64,000 nucleotides of DNA from Bolinopsis microptera (lineage: Eukaryota; Ctenophora; Tentaculata; Lobata; Bolinopsidae): assembly GCF_026151205.1 (NCBI RefSeq), contig NC_087084.1, positions 3,070,845 to 3,134,844 on the forward strand, written 5' to 3'. The notes under the pieces were generated by a model. It was not told the DNA's origin and did not search any database. It saw only the letters and a list, made by a program, of their open reading frames with translations. The translations under genes were made by a program, and so were the position numbers. Of this stretch, positions 1-64,000 are shown piece after piece (position 1 is the first letter of the stretch; every line of letters starts with the position of its first letter).

Positions 1-561
1 GGACTTAGTTCCGACATAGTAGTAGTATTAGTATAAATCTAGCTTTGTTATCTTGTGGCACTCCGCAACAATTGATTATGATTATAAACATGAAACATCG
101 ATTTAGCTTTAAAAATTTGAACACTTAAATTTACTCGCATAACTTTAAGATAATATCCCAAGTAAAAGCTACAAACCTCATACGATTGTTCATTTGCAGT
201 TTGCAAATAAAAATTGCAGACTTCACTACAGATTTAGCTTAAATTTATCTGTATAACTTTCAAATAACATCTAAAAAGTAAAAGCTACGCACCTCATAAG
301 ATTGAACGATTAGCGGACAATTTGCAGACTTAGCTGCAGAATGTGAGTGTATCGTGTTACACACTACACGTCACTCATTATAGTTCCGCCTTCTCTCACA
401 ACTATTTTTACACAAGCAAAGTTGTGTTCTGTGTTCTGTGTGAAACTATTAACTATGTGAGTGCATTGTGTGTTTTCCGTGTTTTGTGATATTTCAAACT
501 ATCAAATTAAAGAAATTTGATACCATCTTGGTATGAAACATTAACCTGAAGTGTGGACAAT
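1..561. other. Non-coding, nothing recognised
   Basis: AT-rich sequence without an open reading frame of note or a recognisable exon. It holds two loosely similar stretches (about 110-190 and 220-310) that share the phrase about calcium-free simple sequence 'agtaaaagctac', suggesting an old local duplication. No RNA gene or promoter is apparent. Confidence 0.5.
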
Positions 562-864
562 CAGTGGTAAATAGCCAACTACAAAGTGGCAAATAACCAA
601 CTACAAAGTGGTAAATAACCAACTACAAAGTGGTAAATAGCTAACTACAAAGTGGTAAATAACCAACTACAAAGTGGTAAATAACCAACTACAAAGTGGT
701 AAATAACCAACTACAAAGTGGTAAATAACCAACTACAAAGTGGTAAATAACCAACTACAAAGTGGTAAATAACCAACTACAAAGTGGTAAATAGCTAACT
801 ACAAAGTGGTAAATAACCAACTACAAAGTGGTAAATAACCAACTACAAAGTGGTAAATAACCAG
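562..864. repeat. 22-bp minisatellite
   Basis: About 14 head-to-tail copies of a 22-bp unit (gtggtaaataaccaactaca plus aa) with only occasional substitutions (ataacc/atagct). The near identity of units suggests recent expansion or homogenisation. It codes for nothing recognisable. Confidence 0.95.
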
Positions 865-3800
865 CTGCGAATCAATAAATATTGAATCATCATCCAACAT
901 GGCCCAGTGGGTAACATGATGTCATGTTTGAATGTTAAAATTACACACATTCCTAACTATCATCTAATTAGACCCAACACCGCACAGTACACAAACATGT
1001 AGAGAGAGTGAATAATGTACACACTTTTCACATCTCCGGCTGTTCCAACCTGTACACAATGTCTGTACATTCCCACCTAATGTCTGTACATTCCCACCTA
1101 ATTATACTGAATAGAAGTCATTAGAGGTGATTAAAGAAATGAGACCTGAATTGTGAATACAAAAACAACTGCTCTGAACGTTTACGTGATACACTAATAA
1201 TATAGTGCTGTAATAACTAGAGATTGTAATAACTAGAGATTGTAATAACTAGAGATTTATACATCGCTTTATAGCCGAAAAGAACTCCAAATCGGAAGAT
1301 TAAGTTCAAGCCATCTAAAGTGACTCATGAACATGTATATAAGATAAAATAGATAAATCAATTCTACATTTATTACACGCTTCGACATTTAAATATACGC
1401 AACGGATATTGGATAGTATGAAACATGAATTTATACGAAAAGTTATTATATGACAACCCTTCACTGCGCAATACTATTGAATACTTATTAGTCATATAGC
1501 GTGACCTGTAACTTTTCATTACTAAGTAATCAATATGTAACCACTGTATTATTAGCAACACATCAGTATTTAAGTTTTTAGCTGCTGAACATATTTTTAG
1601 TACTACTGGAGGTTTACTGAGCGTACAGTGACAAATACTTACAAATACTTACAAATACTGACGCAAATACTGACGCACGAGACAAGCTATCGTAATGTGT
1701 GTTTATTACAAGCACCGTTCTACTTCCACTACAGTATAATACACAGTATATTACACAGTGTAATACACTGTGTAATACACTGTGTAATAGACTGTGTAAT
1801 AGACTGACGTTTACTTAACAGACAGGAACTCTGTAATATCTACTGAAATCAAACTTAACTTAACTTAACTATTCCTTAATTCCCAGCTGACTCCACGTAG
1901 TTGAGTTATATATCCGAAATTAGCAGGCAGATTAGTTTAGTGAGTATTGGCTCGCATTTTGCGGGTTTTGGCAAATACCTAAGTAGAGAAACCCTTACAT
2001 GAATTACAAAGGATTTTGTAGAGATACATTTAATGTTTGGTAGTAGGTACTGCTCTTCTTAACTTATCATATTATATAGAACGTGAATTAAAATGTAAAA
2101 TACGTGTAATTTAGGAATGTTTGTTGGTAGTGTCAGACTTTTAAGTCATCTAACTATCTAACTAGTACATGGCGTAGTGTTCACTGTTCCATAAAAATGT
2201 ATTTTATATTAAACAGATTTTGATTGCTTTATGAGTATTAGCATAATATTGACTGGTCTATTTAATGAAATAAATAAATAAAACAGTTACATTCCAGATG
2301 GATTAGGGCAAAAGGCATATTATCATGCCTATGTTTAGCGTGCCTTGATTTATTGTTTATTTATCCTTTCTCCCAAGGCTAAGTAGTGAAGTAGAGGCTT
2401 CATGTGCAAATCCTTTGGCGGACCTGGAGGAACCGAACTGTAAACCAATGTAAATAATACCCCTATTTACTGTGCACCTCAATCTACCAGTCAAAACCCC
2501 CGAGAGGCCCTGTAACTGCAGTTATATCGATATTGTACCATGATTCTACTCGTAAGCATGTGCATTGTGCCCCCACATTTAGTTAATACAGTTTCTAAAC
2601 GTCAGAACTGATAAATATTATCACATTGTATAATTGTGACCTAAGTTTTGTGACCTATGTGAGTGATCTACCTGTATCGCTGTGGTTACGTTAACATAAT
2701 ATGGTAACTGTACGTCTAGACTTGATATCTCGTAATACCAGGATCTTTACACGGATGATACGTATCAGGTTGTTGACGACAACTGATGTATATATATATA
2801 TATAGTACATTGGTATGCAGTACATGTATGTAATTGGCATGTCTCACCAGGTTTTAGGTCGGACCCTTATAGGATATATTATTATGAACAAGGTGTTCCA
2901 GGGTTGGAACTTTGAAAGCGTTCTTTAGTGGTAAACTTAGCTGTTATTACAACAGGTTATTCTAAATTTAAACATTGAAACTAAGAAATCAAGAAATGCG
3001 AACTTGTTCGAAATTCCAAAAATTTCTCGAAATGAAATATCCCGGTAATTAAATTATGTAATATGTATGTTAATTTTGTCTGTTACGGAAAAATTCTGGA
3101 ACTTTCTTAGCTAGGCTTCATAAAAATGATTTAGTTTGGCTTTAATTTGGTGCCAAGCTAACTTATGTTACCAAAGAATCAGAACCATCGCATGGTGGCA
3201 TCAGCGACTACTTTACTGAACCAAGTGTTATATAATATATATATATTATAAAGTTTCCGTTATGAATATGAAAAACGTATGGCGACATGATGCATTTTAT
3301 CAATTGGTAGAAATACGTTTGCTAAATTAACAGGTATGAGTATTACAATGCCAACTATGCTGTTATATGGTTAAGTATGTGGTATGCCCCGTTATGGTTA
3401 CAATACAGAAATTACACTTTGCCGGAGCAGCCAGAAAACTTTCTCGACGACGAAAATAAACCTCTTCGTTCGAGAAAGTTTCTCTTTTTACGAGAAAGTT
3501 TCTCGTACAAAGAAGTTTATTCTTGAATAATATTCCTGAGGAGTGAGGAAACTAGCGTGGGTTAGAGATATTAAACAATATCCTGTTCAGAAGTCACGTA
3601 TGATAAATCACCTAATCACGTATTCCAACGGTCAAGAGTTACTAATTATAGATTACAAATCGTACAGGCCCTTACCATACTACATAATTATCCTAATTAT
3701 ACCCTCTGACATGGACAGTTCCTATTTAAAAGAGTTGGCAGTCAGTATAGGGTATCATGATGTCATTTCACTTTAATACAATCATCCACTTAAAGACACT

Positions 3801-5604
3801 AAACACATGATAAATTTCACACAAAAAACCCAACCAATCAAGTTTCGTAAATCAGACCACGTGACAGCCACCTGACCAATCACAATCAGCCGGCCCACCT
3901 TGACTAATACCTGATGTGTGGGAGTGTATGTGTAATTAGATAATGGGGTGTAATTAGATAATGGGGTGTAATTAGATAATGGGGTGTAATTAGATAATGG
4001 AGTGTAATTAGATAATGGGGTGTAATTAAATAAGTGTTCGAATCCAGCTCCAGAGAGTGAGAGCGTGTTAAATCTAACACTCAAATATCTGATATTTCGT
4101 GTACTTGTGACATCTGTCATATGTACAGTTTCTTACACCGGATATAGTGACAATAAACTAGAAACTACATCCTAGATACATGCATTCTTTATTCTCTAGC
4201 ATTCCATCTGGAGGAACTTAAATAATTTTACTTCTTAAGTTAAGGAACTTGATTAGTTAGGAACTTTATTGTGATATCTTCAGATTATCCTATTTAAATA
4301 TTTATACTTGGGTGAGGTGAGGAACAATACATTAAACGCAGTAGACTAATTATAATAGACTAGTAAACTAAATGTAGGCAGATTCTAGACATGAATGTAA
4401 CTAATCTCATAGCACCACATTTCTCACCGTCTATCTAACCACGTATCATCGAAGTTACTTGATTTACTCGCAATAAAGAACCATAAACACTTTAAACACA
4501 CCCTCTCACCTGTAACTTAAACTTACACTATCACCCGTAACCTAAACCAATCAAAACAATATTGTCACCTCATGCAACGCAATACAAAACACTACATGAA
4601 ACACACTTTAACATAGTAGTCACACTTTTACACTTTAACTCTCTCTCTTTTAATACACGATGAAAGAAAAGTGCCCAACTCGATCGCATCGTATTATAAT
4701 ACACTAAACGCTGCGTGTGACTTCTTCAAACGCTGTTGATAAGGCGCTGCTGCTGTGTAACACTTACTGACCTAGCCTTGTTTAATTATATAACTGATGA
4801 TGTCATCATGACGTCATACGTTACGTGATGTTACACAGTGGGGGGTATTGAGTCTGGGATGTCATTAGAACTTTATTGTGTAGGGGCCGGGTGTGAATTG
4901 TGTGAATTAAGTCCTAACGGCTGTGAGCTACCGGCTACAGGAACACTAGGACTACATTGTTAGAAATATAATATGTCATCTACATCTGCATCTGCATCTG
5001 CATCAGCTCTGTATTCGTGTTACGAAGGAGAGTACAGTGATATTTGTAAAATATCGACTTAATGAATTTTAGATATTCAATAAAACCCCAATTTACCACA
5101 ACCCAATTTACCCGGGGTGTTTCCTTCCCCAAAACTCCGTGGCGAATCGGATTTTACTGTACCAGCATTTTTCGAAATTCCAAAGCTTTAAAATACCAGA
5201 CATCGTTGCCTAAACACTAAAATGGAGTAGTAAATATTAGAGATGTTTGCCGGCCAACGACTGGCGAGTTCCGGAATAAATTTATAAACATTTTCTGTAT
5301 TACAGTAAACATAGTATAGTATAGGGTGGATTACTTGATGAAATATCAGAGTGTATACATGTTCTACATTCCAAGAGCCACAAGGCTGACCGTTAAAATA
5401 GATATGCTCTAATCTAGATGATACTTTTAGATGAGACGTTAAACATGAGATTATATGCTCATTTCGTGTGAGCTGTTGGAGAAATAGACATTTTCTTGGA
5501 TGTGTCTTAAAGACAAGAATTTTAACATTGCTTAGTAAATAATCTAAAGAATTGAAGAAAAAAACTTACTTCTATGAGGCTGATTTAATTAAGGGTCAAG
5601 ATTT
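865..5604. other. Repeat-rich region upstream of integrin exons; no exon recognised
   Basis: No exon can be assigned with confidence. The stretch contains several short tandem repeats (about 1197-1256, 1626-1680 and 1728-1805, a TA run at 2790-2813, CATCTG repeats at 4980-5008), a cluster of complementary segments at 3428-3520 (repeated ctttctcg / cgagaaag motifs), and a TGATGTCA/TGACGTCA pair at about 4798-4816. The missing 5' exons of the integrin gene (signal peptide, PSI and first hybrid segment) are expected here or to the left. Two Cys-containing candidates, at 2378-2449 and near 4892, were considered and not accepted. Confidence 0.5.
3931..4028. repeat. 18-bp tandem repeat
   Basis: Five to six copies of tgtaattagataatgggg. 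Translation on the minus strand gives a low-complexity peptide (NYTPLS repeated), which is a by-product of the repeat rather than a gene. Confidence 0.9.
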
Positions 5605-5663
5605 AACATATTTAACATATTTAACATATTTAACATATTTAACATATTTAACATATTTAACAC
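5605..5663. repeat. 9-bp repeat abutting a 3' splice site
   Basis: Six copies or more of atttaacat run directly into the acceptor (cactttcag, ending 5669) of the first recognised integrin exon. Each unit contains TTTAAC, which fits the animal branch-point pattern YTNAY. Confidence 0.85.
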
Positions 5664-5669
5664 TTTCAG

Positions 5670-8600
5670 GAGAGGAACGAAATATATCAGTAACGGTTAA
5701 GTCCTCTAAAGATTATCCTCTAGATGTGTACTATCTTATGGACTTCTCTTATTCTATGAAGGAGGATTTAACCAAGTTAAAAGAGTTGACTAGTAATATA
5801 AGTAAGTGTGTTTCCGCCTAGTACTACTAGCCTTTCATGATATTCCCATAATTTGTCCATAATTTTTGAACCGAAATAGAAGTGCATAAAATTGATATTT
5901 CCAGACTGATATTTGTCCATAAATTCTGAACTAATACATAGAAGTGCAAAATTTAGATGTTTCTTATTCATATTATAAGCATGTGATTATTTCAACAACA
6001 TTTTATTCCCGAGATAAGAATTTAAATACGAAAAATCCAAATGTTAAACCCTGATAGTACTATTTATTTGATTACCGGATATGATGATTTCTTTTCTTAC
6101 GCTTACTTTGCTTTAGTTGACAACTTGAAAGATATTTCCTCAAACTACAGTATTGGTTTTGGAACATTCGTGGATAAGCCCATCTCGCCCTACGCTAAAA
6201 CTGGTTAATATTTTTCTTTAAATCTAGATTAAAAAAAGTAAAAGCTTGCATTTTGCTGCAAACTCTTTGAAATACTTGAATTCGTAAGTATTTCTAAAAG
6301 ATATTCACTTTTTAAAACTCCTCTTAATACTTAATATCTTAGTTGCCAAAACTGAATTTTCACCCAAATTTGTTGCTCTCAAATTAATGGTAAATAAATT
6401 AAATTAATGAAAAATTAGATTAATGGCAAATAATGTTTGTTACTCAAATTAATTGAGCTCAAAGTTTTGGCACACAAATTTTTGGGAACTAAAGCATCCC
6501 AAATATTTCGTCAAAGTGAACGCACAAGCTGCTAATTTTAGAAACATTTAAAAAAGCAGCAGAGTTGAGATAGAAGTATGTCAGCTGTGAAGACTGCTGA
6601 GTGTGAAGTACCCCAGCTATGAAACCCTCAAAGTGTATACACTGTCAGTAGTTCAGTAGTTACCGTGCTAGGACACGGTTGTCGGTTAAACATTAAAACA
6701 ACCCATAACATGCTGCTTGTCTTCTCCTAGACTCTTCTAACTTTAAACTTATGTTATGTTTGACGTGTCTTGAGTGCAGAGCTGTGAACAATACAACACC
6801 TTCAAACTTTCAATTTTACCTATCGCAATATAACTTACTGAACATTGTTCATTGAACAGTATGAGCTAAGAGCTTGGAGTGTTACTTTACAGTTTACAGT
6901 TAAGCTTATAATATTGTTACAATGTATAACAGCGTTGTGATATGTAGTATCCTTGGCCTGCTAGTCAGTGTCTCAACAAATCGTACATAATCTCCGCTTG
7001 TTATTATGACAACGTGTTAGACAACATGTTGTTGGATATTGTCACTTCAACAGTGCTAGCCAATATGTCAAGATGACTTTGTCATTTATTTTACAATTAA
7101 TTTAAGCTGATTTGAATTATTAGCTTCATGTTGAATTAACGGGTCTGTAAAATTTCGAATAAAGAACATCGTGACCAGGGCTTTGTTAAAATATTCACAT
7201 AAAATTAAAATGTATCATTTTTACAGAACCAGGTCAGATAGAGAAGCCATGTGAATTGTGTCAAGCTGTACATTCCTTTAACCACGAAATGAGCATGACT
7301 TCAGGTGACGGTGCAACCGAGGCTCTCAAGGTATGGTTTAAAATATTTCCTTGTGTTTGCATTGAAATTAGTACTTAAATGTATATTATTGACAAGTTAT
7401 ATGCCCACTTAAATTAAGCTTTGTCTTATGAGGTAGTAGAATATTATTCTGTTTTATTGGACCATTGTATTACAATTATAAGACATGCCGCCTAGCATGT
7501 AAATCGCGCTTTGTTCTTGTGTAATCTACGGATTACAAAGGAAATGCGTCTAGTTGCTCCGTTCAAAATGTGCATTCGATGATTGAATTATCAGTAAACT
7601 TTAGATTCGTATTTATTAAATCGAAATCTCGCTTACAATAACATGAATATTATACCAAAAAAGTAGAATATAGTCAAGAAATATAATGATCTAATGATCA
7701 CCACTTCAAAAATCGTTTCATTCCTTCGATAATAGATTTCGGCTATTTGTATCGCAACATTATTTGAGATGAGGTACCTTGTATTAGATAAACGACCCTC
7801 TTCGGCCGTTTGGTGGAAGCACGATGATCGCAGGGAAGCTCTATATTACTCACTGTAGATATAACTTATGCTTTTGAAACCTCACAAATGCTGTCATACC
7901 GGTCGATTACGTATGCCTGGATTCAGTTTCATATATTGCGTGAGCGCGCGCCGTCGCCTAATGGTATACGCATATACAAAGTGCTGCGCGCGCCGCGCGT
8001 GTGTAGTTTCTTAATTTATAAATGTGATTAATCTGATCGATCAGGCGGCTTCGTCGTGGTCTTCTATGCATGGCGCCGAATATGAACAATAAACATGTAA
8101 GTTTCTCCCATACTACCGACCAAGATTGAACAATATATTTCTGCAGTCGAGGTTAAGCAGTTTGAGTATCTCTTCCAATGTGGACAACCCCGAGGGTGGT
8201 TTTGAAGCTATCGTACAGGCTGCTGTATGTTCTGATGTAAGTTGATAAAAAGCCTGAGTTCAGGTTAATTTAAGATTATGTTCGGAAGAAAAATCAATAC
8301 GAATTTATTGTTTTATAATTCAATGTTGTGTTTTACAGCTTATAAAGCAGTAATTTTAAATTTTGAAAAGAAAGCTTTAATTTAATTCTGTTTTCATCAT
8401 TTATGTTGTTAATGTTCCCCCCTAATTACTAATGTTACTTAATACTTATGTTACTTATGTTACTTATGTTACATATGTTACTTATGTTCACCCCCTCAGG
8501 ATATCGGTTGGAGGGACCCCGCTCGAAAAGTCATATTCTTCGCTACTGATGCTGTGTTTCACGTTGCTGGAGACGGAAAATTGGCGGGAATTGTTGAGCC

Positions 8601-9999
8601 CAATGAGGGGACCTGTGGAATGTCAAATAATAAGTACACTCGTAGTTTAAATCAGGTTAGTTATCCTACTGCAGTTATCATATGTTTATGAGATGTGTTT
8701 CCCAAATCATAATTTTAATTGTGCGAAAATCGTCCGATTTGTCTGGACATAATAAAATAGCCCGTCCAACGTTAGATCAACATGAAATACATTTTTGAGT
8801 GTACAAATTGGTACCAGCCACCAGGTGGAGCGAATAAATTAGCCGGGAACAACAAATAGTAGCATAATACTCCCCTGAACGTGATTAATGATCCTGTTTA
8901 TAGCTCAGTTGATTATTAAACCTATTTTGTCCAGGATTACCCTTCAATTGGCCAGCTAAACGATGTCCTGATAAAGAACCAGGTGATCCCCATCTTCGCT
9001 GTTACCGCTCAGATGCAGAATGTTTATCAAGAGCTGTCAGAACATCTTACCCAACTTTCATCCGTTGGTAAGAGCTTATTAGTCTTAATATAGTCTTACT
9101 ATGTAGCTTACTATTAGTCTTACCATAGATGTGGATTCTGGTGGGGAGGTGAGACGTATTTTTTTGACAGGAATATACCAATCTGCTTTCACTACAAACC
9201 CCAGAATTACTGTCATGTGTCAAAAAAAAAGTCTCACTTCCTTTCCAGAATCCACATCTATTAGTCTTACTGTGAAGTACAGCTTATTCCGAATGTTTGA
9301 TTAGGACTACTATTCAAATCACGATGCAAATTCAAAACATCCGTTCAATTCTTGACAGTATAACTCCCCATAATTTCCCGTCCATGAAATTAAAAGTAAA
9401 TAAAAAATTCATTCCATTCTAGGAAAGTTGAGCGACAACTCAGACGATGTAGCTAACCTTATCAAGGATCAGTTGGAGAGTATCGTATCCTCCACCCAGC
9501 TGAACCCTCAAGCTCCTCCCGGAGTTACAGTCACTGTGATCCCCAAGTGTGCTGGTGCACAGGTAAGTTGGAGAGAGGGTGGCATGTTCGTAAGTAGGAA
9601 ATACACGTTTACATAATAAGATAAAATCAAATACACGATTAAAGTAAAATCGCACATGTTTTATTTTGACACTCACGGTTATATAAGTCGCACGAGGGAG
9701 CTATTATATATGTGCGAAGGATATAGACTAGACTTTGCCAAATATTTTTCTTCAGAATTATGCGGTCTTTGTCAACATACTCAAAGTTCAGTTTTAGTTA
9801 TATTACATATATTATATACTACTGACTGAAGATAAAAACGTACTCTCCTTATAACAATACCTTTATTCAGACGGAAATGGTAAACGGACAGGGATGTTCA
9901 AATGTAACAATAGACGAGGAAGTTAGTTTCAGTATTGTAGTTAAGGTGGCCGAGTGTTTGTCAGAAGAGGAAGCTAACTCCTACAACTTTAACATTGAG
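5670..9999 (+). CDS. Integrin beta: betaI (vWA-like) and hybrid-domain exons
   Basis: Eight exons. Exon 1 (5670-5801) holds the DxSxS MIDAS motif as DFSYS with the following acidic ADMIDAS pair. 6117-6203 reads SIGFGTFVDKPISPY. 7227-7330 encodes the specificity-determining loop with a Cys-x2-Cys pair (PCELC). 8147-8236 gives NVDNPEGGFEAIVQAAVC, supplying the LIMBS Asn/Asp and MIDAS Glu. 8500-8655 gives IGWRDPARKVIFFATDA. 8935-9067 gives IPIFAVTAQ. 9423-9562 and 9871-9999 finish the domain and return to the hybrid domain (VSFSIVVKV). All metal-site residues visible in the family are kept, so ligand binding should be functional. Introns carry the repeats and an inverted repeat listed separately. 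Confidence 0.93.
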
Positions 10000-12900
10000 G
10001 TAATTAATAATTATCCTTCATCAGAACTCCTGTTTGCCATTTTTAAAACGCAGAATTAAAAACCAGAGCTTTTACGCCGCACATCCTGTAGTTTACCTCA
10101 CAAATTAATTAATATCCTTGGTTTTGGTCGATTTTTTCCCCAATGTTTATATTTAGTTTTTCACTGTCATTAACTACAATCGTGGTGGCACCCAATATGA
10201 AGGTCCATTATCCAATTATCCCATTATCCAATTATCCAGGTTCCCGGTATAGCTACTATCCCGATCTCTATTGACATGATCTGTGAGTGTCCCTGTGAAA
10301 AGGACGAGGATAATATAGATAAGGGATCTGATAAGTGTAACAGTGCAGGGGATCTGATCTGTGGAGCTTGTCAGTGTCATGCGGAGAGTTACGGTAAAAA
10401 CTGTGAGGTAATTATCTTGTTATTTAATGGTTTTTAATTGGGTTTTTAATTGGTTTGAGCACGTTCTGAGTATCTGCATCATATCTTTATTTCTGGAAAT
10501 AACTGGATATCAAGGTCACACCAATCTTACCTGCCATTTACTAGGCAAGTATCTGCTCGGGCATCAATCCGACTTATTAGCACCAAATTAATTAACCAAT
10601 CAGCAATTCCACTGACTCAACAACATATTGCTCCCTTTCAGTGTAACCAAACTAAAGACAAGAGCAAGGACAAATGTATTAACCCAGTTTCCGGAGCCAT
10701 ATGTGGGGGCGACAACAACGGAAAGTGTATTTGTGGACAGTGCGAGTGTATCCAACCTAGCAGAGACAATTACCAGAGATGGGGTAATGTGAACTGTTTC
10801 TTCCATCTATCTGTATTGGTCTGATAACAAAGACATACCTACTCACTGACAGACAGACACACCGACATAGCGAATGACTGATGACCGATAATATAGACTG
10901 ACAGATAGACTGACTCACGCAGATATCTTTCGACCGATAAAACTTTCTTTTTTGAGATCACGACAGAATGAACCTATTATAGCTGAATAAGTAATAAAAG
11001 CTCTGATAACCAAATTGCTGTAAATTGTTAAGTTTAGAAACATTCAATTCCGAATAATCTTGATGACAAGTCTTCCCAAATATAAAACAAAAATAAATTA
11101 ATTGTCTAATAAATTATTCACGTTACAGGAGAGTTTTGCGAGTGCAGTAACTACGAGTGTCCCCGTAATGAGGATAATCAGATTTGCTCTAATAACGGCT
11201 ATTGTTTCTGTGGAGATTGCGACTGTAACAAGACTGCTAATGGTTTGTCATGGGGTGGACGGCAGGGGGGTGGGGGTTTCACAATCTGCAGACCTCTCAC
11301 ATTGGATAATATTTATAATTTTCTTGTGATTAGCTGTTTTTGAAATGACCATAGCATAGGTAAAGTGAGGAAAGTGAGATATTGGTGTATTACATACTTG
11401 TTGTTAAGATCTTCTTATCTACACAACTCTCTGATCTTATATCTTATCTACTCTCTTATCTACTCTCTTATCTACTCTCTGATCTTCTCTCTTATCTACT
11501 CTCTTATCTACTCTCTTATCTACTCTCTTATCTTCTCTCTTATCTACTCTCTTATCTACTCTCTTATCTACTATCTTATCTACTCTCTTATCTACTCTCT
11601 TATCTACTCTCTTATCTACTCTCTTATCTACTCTCTGATCTACTCTCTTATCTTCTCTCTTATCTTCTCTCTTATCGTCTCTCTTATCTACTCTCTTATC
11701 TTCTCTCTTATCTACTCTCTTATCTACTCTCTTATCTACTCTCTTATCTACTCTCTTATCTTCTCTCTTATCTACTCTCTTATCTACTCTCTTATCTTCT
11801 CTCTTATCTACTGTCTTATCTACTATCTTATGTACTCTCTTATCTTCTCTCTTATCTTCTCTCTTATCTACTCTCTTATCTTCTCTTTTATCTACTCTCT
11901 TATCTTCTCTCTTATCGTCTCTCTTATCTTCTCTCTTATCGTCTCTCTTATCTTCTCTCTTATCTACTCTCTTATCTACTCTCTTATCTTCTCTCTTATC
12001 TTCTCTCTTATCTACTCTTATCTACTCTCTTATCTACTCTCTTATCTTCTCTCTCTGATCTTCTCCATTTCAGGTACCCCTAAGCAAACAACAGATCCTC
12101 AGTTTACAGGCAAGGATTGTGGGTGCCCTGTCTCTAAAGAAGGCTGCATCCATCCCGAAACTGGCATTGAGTGCTCTGGTATGTGACATTTATTGTTGAT
12201 ATAATATGACGATAGATTCCCTGAATTTTAAATATTGAATTGTTTACTTTCTTTTTAAATTGAAGGTGAAGTGTTGATTGCATTTTGTAATTGAATGGAT
12301 TTAATTGAGTTTGTTTGCACCGTGTTAAACACTACTCTACACTCTACACTCTACACTCTATATATTCAACACTCTACACTCTCTATATTCAACACTCTAC
12401 ACTCTACACTCTCTATATTCAACACTCTACACTCTACACTCTCTATATTTAACACTCTACACTCTACACTCTCTATATTCAACACTCTACACTCTACACT
12501 CTCTATATTTAACACTCTACACTCTACACTCTCTATATTCAACACTCTACACTCTATACTACACAGGGTCTACTAACGGTGAATGTGTGTGCGGGGAGTG
12601 CCAGTGTAAACCTGACCACTACGGCAAGTACTGTGATATCTGCCAGAACTGTGGTCCTCTCAACTGTACCCTATATCTGGATTGTGTGGAATGTGTCTAC
12701 GAGAAATTCGATGATGTGAGTATAGTAGTTGTGTGGTTGTAAGTGTAGCGGTTGACCGGTTAAGAGTACTCTTTTAAGTTTTAGCTGGTAAATGGCTTCC
12801 TGCTATAATAACATCAGCATAGGTCGATCTTGTGCCATATGGTCCAAATTTATGGTTAAAAATGTATGGTAAACTACCTTATTAAATGAAATTTTTACGA

Positions 12901-15857
12901 CACTTAATTGTGCGTCAAAATCGCACAAATTAAGCGAGCAAACATTAAGTGACGCATATTTAATGTGCACACTTATCAAGTTCGCAGACTCAAATTTACG
13001 GCAGTAAATTTTGCATCATACGGTACGATATATGTAATTTGGTTTTGTTAATCATTAGTGGTATTTGAGTTGTGGAGCTCGGCACGCCCTTTTCTTCGCT
13101 GGTATAACGAGAGCTTTATCTGCTGAAGCTCTCGTTATACCAGCTTGCCAACATTTGGATGAATCAAAAGAAATATTTTTGCAGATTTTACATAAATTAC
13201 TAAGTGATTAATGATTACTATAGTTACCGGTTACGTCGTTCCAAAGGTTATTGATTTTGTCATTGATTTAATTTTCTCATTGATTCACTGAAGCTCCAAG
13301 ACGATATTTCTAATCCTAGAGTAGAGATTTTTTTACCAGGATAAAGAAGCGTGGAGAAACTGTGAGTGTGATAAAAGTACGGTCCTTTCCAGCGACGAAA
13401 CAGTCGATACCACAAAACTAGGTTTGTAAATGTAATGTAATGTAATGTAATGTAATGTAATGTAATGTAAGGTAATGTAACTTAATGTAACTTAATGTAA
13501 CGTAATGTAACGTAATGTAACGTAATGTAACTTAATGTAACTTAATGTAACGTAATGTAACGTAATGTAACGTAATGTAACGTAATGTAACGTAATGTAA
13601 CGTAATGTTGTTCAAATTAAAACTCGTGATAGTGAATTATCCTGCGAATGTTTTAGAATATTTGGATATTTTGACATTGTGTAGTCGTCTCGTTTCTAAA
13701 ATTCCACCTTATACAGGTCGCCACAAGCAATGTGAGCCGATACCTTACGACGACAACTGTAACCTGATATACTTCCTTCATTACACGGATATGGGAACTA
13801 CCAAACAGCGCATCTTGGACGAGATCCTCATAGATAGGGAGCTAGGTAAGTTTAATGTAGTAATCTGGAGAACCTTGCCTTGAGAAAAGTATAGATGAGA
13901 TCCTATTTCTCATCTAATTTGCACGTGGGCGGTCGTACAGACAGACAGCATAAATAATTCTCTGAATTATAGTAGAGATACACGGATTATATCAAATTAA
14001 ATATGTAATGAATATTCCAGACCTAACGAGAAATTTCTCTCAGATTGTCCTTCGCAGCCTGATATTATCGCGATAGTTGCTGGCGTGATAGGTGGCATAC
14101 TTGCTGTGGGAATACTTTTACTCATCCTGTGGAAGATATACACTACTATTGTCGTGAGTTTATTTTCAATATGTTGTTTGTATTCAATGATCCATTTTGA
14201 TTTTTGAAAGTCCGTGAGTGATTTTTATTTTTTGTAATTATGTTTGATATATGGGCATTGGGCACCGTATTGGGCAAATTATTTAGTTATATTTCATACA
14301 ATATCTTTGTCGCATAGTAGCGGGGTAGTAAATACAGTGTTTCGTTTCGTTTCGTATACAATGCGCCGGTGCTTTTCAGTTATTACTGTATTTAGCGCTT
14401 GATTGATATCGATGTTTTATCACATTGTTCTTGGTAAATTCTTATCTCAACACAATGCAGGATAAACGAGAATATACCAAATTCTTAGAAGAGCGTTCCA
14501 AAGCAAAATGGAATACGGTAAGTTATCTGTTGCCTTGCTCTTTATTCTCAAATCGCGTATGGAAATTCTTTTCGCCTACCATTATATCCATCTTTAAATT
14601 AAAGTTAATTTTTCATCAATATGGTTAATACTGACAAGATAATTTTCTTCGGTTGTCCTTAAAATTTGTGGGATTTCTCACTGATTTTACAAGATTTCGT
14701 TAGTCACAGCTCAACAAAATTAGCCAACCCCGACTAAAGTTTTCTTTAAACCGACTTTCCATAGCAACCGAGCCTGATTTGATTAAGGGAAAGGCTCGAA
14801 AAGTTTTATTTTTGACGTGTACGAGAGAGAATGGTGATTATGCAATATGCAGATCTAATCGGTATAACTGTAAATATTTCGAGGAGTAATTTGCGCTGTT
14901 AAAATGAGACCCCCGCTACAGCCTATTTGTGTGTCAGCCGTGTAAAGTGTAAAGTTACTGATTTTAAGCATTTTCCATTTGTTGTGTGTAGTGTTAAAAC
15001 AGCGATCAGGCGAGTGCTGCAATTTCCGGGTAAAGCTCATTGTGATTAAGCTATAAGGTTATTACTATAATTTTGCTCCTCCGATAAAGAGTGTGCACAT
15101 ATTTTAGAAAAACAGCCCTGCAATTTTCACTTTTCTACACGTGACGTCATTCCTGACTCATTCTGACGTCATAACACATACAATGACGTCATAACACTCG
15201 TTATGACGTCATAACACATGCCGTGGTATATCCTTGCAGGACAACAACCCTCTCTACAAGAACCCCGTCACCCACTTCCAAAACCCGCTCTCTTCACGAT
15301 CTCCAAGTTTCGTCTACAAAGAACCTGCTAATTCTCCTCCTCCTTCCTCTCACCCCACCTCTCCAACCAACTCCGACACTGCCTTCGACTTCTCCCGCAC
15401 ATCTTCCTCTACAAACAATCAGTTACCGCGGCGGTACAATACTGGTGACTTTAACGATCACAAAGTGTCTCCGGTGAAGAATGCGGCACCCGTCGAAGAA
15501 AAAATAATAAACTCACCAAAACCACCTCCAGTAGAATCACCGCCAGACGATATCTCCACCTCTATCGACATAGCCTCCAACATTGGGGAATTTGACGATA
15601 TCCTGGGAGACATCCAAAGTACTCTCTCAAGAGACACTATCATTACCAACCCCAGTGTTGCTGGGGGACGTTTACCACCCCACCCACTACCATACAGTTC
15701 ACCGCACAGAGCAAGTCCTGCTTTACCACCAAGAGGGACCCCAGACGTCTCACCCCGTGCTGCTTTACCACCTCGTGCACATAATCCCCACACCCTGCCG
15801 TTAAGAAGGAGGGACTCGAGGGAGGGACAGGATGGTTACCTGGAGTCTAACTTGTAG
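5670..15857 (+). CDS. Integrin beta subunit gene (partial at 5' end), main body with tail A
   Basis: Integrin beta is the adhesion-receptor subunit that pairs with an alpha subunit at the plasma membrane and links extracellular matrix to talin/kindlin and actin. Exons read from GT/AG junctions with matching phase: 5670-5801, 6117-6203, 7227-7330, 8147-8236, 8500-8655, 8935-9067, 9423-9562, 9871-9999, 10240-10407, 10642-10783, 11129-11242, 12074-12178, 12567-12715, 13340-13421, 13717-13845, 14044-14153, 14461-14517, 15240-15857. The first exon carries YYLMDFSYSMKEDL, the betaI MIDAS signature; later come a VDNPEGGFEA LIMBS/MIDAS segment and FFATDA. Four cysteine-rich I-EGF modules, a beta-tail, a TM helix and a juxtamembrane KFLEERSKAKW follow in family order. 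The N-terminal exons (signal peptide, PSI) were not found. Two further terminal exons at 16828 and 17797 are annotated separately. Family assignment is secure; exact ends rest on reading splice sites by eye. Confidence 0.95.
8430..8488. repeat. 10-bp repeat abutting a 3' splice site
   Basis: About five copies of ttatgttact just upstream of the acceptor at 8499 (caccccctcag). This is another intron whose 3' end is built of tandem units. Confidence 0.8.
9127..9259. mobile_element. MITE-like inverted repeat in an integrin intron
   Basis: The ends agatgtggattctgg and ccagaatccacatct are perfect inverse complements. Inside them a second complementary pair, gtgagac with a T-run plus gaca on the left and tgtc with an A-run plus gtctcac on the right, extends imperfect arms to about 43 nt around a 45-nt loop. 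Copies of ctattagtcttac lie on both sides and could be a target duplication, although that phrase also recurs locally. A short non-autonomous DNA element is the simplest reading. Confidence 0.7.
10240..12715 (+). CDS. Integrin beta: I-EGF 1-4 exons
   Basis: Five exons (10240-10407, 10642-10783, 11129-11242, 12074-12178, 12567-12715) encode four cysteine-rich integrin EGF modules, shown by repeated CxCxxC groupings such as CECPCEKDED, ICGACQCHAESYGKNCE, CICGQCECIQ, CFCGDCDC and CVCGECQCKPDHYGKYC. This is the number found in bilaterian integrins. The stretch ends with NCGPLNCTLYLDCVECVYEK, the start of the beta-tail domain. Two of the introns here are almost entirely minisatellite. In the family these modules form the rigid leg that extends on activation. 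Confidence 0.92.
11440..12062. repeat. 12-bp pyrimidine-rich minisatellite filling an intron
   Basis: About 50 copies of ctctcttatcta with variants (ttct, gtct, gatc) occupy the intron up to the acceptor at 12073 (tctccatttcag). Long open frames across it (YLLS and SLIY repeats) are repeat artefacts. Every unit is pyrimidine-rich and includes CTTAT/TCTAC, which match the loose YTNAY branch-point pattern. Confidence 0.95.
12332..12557. repeat. 30-bp minisatellite abutting a 3' splice site
   Basis: Seven or so copies of a unit made of aacactctacactctacact plus ctctatattc, running to within ten bases of the acceptor at 12566 (tactacacag). It is pyrimidine-rich on the coding strand of the integrin gene. 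Confidence 0.95.
13098..13144. repeat. Perfect 19-bp hairpin in an integrin intron
   Basis: The left arm gctggtataacgagagctt (13098-13116) is exactly complementary to the right arm aagctctcgttataccagc (13126-13144) across a 9-nt loop. It lies in the intron between 12715 and 13340. It could be the remnant of a palindromic element, a structured RNA, or an intronic stem-loop; nothing else in the sequence decides between them. Confidence 0.85.
13340..14517 (+). CDS. Integrin beta: beta-tail, transmembrane and juxtamembrane exons
   Basis: Exons 13340-13421 and 13717-13845 finish the beta-tail (CECDKSTVL; CNLIYFLHYTD). Exon 14044-14153 encodes the single transmembrane helix, IIAIVAGVIGGILAVGILLL followed by ILWK, which has the GxxxG-like small-residue spacing used in alpha/beta TM packing. 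Exon 14461-14517 is only 57 bp and encodes DKREYTKFLEERSKAKWNT, matching the conserved juxtamembrane segment in which the Asp forms the inner clasp with the alpha subunit and the Trp helps bind talin. It ends in phase 0 (acg|gtaagt), exactly the phase with which each of the three alternative tail exons starts. Confidence 0.95.
13431..13607. repeat. 5/10-bp repeat starting at a 5' splice site
   Basis: tgtaa units and then cgtaatgtaa units begin about 8 bases after the donor at 13422 (ctag|gtttgt) and run for about 180 bp. Each unit contains GTAATG or GTAACG, which look like weak donor sites. Confidence 0.9.
15142..15211. promoter_or_regulatory. Cluster of four CRE palindromes and one AP-1 site
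   Basis: TGACGTCA, the full CREB/ATF palindrome, occurs at 15142-15149, 15164-15171, 15184-15191 and 15204-15211, and TGACTCA (AP-1) at 15154-15160, all within 70 bp and ending 28 bp before the tail-A exon. The repeats are partly tandem (gtcataacac phrases), so they could have spread by duplication. Position inside an intron suggests an enhancer or internal promoter; the sequence does not prove either. Confidence 0.55.
15240..15857 (+). CDS. Integrin beta alternative last exon A: long proline-rich cytoplasmic tail
   Basis: Acceptor tatatccttgcag ends at 15239; the exon starts in phase 0 and stops at TAG 15855-15857, giving 205 residues. It opens with DNNPLYKNPVTHFQNPL, so the membrane-proximal NPxY (talin/PTB site) is kept, but the distal NPxY expected about 12 residues later is NPLSS. 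The rest is rich in Pro and Ser (PKPPPVESPPDD, RAALPPRAHN) with possible SH3 or WW ligands, and has no similarity to ordinary integrin tails, which are about 45-60 residues. It follows a CRE/AP-1 cluster. A possible polyadenylation signal AATAAA lies at 16448-16453. The frame is open throughout and the NPLY anchor confirms it is coding. Confidence 0.88.
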   Translation, partial: DNNPLYKNPVTHFQNPLSSRSPSFVYKEPANSPPPSSHPTSPTNSDTAFDFSRTSSSTNNQLPRRYNTGDFNDHKVSPVKNAAPVEEKIINSPKPPPVESPPDDISTSIDIASNIGEFDDILGDIQSTLSRDTIITNPSVAGGRLPPHPLPYSSPHRASPALPPRGTPDVSPRAALPPRAHNPHTLPLRRRDSREGQDGYLESNL

Positions 15858-16827
15858 TATTTTGTGAGTGCAGGAATGCTGCTTTGGGTAAATATTTCTT
15901 ATTTAATATCATGCAATCTCTTTGCAGTTTGGTTTCACGTTTGTGATGTTGCTTGATCTACCGGCAATAATAAGGACCGTAGTGTTTTTTCGAACGATAA
16001 AGTCATTTTGGCGCGGAGCTTTTTAAATTTACGACATAGGGCGAGGCTTTGGCTTTTATTGATAGCACTTCTCCGTTCCATATTATTGCCGTTGCTTATA
16101 TTCAGTTCTGTGCTTGGATCCTACTATACAATGTTCTGCATTATAAATGTTTTAATGTCATCTTAAAATAGTCTTATGAAAATAGTTTCAAGCTGTTTAG
16201 CATGCTTTGCTACGTCACAAAACCATCTTTTTGTTTGCCAGAATATTCCCAAGCGTGGCTTCACTGGTGCACAATTCTGCTTTTTTTTTCAAGCTGAAAA
16301 TGTTATTCGGCTGCTAGACTTCAATATTTCCAAGTAAATATAGTTTTATTCGCTTTCAACTTCACCCAATCTTCCCATTACAGTCTTTGGTGATGTTTGG
16401 TTATTATTTTTACATTTTTCACGAGCTCCAGCAACTTTTTTTTCTAAAATAAAACGGGTTATGTATCAGTATATCCCGATCCGTTTTAATCTTGAAAAAA
16501 ATGTTAGCTGACTATGTTTGAATTGTGCGCCAGTTTTTCTTATGAGTATTGCATGACAAAAAATTAGTTATTATTTTCTTAACCGGGTTGCTATGGAAAT
16601 GTACGGCTATACTGTGAATTTGAATAAAAATTGGGAATTCGTTGCGCGAAAATTTAAGCTATGAAGTGAGAATGAAACGAACTGATCTAATAACCTGATC
16701 GAAAATCATGTCCAATGACAATCTCTTGTTGATGACACCACATGATTGATAAACCAAGTTTTCTTACAATCAATCATTTTGATAAAGTAATTAATTAATT
16801 AATTAATCGAGTCTAATTAATAATCAG
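15858..16827. other. 3' UTR of tail A / intron before tail B
   Basis: No coding potential seen. It probably holds the 3' UTR of the tail-A isoform (AATAAA at 16448) and the end of the intron leading to tail B, whose 3' end contains an AATT run at 16788-16805 and the acceptor aattaataatcag. Confidence 0.5.
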
Positions 16828-16899
16828 GGTCTGTCTCCCTTGTACAAAGAACCAACTACCAAATACACTAACCCTGCTTACTCTGGAAAGCTTATTTAG
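16828..16899 (+). CDS. Integrin beta alternative last exon B: canonical short tail
   Basis: Too short for an ORF screen, but unmistakable: the exon begins after taataatcag (16827), in phase 0 as tail A does, and encodes 23 residues, GLSPLYKEPTTKYTNPAY followed by SGKLI and TAG. This is the classic integrin tail end: TT followed by NPxY, the kindlin-binding arrangement, is intact, while the membrane-proximal NPxY has become SPLY. Spliced onto the exon ending at 14517 it gives a tail of ordinary length. AATAAA at 17386-17391 could end this transcript. Confidence 0.9.
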   Translation, partial: GLSPLYKEPTTKYTNPAYSGKLI

Positions 16900-17796
16900 T
16901 AGGTTGTAGAAACCCTCTCACCCCCCATTGAACTCGTAGCATGTTGCTTACTGAAATGTTATTTATATTATTGCACGGTAATTGTATTGGTGGGTTACCA
17001 GGAGTGGACAGAAAATTGTTCCTCCTAGTTCTACGTTACGGGACAGTGATGTTCTGTAATTGTGATGTAGGAAAATATGGAATCAGATTAGATTATTTAA
17101 CGAGATTATTTGCCATTTTTATTTCAGATTCCAAGACAGATTCAAACGATAATTAGGGCCTTTTTCAATTGTAGCATTATCTCTACGATTTCCAATTATA
17201 AGATTATCAGGCCGATCCTGTGCACTTTTTAAAGTTGTTAACTGTCAAATTGGCCTAGAAATGATTTCACATTTAATTCCGCAGATTACATTTTTAGTAA
17301 CAACTGATAATTTATTTGATATATTCAGTGATATAATGTTAGGAACATTACACCTTCATGAAATATTAAATACCATTGAAATTATAATAAATACCTAAAG
17401 TATGCTCGAAGATAGTTTTTAAGGTTGCATGAGCTTAGTGATACGTTCACCAAACGCACGTGCGTACGTACAATATGCATGAAAGTGCTGTAGTATTGAT
17501 ATAAACAGTATGTAACACCTCTACAAATGGAGCTTGTAGATCTAACTTCTTCGCTGACTTATCCAGAATGCTGTTATGAAAACTAATAATAATTTTATAT
17601 CTTGCAATGGCGAATCCTATGAAGATGCTCTTGGATATTTATCTCATGGTGAATCGATTGTGCACCATGAACAGTCGATATCCTTGCTGTTTCGATTAAC
17701 ATTCTGAAATAAGAACTAGCTGAATATTAAAATTAACAGTTTTTAAGTTTTGCGAAACAAATACAAATCCAGCAGCTAACCCCGTTATCCCTGCAG
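16900..17796. other. 3' UTR of tail B / intron before tail C
   Basis: No exon recognised. A small open frame at 16941-17156 has no family resemblance. A possible polyadenylation signal is at 17386-17391. The acceptor of tail C (cgttatccctgcag) closes the interval. Confidence 0.5.
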
Positions 17797-17874
17797 GGTT
17801 TGTCCCCTCTCTACAAAGAACCAATGACAAAGTACACTAATCCTCTTTACACTGCCGCTGCTTCTAGGATGTAG
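17797..17874 (+). CDS. Integrin beta alternative last exon C: second canonical short tail
   Basis: The exon begins after ccctgcag (17796) in phase 0 and encodes 25 residues, GLSPLYKEPMTKYTNPLY followed by TAAASRM and TAG (17872-17874). It is clearly a duplicate of exon B (GLSPLYKEPxTKYTNPxY in common) with a different C-terminus. One Thr of the TT pair is Met here, which may alter kindlin affinity, and the distal NPxY is NPLY. Conservation of frame, motif, start phase and acceptor indicates a functional alternative exon and not a dead copy. Confidence 0.9.
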   Translation, partial: GLSPLYKEPMTKYTNPLYTAAASRM

Positions 17875-18875
17875 GAACCTATAATTATTATAGGACTCTT
17901 CTCTCACACACACACTTATCACGTGACATTGGGTGAACTGGTCTTATGGTCTGAAAGTATCACACACACACACACACACACACACACATAACTTGTATTT
18001 ACCAACGAGGGTTACGTGTTTTGCAACCTGATATGTATAAGGTGCTTTGTGACGTCACAGTGCAATTCAGATCAATTTATTCTCTGAAGAATAGTTGTGC
18101 TGATATAAATAGCTCTGAGGGTTGAATAAGTTGAATAATGTTCTGGTTATAACAAGTTTTCGAATTATTTTAAAAGTCTCCTAGGTTGCAATCACACAGC
18201 AGATAGAAAAATTTTACACAAAAATCTGATTTTTTGTTTCTAAATCCGCTTTAAGCTAGTTTTCACACTAATTTACACTAGGAATTCTCTAATGCAGTAT
18301 GTTTAACTATGTGGTCTGTGACCGCATACATTCTATTGAGAGGAATTTTTACATTTTTACTGTTTTTACTGGTTCTAGAGATGATCACATGAACATGCCA
18401 ATATTTCTTTGATAATTAATTAGTCGGCTATTTAGTCGACTAATTGCTCAGCTAATTGGTGAATTGATTAGTTATTATAGCTCTTGCAGTAAAACGAAAG
18501 CTCAGTTCTAATGCATTTCCTGCTTGTGAATGAGTTGACAGAATTTAATGCCATGATTTTACATCATTATCAATTTTATGTTTTATGTTTTGCTGTTTAA
18601 ATTATGATATTGTACGTTTTAATGTTTTAAAAGAAATGCTAGATATATGTGTTCAAAGTTGGTGCTAAATGATAGCTTATATGTTTAGCCTTATTTTGAA
18701 TTTTAAGTTTATTACAAGTGTAATATAAACCGAAAGCTCTAAAAATGTGTGTCTAGTTCCAGAAAGTCTTCTAATTTTACACATTTTGTGTAACACATTC
18801 TAATTTTACACAATTGCTTTAAAAATGAAAAAACGCAGGTTATTTGTGGTTCAATATGATCTTCATGCGATTAAA
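17875..18875. other. Intergenic, downstream of integrin gene
   Basis: Contains a CA microsatellite (17961-17988) and otherwise AT-rich sequence with no exon seen. It separates the plus-strand integrin gene from the minus-strand lectin-like array, which begins with repeat unit sequence at 18876. Confidence 0.6.
17961..17988. repeat. CA microsatellite
   Basis: An uninterrupted run of 14 CA dinucleotides. Confidence 0.95.
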
Positions 18876-19303
18876 CGCGGCAATAACTATTAACAATAGT
18901 AAAAATATTAAGTTTAACAATGTTTATTTTCTTATCATTTCCAGTTGGGTGAGTTCCAAATTATTTAGTCAATAAAATTGTGTTAACATAGGTATAGTAT
19001 ATTGATATTGTTATTGAAAATAACATCGGTTCTTTCTTTCTGCATTAATTCCTATCAAACTGGTACAAATGAGAGCTAGAGGGGCTGGGGATGAACTAAA
19101 ATGGTATAAATGTCAATTTTATTGATCAAGCAAGGTCAGGTGGCTCTTGAAATGTTATTATATACACCCTGTATATTATATCGCTATTTCTATATCGCTT
19201 ATTAGTTATTATGGTCGATTTTGAGTCAAAACTTCTCGGAAATGGTAATTGTCCAGTTTCAAAATATATCTTCTCCAACATTTTCAGTGGCATCGTCCTG
19301 AAA

Positions 19304-19881
19304 CCAAGGTTGTTAAATACGAATTACGAGGGAATACGTACTGGAATACGAATACGTATTAATTCTCGAAAATTGACGTATTACGAAAAGGTGTGTCGTG
19401 CGCGCAAAAAATTGTTTGCTTTGTACAAGGAAATCACCTGCTTTCACGTGGTTTGAATCATCCAGAACCCCGCAGTTCACTGCCAGAGCACATGATCTTC
19501 ATAACAATTGCATTATAGGAGTGCAGTTTTGTGTAATTAGACCGTTTAATTTAAGTTACTTTCGTGTTAGAGTAAATTTTAGTTATCTTTGAATCGATTA
19601 TCGATATAGAAACAAAGTTGAAACTCTGAAATTAAATGGGGAAATAAATGTCGTGCACTCCTTTAAATTTATAATGCATGATCAATGATGAGGGTGGCGC
19701 GCAGCTGTAATGACCTAATGTTTAATTTTGAATTTGACAAATCAGCGTATTATGGCGTATTCGTGGACGTATTTAACAATCCCTAGAAATTACCGTATTA
19801 CGGCGTATTACGACGTATTCTTTATTAGAACCGAATACGTCGTATTCTTTCACGAAAATTTGACGTATTTAACAACCTTGG
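19304..19881. mobile_element. 578-bp element with 18-bp perfect terminal inverted repeats
   Basis: The ends ccaaggttgttaaatacg and cgtatttaacaaccttgg are exact inverse complements. The interior is full of short copies of TACGTATT/AATACGTA and TGACGTATT near both ends, forming subterminal inverted arrays, and has no transposase. The homologous place in unit 2 (about 27811-27880) lacks the element but contains about 70 bp that unit 1 has lost, so insertion was accompanied by replacement or deletion. Non-autonomous DNA transposon is the likely nature. Confidence 0.8.
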
Positions 19882-21129
19882 TCAGAAGTATGTCTGGTCA
19901 CTGATGTAACATGTCAATTTTATATTTTTGGAGACAACACTGAACAATCAAAGTGAAAACGAACAGCTGTGACATTTAACTAAAATCTATTAAATCAAGT
20001 CGATAACACTGCTCAGTAATGTATAGATGCTTTTACCGCTTTACTTTTAGTTGTTAGTTAAAAGGAAAAATCTTTTGAGCCATTGCTTGATCATAAAAGG
20101 GGGAAAATAAATTTTACCCATTTTGTTCAGATAAGAACCATGCTTACTAAAAGAAAAAGTTGTCTTTAAAATTGATATGATTTTCGAAAAATAATAGAAA
20201 AACAGTGTCTAAAATGACAAAGTTCCCTGCTCTGTGTAGTAAACAGAATTAAAACAGCTATTATAACCGTCCATTACTCCATTAATAGCGAAGTGTGGTA
20301 ACTATGGACTAGTATCAGGAGAATGTCCATTGCCACAGTTGGTCTTGATCTTGTCAGTTACATGATTAAGGAGCTCAATCACCTCTTTAGTCATCGTAAC
20401 ACCCACCATCTTCCCTGAAATAAAGAAATGTACAAACTTTAACATATCTTTGTTCTTTGTGATGATGACCTGGTTAGTGTTATATTAGAATTAGTTAGTG
20501 TTATATTAGAATATATAGTTATAAGTTCATTGTACTAGACGTTTAATCTATTGCAGGTTTATTAACTACCATAGCATTGCTCTAACCAGAGCCCTCTCGC
20601 TTGCAGTAGCGCGCGACCGCCGTAGGCAACTTGTGAAACAAGTGACAAGCGCGTCACGCAGTACGCGTATACACATGGCTTTGTGAAACCATAGCACATA
20701 CGCTTGTCATACGTTGTTATAGACCTGCCGCGCGGCTGTATAGTGTATCGTGGCCACTTATAAGTCTAGTGAAATGACAAATACAATGGGGGTCATGACG
20801 TGATACAAGTGAAATACAACCATAAGCATAACCAAGACGTGCACCGTATCACCCGTAAAGTTATACTTATCTGCTGGGAAAATATTAAAGCTTATTCCAG
20901 CCTTGAAGTAAAACCAAATTGAATCAAATGTTAATAATAACCACTGATGCCATCCCAGATGTTTGTTAATCTCTTGGCCATGTTCCTCGTGAAAAGTTTG
21001 TCTATGTAGTTCTCCGAGTACAGCATCAACCAGGATCTGTTTTCAACGGAGTCAAACAGGTCCAATATTTTGATCAACTTATCTGTGATCGTGTATCCCA
21101 CCAGCCACTCTGAAATAATTTGTTATTTA

Positions 21130-23880
21130 ACGATGGCAGATTGAGATGGTTTATCAATATTATATTTAAGTGGAATGATGTAAAATTCGTGGAACTGAAT
21201 CATATTATTGATAAGACAGAGGAATTTAATTCTCCCTTTGAATCAATCAAGCTAGATGATTTGTTGTAAATACTGAGATCAAACTATCAATTTACAGGCT
21301 ATCGTCAAACATGTTGCAAGGCGTCATCTTCAGTGACATAAGCCTAAAAATTGTAAAAAGTTAGTAAAACCCAAAATTCCTTTAAAAATCTGAACACTCT
21401 TAAAACGGTTATATAATAATTAAAATTAAGATGTTAGGAGTAACGGAAGGCCAAAAGGATTTATAGTGTTTATTCCAAAAGGTTTTAAAGTCTTGAGTTG
21501 TTGAATATATTTATGTTTATGTTTCACGACTTCTACAGTTTTAGGACTAGAAATATCAATAATGAAACAATTAAAAATTTGTTAAAATCCACCTTTGTTA
21601 AAACCATGATCCACATAATGTAAGCCCAAACTATATACCTCACTTGTTTCAACTACCTATCACCATTTAAAAGTTTATAAATATTTGACCCTATTTCTCC
21701 CAGTTCTAACCCGTAAGAGAGCGAGTAGTGCGGACCGTCGTAAGCCTTTTCTACAGAAACTACATTGGAACGAGATAAATGATGTTGTAACTCAGGAAGT
21801 TTCCAGGGACGCTTTAACCTTCTCAGCCGTAGCTTGAATTCATGGCTGCCTTTTGACAAGTTCCGCAGCAATTGTATCTTGGCATATGGCATTTGCTGGT
21901 TGACCATGTTAGGCTCCTAAAGCAAGTTCTTCCTTCAATTTAACGAGGCCGAGATTTTCGGCTTGGCCCTGTTTTCTTGTGTAACTGAATATTTCTTCCT
22001 AGGAGTGGAAGCTGTTGAGGAGGTTCTCTTGGATGTTTCACAGTGTCACTTCACTGAAACTCTGTTCTTGAGAGGTGTTCTTCATACTTCTTAGTCACAG
22101 ACTCCAAATCATCAAACACTACCAAAGTAGATATGACCCTGATTGGAAGGTGTAAAGGATGTCTGTCATCAGGAGAGTGAACTTTGCGTAACAGTGACCT
22201 TGTTTTGATTTGACAACCTTATTTACTAATGTTCTCAACCATTATCCTAGGGTAACACCAGCAAGGAAGGCTTTTTTGAGGTTGTCGAGGTGTCCTTTGA
22301 GGCGTTCTTGGCAGTTATGATGCCTTCAGAGTCTAAGGCATTGGAGTATACGAACCGGAATAGATATGGTTATGGGTGGGGAGCTTTTTTAAAGTGTAGG
22401 TATGAACGAGAGTCCGTTTTCATTTATGAACAAATCCGTTTGAAGGGAGCCCAAGGAATCGAAAGTGAACATTATGTCAAGGAAAGATACTATTTAACCA
22501 GGTTCTCTTCTATTTGGTACTCATCTTGAATTAAGCCCTGGGGAGGAGTGCTTTGTTGACGTCTGCAATCCAACTTTGAACTCATCTGTAGTTCCCTCAA
22601 ACAAACTCTCCGTCGTCAATGAAAAGCCTGGCTGATACGGAATCTTCTTCATGAGCTCTGGTTTACTAAAAACACATTTTGTATTCATTAGGGTAGTATA
22701 CTGCTATTTTGCGATTTGGACACAAGTGATCCACCCGTAGGGATACCATGAGCTGTATGAACCAATTTGATCGAATACCCCAACAAGAGGAGCGGAGGCT
22801 TAAGTCCAACAGTTGTGTGAGCCATTGGCAGAAGTCTTCAGTCCATCTTCTCTACATGATGACATAGCGGACCTTAAGGCCTCTATGAACGAGGGGGTGG
22901 TGTTTAAGAGTCATAGAGGGGCCTTAAAGTCGTAGGTAAACGATCTGAAGCTTCTTTCTGTACTGTGGAATGTCACTATCAACGAATTTCCAACCATTGA
23001 AGCATCGGTGTTATAATCAAAGTCAACAGAAATCCTTTTCAGATCCATCAGGTAGTGGCTAGCAAGGAAAACATCACTGCGTTTTGTATTCCATCTTGAA
23101 GTGCCGTGATGAGCCTGAAGGGGCTCGACTCCTGTTTTAAGGTCTTCTTTTGAACTGTGGGATCTTTAGAGTGGGGTAGAAATAAGCTTTAACCAGGTTT
23201 GAAGTGGAAGAGGTAACTCTTATTGTTAGTAACTTTACCATCACTGTTCAGATTGTTTGGTAATACCATGATGTTATAATCTCCATTGATGGTTTGGTAC
23301 CTCACTGGGGCTTTCTATCCGTAGTACTTCTTGATAGTTTGTGGGAGGTAGTCCACTGGGCCGGTCTGTTCCAAAAACAAGCGTTGATAGGTCCTCCCAT
23401 GATGTTTTTAGGTTGAGCTTGCGAAGGCTTCTTGTAGAGCAGTTAAGATTCGTTCACTGTTAAGCGCATTTCCATGCGTAGACTCCTCAATGCAACCTTG
23501 GGTTGGTACAAATCCTAGCCCTTTGGTTCCAGTGCTGCTATCGCTTCAAGTGGAACTTCATCTCCCACATACCCTAGTATCACGACACTGCCTCGTCTAA
23601 GGCTTTCGAGCTTCCTTTTCTGTTTTTCGCTGTCTTTGGTCTCACGACTTATATAGTTTTCATCTTTTCGGTCACTCAAACTCTAAGTATTGTCCCCTGG
23701 ATCTTTCAGTGGCCATGGTTCCCACTTTTCTTTCTCTACGGAGTTATAGAAACGGTTTTTTTGTCCCAAAATGCTTTCTTAGGGTGGTCCGTTCTTTGGT
23801 GGCATGGGGGTTTGGTCCAATTCTTCTGAATTAACTTTCTGGTTATTGATAAGTAAACAATTAGATACTATTAGAAGTTT
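21130..23880 (-). other. Degenerate coding-like insert in intron of copy 1
   Basis: This 2.7-kb stretch is absent from the other three gene copies. On the minus strand, short open segments in changing frames look protein-coding (for example 84 codons at 21653-21907, and segments reading HLPIRVISTLVVFDDLES around 22110 and LEAIAALEPKG around 23520), broken by stops and frameshifts. A decayed transposable-element ORF or processed gene is likely; I do not recognise the family. Confidence 0.4.
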
Positions 23881-24059
23881 TATTACTATACTAAACATTA
23901 GAAGTTTGTACTTGTCCCTGCAGCATCCTCCAGCTTGACGAAGAAGTTGTGTGCGTCTTCAGTGTAAAGGTCCGGTTCAGGAATTCCTTCCGAAAGGAAA
24001 ATGTTCCAGTCCATTCTGTATTCACTGCCCGACATCTCCAACAAGCTCGTCGAGAGTAG

Positions 24060-25480
24060 AATTTAGTCTGGAAAAGATCTCATCCCGCTTCCTGTCACCT
24101 TTTTCTTTGTCTTTTGTGACTCCTCTAGCTCACTGATAGTAAATTTAGCCTTGTGTTGACATCCTCAAGCTCTGTCTCCATCGATCTTTGTTCTTTTGTG
24201 TCTTCCTCTAGCTCACTGATAGTAAATTCAGCCTTGTGTTATATCCCGCAAGCTCTGTCCCCTCCCAATCGTATCTTGTTCTTTTTGTGTCTCCTCTAGC
24301 TCACTGATAGTAGTAATTCAGCCTTTTGTGTGACATCCTCAAGCTCAGTCTCCATCGTAATCTTTGTTCTTTTAGTGTCCTCCTCTAGCTCACTGATAGT
24401 AAATTCCTCCTTGTGTTGATATCCTCAAGCCTGTCTCCATCGTATCTTTGTTCATTTGTGTCTCCTCTAGCTGCACTGATAGTAGAATTCAGCCCTTGTG
24501 TTGATATCCTCAAGCTCTGTCTCCATCCGTATCTTTTTTCGTTTTGTGGTCTCTCCTAGCTGACTGAACGTAGAATTCAGCTGTGTTGACAACCGCAAGC
24601 TCTGTCGTCCAATCGTAACTTTGTTCTTTTGTGTCCTCATTCTAGCTCACTGATAGTAGAAATCAGGCCTTGTGTTGACATCATCAAGCTCTGTCTACCA
24701 TCGTATCTTTGTTCTTTTGTGTCTCACTTGCTCACGATAGTTGAATTTAGCCTTGTGTTCACATCCTCAAGCTCTGTCTCCATCGTATCTTTGTTCTTTG
24801 TGTCTCTACTTAGCTCACTGGATAGTTGAATCTAGCCTTGTGTACACACCTCAAGCTCTGTCTCCATCGTATCTTTGTTCTTTTGTGTCTCTTCTAGCCA
24901 CTGATAGTAGAATTTTAGCTTTGTGTTGACATCCTCAAGCTCTGTCTCCATCGTATCTTTGTTCTTTTTGTGTCCTCTTCAAGCTCCCTGATAGTAGAAT
25001 TCAGCCTTGTGTTGACATCTTCAAGCTCCGTTTCCATCGTATCTTTGTTCTTTTGTGTCTCTACTGCCTCACTGATAGTTGAAGTAGCCTTGTGTTGACA
25101 CCTCAAGCTCTGTCACCAGCGTATCTTTGTTCTTTTGTGTCTCTTTTAGCTCACTGATAGTAGAAGCAGCCTTGTGTGACACATCAGCTCTGTTCCATCG
25201 TATCTTTGTTCTTTTGTGGTCTCTTTTTTAGCTCATGATAGAAGAATTTCGCCTTGTGTTGACATCCCAGCTCCGTTTCCATCGATCTTTGTTCTTTTGG
25301 TGTCTCCTACTACTCACTGATAGTTTGAACTTTAGCTTTGTGGTTGACATACCAGATTACGGAATAGGGGGGAGTCATCCATCGGATCTTTATTCTTTGT
25401 GTCTCCTCTATCTCACGATAGTAGAATCCAGCCGTGTATTGACATCTTCAAGCTCGTTTCCATCTCATTTTTTTCTCCTC
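24060..25480. repeat. 84-bp coding repeat array, about 15 units (copy 1)
   Basis: Units of about 84 bp recognisable by the recurring tcaagctctgtctccatcgt phrase, at spacings of 81-87 instead of a constant 84 because of indels. On the minus strand a whole unit codes for METELEDVNTRLNSTISELE plus ETQKNKDT (28 residues, four heptads). Confidence 0.9.
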
Positions 25481-26492
25481 ATGGGTGACCTCTAGCTCAG
25501 CAAGAGTGGCGTTAATTTTAGCTGAGAGCTTCTCCTCCATCTCGTCTTTTTCTGACCGAATGTTGTCTAGTTCTTGTCTGGAGCCCACCAGTTCTTTAAC
25601 GGTTACAAACACAATTTTCCTATGCTGGAACTGTTTATTAATCATACTAACATATTGAACAGCACATTCCTCTACATACATGTTGGTGGCTGCACCGCTC
25701 CTCTCCAGTTGAACCAGATCTTCCCATTTTATAACTCGTGATGCCTCATTCTCATCTTCCTCTGCGACATGAGCACACATTCCTTTCTGCACCATTCTAG
25801 CTATCTCACTGGAAGTCAATTCTTTGGAGTAAAAGTTTAGGTACATCATTTCTCCCCCAAACCTGTCGTTACCTCCTTCCCACATTCCCACTCCCAGTCT
25901 TAGTTTCCCTCCGGTACTTAGTGATCGACCTGATCGCGTTTGCTGCGATCCGATAACTTTCCCGTTGATATAGTATCGATGCTCTCTGGACGACAGACTC
26001 CACGTCATACAAGCTAGAAACCAAGTGCCTTCTGACACAGGGAACCCGCTGTTAAGTTGTTGAAATGCACTGAAGATGCCAGTGAAATATCCATTTGCCA
26101 TCATTACCAGCTCACTACTGTGGTAGCTAAAGATAGTAGGGTAGAAGAATGACCCCAAGTCTTTAACCCACACACAAGCAGAGAAAGCAGTGGTCAGACG
26201 GCTCCAATCGGGATACGAATCAATATAAGCAGCATTAACTGTGTCAAACTTTATAGCTGTCATCTTCAGGAGAGTCTCTGTGGTCCCGAGAGATGGCACG
26301 ATCAGCAGACTTAAAATGCTAAGTAACAAGAACATGATCTAATATCAACGAACGAATTGTAATGGTGTACGTTAGAAATGGTAGGTTTAGAGGGATCTGT
26401 CCAGTGTCCACGCTGCTAAGTTCTGAAGGACCCTATAAATTTCGTTAAATTTGCATCTGAGTAATTACAGATAAGAATATACTGTCCTGAAG

Positions 26493-26636
26493 ATGACTAG
26501 TGCTTCGGTGGAAGGAAGCGAAAACATTGAAAGCGGGCAGACTCATGCAACAAAAAATATTACTGTTGCTAAGTTTAACGGGATTACAGATTATAAACTT
26601 CATTTATCTCCTATTCATTATTTGTGTAATTACAGA
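26493..26636 (+). CDS. Small divergent ORF upstream of lectin-like copy 1
   Basis: A 47-codon frame starting MTSASVEGSENIESGQTH and including VAKFNGITDYKLHLS. It diverges from copy 1, beginning 158 bp from that gene's ATG on the other strand. The same frame, with only a few substitutions and no indels, is found upstream of copy 3 (35174-35317). A gag-like first-exon fragment (compare the LNGxNY start of some retroelement gags) or a bidirectional small gene are possibilities; function unknown. Confidence 0.3.
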
Positions 26637-27390
26637 TAAGAACATATAAGCCCTGAAGGTTACTAGCTCATAAATGGAAGGAAGTGGCAATGCAACATTT
26701 AAATTGGTTCAATGTCATGAAAATTTAGTACCTCCATTTACGTTCACATATTACGTAATCAGCCGATTATTTGACAATATTTTAATTCAAATTCCACTCG
26801 AAAAAAGTCAAGGGGGGGGGGGGGGGGTCTATCAAACAACTTACTCTTTCATATATTGTGGTTTGTTACCCCTTTATTCCTGGTAACCTTGGTAACTTAA
26901 ACGCTAACAGCAGCTAACTATAGATAAGAGACACAGGATAATGGTTGGTAATCTTTGACTCCTGTTACATGTTAACCAATAGATCGGTCCTTAGAGTTAG
27001 CCGTCCGATGTCCATAATTTGATCAATCGCTCGCAGTTTAGGCTATTTAAATTAGGTAAATTTTTTCATAAACTATACGGTCTCGAAGATCCTTGATTAA
27101 TTTCATTCTATAATTGTTTCAAAGTTTCAATAAAAGATCGACCCAACGACAATATGATTATGATCTCTAAAATAAAAAGATCAGCATTTAATTCTTCATG
27201 AAGTGGTCCACTTCAAGTGGAATTCAGTAAAAAATTCGTGATGATATAATTCTTACAAAATGTGTATATGGAGATTAGAGAGAAAACGAATAGCTGTGAC
27301 ATTTAACTAAAAGTAAAATCTATTAAATCAAGTCGATAACACTGAGTACAGAGTAATGTATAAATGCTTTTACCGCTTTAGTTGTTAGTT
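26637..27390. other. Spacer between lectin-like units 1 and 2
   Basis: Contains a 16-G run (26812-26827) inside a segment beginning attacgtaatcagccg that recurs upstream of copies 3 and 4, and an 80-aa-or-less open stretch starting MEGSGNATFKLVQCHENLV that looks like a partial duplicate of the small ORF at 26493. The whole spacer is shared with 35330-36060 and partly with 42000-43100. Confidence 0.5.
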
Positions 27391-28289
27391 ACGCGGCAAT
27401 AACTATTAACAATAGTAAAAATATTAAGTTTAACAATGTTTATTTTCTTATCATTTCCAGTTGGATGAGTTCCAAATTATTTAGTCAATAAAATTGTGTT
27501 AACATAGGTATAGTATATTGATATTGTTATTGAAAATAACATCGGTTCTTTCTTTCTGCATTACTTCCTATCAAACTGGAGACAAATGAGAGGGGCCAGG
27601 GCCGATGAACTAAAATAGCATAAATGTTAATTTTATTGATCAAGCAAGGTCAGGTGGCTCTTGAAATGTTATTATATACACCCTGTATATTATATCGCTA
27701 TTTCTATATCGCTTATTATGGTCGATTTTGAGTCAAAACTTCTCGGAAATGGTAATTGTCCACTTTCAAAATATATCTTCTCCAACATTTTCAGTGGCAT
27801 CGTCCTGAAACTTGGCAGACACAACCTCAACATTATTTAGAGAAACTCTGTTTAGCCAGAATTTTGGTTGCGTCAGCAGTCAGAAGTATGTCTGGTCACT
27901 GATGTAACATTTATATTTTATATTTTTGGAGACAACACTGAACAATCAAGTTGAAAACGAACAGCTGTGACATTAAACTAAAATCTATTAAATCAAGTCG
28001 ATAACACTGAGTAATGTATAGATGCTTTTACCGCTTTAGTTGTTAGTTAAAAGGAAAAATCTTGTGAACCATTGCTTGATCATAAAAGGGGGAAAATAAA
28101 TTTTACCCATTTTGTTCAGATAAGAACCATGCTTACTAAAAAAAAAGTTGTCTTTAAAATTGATATGATTTTCGAAAAATAATAGAAAAACAGTGTCTAA
28201 AATGACAAAGTTCCCTGCTCTGTGTAGTAAACAGAATTAAAACAGCTATTATAACCGTCCATTACTCCATTAATAGCGAAGTGTGGTAA

Positions 28290-30904
28290 CTATGGACTAG
28301 TATCAGGAGAATGTCCATTGCCACAGTTGGTCTTGTCAGTTATGTGATTAAGGAGCTCAATCACCTCTTTAGTCATCGTAACACCAACCATCTTCCCTGA
28401 AATAAAGAAATGTACAAACTTTAACATATCTTTGTTGTTTGTTCTTTGTGATGATGACCTGGTTAGTGTTATATTAGAATTAGTTAGTGTTATATTAGAA
28501 TATATAGTTAAAAGTTCATTGTACTAGACGTTTAATCTATTGTAGGTTTATTAACTACCATAGCATTGCTCTAACCAGAGCCCTCTCGCTTGCAGTAGCG
28601 CGCGACCGCCGTAGGCAACTTGTGAAACAAGTGACAAGCGCGTCACGCAGTACGCGTATACACATGGCTTTGTGAAACCATAGCACATATACGCTTGTCA
28701 TACGTTGTTATAGACCTGCCGCGCGGCTGTATCGTGGCCACTTAGTCTAGTGAAATGACAAATACAATGGGGGTCATGACGTGATACAAGTGAAATACAA
28801 CCATAGGCATAACCAAGACGTGCACCGTATCACCCGTAAAGTTATACTTATCTGCTGGGAAAATATTAAAGCTTATTCCAGCCTTGAAGTAAAACCAAAT
28901 TGAATTAAATGTTAATAATAACCACTGATGCCATCCCAAATGTTTGCTAATCTCTTGGCCATGTTCCTCGTGAAAAGTTTGTCTATGTAGTTCTCCGAGT
29001 ACAGCATCAACCAGGGTCTGTTTTCAACGGAGTCAAACAGGTCCAATATTTTTATCAACTTATCTGTGATCGTGTATCCCACCAGCCACTCTGAAATAAT
29101 TTGTTATTTAACGATGGTTTATCAATATTTTATTTAAGTGGAATGATGTAAAATTCGTGGAACTGAATCATATTATTGATAAGTAAACAATTAGTGAATT
29201 AGCCATTGTTCATGCCATGCTTATTACTAATACTATTAGAAGTTTTATTACTATAATAAACATTAGAAGTTTGTACTTGTACCTGCTGCATCTTCCCAGC
29301 TTGAACGAAGAAGTTGAGCGTCTTCAGTTGTGAAGGTCCGGTTCAGGAATTCTTCCGAAAGGAAGATGTTCCAGTCCCATGTTCTGTATTCACTGCCCGA
29401 CATCTCCTCTAGCTCGTCAAGAGTAGAATTTAGTCTGGAAGAGATCTCATCCAGCTTCTGTTCCACCTTTTCTTTGTTCTTTTGTGTCTCTTCTAGCTCA
29501 CTGATAGTTGAATTTAGCCTTGTGTTGACATCCTCAAGCTCTGTCTCCATCGTATCTTTGTTCTTTTGTGTCTCTTCTAGCTCACTGATAGTAGAATTCA
29601 GCCTTGTGTTGACATCTCAAGCTCTGTCTCCATCGTATCTTTGTTCTTTTGTGTCTCTACTAGCTCACTGATAGTAGAATTTAGCCTTGTGTTGACATCC
29701 TCAAGCTCTGTCTCCATCGTATCTTTGTTCTTTTGTGTCTCTCTAGCTCACTGATAGTAGAATTTAGCCTTGTGTTGACATCCTCAAGCTCTGTCTCCAT
29801 CGTATCTTTGTTCTTTTGTGTCTCCTCTAGCTCACTGATAGTAGAATTCAGCCTTGTGTTGACATCCTCAAGCTCTGTCTCCATCGTATCTTTGTTCTTT
29901 TGTGTCTCCTCTAGCTCACTGATAGTAGAATTTAGCCTTGTGTTGACATCCTCAAGCTCTGTCTCCATCGTATCTTTTTTCTTTTGTGTCTCTCCTAGCT
30001 GACTGATAGTAGAATTCAGCCTTGTGTTGACATCTTCAAGCTCTGTCTCCATCTCATTTTTCTCCTCATGGGTGACTTCCAGCTCAGCAAGAGTGGCGTT
30101 AATTTTAGTTGAGAGCTTTTCCTCCATCTCTTCTTTTTCTGACCGAATATACTCCAGTTCTTGTCGGGAGCCCTCCAGTTCTTTAACGGTTACATTCTGC
30201 TTATGCTGGAACTGTTTAATCATAATATAAAGACATTCCTCTAAATACATGTTGGTGGCTGCACCGCTCCTCTCCAGCTGAATCAGGTCTTCCCATTTTA
30301 TAACTCGTGATGCCTCATGCTCATCTTCCTCTGCGACATGGGCACACATTCCTTTCTGCACCATTCTAGCTATCTCACTGGAAGTCAATTCTTTGGAGTA
30401 AAAGTTTAGGTACATCATTTCTCCCCCAAACCTGTCGTTACCTCCTTCCCACATTCCCAGTCTTAGTTTCCCTCCGGTCCTTAGTGATCGGCCCGATGGC
30501 GTTTGCTGCGATCCGATAACTTTCCCGTTAACGTAGTTTCGCTGCTCTCTGGATGACACACTCCACGTCATGCAAGCAAGGAACCAAGTGCCTTCTGACA
30601 CAGGGAACCCGCTGTTAAAGTGTTGATATGCACTGAAGATGCCAGTATAATATCCATTTGCTGTCATTACCAGCTCATCGCTACTGTGGTAGCTAAAGAT
30701 AGTAGGGAAGTTGAACGACCCCAAGTCTTTAACCCACACACAAGCAGAGAAAGCAGTGGTCAGACGACTCCAATCGGGATAAGAATCAATATAATCATCA
30801 TAAACCGTGTCAAACTTTATAGCTGTCATCTTCAGGAGAGTCTCTGTGGTCCCGAGAGATGGCACGATCAGCAGACTTAAAATACTAAATATAAACAAGA
30901 ACAT
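28290..30904 (-). CDS. Pentraxin-like coiled-coil gene, copy 2 (frameshift in repeat)
   Basis: Exon 1 runs 30904-29283, exon 2 29090-28923, exon 3 28396-28290. The product begins with a signal peptide (MFLFIFSILSLLIVPSLG), then a pentraxin/LamG-like domain (about residues 20-215; FSACVWVKDLG, LACMTWSVSS, TGGKLRLGMWEGG, GEMMYLNFYSKELTSSEIA), a linker with VIKWEDLIQLERSG, then about seven 28-residue coiled-coil units. Two one-base deletions near 29612 and 29740 shift the frame, so the first ORF ends early (29681) and the proper C-terminal part resumes at 29263-29550. Exons 2 and 3 are open. The protein should be secreted and oligomeric; ligand unknown. Confidence 0.75.
29500..30060. repeat. 84-bp coding repeat array, about 7 units (copy 2)
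   Basis: Seven near-identical 84-bp units, much less divergent than between genes, indicating homogenisation within the array. Antisense frames (SSSLIVEFSLVLTSSSSVSI) are shadows. Confidence 0.9.
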
Positions 30905-31309
30905 GATTTAATATCAGCGAACGAATTGTAATACTAATGGTGTACGTTAGAAATGGTAGGTTTTAGACTTATAAAAAAAGTCTTTTTATAGATGAAGGAC
31001 CCTAGTATAAATTTCGTTAACTTTGCATCTGAGTAATTACAGGTGAGAATATTGTTAGGTAATAGGATAGCATAATTATGATTAAGATAATTCGTGACGT
31101 GACTATGGGTGCGGGCATGGTGTGATCGTTACCTGTCAAGGACCATTCACTGAACAGATGGTCTGTTCAATCTAAACCTTTATAATTATTGTAAGTTGTT
31201 GCTCTGACTGATTTGAGTACTTTAATTAAATAAAGATATAGGTGCAGAAAACAACGTGAATTTTACCATTGGTCAACCACCATGCGAGGCAGCCGTCCAT
31301 TGGTTGCAA

Positions 31310-31333
31310 GTCATGTGACCTAGGTCACATGAC
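31310..31333. promoter_or_regulatory. 24-bp perfect palindrome between CCAAT-type boxes
   Basis: gtcatgtgacctaggtca followed by catgac reads identically on both strands and contains two CATGTG/CACATG E-boxes. Inverted CCAAT (ATTGG) sequences precede it at about 31268-31272 and 31299-31303. The stretch is GC-richer than its surroundings and lies 80-100 bp before the small ORF at 31413, as a core promoter would. Confidence 0.5.
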
Positions 31334-31412
31334 CATAGCAGGTGGACTGGGCCTCCCGCCTCATTATAGATAGCCCCCGCTGAAACTCCGGCTCTAACTT
31401 AGATTGACGTCA

Positions 31413-31568
31413 ATGTTAGTACCTTTGACGGATGTTACTCGTCTAAATTTAGAAATTGATCGAATATCCGGAGCTATAATAGTAACTAGTTTAGAAATAG
31501 AAGGTGCTTGGCCGGATATCATAACAATGATTTCTGCTCTTCATGATAGCATGATCAGGGTAGAATGA
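31413..31568 (+). CDS. Small ORF downstream of promoter-like palindrome
   Basis: 51 codons, starting MLVPLTDVTRLNLEIDRISG and ending HDSMIRVE. The DNA of its first part, about 27 bp (tgacggatgttactcgtcta in the core), recurs exactly at 49794-49820 in the same reading frame (TLTDVTRLN). It may be the first exon of a gene or the start of a mobile-element protein. No family recognised. Confidence 0.3.
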   Translation: MLVPLTDVTRLNLEIDRISGAIIVTSLEIEGAWPDIITMISALHDSMIRVE

Positions 31569-32340
31569 AACGCGAACGTAGAGAAAAGTGTTTTCTAGAG
31601 AAAAAAGTCAAGGGGGGGGGGGGGGGGGGGGGGGGGACCAACCTGGTCTTTTCAAATCTATTTATTTTCAAATCTGGTTGGTGATTGGTGAATTATGATT
31701 TTTAAACTTTGCTCTGGCCTCTGAAAAAGGTATCGGGATTTGAAATAAATTATTCCTAGGTCAGCGTGATGCACAGTTTCAAACCTTGATCCTTCTCAAA
31801 ATCGACACAAACTAAAAAGTCGAGTTTAACTCTATCAAACAACTTACTTTTTCATTGTGGTTTGTTACCCCTTTATTCCTGGTAACCTTGGTATTTGGTA
31901 ACTTAAACGCTAACAGCTGGCTAAAATTTCTCGGAAATAGTAATTGTCCAGTTTCAAAATATATCTTCTCCAGTATTTTCAATGGCTATCGTCCTGAAAC
32001 TTGGCAGACACAACCTCAACATTATTTAGAGAAACTCTGTTTTGCCAGAATTTTGGTTGCGTCAGCAGTCAGAAGTATGTCTGGTCACTGATGTAACATT
32101 TCAATTTTATATTTTTGGAGACAATGAACAATCAAAGTGAAAACGAATAGCTGTGACATTTAACTAAAAGTAAAATCTATTAAATCAAGTCGATAACACT
32201 GAGTAATGTATAAATGCTTTTACCGCTTTAGTTGTTAGTTAAAAGGAAAAATCTTGTGAGCCATTGCTTGATCATATAATTTTTAAAAGATTAAAAGGGG
32301 AAAAATAAATTTTACCCATTTCGTTCAGATAAGAACCATG

Positions 32341-32470
32341 CTTAGGGGTCGTTCACATATTACGTGATCAATATTTTGGCAATTTTTACCCCCCCCCCCC
32401 CCCACTCCGTAATCAACCGTAATCAAGACCGAACCCCCCCCCCCCCCCCCTCCCTATATTACGTAATCAT
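32341..32470. mobile_element. MITE-like element with poly-C tracts
   Basis: Starts aggggtcgttcacatattac and ends tatattacgtaatcat, with complementary ATTACGT/ACGTAAT near both ends and two long C runs (from about 32391 and 32437) flanking ccgtaatcaaccgtaatcaa. It interrupts unit sequence that is continuous in copies 1, 2 and 4. The same terminal phrase, gtcgttcacatattacgt, occurs at about 35515 and 42352. Confidence 0.6.
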
Positions 32471-32578
32471 CAGTGTCTTAAATATTTATATGACAAAGTT
32501 CCCTGCTCTGTGTAGTAAACAGAATTAAACAGCTATTATATAACCGTCCATTACTCCATTAATAGCGAAGTGTGGTAA

Positions 32579-35023
32579 CTACGAGCTAGTATCAGGAGAA
32601 TGTCCATTGCCACAGTTGGTCTTGTCAGTTACATGATTAAGGAGCTCAATCACCTCTTTAGTCATCGTAACACCCACCATCTTCCCTGAAATAATGAAAT
32701 GTTCAAACTTTAACATATCTTTGTTCTTTGTGATGTTGACTTGGTTACTGTTAGAATATCTAGTTAAAAGTTCAATGTACTAGACGTTTCGGTTTAATCT
32801 ATTGCAGGTCAATTACCTACCATAGTCCGTAGCACATGGCTTGTCATACGTTGTTATGGCATATGGACCTCAGGCTCATGCCGCGCGGCTGTATCGTGGC
32901 CACTTATTAGTCTAGTGAAAGGATGATAATTAATCACTCTACACTCGACTGTCACGTGACTTTTTCAACCCGCTCTCTAGCTGGTCCTAAACGACTATTC
33001 GAAACCCTAACCCTCTTATCTGATCCCAACCCTAACCCTAACCCAATCCTTAACAAAAGCATATGCTGAAACCTTAACCCTAACGAGAAATTAGACTAAC
33101 TTCCTTATACGGTCATATCACGTGATCGAGACAGTTTTTCGCCTATATCTCGTCAGGGGAGCATTTTAAACCTATGTCATGGGGGTGATTCGGAATCAGC
33201 GTCCGAAAATACATCGATTGAAGTTGGTTTCAACTGTCGGGGGCCCTTTTAGAACAATCTCGAAGATCGACTGTAGAGTGATTTAGTACGCTCGCTAGTG
33301 AAACGACAATGGGGGTCACGAGGTGATACAACCATATCATAGGCATAACCAAGACGCGCACCGTATCACCCGTAAAGTTACACTTATCTGCTGGGAAAAT
33401 GTTAAAGAATATTCCAGCCTAGAAGTAAAACCAAATTGAATTAAATATTAATAATAACCACTGATGCCATCCCAAATGTTTGTTAATCTCTTGGCCATGT
33501 TCCTCGTGAAAAGTTTATCTATGTAGTTCTCCGAGTACAGCATCAACCAGGGTCTATCTTCAACGGAGTCAAACAAGTCCAATATTTTTATCAACTTATC
33601 TGTGATCGTGTATCCCACCAGCCACTCTGAAATAATTCGTCATTTAAGGATGGTTTATCAATCTTTTATTTAACTTTAAGTGAAATGATGTAAAATTCGT
33701 GGAACTGAATCATATTAATGATAAGTAAAGAATTGGCCATTGTTTACGCCATGTTTATTACTATTAGTATTAGAAGTTTTATTACTATAATAAACATTAT
33801 AAGTTTGTACTTGTACCTGCTGCATCTTCCCAGCTTGAACGAAGAAGTTGGGCGTCTTCAGTTGTGAAGGTCCGGTTCAGGAATTTTTCCGAAAGGAAGA
33901 TATTCCAGTCCCATGTTCTGTTTTCACTGCCCGACATCTCCTCTAGCTCGTCGAGAGTAGAATTTAGTCTGGAAGAGATCTCATCCAGCTTCTGTTCCAC
34001 TTTTTCTTTGTTCTTTTGTGTCTCTTCTAGCTCACTGATAGTTGAATTTAGCTTTGTGCTGACATCCTCAAGCTCTGTCTCCATCGTATCTTTGTTCTTT
34101 TGTGTCTCCTCTAACTCACTGATAGTATAATTTAGCCTTGTGTTGACATCTTCAAGCTCTGTCTCCATCTCATTTTTCTCCCCCCGGGTGACCTCTAGCT
34201 CAGCAAGAGTGGCGTTAATTTTAGTTGAGAGCTTCTCCTCCATAGCTTCTTTTTCTGACCGAATTTGCTCCAGTTCTTGTCTAGAGTTCTTCAGTTCCTC
34301 AACAGTTTCATTCTGCTTATGCTGTAACTGCTTGATAATATTATGAGAACATTCCTCTAAATACATGTTGGTGGCTGCACCGCTCCTCTCCAGCTGAATC
34401 AGGTCTTCCCATTTTATAACTCGTGATGCCTCATGCTCATCTTTCTCTGCGACATGAGCACACATCCCTTTTTGCACCATTCTAGCTATCTCACTGGAAG
34501 TAAATTCTTTGGAGTAAAAGTTTAGGTACATCATTTCTCCCCCAAACCTGTTGTTACCTCCATCCCACATTCCCAGTCTTAGTTTCCCTCCGGTCCTTAG
34601 TGATCGGCCCGATGGCGTTTGCTGCGATCCGATAACTTTTCCGTTAACGTAGTTTCGCTGCTCTCTGGAAGACAGACTCCACGTCATACAAGCTAGAAAC
34701 CAAGTGCCTTTTGAAGGGAACCCACTGTTAAAGTGTCGCTGTGAACCGAAGATGCGAGTGTAATATCCATTTGCTATCATTGCCAGCTCACTGTTGTCAT
34801 GGTAGGTGAAGATAGTAGGGTGGGGGAATGACCCCAAGTCTTTAACCCACACACAAGCAGAGAAAGCAGTGGTCAGACGGCTCCAATCGGGATACGAATC
34901 AATATAATCATCATTAACCGTGTCAAACTTTATAGCTGTCATCTTCAGCCTCAGGAGAGTCTCTGTGGTCCCGAGAGATGGCACGATCAGCAGACTTAAA
35001 ATACTAAATATAAACAAGAACAT
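32579..35023 (-). CDS. Pentraxin-like coiled-coil secreted protein, copy 3 (intact)
   Basis: Exon 1 35023-33817 (402 codons, phase 1), exon 2 33626-33459, exon 3 32685-32579. Predicted signal peptide residues 1-18; pentraxin/LamG-like jelly roll about 20-215, with the pentraxin-type C-M-T-W-S core (the preceding His of the classic signature is replaced) and GGKLRLGMWDGGNNRFGGEM; linker with VIKWEDLIQLERSG; coiled coil with only two 28-residue units plus EKVEQKLDEISSRLNSTLDE; then SWEDAA. Exon 2 adds EWLVGYTITDKLIKILDL to NIWDGISG; exon 3 adds KMVGVTMTKEVIELLNH to a short Cys-containing end. Exon-2 donor gttatt is weak; without that splice the protein ends GYY. A secreted, glycosylated, oligomeric lectin-like protein is inferred. 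Confidence 0.82.
33002..33050. repeat. Interstitial telomere-like repeats (CCCTAA)
   Basis: Several CCCTAA hexamers, some separated by imperfect copies (ccaaccctaaccctaaccca). Located inside the intron between exons 2 and 3 of lectin-like copy 3, within about 350 bp (32930-33280) not found in the other copies. It implies TTAGGG telomeres in this species and a past insertion or repair event. Confidence 0.75.
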
Positions 35024-35173
35024 GATTTAATATCAACGAACGAATTGTAATGGTGTACGTTAGAAATGGTAGGTTTAGAGGGATCTCTCCACGTTGCTAA
35101 GTTCAGAAGGACCCTATAAATTTCGTTAACTTTGCATCTGAGTAATTACAGATAAGAATATACTGTCCTGAAG

Positions 35174-35317
35174 ATGACTAGTGCTTCGGTGGAAGGAAGC
35201 GAAAACATTGAAAGCGGGCAGACTCATGCAACAAAAAATATTACTGTTGCTAAGTTTTACGGGATTACAGATTATAAACTTCATTTATCTCTCATTCATT
35301 ATTTGTGTAATTACAGA
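35174..35317 (+). CDS. Small divergent ORF upstream of lectin-like copy 3
   Basis: Duplicate of the 47-codon frame at 26493 (MTSASVEGSENIESGQTH), starting 150 bp from the ATG of copy 3 on the opposite strand. It differs by Asn to Tyr and Pro to Leu with no frameshift. Copies 2 and 4 have lost it. Confidence 0.3.
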
Positions 35318-36070
35318 TAAGAACATATAAGCCCTGAAGGTTACTAGCTCATAAATGGAAGGAAGTGGCAATGCAACATTTAAATTGGTTCAATGTCATG
35401 AAAATTTAGTACCTCCATTTTATGAAATTTCAAAATTTCAATGGGCATCTCGCATTTCAGGTTTACTGGGCGGCGCTCAGCCTGTCATTCCGCCGTATCT
35501 TTATGTTTATAGGGTCGTTCACATATTACGTAATCAGCCGATTATTTGACAATATTTTAATTCAAATTCCACTCGAAAAAAGTCAAGGGGGGGGGGGGGT
35601 CCCGGGGTCTATCAAACAACTTACTCTTTCATATATTGTGGTTTGTTAACACTTTATTCCTGGTAACCTTGGTAACTTAAACGCTAACAGCAGCTAACTA
35701 TAGAGACACAAGATAATGGTTGGTAATCTTTGACTCCTGTTACATGTTAACCAATAAATCGGTCCTTAGAGTTAGCCGTCCAATGTCCATAATTTGATCA
35801 ATCGCTGATCGCAGTTTAGGCTATTTAAATTAGGTAAATTTTTTCATAAACTATACGGTCTCGAAGATCCTTGATTAATTTCATTCTATAATTGTTTCAA
35901 AGTTTGAATAGAAGATCGACCCAACGACAATATGATCTCTAAAATAAAAAGATCAGCATTTAATTCTTCATGAAGTGGTCCACTTCAAGTGGAATTCAAT
36001 AAAAAATTCATGATGATTAATTCTTACAAAATGTGTATATGGAGATTAGAAAGAAAACGAATACTGAATA

Positions 36071-36590
36071 TGATTTCTCTTGGAGAATTTCTCTTTAGAC
36101 TCTTAACTTGCGAACAAATTGAAGCAGCAAACTTTAGGCTAGAAACTTTATTGAATTGAAATAATCATTCCACGTAACAACGTCTTCTTCAGTTCTGTAA
36201 TAAAATTGTTAAACATGTGTAAAAATTAACGACGGAGAGAAATTTAAAATAACATTAAAAACAAAAACAGAGAAATAAAATTTACGAAATATGACCCAAA
36301 AATGTAATTGCAAAAAATGTCAAAACAACAAAAAATACGACAAGAAGAAATGTAAGCTAATACAACTAAATACTGTACTACTCATGATACTAAACTAATT
36401 AGTAAACGTAAAACTGGTTGTTCAGAATTCACAGTTCATGTGTAAAAACTAATGATAAAATCAGCACTTAAGCAACGATAACTCGGTTGTCATGGTTACT
36501 ATCCAAGATAGTCCTATCAATACATTATTTACTAGTTAAACATCGACTAAATATTTGTACAAATAACTCAACTCAGAACGATCATTCATT
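36071..36590. repeat. Penelope-like element, left inverted terminal repeat
   Basis: 520 bp, starting tgatttctcttggagaattt; inverse complement of 38661-39180 and almost or entirely identical where checked. It contains the last 18 codons and stop of the element's ORF. Confidence 0.9.
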
Positions 36591-38764
36591 TCAGGACTTA
36601 ATCTCAATATATACATCGCTTCTACAATCTTTCTACGAACAGTTTTACTCTGTAAATCAAGTAACTTAAAAGATAAAACTGGGGTTCGGTTAGGATGTAG
36701 AGATGCGTAGTGCTGTCCAACCCCATTCTCTGGATGTGCTCTAGGATTCCTAGCAGCCTGTCTGTGCTCCATCAGACGAGCATGGAGGCTTCTCTCAGTT
36801 TCCCCACAGTATCTCTTACCACATAACTCGCAAGTAACTAAGTAAATAGCTCCTTTTGTTGAGCATGTTGTTCCTGTGAGTCTAGGGCAGATCTCACAAT
36901 TGTTAGGGTTACCAAGGTCACAAGTCTTCTTATCCAGTGGACGAGAGCGGCAGAAGATGTCCTGTAACTTCTTACCAGGTGTAAAAATAACTCTGATGGG
37001 GAGTTTGTTAGATTTTATGTAGTTGCGAATCTTATTACAAACTGTTCCAGAGATGAATGGTAAGGTGAGTGGGACAGAGTCAGGTGTGGTTTGACGTCTT
37101 CTCCTAGTCCTCCTGTTCCTTGCGTTATGACTCAGAGGTTGGTGTCCATTTTTCTTTAAGAGATCATCGATAATCTTAACTGAATGATCGAGTTCCTGGG
37201 GTCCTGAGGAAGCAATGGTGGCATTACGGTAGAAGTTCTTCTTACACTCCTCCTTCACTGAGTCCGGGTGGTGTGACTTCTGGTGTAATGTTATCCCCTT
37301 GTTCTGGGTTTTCCTGTAGAATCTGTGGTGCACTTTTCCTTCCTCATCGATCCGGATTTCCGTACTCAGGAACGGGACAAAATCCGCAGGGGTAGACGGG
37401 AACTCGATCTCCCACTTGATTCTGTTATCGGGATCCTGGTCGGCTATGCGTTGTAACATATCCAGTGCTTCTTCTCTGGATTTGGCTAAGGAACCAGCAT
37501 CATCTACATACCGTTTGTATAAGAACCGAACAGGGTTACTGATGTAATAACTGTCTAAATATATACTATTACGCTCGAATTTCCACATTCTAATAATCGC
37601 TACAGGAGGGGATGGTCTACAACCCATGAATAAACCTAAAAGTTGTTTATAAAGTCTCCCATTAAATGTAAAATAAGAATTCGTCAAAACTACTGTAAAG
37701 ATACCTCTAATTTCTGATAAACTTAAACAATACGTACTTAACTTACTCCAATGTTCTTCTGCAAATTCAATAACTGTCTCAATACACTCATTGATATTCA
37801 AATTCGTATACAAAGCTGATACATCCGCTGTAAAGAACTGTAAACCTTTAAGTTCACTCTCTGGTAGCCTACAGAGGATGTCCAGGTGGCTGTAGATATC
37901 GTACATATGAGTAGGTACTTCTCTCAACAAAGGACTGATAATGTCGGTAACTAACCAAGCCAACTTCTCTGTAGGTGAGCCACAACACGATACGATTGGT
38001 CTAACTTTCATATCCTCCAAGTTGATACGAGAGTAGTCAGTATCAGGTGGGAACTTGTGTGTCTTCACCAGGGTGTACATAGTAGGTAATGTAGAGTACG
38101 AGCTAATAAATAAATCCTCAATACGTGAGTCTAATTCCATATGGTTACTGCAAATAGTCCGCCACAACCTATTACACTCTGATTCAATATCTGCACATTT
38201 CTTGTTAATTTGATTCTGATACGTTATAGGAGTAGGTCGTTGAACAGGTCTGCGTACTCCGTAACTCAAACGGGTGGGCTCTACCCATTCGTAGACTCCA
38301 GAAGTGCTCTTGTTCAGGTGTTCGATCGTTAGCGTCCGGTACGTATCAACACTAGTCACGACAAACTCGCCACACTTATCAGACTTCGAGATGTGAATGT
38401 TCGGTCTTTCCTTGAGAGTACGTAGTCCAGTTCGCTGATTAAAAGTGAGGTTTGATGGTGGCTGGATATCTGGTGCTCTCAGGATGCTCATCATAAACCG
38501 GTTGAACAATTTCAAGTCCATCTCGAGTTGTGGATCTTCGTTCGGTGGTGCAGGGATGTAGGGTCGTTGAAACGGGCATTTCTTCTTGCGTGCTTGCCTG
38601 TACAAAGAATCTAACTGTCCTGGGTTCAGAGCTTCGTTATACGCACTTATACGCACATTCAATGAATGATCGTTCTGAGTTGAGTTATTTGTACAAATAT
38701 TTAGTCGATGTTTAACTAGTAAATAATGTATTGATAGGACTATCTTGGATAGTAACCATGACAA
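36536..38764 (-). CDS. Penelope-like reverse transcriptase with GIY-YIG endonuclease
   Basis: An uninterrupted 742-codon frame. The RT domain shows FFTADVSALYTNLNI, the palm motif YVDDAGS near residue 420, and VRPIVSCCGSPTEKLAWLV. The C-terminal GIY-YIG nuclease begins GAIYLVTCELCGKRYCGET near residue 640, preceded by the CEICPRLTGTTC cysteines seen in this group, with the ALHARLMEHR-like Arg helix and following His. These enzymes nick target DNA and copy the RNA in place; Penelope-like RTs are the closest relatives of telomerase RT. The first 35 and last 18 codons lie in the opposing terminal repeats. All catalytic residues visible are kept, so activity is plausible. Confidence 0.95.
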   Translation of the reverse strand: MSWLLSKIVLSIHYLLVKHRLNICTNNSTQNDHSLNVRISAYNEALNPGQLDSLYRQARKKKCPFQRPYIPAPPNEDPQLEMDLKLFNRFMMSILRAPDIQPPSNLTFNQRTGLRTLKERPNIHISKSDKCGEFVVTSVDTYRTLTIEHLNKSTSGVYEWVEPTRLSYGVRRPVQRPTPITYQNQINKKCADIESECNRLWRTICSNHMELDSRIEDLFISSYSTLPTMYTLVKTHKFPPDTDYSRINLEDMKVRPIVSCCGSPTEKLAWLVTDIISPLLREVPTHMYDIYSHLDILCRLPESELKGLQFFTADVSALYTNLNINECIETVIEFAEEHWSKLSTYCLSLSEIRGIFTVVLTNSYFTFNGRLYKQLLGLFMGCRPSPPVAIIRMWKFERNSIYLDSYYISNPVRFLYKRYVDDAGSLAKSREEALDMLQRIADQDPDNRIKWEIEFPSTPADFVPFLSTEIRIDEEGKVHHRFYRKTQNKGITLHQKSHHPDSVKEECKKNFYRNATIASSGPQELDHSVKIIDDLLKKNGHQPLSHNARNRRTRRRRQTTPDSVPLTLPFISGTVCNKIRNYIKSNKLPIRVIFTPGKKLQDIFCRSRPLDKKTCDLGNPNNCEICPRLTGTTCSTKGAIYLVTCELCGKRYCGETERSLHARLMEHRQAARNPRAHPENGVGQHYASLHPNRTPVLSFKLLDLQSKTVRRKIVEAMYILRLSPEMNDRSELSYLYKYLVDV

Positions 38765-39180
38765 CCGAGTTATCGTTGCTTAAGTGCTGATTTTATCATT
38801 AGTTTTTACACATGAACTGTGAATTCTGAACAACCAGTTTTACGTTTACTAATTAGTTTAGTATCATGAGTAGTACAGTATTTAGTTGTATTAGCTTACA
38901 TTTCTTCTTGTCGTATTTTTTGTTGTTTTGACATTTTTTGCAATTACATTTTTGGGTCATATTTCGTAAATTTTATTTCTCTGTTTTTGTTTTTAATGTT
39001 ATTTTAAATTTCTCTCCGTCGTTAATTTTTACACATGTTTAACAATTTTATTACAGAACTGAAGAAGACGTTGTTACGTGGAATGATTATTTCAATTCAA
39101 TAAAGTTTCTAGCCTAAAGTTTGCTGCTTCAATTTGTTCGCAAGTTAAGAGTCTAAAGAGAAATTCTCCAAGAGAAATCA
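38661..39180. repeat. Penelope-like element, right inverted terminal repeat
   Basis: 520 bp; carries the start codon of the ORF (38764-38762) and, to the right of it, presumably the element's promoter. Pairs with 36071-36590. Confidence 0.9.
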
Positions 39181-39609
39181 AGTTCAAATGCGACTCATAA
39201 ATATAGCCCCCTTGAACTAGAATACTGAATAGCTGTGACATTTGGTAATCTCCATTAATAGCGAAGCTGTGACATTTAACTAAAATCCGTTAAATCAAGT
39301 CGATAACACTGAGTAATGTATAGATGCTTTTACCGCTTAAGTTGTTAGTTAAAAGGAAAAATCTTGTGAGCCATTGCTTGATCATATCTTTTTTAAAAGA
39401 TTAAAAGGGGACAAATAAATTTTACCCATTTCGTTCAGATAAGAACCATGCTTACTAAAAGAAAAAGTTGTTTTTAAAATTAATATGATTTTCGAAAAAT
39501 AATAGAAAAACAGTGTCTTAAATGACAAAGTTCCCTGCTCTGTGTAGTAAACAGAATTAAAACAGCTATTATAACCGTCCATTACTCCATTAATAGCGAA
39601 GTGTGGTAA

Positions 39610-41773
39610 CTATGGACTAGTATCAGGAGAATGTCCATTGCCACAGTTGGTCTTGTCAGTTATGTGATTAAGGAGCTCAATCACCTCTTTAGTCATCGTA
39701 ACACCAACCATCTTCCCTGAAATAAAGAAATGTACAAACTTTAACATACCTTTGTTCTTTGTGATGATGACCTGGTTAGTGTTAGAATATATAGTTAAAA
39801 GTTCATTGTACTAGACGTTTAATCTATTGCAGGTTTATTAACTACCATAGCATTGCTCTAACCAGAGCCCTCTCGCTTGCAGTAGCGCGCGACCGCCGTA
39901 GGCAACTTGTGAAACAAGTGACGAGCGCGTCACGCAGTACGCGTATACACATGGCTTTGTGAAACCATAGCACATACGCTTGTCATACGTTGTTATGGAC
40001 CTACCGCGCGGCTGTATAGTGTATCGTGGCCACTTATAAGTCTAGTGAAATGACAAATACAATGGGGGTCATGACGTGATACAAGTGAAATACAACCATA
40101 GGCATAACCAAGACGCGCACCGTATCACCCGTAAAGTTATACTTATCTGCTGGGAAAATATTAAAGCTTATTCCAGCCTTGAAGTAAAACCAAATTGAAT
40201 TAAATGTTAATGATAACCACTGATGCCATCCCAGATGTTTGTTAATCTCTTGGCCATGTTCCTCGTGAAAAGTTTGTCTATGTAGTTCTCCGAGTACAGC
40301 ATCAACCAGGATCTGTTTTCAACGGAGTCAAACAGGTCCAATATTTTTATCAACTTATCTGTGATCGTGTATCCCACCAGCCACTCTGAAATAATTTGTT
40401 ATTTAACGATGGCAGATTGAGATGGTTTATCAATATTTTATTTAAGTGGAATGATGTAAAATTCGTGGAACTGAATCATATTATTGATAAGTAAACAATT
40501 AGTGAATTAGCCATTGTTCATGCCATGTTTATTACTAATACTATTAGAAGTTTGATTACTATAATAAACATTAGAAGTTTGTACTTGTACCTGCTGCATC
40601 CTCCCAGCTTGAACGAAGAAGTTGTGCGTCTTCAGTAGTAAAGGTCCGGTTCAGGAATTCTTCCGAAAGGAAAATGTTCCAGTCCCATGTTCTGTATTCA
40701 CTGCCCGACATCTCCTCTAGCTCGTCAAGAGTAGAATTTAGTCTGGAAGAGATCTCATCCAGCTTCTGTTCCACCTTTTCTTTGTTCTTTTGTGTCTCTT
40801 CTAGCTCACTAATAGTTGCATTTAGCCTTGTGTTGACATCCTCAAGCTCTGTTTCCATCGTATGTTTGTTCTTTTGTGTCTCTTCTAGCTCACTGATAGT
40901 AGAATTCAGCCTTGTATTGACATCTTCCAGCTCTGTCTCCATCTCATTTTTCTCCTCCCGGGTGACTTCTAGCTCAGCAAGAGTGGCGTTCATTTTAGTT
41001 GAGAGCTTTTCCTCCATCTCTTCTTTTTCTAACCGAATGTTCTCTAGTTCTTGTCGGGAGTCCTTCAATTCCTCAATTACTTCGTTCTGCTTATTAATCG
41101 CATTAACTAGACATTCGTTTGCATACTCATATGTGTTGGTGGCTTTTCCACTCCTCTCTAGCTGAATCAGGTCTTCCCATTTTATAACTCGTGATGCCTC
41201 ATGCTCATCTTCCTCTGCGACAAGAGCACACATTCCTTTCTGTACCATTCTAGCTATCTCACTGGAAGTCAATTCTTTGGAGTAAAAGTTTAGGTACATC
41301 ATTTCTCCCCCAAACCTGAAGACGCTTGCATACCACATTCCCAGTTTTAGTTTCCCTCCGGTCCTTAGTGATCGGCCCGATGGCGTTTGCTGCGATCCGA
41401 TAACTTTTCCGTTGACGTAGTATCGCTGCTCTCTGGACGACAGACTCCACGTCATACAAGCTAGAAACCAAGTGCCTTTTGTTGGGAACCCGCTGTTAAA
41501 GTGTTGATATGCACTGAAGATGCCAGTGAAATATCCATTTGCCATCATTACCAGCTCATTAGTGTGGTAGCTAAAGATAGTATTGTAACCTGACCCCAAG
41601 TCTTTAACCCACACACAAGCAGAGAAAGCAGTGGTCAGACGGCTCCAATCGGGATAATATTCAATATTATCATCATTAACAGTAAACTTTATAGCTGTCA
41701 TCTTGAGGAGAGTCTCTGTGGTCCCGAGAGATGACATTATCAGCAGACTTAAAATACTAAATAACAAGATCAT
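39610..41773 (-). CDS. Pentraxin-like coiled-coil secreted protein, copy 4 (intact)
   Basis: Exon 1 41773-40591 (394 codons, phase 1), exon 2 40385-40218, exon 3 39716-39610. Signal peptide (MILLFSILSLLIMSSLG), then the same pentraxin/LamG-like domain with differences near the metal-loop region (GMWYASVFRFGGEMM in place of GMWEGGNDRFGGEMM), linker VIKWEDLIQLERSG, and a coiled coil with two full 28-residue units, each with the NST or NAT sequon. C-terminal exons match copy 3. The altered loop and the different Cys-containing segment (YANECLVNAI) are the main divergence and might change ligand choice. No frameshift, so probably functional. Confidence 0.82.
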
Positions 41774-41799
41774 GATTTAATATCAGCGAACGAATTGTA

Positions 41800-44052
41800 A
41801 TGGTGTACGTTAAAAATGGTAGGTTCTAGAGAATCTTTCCACGTTGCTAAGCTCTGAAGAACCCCACAAATTTCGTTAACTTTGCATCGGAGTAATTATA
41901 CAAATAAAATTATAAGAATATACTGTCCTGAAGTTGGAGGACTTCGCCGCTTCGACGCGCCGCGCAAACTAATTACAGCTAGATAAGAACATTAAATAAG
42001 CCCTGAAGGTTATTACTACTGCACTGTCTACTAGCTCATAAAATTAAATGGAAGGAAGGAAGTGGCAATGCAACATCTAAATTGGTTTAATGTCATGAAA
42101 ATTTAATACCTCCAGATCCATGGCCATTTTATTAAATTTCAAAATTTCAGTGACCAAAACGGATTTTTGCCCATAACTCTCCAGGGAAGCATTTTAACCC
42201 TACGTCATGGGGGGTGATTCGGAATCAGCGTCCAAAAATACACCGATTTAGGTCACTTTCATGCCTAAAGGGCCTTTTCACAAGAATTTTCTTAAAATTT
42301 GGGCGAGCGATTTAGTAGGAGCGCATTCCGCCGTATCTTTATGTTTATGGGGTCGTTCACATATTACGTAATCAGCCGAGGGTCAGGGGGGTTTTTCCAA
42401 ATGCTTACGGTTGATTACGGGGGGGGGGGGGCGAAGGGGGGTTTGGTCCTTGATTACGTAATTACGTAATTACCCCGATCAATTAACCCCAGTGTAATTA
42501 CATGGGGGTCAATTGTCGGGGGGGGGGGGGGGGTCAATTGTCGGGAGTCACCGTCAATTGTCGTAATAAGTCCTAAATTTCGCGACAATTGACCCCAGTG
42601 TAATTACATAGGGGGTCAATTGTCGGGGCCGGGTCAATTGTCGCGGAACCGGGGGGGGGGGGGGGGTTGTTACCCCTCTATTCCTGGTAACCTTGGTAAC
42701 TTAAACGCGCTAACAGCGGCTAACTATTATAGATACACAAGATAATGGTTGGTAATCCTTGTGCCTTGACTCCTGTTACATGTTAATAATTGTTAACCAA
42801 TAAATCGGTCCTTATTCGGGCAATTTGCTTTCTCTGTGCATATTCAGGGCCGTCAAATGTCCATAATTTGATCAATCGCTCGCAGTTTAGGCTATTTAAA
42901 ATAGGTAACTTTTTTTCATAAACTATACGGTCTCTAACTCTAAGATCCTTGATTAATTTCATTCTAAAATTGTTTCAAAGTTTCAATAGAAGACCCAGCG
43001 ACAATATCTCTAAAATAAAAAGATCAGCATTTCATTCTGCATGAAGTGGTCCACTTCAAGTGGAATTCAGTAAAATATTCGTAATGATTAATTCTTACAA
43101 AATGTGTATATATATCTCTATATATAGAGATTAGAGAGAGGATATGTCCATAAACTTTGAGTCTAGTAGCGGATTTAATCATATCATTTTTAATCATGGA
43201 AAGAAATTGTGCGGCTTTATACCCAGTCTAAAAATGATTATCTCGAAGAATTCTTTACTAAATTAATTCCATATAATTAAATAGTTTGTTTTAATCTAAA
43301 AATAGTTGAACGTTTTGGTTAAATTCACCTCTGTTCGATTAGTTTTCTTTCCCACCTACTAGTACTTGTGATTTTGTGAATAATGATTAGATTTGTTTGG
43401 TTTATATTATGTGTTTGTGTGTGTATTTAAAGCATTAGCACTGCGGAAAAAAAGTTTTCTTTCATTCTATTCTTCGTGCTTCAATTCGTTACATATTTTC
43501 ACAAGAGTATTGTATGATTTATGAATCTAATTATAGATCGCAGTTCCGGGACTGCACTCAATTTCGACCCAAATTTGAGAAATTAACGAACTCGATTTAT
43601 AAAGGGTAAACTATACCTGGGATGAATTGTTTTGCATAACCAATTCAGTACAAATAATAACAACAAATTTAGTATTAAGTATTACTATTACACATAATTG
43701 ATATATAATTAATTATACAATTCATTTTATCAATCCATCATCCATGTTAACTACAAGTACAATAGAAATAGTATTGCCAGTAAATTAACAGTAGTACATA
43801 AAAATAAACGCGTCAATACTCAATTTGATATAAATTAAGTCTTTTAGTTCGTTGATGTTAAAACGGTAATTGTTTCTCATGAGGTCATGTCGTATAATAT
43901 AATGGCTTGTTTATGATTTAGTTTGCTCAGTTTATGATTTATCAAAGTTCATAGTTTGCGTAACCGCAAACTGGCCGTGATGTAATTTACCCGGCGCGAC
44001 ATTCACTCCACCCGCATTCATTTCACTTCTATCTTCCAGAATAGAGGGGAAG
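41800..44052. other. Spacer between lectin-like array and GPCR gene A
   Basis: Shared unit sequence up to about 43140, including two poly-G elements (42352-42670). From about 43330 the sequence is repeated at 51220 onward, marking the left edge of the GPCR-region duplication. The stretch 43880-44050 holds a short palindrome (agtttgcgtaaccgcaaact). No gene other than the small ORF at 44053 is seen. Confidence 0.5.
42352..42670. mobile_element. Nested poly-G MITE-like elements
   Basis: One element begins gtcgttcacatattacgt and has ggttgattacgggggg and gattacgtaattacgtaatt inside. A second is built on inverted copies of acaattgaccccagtgtaat and gggggtcaattgtcg, with several G runs of 11-17. The complementary ends and repeated TCAATTG/CAATTGA suggest two non-autonomous families inserted next to or into each other. 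Confidence 0.55.
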
Positions 44053-44259
44053 ATGAGCAAGCTGGATAATGACATTCTTTTTTGGAATTATATCACGCTT
44101 GCTCTTTTAGTATTAGCACTAACATCAAACATGAAAACTGAGAAGTTAGCATATGAAGCAAGTCATAAAACTAAAACTAAAGTAGCCTGGAAAAGTATTT
44201 GTTTGTGCGTTGATTTACAGAGAGGGGAACAAATTTACAATGCCGACTCCACTTCGTAA
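44053..44259 (+). CDS. Small ORF with one hydrophobic segment, unknown
   Basis: 68 codons, starting MSKLDNDILFWNYITLAL and including a hydrophobic stretch that could cross a membrane. An identical first 42 codons occur at 51962, where a short in-frame duplication brings an early stop. It is convergent with and overlaps by 25 bp the last exon of GPCR A, so the DNA may only be that gene's 3' UTR. Conservation of the frame reflects recent duplication and proves little. Confidence 0.25.
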   Translation: MSKLDNDILFWNYITLALLVLALTSNMKTEKLAYEASHKTKTKVAWKSICLCVDLQRGEQIYNADSTS

Positions 44260-44696
44260 AAAGAAAGATTTATCAGTCCTGAACTTTTTGATTTGATTGC
44301 CTCTCTATCACTCGGAGCTAAAACAATCAAACTGTTTCTCAAAACGTGTTTCTGTATTCGTTCCTCTGCGGCCAACTTGCCGGATACTGGTCTGGTTCTA
44401 GCTTTACCCTGGGTAGCTGTCATGCGCCTCTTAATCACAGGATCTGAAGCTGGTCGGTAGTATTCCCCAATTCGAGGCTTTAATTTAACCGGACTTGGTG
44501 TCGTAGTAACATCCGACTCTTGCGAGGGTGTTTTGTGAGAATGTCTGTAGATGAAGTCGTTGGAAGCAGAGAGACTAGCCGGTCTGACGGGTACAGTGAC
44601 ACTGTGGTGAGCACTAGTTTCTGTAGTGAGGGTCTGGGAGAAGACGCTCCCGCGGGTGGAGAAGGAGCTGCTTTGTCTGCGTAGACGGATAGCTAT
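44235..44696 (-). CDS. GPCR A last exon: long cytoplasmic tail
   Basis: 153 residues and TAA, entered in phase 0 from an acceptor (cctcccacag). It begins IAIRLRRQSSSFSTRGS and is rich in Ser, Thr and basic residues, with possible arrestin/GRK and kinase sites, but holds no known domain. Copy B matches it at the DNA level with numerous indels, and there both the acceptor AG and the stop are altered. Confidence 0.8.
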   Translation of the reverse strand: MAIRLRRQSSSFSTRGSVFSQTLTTETSAHHSVTVPVRPASLSASNDFIYRHSHKTPSQESDVTTTPSPVKLKPRIGEYYRPASDPVIKRRMTATQGKARTRPVSGKLAAEERIQKHVLRNSLIVLAPSDREAIKSKSSGLINLSFYEVESAL

Positions 44697-47600
44697 CTGT
44701 GGGAGGATTGTGTTAACGTTATGTTAACGTCATGTTAACGTTATGTTAATGTTATGTTAACGGTATGTTAACGTTATGTTAACGGTATGTTAACGGTGTT
44801 AACTGTTAACACTACAGAACCCTTTTAGGTTTATATGACTTAACTAGAGGATTTTATTATGTTTTATGTAAATTGTAAAATTGTTTCGTTGTAAAGGAGA
44901 TCGGTCATGTTGTTATGATGCTTATTAAAAACTATTAATATTTAATATCGTAAAAAGACAACAAGTATGCGCTTTTACGCACCTTAATATCTAACTACGG
45001 TAACATCAAAATCTTGATTTGACTAACAGCAGAATCAAAGAAGATGGATTTGGCGGCCACTCGGAACTCTTTGTTTAGCAAGAAGTAGATGAGAGGATTG
45101 ATGCTAGCATTACTCAGCATCAACAAGATGAAACCTTGAACTTCTGAGTATGTTACCTGAGGAGATTCAACTGGTCATAACTTAGAAACAGTCGTGTAGC
45201 TTAACATTAAGATTGCAGCTTTCAACAGTTTTTAATAATCACTCAAATTCTCCATAAAATGACTTAAAACTTGTTTTAAAAAATCAAAACCCTAATTTAA
45301 AATGGTAGTAGACGCCAAAAGACTACACCCACATTGACGTTGTAATGAAATGCTGCTAGGAAAGCTATAGATAGTAGTGGAGTGTAGCTGACTAGGATAG
45401 TAGTGCCAATAACAATGAGCAGGGTTCCTGCTTGGTTACGTAGCTTTCTGGCTGCTGCTTCTTCTTCCGACTGTAAACAGTAAATTGTTAACGTTACTCT
45501 TATGAATATTACATTAATCAGATGGCTGCTGTTAGACTGCAATAATATAACGGCCGTTAGAAACTGCGAGTAAGCTATAATACAGCTGGAACTGTTAATA
45601 CCTTGGCGGTTAAATTTGTTAAGTACCACTATAAAAGATGCAAATTTCTGAAAACGTCATGACTCATGAGGTAAATTTGTTAATTCTCCGGGATTTCGAC
45701 CACTTAAAACATCTTGATCTAGCAGGACTCACCAACGCAATGGACGTATTGCGTGTTCGGTACACGAATGAGTGTGGTTGTCCTGGTTGCTCTCCTTCAC
45801 CTTGGTTTGGTCTCCAAATCAACAACGCTCTCAACGCTTGCACAATCTGTAAATTAATAACTTTGAAACATTTGAAATTTGAAATGAAATGATGTATAGA
45901 AACATTACATCCCCATTTCCACCTAAATTCGCGGTTTGGCCTATCTCGACCTCCATCATCCAAATCACCACACGTCTCTGAACACTTCTACGGAGCTACA
46001 AAAGTGTAAATAATGAAATATCTTATAACCTGTTTGTAGAATGACTTCTCTGTCTCCTGATCAGTGTTCATGTTGGGTGTTGTGTGGACCCACTTTCCTT
46101 GCCTCACTCTCAGTGTATCATAGCTTGAGGAGATATTTAAGGGGACTTCGTCGGATAGCCTGCATGAAAATGTGTAAACAAATATTGGCTTCTTCTTAAA
46201 GACTTCATAATATGACATGAGGATTCGCAAGCCATCAAGTGATGCTACTGATGAAACCAAGCACAAAATAATCTATATTATCATCATCCTAAGCCTTTTT
46301 TTCCAAAGAGTGAGAGTCCAATCGAAATACCTAAATACAATATAAACATTTAAAAAATAGTATCCAAATCTACCTGACGATGGGTTCGTTTGTACAAGGG
46401 AAGGTGAAGTTGGGTGTTAAATGTTTGTGGGGTTGTGTACTTTCACTTGTTTGTCTCTTCATCTGAAATCATTGAGCAGATTAACAAGTGTTTCGGCTTC
46501 ATTTCAAAAGAGTGATAACAAAAATAATCCATCAATGATCCTGTAAGAATTGGGCACTATGCAGCCACTTTTACAGCTGTAGTGAATAAGTATAATAAAC
46601 TTGTACTTGTATTGTATAGTAGTAATGTATATTGTATAGTAGTAATGTATATTGTATAGTAGTAATGTATAGTAGTAATTTATAGTAGTAATTTATAGTA
46701 GTAATGTAGCAGTATAAGTTATAACTATAAGTAACTGAATAAGTTATTATATAAGTAACTAAATAAGTAACTACCTCGAGTGTACTCTCACAACTAAGAG
46801 GTCTCCAACTAGGACTAGAACCAGAGATCCTGTCTAACTGACGTCTTGTGTACTTTCGTGTCGTGATAAATATTACTGCGGAGAAGGAATTGTTACTAAA
46901 TATTACTAATTATTACTATAAATTACAGATATGATAATATGAAAATTGTGTCTTGACTCACGGACGGTTAATAGGGATAAAAACAATGTTCACAAGCTGG
47001 GCGTTGCTGGCAGCAGCAGCAGCGGCTGCCAAGTGCAAAATTAGACAACTCTACAAAAGTTACCAAACACTTTTAATAACTGACAGTATAAAGTTTTTCA
47101 CCTAATTTTGAGCGTGTATTGACGCAGTAGATGGGGTGATACCATGTGATAACCATATAAGGGGTGATTGTTAGAAGCTAGCTACTGTTGTGCAGTCATG
47201 ATATTCAGGCGAATCCACGAGATATTGTCCGAATAACACGCACAAAAATTCACGGAATGCAAATCGTTTTACCATTTATCAAATTAGGACTTGACAAGAG
47301 CAGCTCCAATGTTTTTGTCCGGAAACTTCCGGAATGTTCAAAACTAATAAACGGTCACGTGATAATCACTTTCAGTTCTATAACCGGACGTAAGGGCCTG
47401 TTTTATAATTGGTGAAACGTCCTGCCTGCAAACGGGTAGAAGGAGAGTATGCTTACCAACATAGATGGTCAGTACTTATTACTTACCGACATAGCTGGTC
47501 AGTACTTATTACTTACCGACATAGCTGGTCAGTACTTATTACTTACCAGTTACCAACATAGCTGGTCAGTACTTATTACTTACCGACATAGCTGGTCAGT

Positions 47601-48985
47601 ACTTATTACTTACCAGTTACCAACATAGCTGGTCAGTACTTATTACTTACCGACATAGCTGGTCAGTACTTATTACTTACCGACATAGCTGGTCAGTACT
47701 TATTACTTACCGACATAGCTGGTCAGTACTTATTACTTACCAGTTACCAACATAGCTGGTCAGTACTTATTACTTACCGACATAGCTGGTTAGTATGATA
47801 ATGATGGGCAGAGGTAGGAATCCTATGTTGAAAGCTAAGAAATAGGCGACGTTATATCTTGAGCTCATAGCACACCTGAGAATAATACTGATGTTACATG
47901 ACCATATAAGGCAACAAAAGTGTTACTTTTTCAATGACGGGTATAGAATTGTAGCATCTTAGAATAAGTTTACTGGTTGGTTATCAACATGGGTTTGTCC
48001 AGCTATCGTTCAATTTGAACAGCTGTTCTCTGTTTACCAATAATAGTTAATAGTTATCAGTAAAATAATTCGGCCAGAAGGTAAATATGTGATTAGTCAA
48101 ATCATTGTCAAAAATACAAAAGGTTTTGTAACATAATTAAGTGATTTATAAATAAATACCATGGATGGGATGGGTGGAACATGTATTTGAAGTTGTTGAC
48201 TCCTAGTACTATATACTGACTATATAACAGTCCCAAAACCATGCCTCCGCCCTCCATCAAACAACGCTATATAAACTTTGAGATGTTATAAACTTACTGT
48301 CTTATTGTCCTCTGCAGCAAGTCTGAGGTTATACTCGCTGAGAGCGATGATGAAGATGATAGCATGGTTTATACATCGCCAAAACAATGTATTGAGTTAC
48401 AGAAAATGAATAGCAGCCGGTTTACACTTTACAGAATTGCACATGATATATACATGACACAGGGGCTCCGTCACCAAGCAGACGATCGAGCAGACGAAAC
48501 AGCTGACAGAGAAAATACAAGAAGTGATTCCGAGCGGGTGTAAGAAGGGTGTAAAGTATAGGTAGCTCAATGTACGAGTGTGCACGTGTGCGCGGCTCCG
48601 ACTGGCACTAATTGTGGTAATAAATAACCATGAGCTGATATAATGATTTCCCGCCAAATATGAAACAGCTAGTACTGTGTCTTCTAGAATGTTCGCTTGG
48701 ATCGATGTTATGACAGCTTAAGACAGATATTTACTAATCCACAGTTCAAATCTTTGACGATGAAATTGTAAATGTATAGGTATTATAATAGTTGAAATTT
48801 ATAGATTTTAACTACCGAGCTGGTTGCGTGATGTTGAGAAATTTGTTGATTTCTGCATTTTCGAAACGTTCTTTTTTCGAAAAGGAACGCAAAGCCGTTT
48901 CCTGTCAGTCCGACTAACATTATCAAACTGAAGAGTGTTCCTGCAGAATCCGGTCCGAGGTCCGGATAACTTAAGCAGCTGTGAG
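44235..48985 (-). CDS. Class A (rhodopsin-like) GPCR gene A
   Basis: Exons with matching phases: 48337-48298 (ICL2), 48266-48160 (TM4/ECL2), 47875-47778 (TM5), 47025-46962, 46159-46030 and 45846-45733 (long ICL3), 45470-45333 (TM6), 45156-45028 (TM7), 44696-44235 (C-tail). A TM1-like exon is at 48985-48816. TM7 reads LSNASINPLIYFLLNKEFR, the NPxxY signature plus helix 8. TM6 has VSYTPLL in place of CWxP. TM5 is preceded by the conserved ECL2 Cys (CAMSSRYNV). There is no Lys at the opsin position. No TM2-TM3 exons were found between 48338 and 48815, so the gene may be incomplete or assembled wrongly. Ligand unknown. Confidence 0.8.
44708..44805. repeat. 12-bp repeat adjoining a 3' splice site
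   Basis: Units of gttatgttaacg, immediately upstream (minus strand) of the acceptor of the GPCR A tail exon. Read on the gene's strand the unit is cgttaacataac. The same array is expanded in copy B (52640-52800). Confidence 0.9.
44995..45470 (-). CDS. GPCR A exons for TM6 and TM7
   Basis: Exon 45470-45333 encodes SEEEAAARKLRNQAGTLL and then TM6; exon 45156-45028 encodes TM7 and helix 8. The donor after TM6 (aat|gtgggt) and that after TM7 (gct|gttagt) are moderate. If the TM7 donor is skipped, the frame runs on for ten codons to TAG at 44997-44995, giving a receptor without the long tail. This may be a real alternative form. Confidence 0.85.
46030..47025 (-). CDS. GPCR A exons for third intracellular loop (first two)
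   Basis: Exon 47025-46962 starts with a run of alanines coded by GCT repeats (AAAAAASNAQLVNIVFI) and ends with two bases that join exon 46159-46030 (SDEVPLNISSSYDTLRVRQG). With 45846-45733 (IVQALRALLIWRPNQGEGEQ) this makes an ICL3 of over 110 residues, comparable to biogenic-amine receptors. The phase match across all four junctions is the main support. Confidence 0.7.
46605..46700. repeat. 18-bp tandem repeat in GPCR A intron
   Basis: Units of attgtatagtagtaatgt and shorter forms. A degenerate version occurs at 54720-54830 in copy B. Confidence 0.85.
47458..47777. repeat. 30-bp minisatellite carrying copies of a 5' splice site
   Basis: Ten copies of cagtacttattacttaccga plus catagctggt (some with an extra cagttac). 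On the gene's strand each unit reads ...agctatgtcg|gtaagtaat, the same as the real exon/intron junction of the TM5 exon (donor at 47777), so the array seems to have grown by duplicating the exon end and donor. In copy B (55745-56378) the array is about twice as long. Confidence 0.92.
47778..48337 (-). CDS. GPCR A exons for ICL2, TM4 and TM5
   Basis: 48337-48298 encodes SEYNLRLAAEDNKT, whose one-base start phase fits the TM3 exon of copy B. 48266-48160 encodes RCLMEGGGMVLGLLYSQYIV and the ECL2 start, ending in phase 2. 47875-47778 begins with the base completing Trp and then CAMSSRYNVAYFLAFNIGF and TM5 with its Pro. The first two exons are separated by only 31 nt (48267-48297, gtaagt...tatag). 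Reading through meets TAA, so splicing is needed. Confidence 0.75.
48338..48815. other. Interval where TM2-TM3 of GPCR A would be expected
   Basis: An 86-codon minus-strand frame (48397-48657) contains hydrophobic, Cys-rich stretches (SCIFSVSCFVCSIVCLVTE) but no LGDxxC or DRY-like motif, and phases do not fit. Nothing homologous to the TM3 exon of copy B was found. Confidence 0.4.
48816..48985 (-). CDS. TM1-like exon of GPCR A
   Basis: After an acceptor (tttcacttacag) the frame reads SYPDLGPDSAGTLFSLIMLV and GLTGNGFAFLFEKRTFRK, which has the class A TM1 GN pair and a following basic loop. A possible donor (agctcg|gtagtt) leaves phase 0. There is no start codon in this frame, so an upstream exon is needed. 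It is distinct from the TM1 of copy B. Confidence 0.45.
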
Positions 48986-51960
48986 CTGTAAGTGAAAGCG
49001 AGTGGCAGGTAGATATTAAACTCTTCAGCTGCTGAGTGAGAGGTGTTTTGATGCCTATTTGATGCTCAAACTAGCTTTTTTCTAGTTTCCGTCACACACC
49101 GAGATCGGTGTGTAATCGGTCACGTGCGGGTCACGAGGTAGGGATTGAGCGCGCTTAGTGGCGGCATATAGCACGTGATATTTGCAAAGCCAATTACACG
49201 CCTTATACGGTATAATCAATATATAATTGCGTGCGTGCAAGTAAATATTTTGTAAACAATGTAAGTATAAAGTTAACTTTTGCTTGGATATAAACATGCA
49301 AGTGTGAGGTAGCATAGTTGGCAGTGCACTGGTTTGTTGCTCAGATGGGTGAGAGCATGGGTTTGTCTGAACCATCCTCGAAATCGTTGTTACGTTGAAA
49401 ACTGTAACTCAGCTCGATTATCATGTTACCTAGCTAGTAACTTGGTGATTGAACAGAGAGTGGAAAACCAGACGAAAGTAAAGATGAAGTCTCGGGGACC
49501 GGGGAAGCGGCTGATGATGGGCAAGAATAATTAAAGCGCCCTAGGCCGCTCCCCAAACCAGACCAATAACACATTTTCTGAAAATTTCTAATTTTCGAGG
49601 TAAAACTAAAGGTAACATTTTTAGCGACAAAATAGGCATATTTGTATGTTGTAGCTAGTAATCAGTTGTATAACTCTCGTGCACGCTGGCCGCGCGCGAT
49701 CAAAAAAGGTTGCGCAACGTGTATCGAGTCATCTGATAAGCTACAACTCCAATTTTTTAAGAACAAATGTAATTCGAAATATGGCCAAACTTTGACGGAT
49801 GTTACTCGTCTAAATTTCTTCGAAGTAGTGCGCGCCGCTTTCTTCTCGAAATGTTAGTGGCCCGATGGCAAGTGCTACGAAGTAGCGCGCGCCGGGCCAG
49901 ATCATTAACAATGGTCAAGGCCAAACTGCAAACACAATCCGATAAAAATTAGCTCGAATCTCGATCCGATTTGCTACACGTTGTATATTTGTAGCGCGAT
50001 GCATTATTGTGTACTTACTGGTCCGCGCTGCGCATCAAATAATTCTTTTAGCAACCTTGTCATACGTTGTGCGCGGCTCCCCCTGTATCGTCGAAGACGA
50101 TACAGGATCACTACTACTATAGTGAAGCGACCGTGGGGGTCACCACGTGATACAATAGCAACCACAGTAGATCGGCAAAATGTTAAATGCACCACTGAGC
50201 CTGATCGCTTCGCAGAGCAAAGATTTCGATGGGTTGACATCGTCAATCAAGTTTGACATCTACTCTCACAGAAGCTCGAAAAGAGCGCTGCACATTAATA
50301 TTGGGATTGGCGTGCATTGTCTCACGTCGTGACCCTCATTGCTGAGATCGTCCGATCCTGATTGTTATTCCATTTAATAATGGCATATTGGCATGGCAAA
50401 AGCCACGATACGGCCGCTCACTTGCATGCGCGGCGGGCCTACAATGTGAGGCAAGGCGTGCCAGTACAGGTAACATCGCCCTTAGCATATAATTACAGCA
50501 TACAGGCAATTTTCGCATCGCATGTAATAAATGCTGCATTTTACTTGAAAGTTTCAATCGAAAAGTAATTTCAGTATTATCTTAATATTTTAACATGTAA
50601 TTAAAATTGTGTTATCAGTTTGAGTTATGAACTTTAAAAGACTTTGTTTCTTCTTCCGAAGTAAAAACGGGTCAATCATAATACAAAGTGTAAAACAACA
50701 ATAAAATACCATATTTTATCAATCAATATGTCACACGATTCCGTCAGTTCGAATAGGGGACATACTGCAGCTTCATGTTTTAAAGAAAGACTGGCCTATT
50801 TTTTCTGATTAATTGGGCGGCATATTTGCATCAAATAATATAAAATTGATCATTGTGGGATTTAGCACTGGAATTTAGCACGTAAACATCAGAAATCATA
50901 CTACTTTAACGCTTGAAATAATAACTGATTAATAATACTGCAGATTATATTTTACTGTTTCGATTCATATCACTTTATTGTTTATGATGTTAAAGAAATA
51001 AAACATTACTTCACAGTCATACCCCAGAAAGAATAGCACTTAAAACCTAAGAAAAATTGTGTTAAGTTTTCATGTATTGTGCATGACTACATGACGTACG
51101 TATGTACATATTATTATAAATTTACTTTCACCAATAATTGAATAGTTGTAAATGATGCAGGTATTCAAATGGAGGAAAGTAGCAGTACAAAAATGATAAA
51201 CCTCCCGAGTCCTGCATAGATTAGTTTTCTTTCCCACCTACTAGTACTACTACTTGTGACTTTGTGAATAATGATTAGATTTGTTTGGTTTATGTTATGT
51301 ATTTATCTGTGTATTTAAAGCATTAGCACTGCGGACAAAAAGTTTTCCTTCATTCTATTCTTCGTGCTTCAATTCGTCACATATTTTCACAAGAGTATTG
51401 TATATGAATATGATTTATGAATCTAATTATAGATCGCGCAGTTCTGGGACTGCACTCAATTTCGACCCAAATTTGAGAAATTAACGGACTCAATTTCTAA
51501 AGCCAAAGGGTAAACTACCTGGGATGAATTGTTTTGCATAACCCTTACAGTACGAATAATAACAAAAAGTTTAGTATTAAGTGTTCAGTATTACTATTGT
51601 ACACATAATTAATATATAATTTATTATTCAATTCATATTTTAAATCCATGTCAACTAAAAGTACAATAGAAATAGTATTGCCAGTAAATTAATAGTGTCA
51701 GTTGTACTAGTACATCAAAATAAACGCGTAAATTTGATATAAATAAAGTCTTTTAGTTCGTTGATGTTAAAACGGTAATTGTTTCTCATGAGGTCATGTC
51801 GTATAATATAATGGCTTGTTTATGATTTAGTTTGCTCAGTTTATGATTTATCAAAGTTCATAGTTTGCGTAACCGCAAACTGGCCGTGATGTAATTTACC
51901 CGGCGCGACATTCACTCCACCCGCATTCATTTCACTTCTATCTTCCAGAATAGAGGGGAA
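48986..51960. other. Intergenic region between GPCR A and B
   Basis: Mostly single-copy sequence without a convincing gene. 50060-50160 carries a degenerate copy of a GC-rich element (ttgtcatacgttgt ... gcgcggct ... acgtgataca) that also lies in the introns of all four lectin-like genes. 49794-49820 repeats the start of the small ORF at 31413. From 51220 the sequence duplicates 43330 onward. Confidence 0.5.
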
Positions 51961-52159
51961 GATGAGCAAGCTGGATAATGACATTCTTTTTTGGAATTAT
52001 ATCACGCTTGCTCTTTTAGTATTAGCACTAACATCAAACATGAAAACTGAGAAGTTAGCATATGAAGCAAGTCATAAAACTAAAACTCATAAAACTAAAA
52101 CTTAAGTAACCTTGGAAAAGTATTTGTTTGTGCGTTGATTTACAGAAAGGGGACAAATT

Positions 52160-55100
52160 TACAATAGCCGACTCCACTTCGTAAAAAGAAAATTAATCAA
52201 TCCTGAACTTTTTGATTTTGATTGGCCTCTCTAATCACTCGGAAGCTAAAACGATCAACTGTTTCTCAAAACGAGTTTCTGTATTCGTTCCCTGCAGCCA
52301 ACTTGCGCTACAGGCCTGTTCTACGTTTACCCTGTAGCTGCATGCGCCTCTTGATCACAGGATCTGAAGCTGGTCGTAGTATATATTCGCCCCAATTCGA
52401 GTTTCAATTTAACCGGACTTGGCTGTCGTAGTAACAATCCGACTCTTGCGAGGTTGTTTGTTGAGAATGTCTGTAGATGAAGTCGTTGGAAAGCGGAGAG
52501 ACCTAGCCGGTCTGGACGGGTACAGTGACACTGTTGTGAGCACTAGTTTTTTCAGTAGTGATGGTCTGGGAGAAGACCTCCCGCGGGTGGAGAATGAGCT
52601 GCTTTGTCTGCGTAGACGGATTGCTAACGTGGGAGGAATTGTGTTAACGTTATGGTAACGTTATGTTACGTTATGTTAACGTTATGTTAACGTTATGTTA
52701 ACGTTATGTTAACGTTATGTTAACGTTATGTTAACGTCATGTTAACTTCATGTTAACGTTATTTTAACGGTATGTTAACGTTATGTTAACGTCATGTGAA
52801 CGAGTGCGGATACTCGCACCCGTTATAAACCTACAACTATAACAAGGGTTCTGTAATGTTAACTGTTAACAACACAGAACCCATTTTAGGTTTATAAGAC
52901 TTAACTAGAGGATTTTTTATGTGTTATGTAAAATTTTTTCGTGTAAAGGAGATCGGTCATGTTTGTTAAGATCTTAATAAAAACTATTAATAATTAATAT
53001 CGTAAAAAGACAACAATACGCCTTTTACGCACCTAAATATCTAACTACGGTAACATCAAAATCTTGATTAGACTAACCGCAGAATCTAAGAAGATGGATT
53101 TGGAGGCCACTCCGGAATCTCCTTTGTTTAGGCAAGAAGTAATGAGAGGATGTATACTATCATTACTTAGCATCAAACAAGATGAAACCTAGAACTTCTG
53201 ATATTGTAACGCTGAGGAGATTCAACTGGTTCATAACTAAAGAAATCAGTCGTGTACGCCTTAACATAAAATGGTCAAGGCATTTCAACAGTTTTATAAT
53301 ATATAATCACTCAAATTCGTCCATAAAATTGACTTAAAACTTTTTATAAAAAGATCAAAAACCCTAATTTAAAAAAATGGTAATTAGACGCCATAAGACT
53401 ACACCCACATTGACGTTGTAATGAAATGCTGCTTGCTGAAAGCTAAAGATAGTAGTGGAGTGTAGGCTGACTAGATAGTAGTGCCAATAACAATGAGGCA
53501 GGGTTCCTGCTTGGTTACGCAGCTTTCCTGGCTGGCTGCTTCTTCTTCCCGACTGTAAAGAAACCAGTAAATGATTGACGATACTCTATGAAAATTACAT
53601 TAATCAGATGGCTGCACTGTTAGACTGCATAATATAACGCCGTATTAGAAACTGTGAGTAAGCTATAATACAGCTGGAACTGTTAATACCTTGGCGGTTA
53701 AATTTGTTAAGTACCCTAAAAAAGGATGCAATTTCTGAAAACAGTCATGACTCTTGAGGTAAATTTTAATTCTCCGGGATATCGGACGCACTTAAAAAAG
53801 AATGTAAACATCTTGATCTAGCGGACTCACCAACGCAATGGACGTATTGCGTGATCGGGGTACACAATGAGTGAGGCAGTCCTGGTTGGCACTCCTTCGC
53901 CTTGGTTTGGTCTCGCAAATCAACAACGCTCTCAACGCTTGGTCACATCTGAAAATTAATAACTTTGAAACATTTTGAAATTTGAAATTTGAAATTAAAT
54001 GCTGTATAGAAACATTACATCCCCATTTCCACCTAAATTCGCGGTTTGGCCTATTTCGACCACCATCTCCCAATCACCTACTTGTACGCTCTGAACACTT
54101 CAAGCGGAGCTACAAAAGATGTGAATAATGAAAAATCCCATAACCAGTTTGTAGAATGACTTCTCTGTCTCCTGAAATCAGTGTTGCATGTTGGGTGTTG
54201 TGGGGATCTCACTTTCCTTGCCGCCTTCACTCTCAGTTGTCAACATAGTTTCTTTGAGGAGATATTTAAGGGGACTGTTCGTCGGATAGCCTGCATGAAA
54301 AATGGTGTTAAAAATATTGGCTTCTTCTTAAGACTTCATAATATGACTTTCTTAACGATCATGAGGATTCGCAAGCCATCAAGTGATGGCTACTGAGAAA
54401 CCAAGCACAAAATAGTTATATTATCATCATCCTAAGCTTTTTTCCAAAAGTGATAAGTCCCATTCGAATACCTACTTACAATATAAACAGTTAAAAAAAA
54501 TAGTATCCAAATCTACTTACGATGGGTATCGTATTGTACAAGGAAGTGAAGTTGGGTTTAACAGTTTGTGGGGTTGTGTACTTTCACTTGTTTGTCTCTT
54601 CATCTGAAATCATGTAGCAGATAACAAAAGAGCGATAACAAAAATAATCCATCAATGATCCTGTAAGAATTGGGCACTATGCAGCCACTTTTACAGTAGC
54701 GAATAAAATAATAAACTTGTACTTGTATTCTAGTAGTAAAAAATGTACATTGTATAGAATAATGTATATTGTATAGAAGTAATGTATATATCTTAATTTA
54801 ATAGTAGTAATTTATGAGTTTAGTATAATGTAAGCCACTACACTGAGTATAATAAATATATAATAAACAGGCATCATATATTATATAATCACTATAGACA
54901 GTGAGTACTATTTAAATATAGGTTACCTATATAATAACTACAATAAAGCGCGCGAGCACCGAGCTATCTGATTTACATAATTACATTTAAGTAACAAATA
55001 AGTAACTACCTCGAGTGTGCTCTCACAACTAAGAGGTCACCAACTAGGACCTATAAACCAGAAATCCTGTCTAACTGACTCTTGATGGACTTTCGTGTCG

Positions 55101-58100
55101 TGATAAATATTACTGCGGAGAAGAATAATTACTAAATTATTACTAATTATTATTAATTATTACTAATTATTACTAATTATTACTAATTATTACTATAAAT
55201 TACAGATATGATGATATAAAATTGTCTTGACTCACGGAGACGGGTTAATAGGATAAAAACAATGTTCACAAGCTGCGTTCAGGCAGCAGCAGCAGCGGCT
55301 GCAAGTGCAAAATTAACAACCTACAAAAGTTACCAACACTTTTAATAACTGACATTAAAAGTTTTTTCACTTAATATTTGAGCGTGTATTGACGCAGTAG
55401 ATGGGGGATTCCATGTGATAACCATATAAGGATGATATTTAGACTACTGATGACCTGTCATGATATTCAGAGGCAAATCCACGATATATTGGGTCCGAAT
55501 AACAGGCACAAAAATTCACGAATCAAATCGTTTAAACCCATTTATCAAATTAGGACTTGAAAAGAGCATCTCCAATGTTTTTGTCCGGAAACTTCCGGAA
55601 TGTTCAAAACTAATAAACTATCACGTGATAATCACTTTCAGTTTTACCAGAGTTCTGGAACCGGACGTAAGGGCCTGTTTTATAATTAATGAAACCTCCT
55701 GCCTGCAAACGGGGAGAAGGAGGCGTAAAGTAGAGAGTATACTTACCAACATAGCTGGTCAGTACTTAAAACTACAACATACTGGTCAGTACTTATTACT
55801 TTACCGACATAGCTGTCAGTACTTATACTACCGACATAGCTGGTCAGTACTTCTTACTTACCAAATAGCGGTCAGTACTTATTAACTTACCAACCATAGC
55901 TGTCATACTTATTACTTACCAACATAGCTGTCAGTACTTATTACTTACTAACATTCTGGTCATACTTATTACTTTACCGACATAGCTGGTCAGTACTTAT
56001 TACTTACCAACATAGCGGTCATACTTATTACTTACCGACATAGCTGTCAGTTACTTATAACTTACCGACATAGGCTGGTCAGCGTACACATAATTAACTT
56101 ACAACATAGCTGTCCAGTACTTATTACTAACAGCCATAGCTGGTCCAGTACTTATTACTTACCGAACATAGCTGTTCGTACTTATTACTACCAACATAGC
56201 TGGTCAGTACTTATACTTACCACATAGCTGGACATACTTATTCCTTTACCGACAGTAGCTGGGTCAAACTTATTACTAACCAAACATAGCTTGGTCAGTA
56301 CTTATTACTACCGACATAGCTGGTCAGTACTATTTACTTACTCAACATACTGGTCAGTACTTATTACTTTTACCGACATAGCTGGTTAGTATGATAATGA
56401 TGGGCAGAGGTAGAGATCCTATGTTGAAAGCTAAGAAAAACGACTGATATATCTTGACTCATAGCACACCTGATGATAATACTGATGTTACATGACCATA
56501 TAAGGCAATAAAAGTGTTACATTACCATAAAAGGCAATAAAGTGTTACTTTTTCAATGACGGGTATATAATTGTAGCATCTTAGAGTAAGTTTACAGGGT
56601 TGGTTATCAACATGGGTGTGTCCAGATATCGTTAAATTTGAACGGCTGTTATCTGTTCACCAATAATAACTATTATACTATATCAGTAAAATAATACGGC
56701 CAGGTGTTAAATATGTGATTAGTCAATCTTGTCAAAATACAAAGATTTTTAATAAAAATTACTTATAAATCAATACATGGATGGGATGGGTTTTGGTGGA
56801 AAAAAACATGTAATTTGAGGTTGTGACCCTAGTAAGTGGCGGAAACGACCATCAAACAAGCCAACACCATTCCCGTATCACATAGCTAGTCCCCTTCGTA
56901 TAATGTTCTGAATAGACAAGCTTTTCGTTATTATTGTTCTGGAATAAACAAGCTTTTCGTTATTATTGTTCTGGAATAGACAAGCTTTTCGTTATTATTG
57001 CTCTGGAAAAGACAAAGAAAGAATTCACGTAAAGGCTTAAACTCATAGTGTATTTATATACTATAGATATTAGATATGGTGGGCTCAAAAACAAATTAAA
57101 AACAGGAGAATCAGTATTTCTGTCTCATTTTCAATGAAGCAAAAAAGTGTTCCAAAACCAAAAAAGCACCTAGGTAACTCGCATATATATAAGGTTACAT
57201 TTTAGTTAAATTTTAGTTAAATCGTGTAAGTTAAATGTTAGTTAAATGCTACCTGTGTCTGAAAGGTACTCGTATAGCAAAGCACCGATCCACACTACCG
57301 AGAGCAACCGTCCAGAGGCTGTTAATCAGCGCCACATTGTTTAGGAAGGCTATTGTTTGACAGATGAAGTCTCCTAGAACCCACCGTTCGTACACCACCG
57401 ATAACACTCCGCACCCTAGCATCTGCCACAGTTGGTTAAATGTTAGTTAAATGTTAGTTAAATGTTAGATGAATGTTAGTTAAATGTTAGTTAAATGTTA
57501 GTTAAATGTATTAAATGTTAGTTAAATGTTAGATAAATGTTAGTTAAATGTTAGTTAAATGTGGATTAATGTAGTTAAATGTTAGTTAAGAAATGTAGTT
57601 AAAATGTTAGTTAAATGTTTAGTTAAATGTTATTTAAATGTAGTATAAATGTTAGTTAAATGTAGTTTTTAAATGTTAGTTAAATGTTAGTTAAAATGTT
57701 CAGTTAACTGTTAGTTAAAGTTTAGTTCAAATGTTATTAAATGTTAGTTCAATGTTAGTTACATGTTAGTTTAAATGTTAGTTAAATGTTAGTTAAATGT
57801 TAGATAAATGTTAGTATCAATGTAGTTAAAATGTTAGTTTTAAATGTTAGTTAAATGTTAGTTAAATGTTAGTTAAATGTTAGTTAAATGTTATTAAATG
57901 TAATTAAATGCTAGTTAAATGTTAGTTTAAATGTTATTAAATGTTAGTTAAACAAATGTTAGTTAAATGTTAGTTAAATGTTATTTAAATGTTAGTTAAA
58001 TGTTAGTTCAATGTTAGTTAAATGTTAGTTAAATGTTAGTTAAATGTTAGTTAAATGTTAGTTAAATGTTAGTTAAATGTTAGTTAAATGTTAGTTAAAT

Positions 58101-60361
58101 GTTAGTTAAATGTTAGTTAAATGTTAGTTAAATGTTAGTTAAAATGTATTAAATGTTAGTTTAATGTTAGTTCAATGTTAGTTAAATGTTAGTTAAAGTT
58201 ATTAATGTTAGTTAAATGTTAGTTAAATGTAGTTAAATTTAGATTAAATGTTAGTTAAATGTTTTATAAATGTTGTTTAAATGTTAGTTAAATGTTAGTT
58301 AAATGTTAGGTTAAATGTAAGTTAAATTGTTAGTTAAATGTTATTAAATGTTAGTTAAATGGTAGTTAAATGTTATTAAATGTTAGTTAAATGTTTAGTT
58401 AAATTGTTATTTAAATGTTAGTATATGTAGTTAAATGTTAGTTAAAATTGTAAGTTAAATGCTAGTTAAATTTAGTTAAATGTTAGTTAAATGTTAGTAA
58501 ATGTTGATAAATGTAGTTAATGTTAGTTAAATGTTATTTAAAAGGTTATTAAATGTTAGTTCAATGTTAGATAAATGTTATTAAATGTTAGTTAAATGTT
58601 AGTTAAATGTTAGTTAAATGTTAGTTCAATGTTAGTTAAATGTTAGTTAAATGTTAGTTAAATGTTAGTTAAATGTTAGTTAAATTGTAAGTTAAATGTT
58701 AGTTAAATGTTAGATTAAATGTTAGTTATTGATAGTTAAATGTTAGTTAAATGTTAGTTAAATGTTATTAAATGTTAGTTAAATGTTATTCAAAATGTTA
58801 GTTAAAATGTTAGTTACCATGTTAGTTAAATGTAATTTTAAATGTAAGTTAAATTATTAAATGTAGTTAAATGTAAGTTAAATGTTAGTTAAATGTTAGT
58901 TAAATGTTAGTAAATGTTTATTCAAATGTAGTTAAATTGTTATGTTACATGTTAGTTCAATGTTAGTTAAATGTTTAGTTAAATGTTAGTTTAAATGTTA
59001 GTATAAATGTTAGTTAAATGTTAGTTAAAATTGGGTTTTTAGTTTAAATTGTTAGTTAAATGTTAGTTAAATGTTAGTTAAATGTTAGTTAAATGTATAG
59101 TGAACTTATAGTGAACTTATAGTGAACTTATAGTGAACTTATGGTGAACTTAAACCGAACAAAGTTATTACTTTGGGGTTATATTGGAGTATTGGGTCAT
59201 TGGGTTTTAACCCTGCCATAGTCAGTTGAAAGTCTGATAGCATATGTTCCGTTTGATTTGACCAAACTAATGCCTTTCATTGCTTTATAGCGACCAGAAA
59301 AGCTTTTTGAATGTCAAGTCAAACTTCAGTTTCATATCAATACTTTAATTTCAGCGACGGTTTTATTTAAGCCACATTACGTTTACTTTGAAGTAATTTA
59401 ATTCTGTAGAATAAACATTTATACTATGGCCTTATATTGAGGCTAAAGTGTGTCAACCGTCAACCGTCTAGAATTTACAAAGAATTTAACATAATATGTA
59501 TCTGTACTGTCTTACTTTGTGTTCAAATTCAGGAAATGAGTAGTCTAAATAGCATATCCGGCAAGCAAATACCGGAAATCCGCTGGTAAATATTATTACA
59601 ATATCTATCGATTTCAAAGTTTGAATATTTTAATATTTTAAACCTGTCGTAAATTGGCTGCGAATACCGACGGGGGAAGCACCCATACAAATACTCCTTA
59701 ATGGCACCGCCTACCAAGCCTAAGGTCATACTACTTCAAATTGCACTTTAATTATAAATACTGCAGAAACTGATTTGATAAACCTCCACAACAGAGGTCA
59801 TCCCCATTTTGTTGACAAACAAATTAGCTGAAAATTTATCCCTCAGAACGGTGTAGAAAGATTAAAATATTGTATAATTTACTAAGGTAAAGCGAATGTA
59901 GATATTTTACATAGCATGCTAACCCAAGTCCAGCACGTGAAGTTATTGAAATTATTATTATAACTTCACCAACTGAACTTTAATTTGGTAGTTAAGTTAA
60001 AACTTACAAATCCTATCCAGAGGTCTGGAAACAGCCCGACTGAACGAGTATAAGCTATAGTGTTCTGTTCATCTTCTTTCTGAACCTCAAGAAACAGATA
60101 ATCGCTAAAATGTTACCTGCCGAGAAAATAAGTTTCAAACATTCCATCCTTAGAGCAAAGATGATAGTTTTCTGAGTCGAAAGATTAAAATAAGTTTATC
60201 CATTTTATCGTTTGGAAATCAAGTAAACGTTATGACAGTAAAAACTCTAGAAAATGAATAAATTTATCAACGTTACCAACCCACAACAGCGAGGATAGAG
60301 AGATTGTCCAGACAGACATGAACCAGGGATGAAGAACTACAGGAAGAGGAGGAGGCTGCAT
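52160..60361 (-). CDS. Class A GPCR gene B (5' half good, 3' half indel-ridden)
   Basis: 5' exons: 60361-60277 (start Met, MQPPPLPVVLHPW and TM1), 60116-60008 (end of TM1 with GNILAIICFLRFRKK, ICL1, TM2), 57422-57253 (TM2 end, ECL1, TM3). Counterparts of A's exons follow at about 56840-56778 (TM4, only the 3' half), 56471-56378 (TM5), 55295-55235, 54300-54139 and 53947-53828 (ICL3), 53553-53395 (TM6), 53200-53060 (TM7) and 52626-52160 (tail), almost all with one-base indels relative to A. In 60116-60008 one base is missing between KKMNR and TIAYTRSVGLFPDLW. Either this is a decaying pseudogene or the consensus is poor here; the abrupt onset of indels at 52083 favours the latter. Confidence 0.65.
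52640..52800. repeat. 12-bp repeat, copy B
   Basis: About 13 units of gttatgttaacg, the expanded counterpart of the array at 44708. Confidence 0.9.
55745..56378. repeat. 30-bp donor-containing minisatellite, copy B
   Basis: About 20 degenerate units of the array described at 47458, spacing irregular because of many indels. Confidence 0.85.
56904..57003. repeat. 32-bp tandem repeat
   Basis: Three and a fraction copies of gttctggaatagacaagctt plus ttcgttattatt. It is part of sequence that replaces the 5' half of the TM4 exon and the ICL2 exon in copy B. Confidence 0.9.
57175..59098. repeat. 11-bp satellite-like array interrupted by the TM3 exon
   Basis: About 150 copies of gttagttaaat flank the TM3 exon on both sides (57175-57252 and 57430-59098). 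On the gene's strand the unit is atttaactaac, which contains CTAAC, a strong branch-point-like word. A related unit, atagtgaactt, continues to about 59150. Confidence 0.93.
57253..57422 (-). CDS. GPCR B TM3 exon
   Basis: 56 codons plus 2 bases, acceptor aactgtggcag, donor ag|gtagca. It encodes the end of TM2 and ECL1 (ERWVLGDFICQ, with the conserved W-x-L-G and the TM3 Cys of the ECL2 disulfide) and TM3 ending SVDRCFAIRVPFRH, a DRY motif with Cys in place of Tyr. The 2-base end phase fits A's ICL2 exon exactly (AG + C = Ser). This exon by itself establishes class A membership. Confidence 0.9.
59160..60007. other. Intron of GPCR B, nothing recognised
   Basis: AT-rich, no exon or repeat beyond scattered short words. 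Confidence 0.5.
60008..60361 (-). CDS. GPCR B start exon and TM1-TM2 exon
   Basis: 60361-60277: ATG then 28 codons, ending g|gtaacg. 60116-60008: begins GT AAC, so the junction codes Gly-Asn, the conserved GN of TM1 (WVGNILAIICFLRF). After KKMNR the frame must shift by one base to reach TIAYTRSVGLFPDLWIGF, which is a good TM2 start and ends in phase 0, matching the TM3 exon. Confidence 0.7.
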
Positions 60362-60419
60362 GATAAGTCAGAAACTGCAGTTATTGACAACAGTTTCCAT
60401 AGTACTGACAAGGAGTGTG

Positions 60420-60715
60420 CAGTTTAGTGGTACAGTTACTGGTACAGTTAGTGGTACGGTTAGTGGTACATCCTCCATATTACTAAGGAAGAGTGTATAA
60501 TTAGTGGTTACATGTTATTGGTACAGTTAGTGGTATACAGTTAGTGGTACAGTAGTGGTACAGTTAGTGGTAAAGTATAGTGGTACAAGTTAGTGGTACA
60601 AGTAATGGTACAGTCTCCATATTAACTAAGAGAAAATGGTACATTTAAGTGATACAGTTATTGTACATTAGTGTACAGTTAGTGGATACAGTTTAGTGGT
60701 CGGTTAATGTAAAGT
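60420..60715. repeat. 12-bp tandem repeat upstream of GPCR B
   Basis: Roughly 17 units of gttagtggtaca with indels, about 60 bp upstream of the start codon of GPCR B, so it overlaps the likely promoter or 5' UTR. Confidence 0.88.
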
Positions 60716-63104
60716 ACCCATAATTACTAAAAAGGATGTCATCTGTTAGCAAGAGTTGAGAAATTAACTAGCGGCAATTAGTTTTATCAAACGGGTACAT
60801 TTACCTAACTGCTCACATACCATTACATATCAATTGCATATATCTAATACAAACAGCCCGTAACACAATGCCGGGTGAATATAAAAGTTATACCCTTGTT
60901 CCTATGTCCACCTATAAGATAATAGTAACACAAAACATTATTCCTGGCGGGATAACAACTAAATCAGAGCTCCCTCCAACATTAGTCTGAATATTCTCGA
61001 ATCAAGCGAAATATTTTAGTGTATTCAGCCGATCTAAAGCGGATAAACGTAAAATCCTGGGTAATATCAAAGGCCGAAAACGGGCTCAAGCTGAAAGTAT
61101 TCGAAGCAGAGAGGTTACGAAATATTGGGACAGTATATGTAAACGTGGGGTTCAAGTATTAAAGCAAGCGGGTTGAGTATGATTCAACTTTTTAATAAGT
61201 GTGATCCAAATAATTACAATACAAGATTTATGTGATGCAGAGCGAAAATTATTATCAATGATATGTTGGCAAATCAACATGATAGGTGAAATATACCGCG
61301 AATCAGAAGTGATTGAGTGTAATTAGGAAAACGACCAATGATATGTTTGGAGTATCAACATGAAAAGTGAAATTTTGGAAATTGTAGTGATTGAGTGTGA
61401 TTTATAAGTGTGATGAAATTTGATTAAGTGTGATTAAGTGTGATAAGTTGTGTGTAGAAATATTGGGAACAAAATTTGATGTACGAAAGAGAAGTGAGAT
61501 AAAGTGTCACTACTCACTCCACATGCTTACCAAATTCCAAAGATTAAACCTAATCGTGCAACTAAGTATAGATCTGTGTTACACATGCAATGAAAATACC
61601 CATAAAAAACCCCGGGGTTACACACAATAAAATTCGTAATGCGGGGTTTACAACGAACAATTTAAAGATCGGACCTGGTTCAAGTCAGTCATGAGGTAAT
61701 CGAGCAATAATTTCCTTAATCAGAGTTCAAATCCAGACAATAAGACGAGGTGATCACTAACCCTAAAAATGTCATTCCAGGCATAGTGGCGCTTGAAAAA
61801 GATACCGGAATCATCTTTTTTCAAGATTCGATAAACTCGATATGCGTCTTTTAAAAGCAGGTAAATAAAGTTAAACTTTGACAAAGAACAAACAGTAAAA
61901 ATGTAAAATGGCAAACATAATTAACCCAGCTTATCTAGTGTCCAGTGTCATGCAAAAATTATAATGATATTACAAAATTACTAAAATATACAGCTGCCAA
62001 TCTGACATCCCACACAGCAATTAATACCGCAGAGTACCAAACACTTGAGAAACGTACACATATTCTAATACGCAGGAATTTGTACCGTATCTAGACCTTT
62101 CTGGCATCACCCGAATTTGTAAACAGAGTGATATCTTACTAAACTTACTACTAGAAACGTCATTGGTAATTATAAACGTAAAAAGCGGTATTGATAACAG
62201 AAGTGTACATGAAATAGCTTTCAACATCTCCGATATACCATGTGATGGGGCACACGTCAATACTGGTTCCGGTCAATTTAACATGAGAATGTACAATTGA
62301 AAAGTGTCATGTGATCAAATTTAAAGATAGACGAGTATGGTGTTAAAAGGTAGCAGATGCCGGCAGCCACGGGACAATGGCTGTCTACCATAGCACAGCC
62401 GAGTAATTCACGAAAAGTGAATAAAAAAAGTCGCGACACTATCAATTGTCTGAGTACTTCAGGAGACAAGTTTTGTCAGATAAAAAAGAAAAGAACAACA
62501 CAAAGATCACTAAATTTAGGAGCTATCCAATATCTGACACAAACAGTTTAAGGTAACTAGATCTGAAGCTGGTACTGACAAAAACTAAGGTGTGTGTTGT
62601 AGCGAACTCATTATGTTGGTTGTATCCCGATCAGTAAAAACACCTGACTCAACACACTAACAGCTAGGGATTCTCTCAATTTTCCCGGACAAGTGAAGCG
62701 TAAAAAATGTTGATATGCGGTCAGGGGATTAGTGTTTAGAAAGTGATACACCGGAAAAATTGGGTGCCACGATCTTAAACTCGTTCTTATAATCACAAAA
62801 GAGTTTATAGCTTATAAATACCGTCAAGACCTTGCTTTTCATGCATAATCTAATAAGGATGGTAATTATTGGCGTAACATAACTTGATCACGGGAGGAAT
62901 GTCACATCCCGACGGTAAAAATGAAACAATTATTGTTGATATGATCGGATCATGAGTCAGATACCGTTGGGAAAACTATGCCGCTCTTACAAATCTGAAG
63001 GTCGAAGAATGTTATATAAACAGTGAGACGTCACGACACTGATACACTGACTATTTTCACATTGTTACACTGTAGCTGTGTAGCACTGTCACAGCATAAC
63101 ATAG
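60716..63104. other. Intergenic, nothing recognised
   Basis: No frame resembles a known family and no splice-linked exons could be read. A few short phrases around 61270-61440 recur (atatgttggcaaatcaacat / atatgtttggagtatcaaca). Confidence 0.5.
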
Positions 63105-63290
63105 TTACAATGTAACACCGTTACAATGTAACATCGTTATAATGTAACACCGTTACAATGTAACACCGTTACAATGTAACACCGTTACAATGTAACATCG
63201 TTATAATTTAACACCGTTACAATGTAACATAGTTACAATGTAACACCGTTACAATGTTACGTCGTTACAATGTAACACCGTTACAATTAG
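63105..63290. repeat. 16-bp tandem repeat
   Basis: About 11 units of gttacaatgtaacacc. The unit is itself almost a palindrome (ggtgttac/gtaacacc), so the array can form repeated hairpins. Confidence 0.93.
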
Positions 63291-63293
63291 GAA

Positions 63294-63410
63294 CCGACCG
63301 GAAATCCGGCTGAATCCGGTTCCGGCCGGATATCCGGCTTCAAAATCCGGTTCCGGTTCCGGCTCCGGCTGGAAAAAAAATTGCCGGATTTTTGCCGGAT
63401 TTCAGTTTTT
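63294..63410. repeat. CCGGAT/ATCCGG-rich segment
   Basis: Dense copies of tccggc, ccggat and ggttccgg in both orientations around a short A-run, resembling the subterminal part of a non-autonomous DNA transposon. Confidence 0.6.
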
Positions 63411-63440
63411 TTTACCGAAAAAAAAAATCAAAAAAGTATT

Positions 63441-63954
63441 TTCGGCTAATAATGAACAGGGTAGCCTGAATCGTGGAAAAAAAGTGGTTTTCAGAAAAAC
63501 TTTTAAAAATTTTGACTTAGAAGTTTTTCGGTCGGAATCGTTCTCGAGACGTACCTCCTGTATCGAGAGCTCCCGCTTCCGAGCTCGTGTTGCAAAGGGG
63601 AGGCCTGCCTTCCGTGATCACATTACCAGGGGAAACCTCGAGTCTAGAATTGTGTATCGAGGGGTAGGTGGGGACTTCGTAAAACCGAAAAAATATTTTC
63701 GGCTAATAATGAAAAGGGTAGCCTGAATCGTGGAAAAAAGTGGTTTTCAGAAAAACTTCGAAAAATTTTAACTTAAAAGTTTTCGGTCCGAGTCGTTCTC
63801 GAGACGTACCTCCTGTATCGAGAGCTCCCGCTTCCGAGCTCGTGTTGCAAAGGGGAGGCCTGCCTTCCAAGATCGCATTACCGGGGGAAACCTTGAGTCC
63901 AGAATACAGAATAGTGTATCGAGGGGTAGGTGCGGACTTAGAAAAAACCGGAGA
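63441..63954. repeat. 257-bp direct tandem duplication
   Basis: 63441-63697 is repeated at 63698-63954 with about 8-10% substitutions and small indels. Both contain cgttctcgagacgtacctcc and gcttccgagctcgtgttgca. Open frames in it are short and not conserved in length. Possibly two units of a longer satellite or part of a transposon that continues past the window. Confidence 0.85.
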
Positions 63955-64000
63955 ATATTTTGGGCCACCTCCCTGGGCTAGCCCCCGGCTATAATCGCAA

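Follow-up and report, generated by a model that had tools for sequence, protein, structure and literature searches.

The window (the whole 64,000-nucleotide stretch of Bolinopsis microptera DNA analyzed here) contains, on its forward strand, a gene for an integrin beta subunit whose juxtamembrane exon is followed by three tail exons, A, B, and C (Table 1). Integrin beta subunits with alternative tails are known chiefly in vertebrates. Here, we describe the three exons, their relatives in the genome, and what they may mean for the receptor.

Table 1. Features of the integrin beta locus, in window coordinates
Feature	Position	Strand	Remark
MIDAS exon, ligand-binding motif DVYYLMDFSYSMKEDL, beta I-like domain	5543..5821	+	open frame; part of PF00362
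Ten exons: integrin EGF modules, membrane-near stalk, transmembrane helix	9423..14153	+	in-frame splice model
Exons 1-5 of ten	9423-9562, 9871-9999, 10240-10407, 10642-10783, 11129-11242	+	
Exons 6-10 of ten	12074-12178, 12567-12715, 13340-13421, 13717-13845, 14044-14153	+	
Juxtamembrane exon DKREYTKFLEERSKAKWNT, ends ...KWNT	14461..14517	+	donor gtaagt = switch point
Four TGACGTCA palindromes directly 5' of exon A	15142..15211	+	4 of the window's 7
Tail exon A, DNNPLYKNPVTHFQNPLSS..., 205 aa + stop	15240..15857	+	opens in phase 0 after AG
FDDILGDI, degenerate LD-like motif, tail A residues 118-125	15591..15614	+	holds sole predicted helix of tail (low confidence)
PALPPR, class II SH3-ligand-like, tail A residues 160-165	15717..15734	+	no excess over chance (P 0.17-0.40)
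GTGAGT donor-like site, 6 nt past A stop	15864..15869	+	rank 9 of 350 GTs
Tail exon B, GLSPLYKEPTTKYTNPAYSGKLI + stop, SPLY and NPAY motifs, TT between	16828..16899	+	phase 0 after AG
Tail exon C, GLSPLYKEPMTKYTNPLYTAAASRM + stop, SPLY and NPLY motifs, duplicate of B	17797..17874	+	phase 0 after AG

Results

The frame of the first exon in Table 1 holds DFSYS, a MIDAS motif of the form DxSxS (PMC2397394). Five matches to PF00362 lie above cut-off in exons of the window; a match at 5708-5857 crosses three stops, i.e., it enters an intron. Within the ten-exon part, EGF_integrin (Pfam) scored 60.2 bits in three stretches and I-EGF_1 scored 23.9 bits (under its cut-off of 26.1), and the hydrophobic stretch IIAIVAGVIGGILAVGILLLILW was judged by eye to be the transmembrane helix; the Cys-rich integrin EGF modules and the helix are in frame with the tail. 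The membrane-near beta-tail domain (Integrin_B_tail in Pfam) was absent from Pfam matches up to E 1, and the stalk was without any Pfam match; with the stretch encoded in frame, this miss may be due to divergence or model error. Including the juxtamembrane exon, the splice model comprises 11 exons (9423-14517) that run in one frame into A, B, or C.

A sequence-only reading had described three tail exons, each with its own AG acceptor, a phase 0 start, and a terminal stop, which was confirmed base for base; its proposal that one integrin beta gene has three tails fitting the same upstream splice site is borne out by the in-frame splice model, in which all three exons follow the same upstream exon in frame. 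The donor at this switch point ranks top of 350 GTs in 14451-20400. Once joined to the juxtamembrane exon, each tail completes the integrin-beta cytoplasmic domain (PF08725, Integrin_b_cyt; model length 44, curated cut-off 23.4 bits), with 67.1 bits for A (positions 1-42), 70.2 bits for B, and 67.1 bits for C (both positions 1-44); tail A without the juxtamembrane exon scored 19.0 bits, below the cut-off. The juxtamembrane exon plus B aligns gap-free with integrin beta-3 (2kv9) over 47 residues (E 1.3e-12).

Judged by sequence comparison, B and C are old duplicates, and the earlier description of them as clear duplicates holds. Nucleotide similarity is exon limited (16825-16885 versus 17794-17854, 79%, E 6e-10), with other matches in the flanks of just 10 to 35 bases (E 0.02 or worse), and the differences are mostly synonymous: 12 nucleotide differences over 18 codons yield 2 residue changes (neutral P ~1e-4; dN 0.12, dS 1.17). 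Both exons are under constraint; as they are nearly alike, differing outputs between B and C are not evident. Exon A is homologous to both across an 18-residue core (A versus C, 25 differences over 18 codons, 9 residues changed, P 0.003), so the earlier picture of three tails keeps its three exons and is amended by the core that A and B/C have in common.

No tail holds the canonical pair of proximal NPxY/F and distal NxxY/F, each being short of one letter. In A, the proximal NPLY is retained and the distal NPxY position reads NPLS (tyrosine absent). Among the eight tail exons found in the genome, A alone carries a canonical proximal NPxY; SPxY stands at that position in the other seven and for this reason looks like a lineage trait, not a loss.

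Beyond the core, exon A carries a Pro/Ser-rich extension of 187 residues, in keeping with the 205-residue Pro-rich tail described earlier. Structure prediction for tail A returned a mean pLDDT of 53.4, too low to support a fold search, and one helix at residues 119-125 (low confidence), and the extension is predicted, likewise at low confidence, to be disordered. The helix falls within FDDILGDI, which, set against paxillin-type LD motifs, is hydrophobic at the four LD positions and has Asp at +1 and +6. It fits a relaxed LD form (shuffle P 0.011, for a pattern chosen after the sequence had been seen) but, unlike paxillin LD motifs, fails the strict LDXLLXXL consensus, which is not matched anywhere in tail A; a sequence search of the PDB with the motif found no LD-motif protein and returned three viral spike construct matches (E 0.15-2.4). 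SH3-ligand motifs in A were discarded, being at chance level for its composition (P 0.17-0.41). The TGACGTCA palindromes number 7 in the window versus 0.85 expected; that they take part in control of the cassette is a guess.

Elsewhere in the genome, the C10 paralogue carries a separate pair of tail exons (C10a and C10b, P 0.005; dN 0.21, dS saturated and giving no estimate), apparently from a duplication independent of that of B and C. The C13:14.13 Mb paralogue has a clear transmembrane exon, but the following 14 kb yielded neither a juxtamembrane nor a tail exon; homopolymer tracts of 21-50 C or G occur in this stretch, whose assembly may be poor. An NPIY exon of a C8 gene was rejected as a tail (E 2.8, not significant). 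Of two glutamate receptor queries, one gave the Mnemiopsis receptor ML032222a as its best PDB match and the other a kainate 2 receptor entry, which agrees with a ctenophore source but does not decide it. No fourth tail exon was found by acceptor-motif and two-motif scans of window positions 1-20500, nor by a seven-tail profile across the whole window; as that profile was made from tails already found, only the absence of further matches is informative.

Discussion

We consider it likely that the juxtamembrane exon is spliced to one of the tandem-duplicated exons A, B, and C at a time, giving one receptor three possible inner tails. An ancestral NPxY exon would have been tandemly duplicated into a terminal cassette, and the receptor would stay constant from its ectodomain through the membrane helix to the juxtamembrane helix while receiving one of three inner tails. 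The sequence shows the anatomy, the frame compatibility and homology of the three exons, and the constraint on B and C; use in RNA, splice control, partner choice, and the several signaling outputs proposed in the sequence-only reading are inferred. The constraint on B and C, together with a second gene that has its own duplicated tail exons, argues that such cassettes are functional.

How the choice is made admits another arrangement. The sequence-only reading spoke of three alternative last exons; three compatible tail exons stand, but A may instead be a stop-containing cassette exon, given the donor (ttt before GTGAGT) 6 nt past its stop (P ~0.015 for one this good within 10 nt). Its use gives a 624-nt exon A (15240-15863), phase 0 to 0, with the stop inside. 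If included, A (perhaps B) would supply a tail and a stop, and B or C would become 3' untranslated; if skipped, the juxtamembrane exon would join B or C, and exon inclusion, not poly(A) choice, would be in control. Exon D of vertebrate beta1 is regulated by exon inclusion, and in mammals a stop within 50 nt of a junction escapes nonsense-mediated decay, a rule by which the A stop, <50 nt from the junction at 15863, would escape. Poly(A) hexamers, considered as a sign of separate last exons, are at chance level after each exon (2 versus 2.4 expected after A; 3 versus 2.0 expected after B; one AATAAA sits within the A coding sequence, at 15506), leaving separate last exons unsupported by hexamers. 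The donor of A is, however, moderate, eight other GTs in the region scoring higher, the juxtamembrane donor included, and B has its nearest good donor (GTAATT, fourth of 350) 78 nt downstream of the stop, a distance that would invite decay by the same rule. We regard control by exon inclusion as a possibility to be taken seriously, though we incline against it. Iso-Seq exists for Bolinopsis (PMC10232365).

The remaining alternatives concern whether every exon counts. The acceptors of B and C are mediocre in small matrices and score lower than that of A (18-site matrix, 2, 25, and 20 other AGs of 353 in 13001-20500 scoring above A, B, and C; 11-site matrix, ranks 6th, 11th, and 73rd of 360 AGs), as they might if one or two tail exons were in use and the remainder were relics of duplication; yet the amino acid sequence of B and C has been kept while their synonymous sites are near saturation, AG precedes all three exons, and internal stops occur in 0 of 3, which makes relics unlikely. 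That B and C are two alleles of one exon assembled in tandem is highly improbable: the assembly does hold, at C13:2.95 and 2.99 Mb, inverted copies that are nearly identical (~95% alike), but the B/C flanks are unalignable beyond chance short matches, and a dS of ~1 is far above the 5% of those copies, so an allelic or assembly duplication was rejected. We also doubt that the A extension is a functionless open frame that arose by chance after a degenerate short tail. Its predicted disorder and Pro/Ser-rich composition would suit such an origin, as would the finding that exon A matches nothing in the genome but itself and the lack of a coding signal in the codon use of residues 1-130 (score reached by 537 and 478 of 1000 controls); on the other hand, the frame was stop-free in just 6 of 4000 dinucleotide shuffles, G+C steps from 0.37 and 0.335 in the flanks to 0.51 in the exon, and the codon-use score of residues 131-205, the last third, was reached by 0 of 1000 controls.

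If the three tails are indeed joined one at a time, they would differ in docking. Talin binds the proximal motif and kindlin the distal motif (PMC10716038), and NPXY/F has been called a prerequisite for talin binding (PMC6450878). B and C would be two-motif tails with the distal kindlin-type NPxY intact; since their proximal motif reads SPLY, their docking of talin is uncertain. Tail A, with its talin-type NPLY and without the distal tyrosine, should still dock talin, whereas kindlin docking should be weakened or lost; its long, predicted-disordered extension might be offered to other partners in place of kindlin. Partial talin, kindlin, and FAK-FAT matches are present in the genome, although the FAK-FAT search also matched one archaeal control, below cut-off; the paxillin PF03535 search matched neither the genome nor the control and is therefore uninformative.

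A precedent in vertebrate beta1 and beta4 had been named in the sequence-only reading; the beta1 variants are documented in the literature. Vertebrate integrin beta4 is known with variant tails and, like A, has a longer-than-usual tail; the beta4 tail has fibronectin type III repeats, whereas tail A has no Pfam match outside the PF08725 core and is disordered according to the low-confidence prediction. Vertebrate beta1 (beta1A, beta1B, beta1C, and beta1D) likewise provides alternative cytoplasmic tails for one beta subunit: beta1A and beta1D keep NPxY, whereas beta1B arises by intron retention and beta1C by inclusion of exon C (PMC3412830). Human beta1A and beta1D part immediately after the juxtamembrane KWDT (PMC4068353), exactly the residue at which tails A, B, and C would diverge (KWNT). 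Unlike beta1, the putative cassette described here consists of homologous exons in tandem, three in number, of which two are nearly identical and the third bears the long extension. By analogy, tail A resembles the tail of DCC, a disordered, Pro-rich receptor tail in which a short helix, the P3 motif, recruits FAK through its FAT domain (PMC5818605, PMC7703752), in that a Pro-rich, putatively disordered tail holds a short predicted helix.

A fuller scheme, which we put forward as speculative and rather unlikely in its entirety, would give A a talin-type NPxY without a kindlin site and B/C a kindlin-type site beside a degenerate talin one, with the LD-like FDDILGDI helix, set in a Pro-rich scaffold, recruiting partners of the FAK/vinculin type; splicing would toggle the receptor between a tail for adhesion that depends on kindlin and a signaling tail that is self-contained, a switch that ctenophores would have evolved more than once and at the residue vertebrates use. 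Newly found here are the C10 paralogue with its own, apparently independent tail exon pair and the match to the beta1A/beta1D switch point. If the proposal is true, an early-branching animal would use, in two genes, the residue at which human beta1 switches, and the KW[DN]T boundary would be a recurrent integrin output switch across animals; A, B, and C would also be natural examples of tails with the talin site and the kindlin site set apart.

The window spans C13:3070845-3134844. When two ionotropic glutamate receptors of the genome were queried against the PDB, a ctenophore protein (Mnemiopsis ML032222a) was the top hit for one of them, in keeping with a probable ctenophore source. The integrin beta gene was identified by profile search, with five exon matches in the window above cut-off to PF00362 (Pfam integrin beta I-like), and carries a MIDAS-type DFSYS motif. 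Integrin EGF modules are encoded in frame, as is a hydrophobic membrane segment; the membrane-near beta-tail stretch had no match in Pfam. Eleven exons (9423-14517) form a single reading frame when spliced, the final one terminating in ...KWNT. A sequence-only reading had placed three tail exons (A, B and C) in phase 0 after this juxtamembrane exon, and its coordinates proved exact. The joined proteins scored 67.1 (A), 70.2 (B) and 67.1 (C) bits against PF08725 (Pfam integrin-beta cytoplasmic domain; cut-off, 23.4), and the juxtamembrane exon plus B aligned with integrin beta-3 (2kv9) without gaps over 47 residues (E 1.3e-12), with Ser for the Asn of NPLY. Simple repeats in tandem, resembling CTCTCTTATCTA and AATGTAACGT, fill the introns at 11437-12060 and 13430-13610.

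Tail exons of the window gene (window positions) and of its C10 paralogue (positions in L019, the stretch holding that paralogue)
Feature	Coordinates	Splice junction	Peptide
Tail exon A	15240-15857	can accept ...KWNT splice in phase 0	
Tail exon B	16828-16899	can accept ...KWNT splice in phase 0	
Tail exon C	17797-17874	can accept ...KWNT splice in phase 0	
C10 tail exon 1	L019 5042-5099	completes codon in phase 2	SPIYEKPITVHTNPLFVKD, stop
C10 tail exon 2	L019 6164-6233	completes codon in phase 2	SPIYKKATTIHSNPLFPVPETDL, stop

Alternative beta tails are already known (beta1A-D; PMC3412830, excerpt), and the beta1A and beta1D tails are the same up to KWDT and unlike from the next residue on (PMC4068353, excerpt), a point that coincides with the putative switch after KWNT in the window gene. 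Among the best matches in the open-access literature, outside which subscription papers mostly lie, titles and abstract beginnings described no ctenophore integrin tail variants.

The suggestion that B and C are duplicates held: 16 of 18 residues are identical and similarity is bounded by the exon, DNA likeness running from three bases 5' of it to four bases beyond the distal tyrosine codon, with short chance-level matches only between the flanks compared. Over 18 codons there were 12 base differences (dN 0.12, dS 1.17) and 2 residue changes, against 7.4 expected with the same number of changes placed at random (P about 1e-4). Such mostly synonymous change and unlike flanks argue against allelic copies, and the shortage of residue changes disfavors either exon being a dead duplicate.

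Residues 1-18 of A align 1:1 with B and C (identity, 8/18 and 9/18), and A and C differ at 25 bases with 9 residue changes (P 0.003). Of 4000 dinucleotide shuffles, 6 left the 205-codon frame of A without a stop, and G+C is 0.51 in the exon, 0.37 in the upstream flank and 0.335 in the downstream flank. Synonymous codon use, referenced to the upstream exons of the same gene and three glutamate-receptor frames, gave P 0.001 for the entire exon; by part, residues 131-205 alone stood out (score reached by 0/1000 controls), the scores of residues 1-60 and 61-130 being reached by 537/1000 and 478/1000.

Among the 353 other AGs in 13001-20500, those scoring higher with an 18-site matrix than the acceptors of A, B and C numbered 2, 25 and 20, respectively; an 11-site matrix placed the three acceptors 6th, 11th and 73rd of 360. 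A GTGAGT donor 6 nt past the stop of A (9th among 350 GTs; probability of about 0.015 that one as good falls within 10 nt) favors a less probable alternative, under which A would be spliced as a cassette exon of 624 nt, stop included, leaving B or C as its 3' untranslated region. After every tail exon, poly(A) hexamers occur at chance level (observed/expected: A, 2/2.4; B, 3/2.0; C, 7/7.0). Four CRE-like TGACGTCA palindromes lie at 15142-15211, the last three spaced 20 bp, and end 28 bp 5' of exon A (7 in the window versus 0.85 expected); the cluster is possibly a short tandem repeat and could conceivably regulate exon A from within the intron.

The genome searches turned up seven integrin-beta loci, six via PF00362 (at least 17 exon matches) and one via the tail region alone. 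At least one tail exon was present in five, two of which had more than one; the C7 locus and the C13:2.95 and 2.99 Mb copies have one apiece. A search for a tail exon found none in the C13:14.13 Mb paralogue, and the tail search at the C8 locus gave no significant match. In the C10 paralogue, the juxtamembrane exon terminates in KWNTTQ (phase 2), and its tail pair shows 15 base and 5 residue differences over 15 codons (P 0.005). Residue identity is higher within genes (B/C, 16/18; C10 pair, 13/18) than across them (at most 10/18) and the tail-junction phase is 0 in the window gene and 2 in the C10 paralogue, so the two duplications look independent. The 2.95 and 2.99 Mb copies are inverted gene ends 45 kb apart, about 95% identical over aligned pieces, with the same tail peptide, TQSPLYNSPITYVDNPIARKM. 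The C13:14.13 Mb paralogue, a close one, has a clear transmembrane exon, but the search of its end at C13:14.15-14.16 Mb (L023 5572-10000 and L034), where C or G runs of 21-50 occur, revealed neither a juxtamembrane nor a tail exon.

Elsewhere in the window, the minus strand of 25448-41776 carries a tandem array of four or more related genes for a secreted-looking protein, named by eye from open frames. The N-terminal part is LamG/pentraxin-like, and three or more members also have coiled-coil-like segments in repeated form. Within this array, a 747-aa open frame (36536-38779, minus strand) resembles by eye a Penelope-like retroelement with reverse transcriptase and a GIY-YIG-like C-terminus.

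The 187-residue extension of tail A contains 31 Pro and 27 Ser. AlphaFold, run without alignment, gave tail A a mean pLDDT of 53.4 and a single helix (119-125) inside FDDILGDI (118-125), where all four LD positions are hydrophobic and Asp stands at +1 and +6. This does not match the strict paxillin-type consensus, LDXLLXXL; a relaxed pattern, picked post hoc with the sequence already seen, gave a shuffle P of 0.011, and a PDB sequence search yielded no support for the motif. The DCC receptor tail offers a precedent for a FAK-recruiting helix (PMC5818605, excerpt), and the genome has a partial FAK FAT match (27.1 bits, 40/133 positions); the predicted LD-like helix is a lead to a FAK-type recruiting site.

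In beta tails, the proximal NPxY is bound by talin F3 and the distal NxxY by kindlin F3 (PMC10716038, excerpt); the genome contains partial talin (50.0 and 46.4 bits) and kindlin (26.2 bits, 34/89 positions) matches. The proximal motif is NPLY in A and SPLY in B and C, and the distal tyrosine is kept in B and C, A having NPLS. Since NPXY/F is termed a prerequisite for talin binding (PMC6450878, excerpt), SPLY suggests that talin docking by B and C may be weak. SPxY occurs in 7 of 8 tail exons found in the genome, A being the exception (6 of 7 with near-identical copies counted once), and so may simply be the norm of this lineage. Tail A would keep NPLY for talin and, given its distal NPLS, should have lost or weakened kindlin docking.
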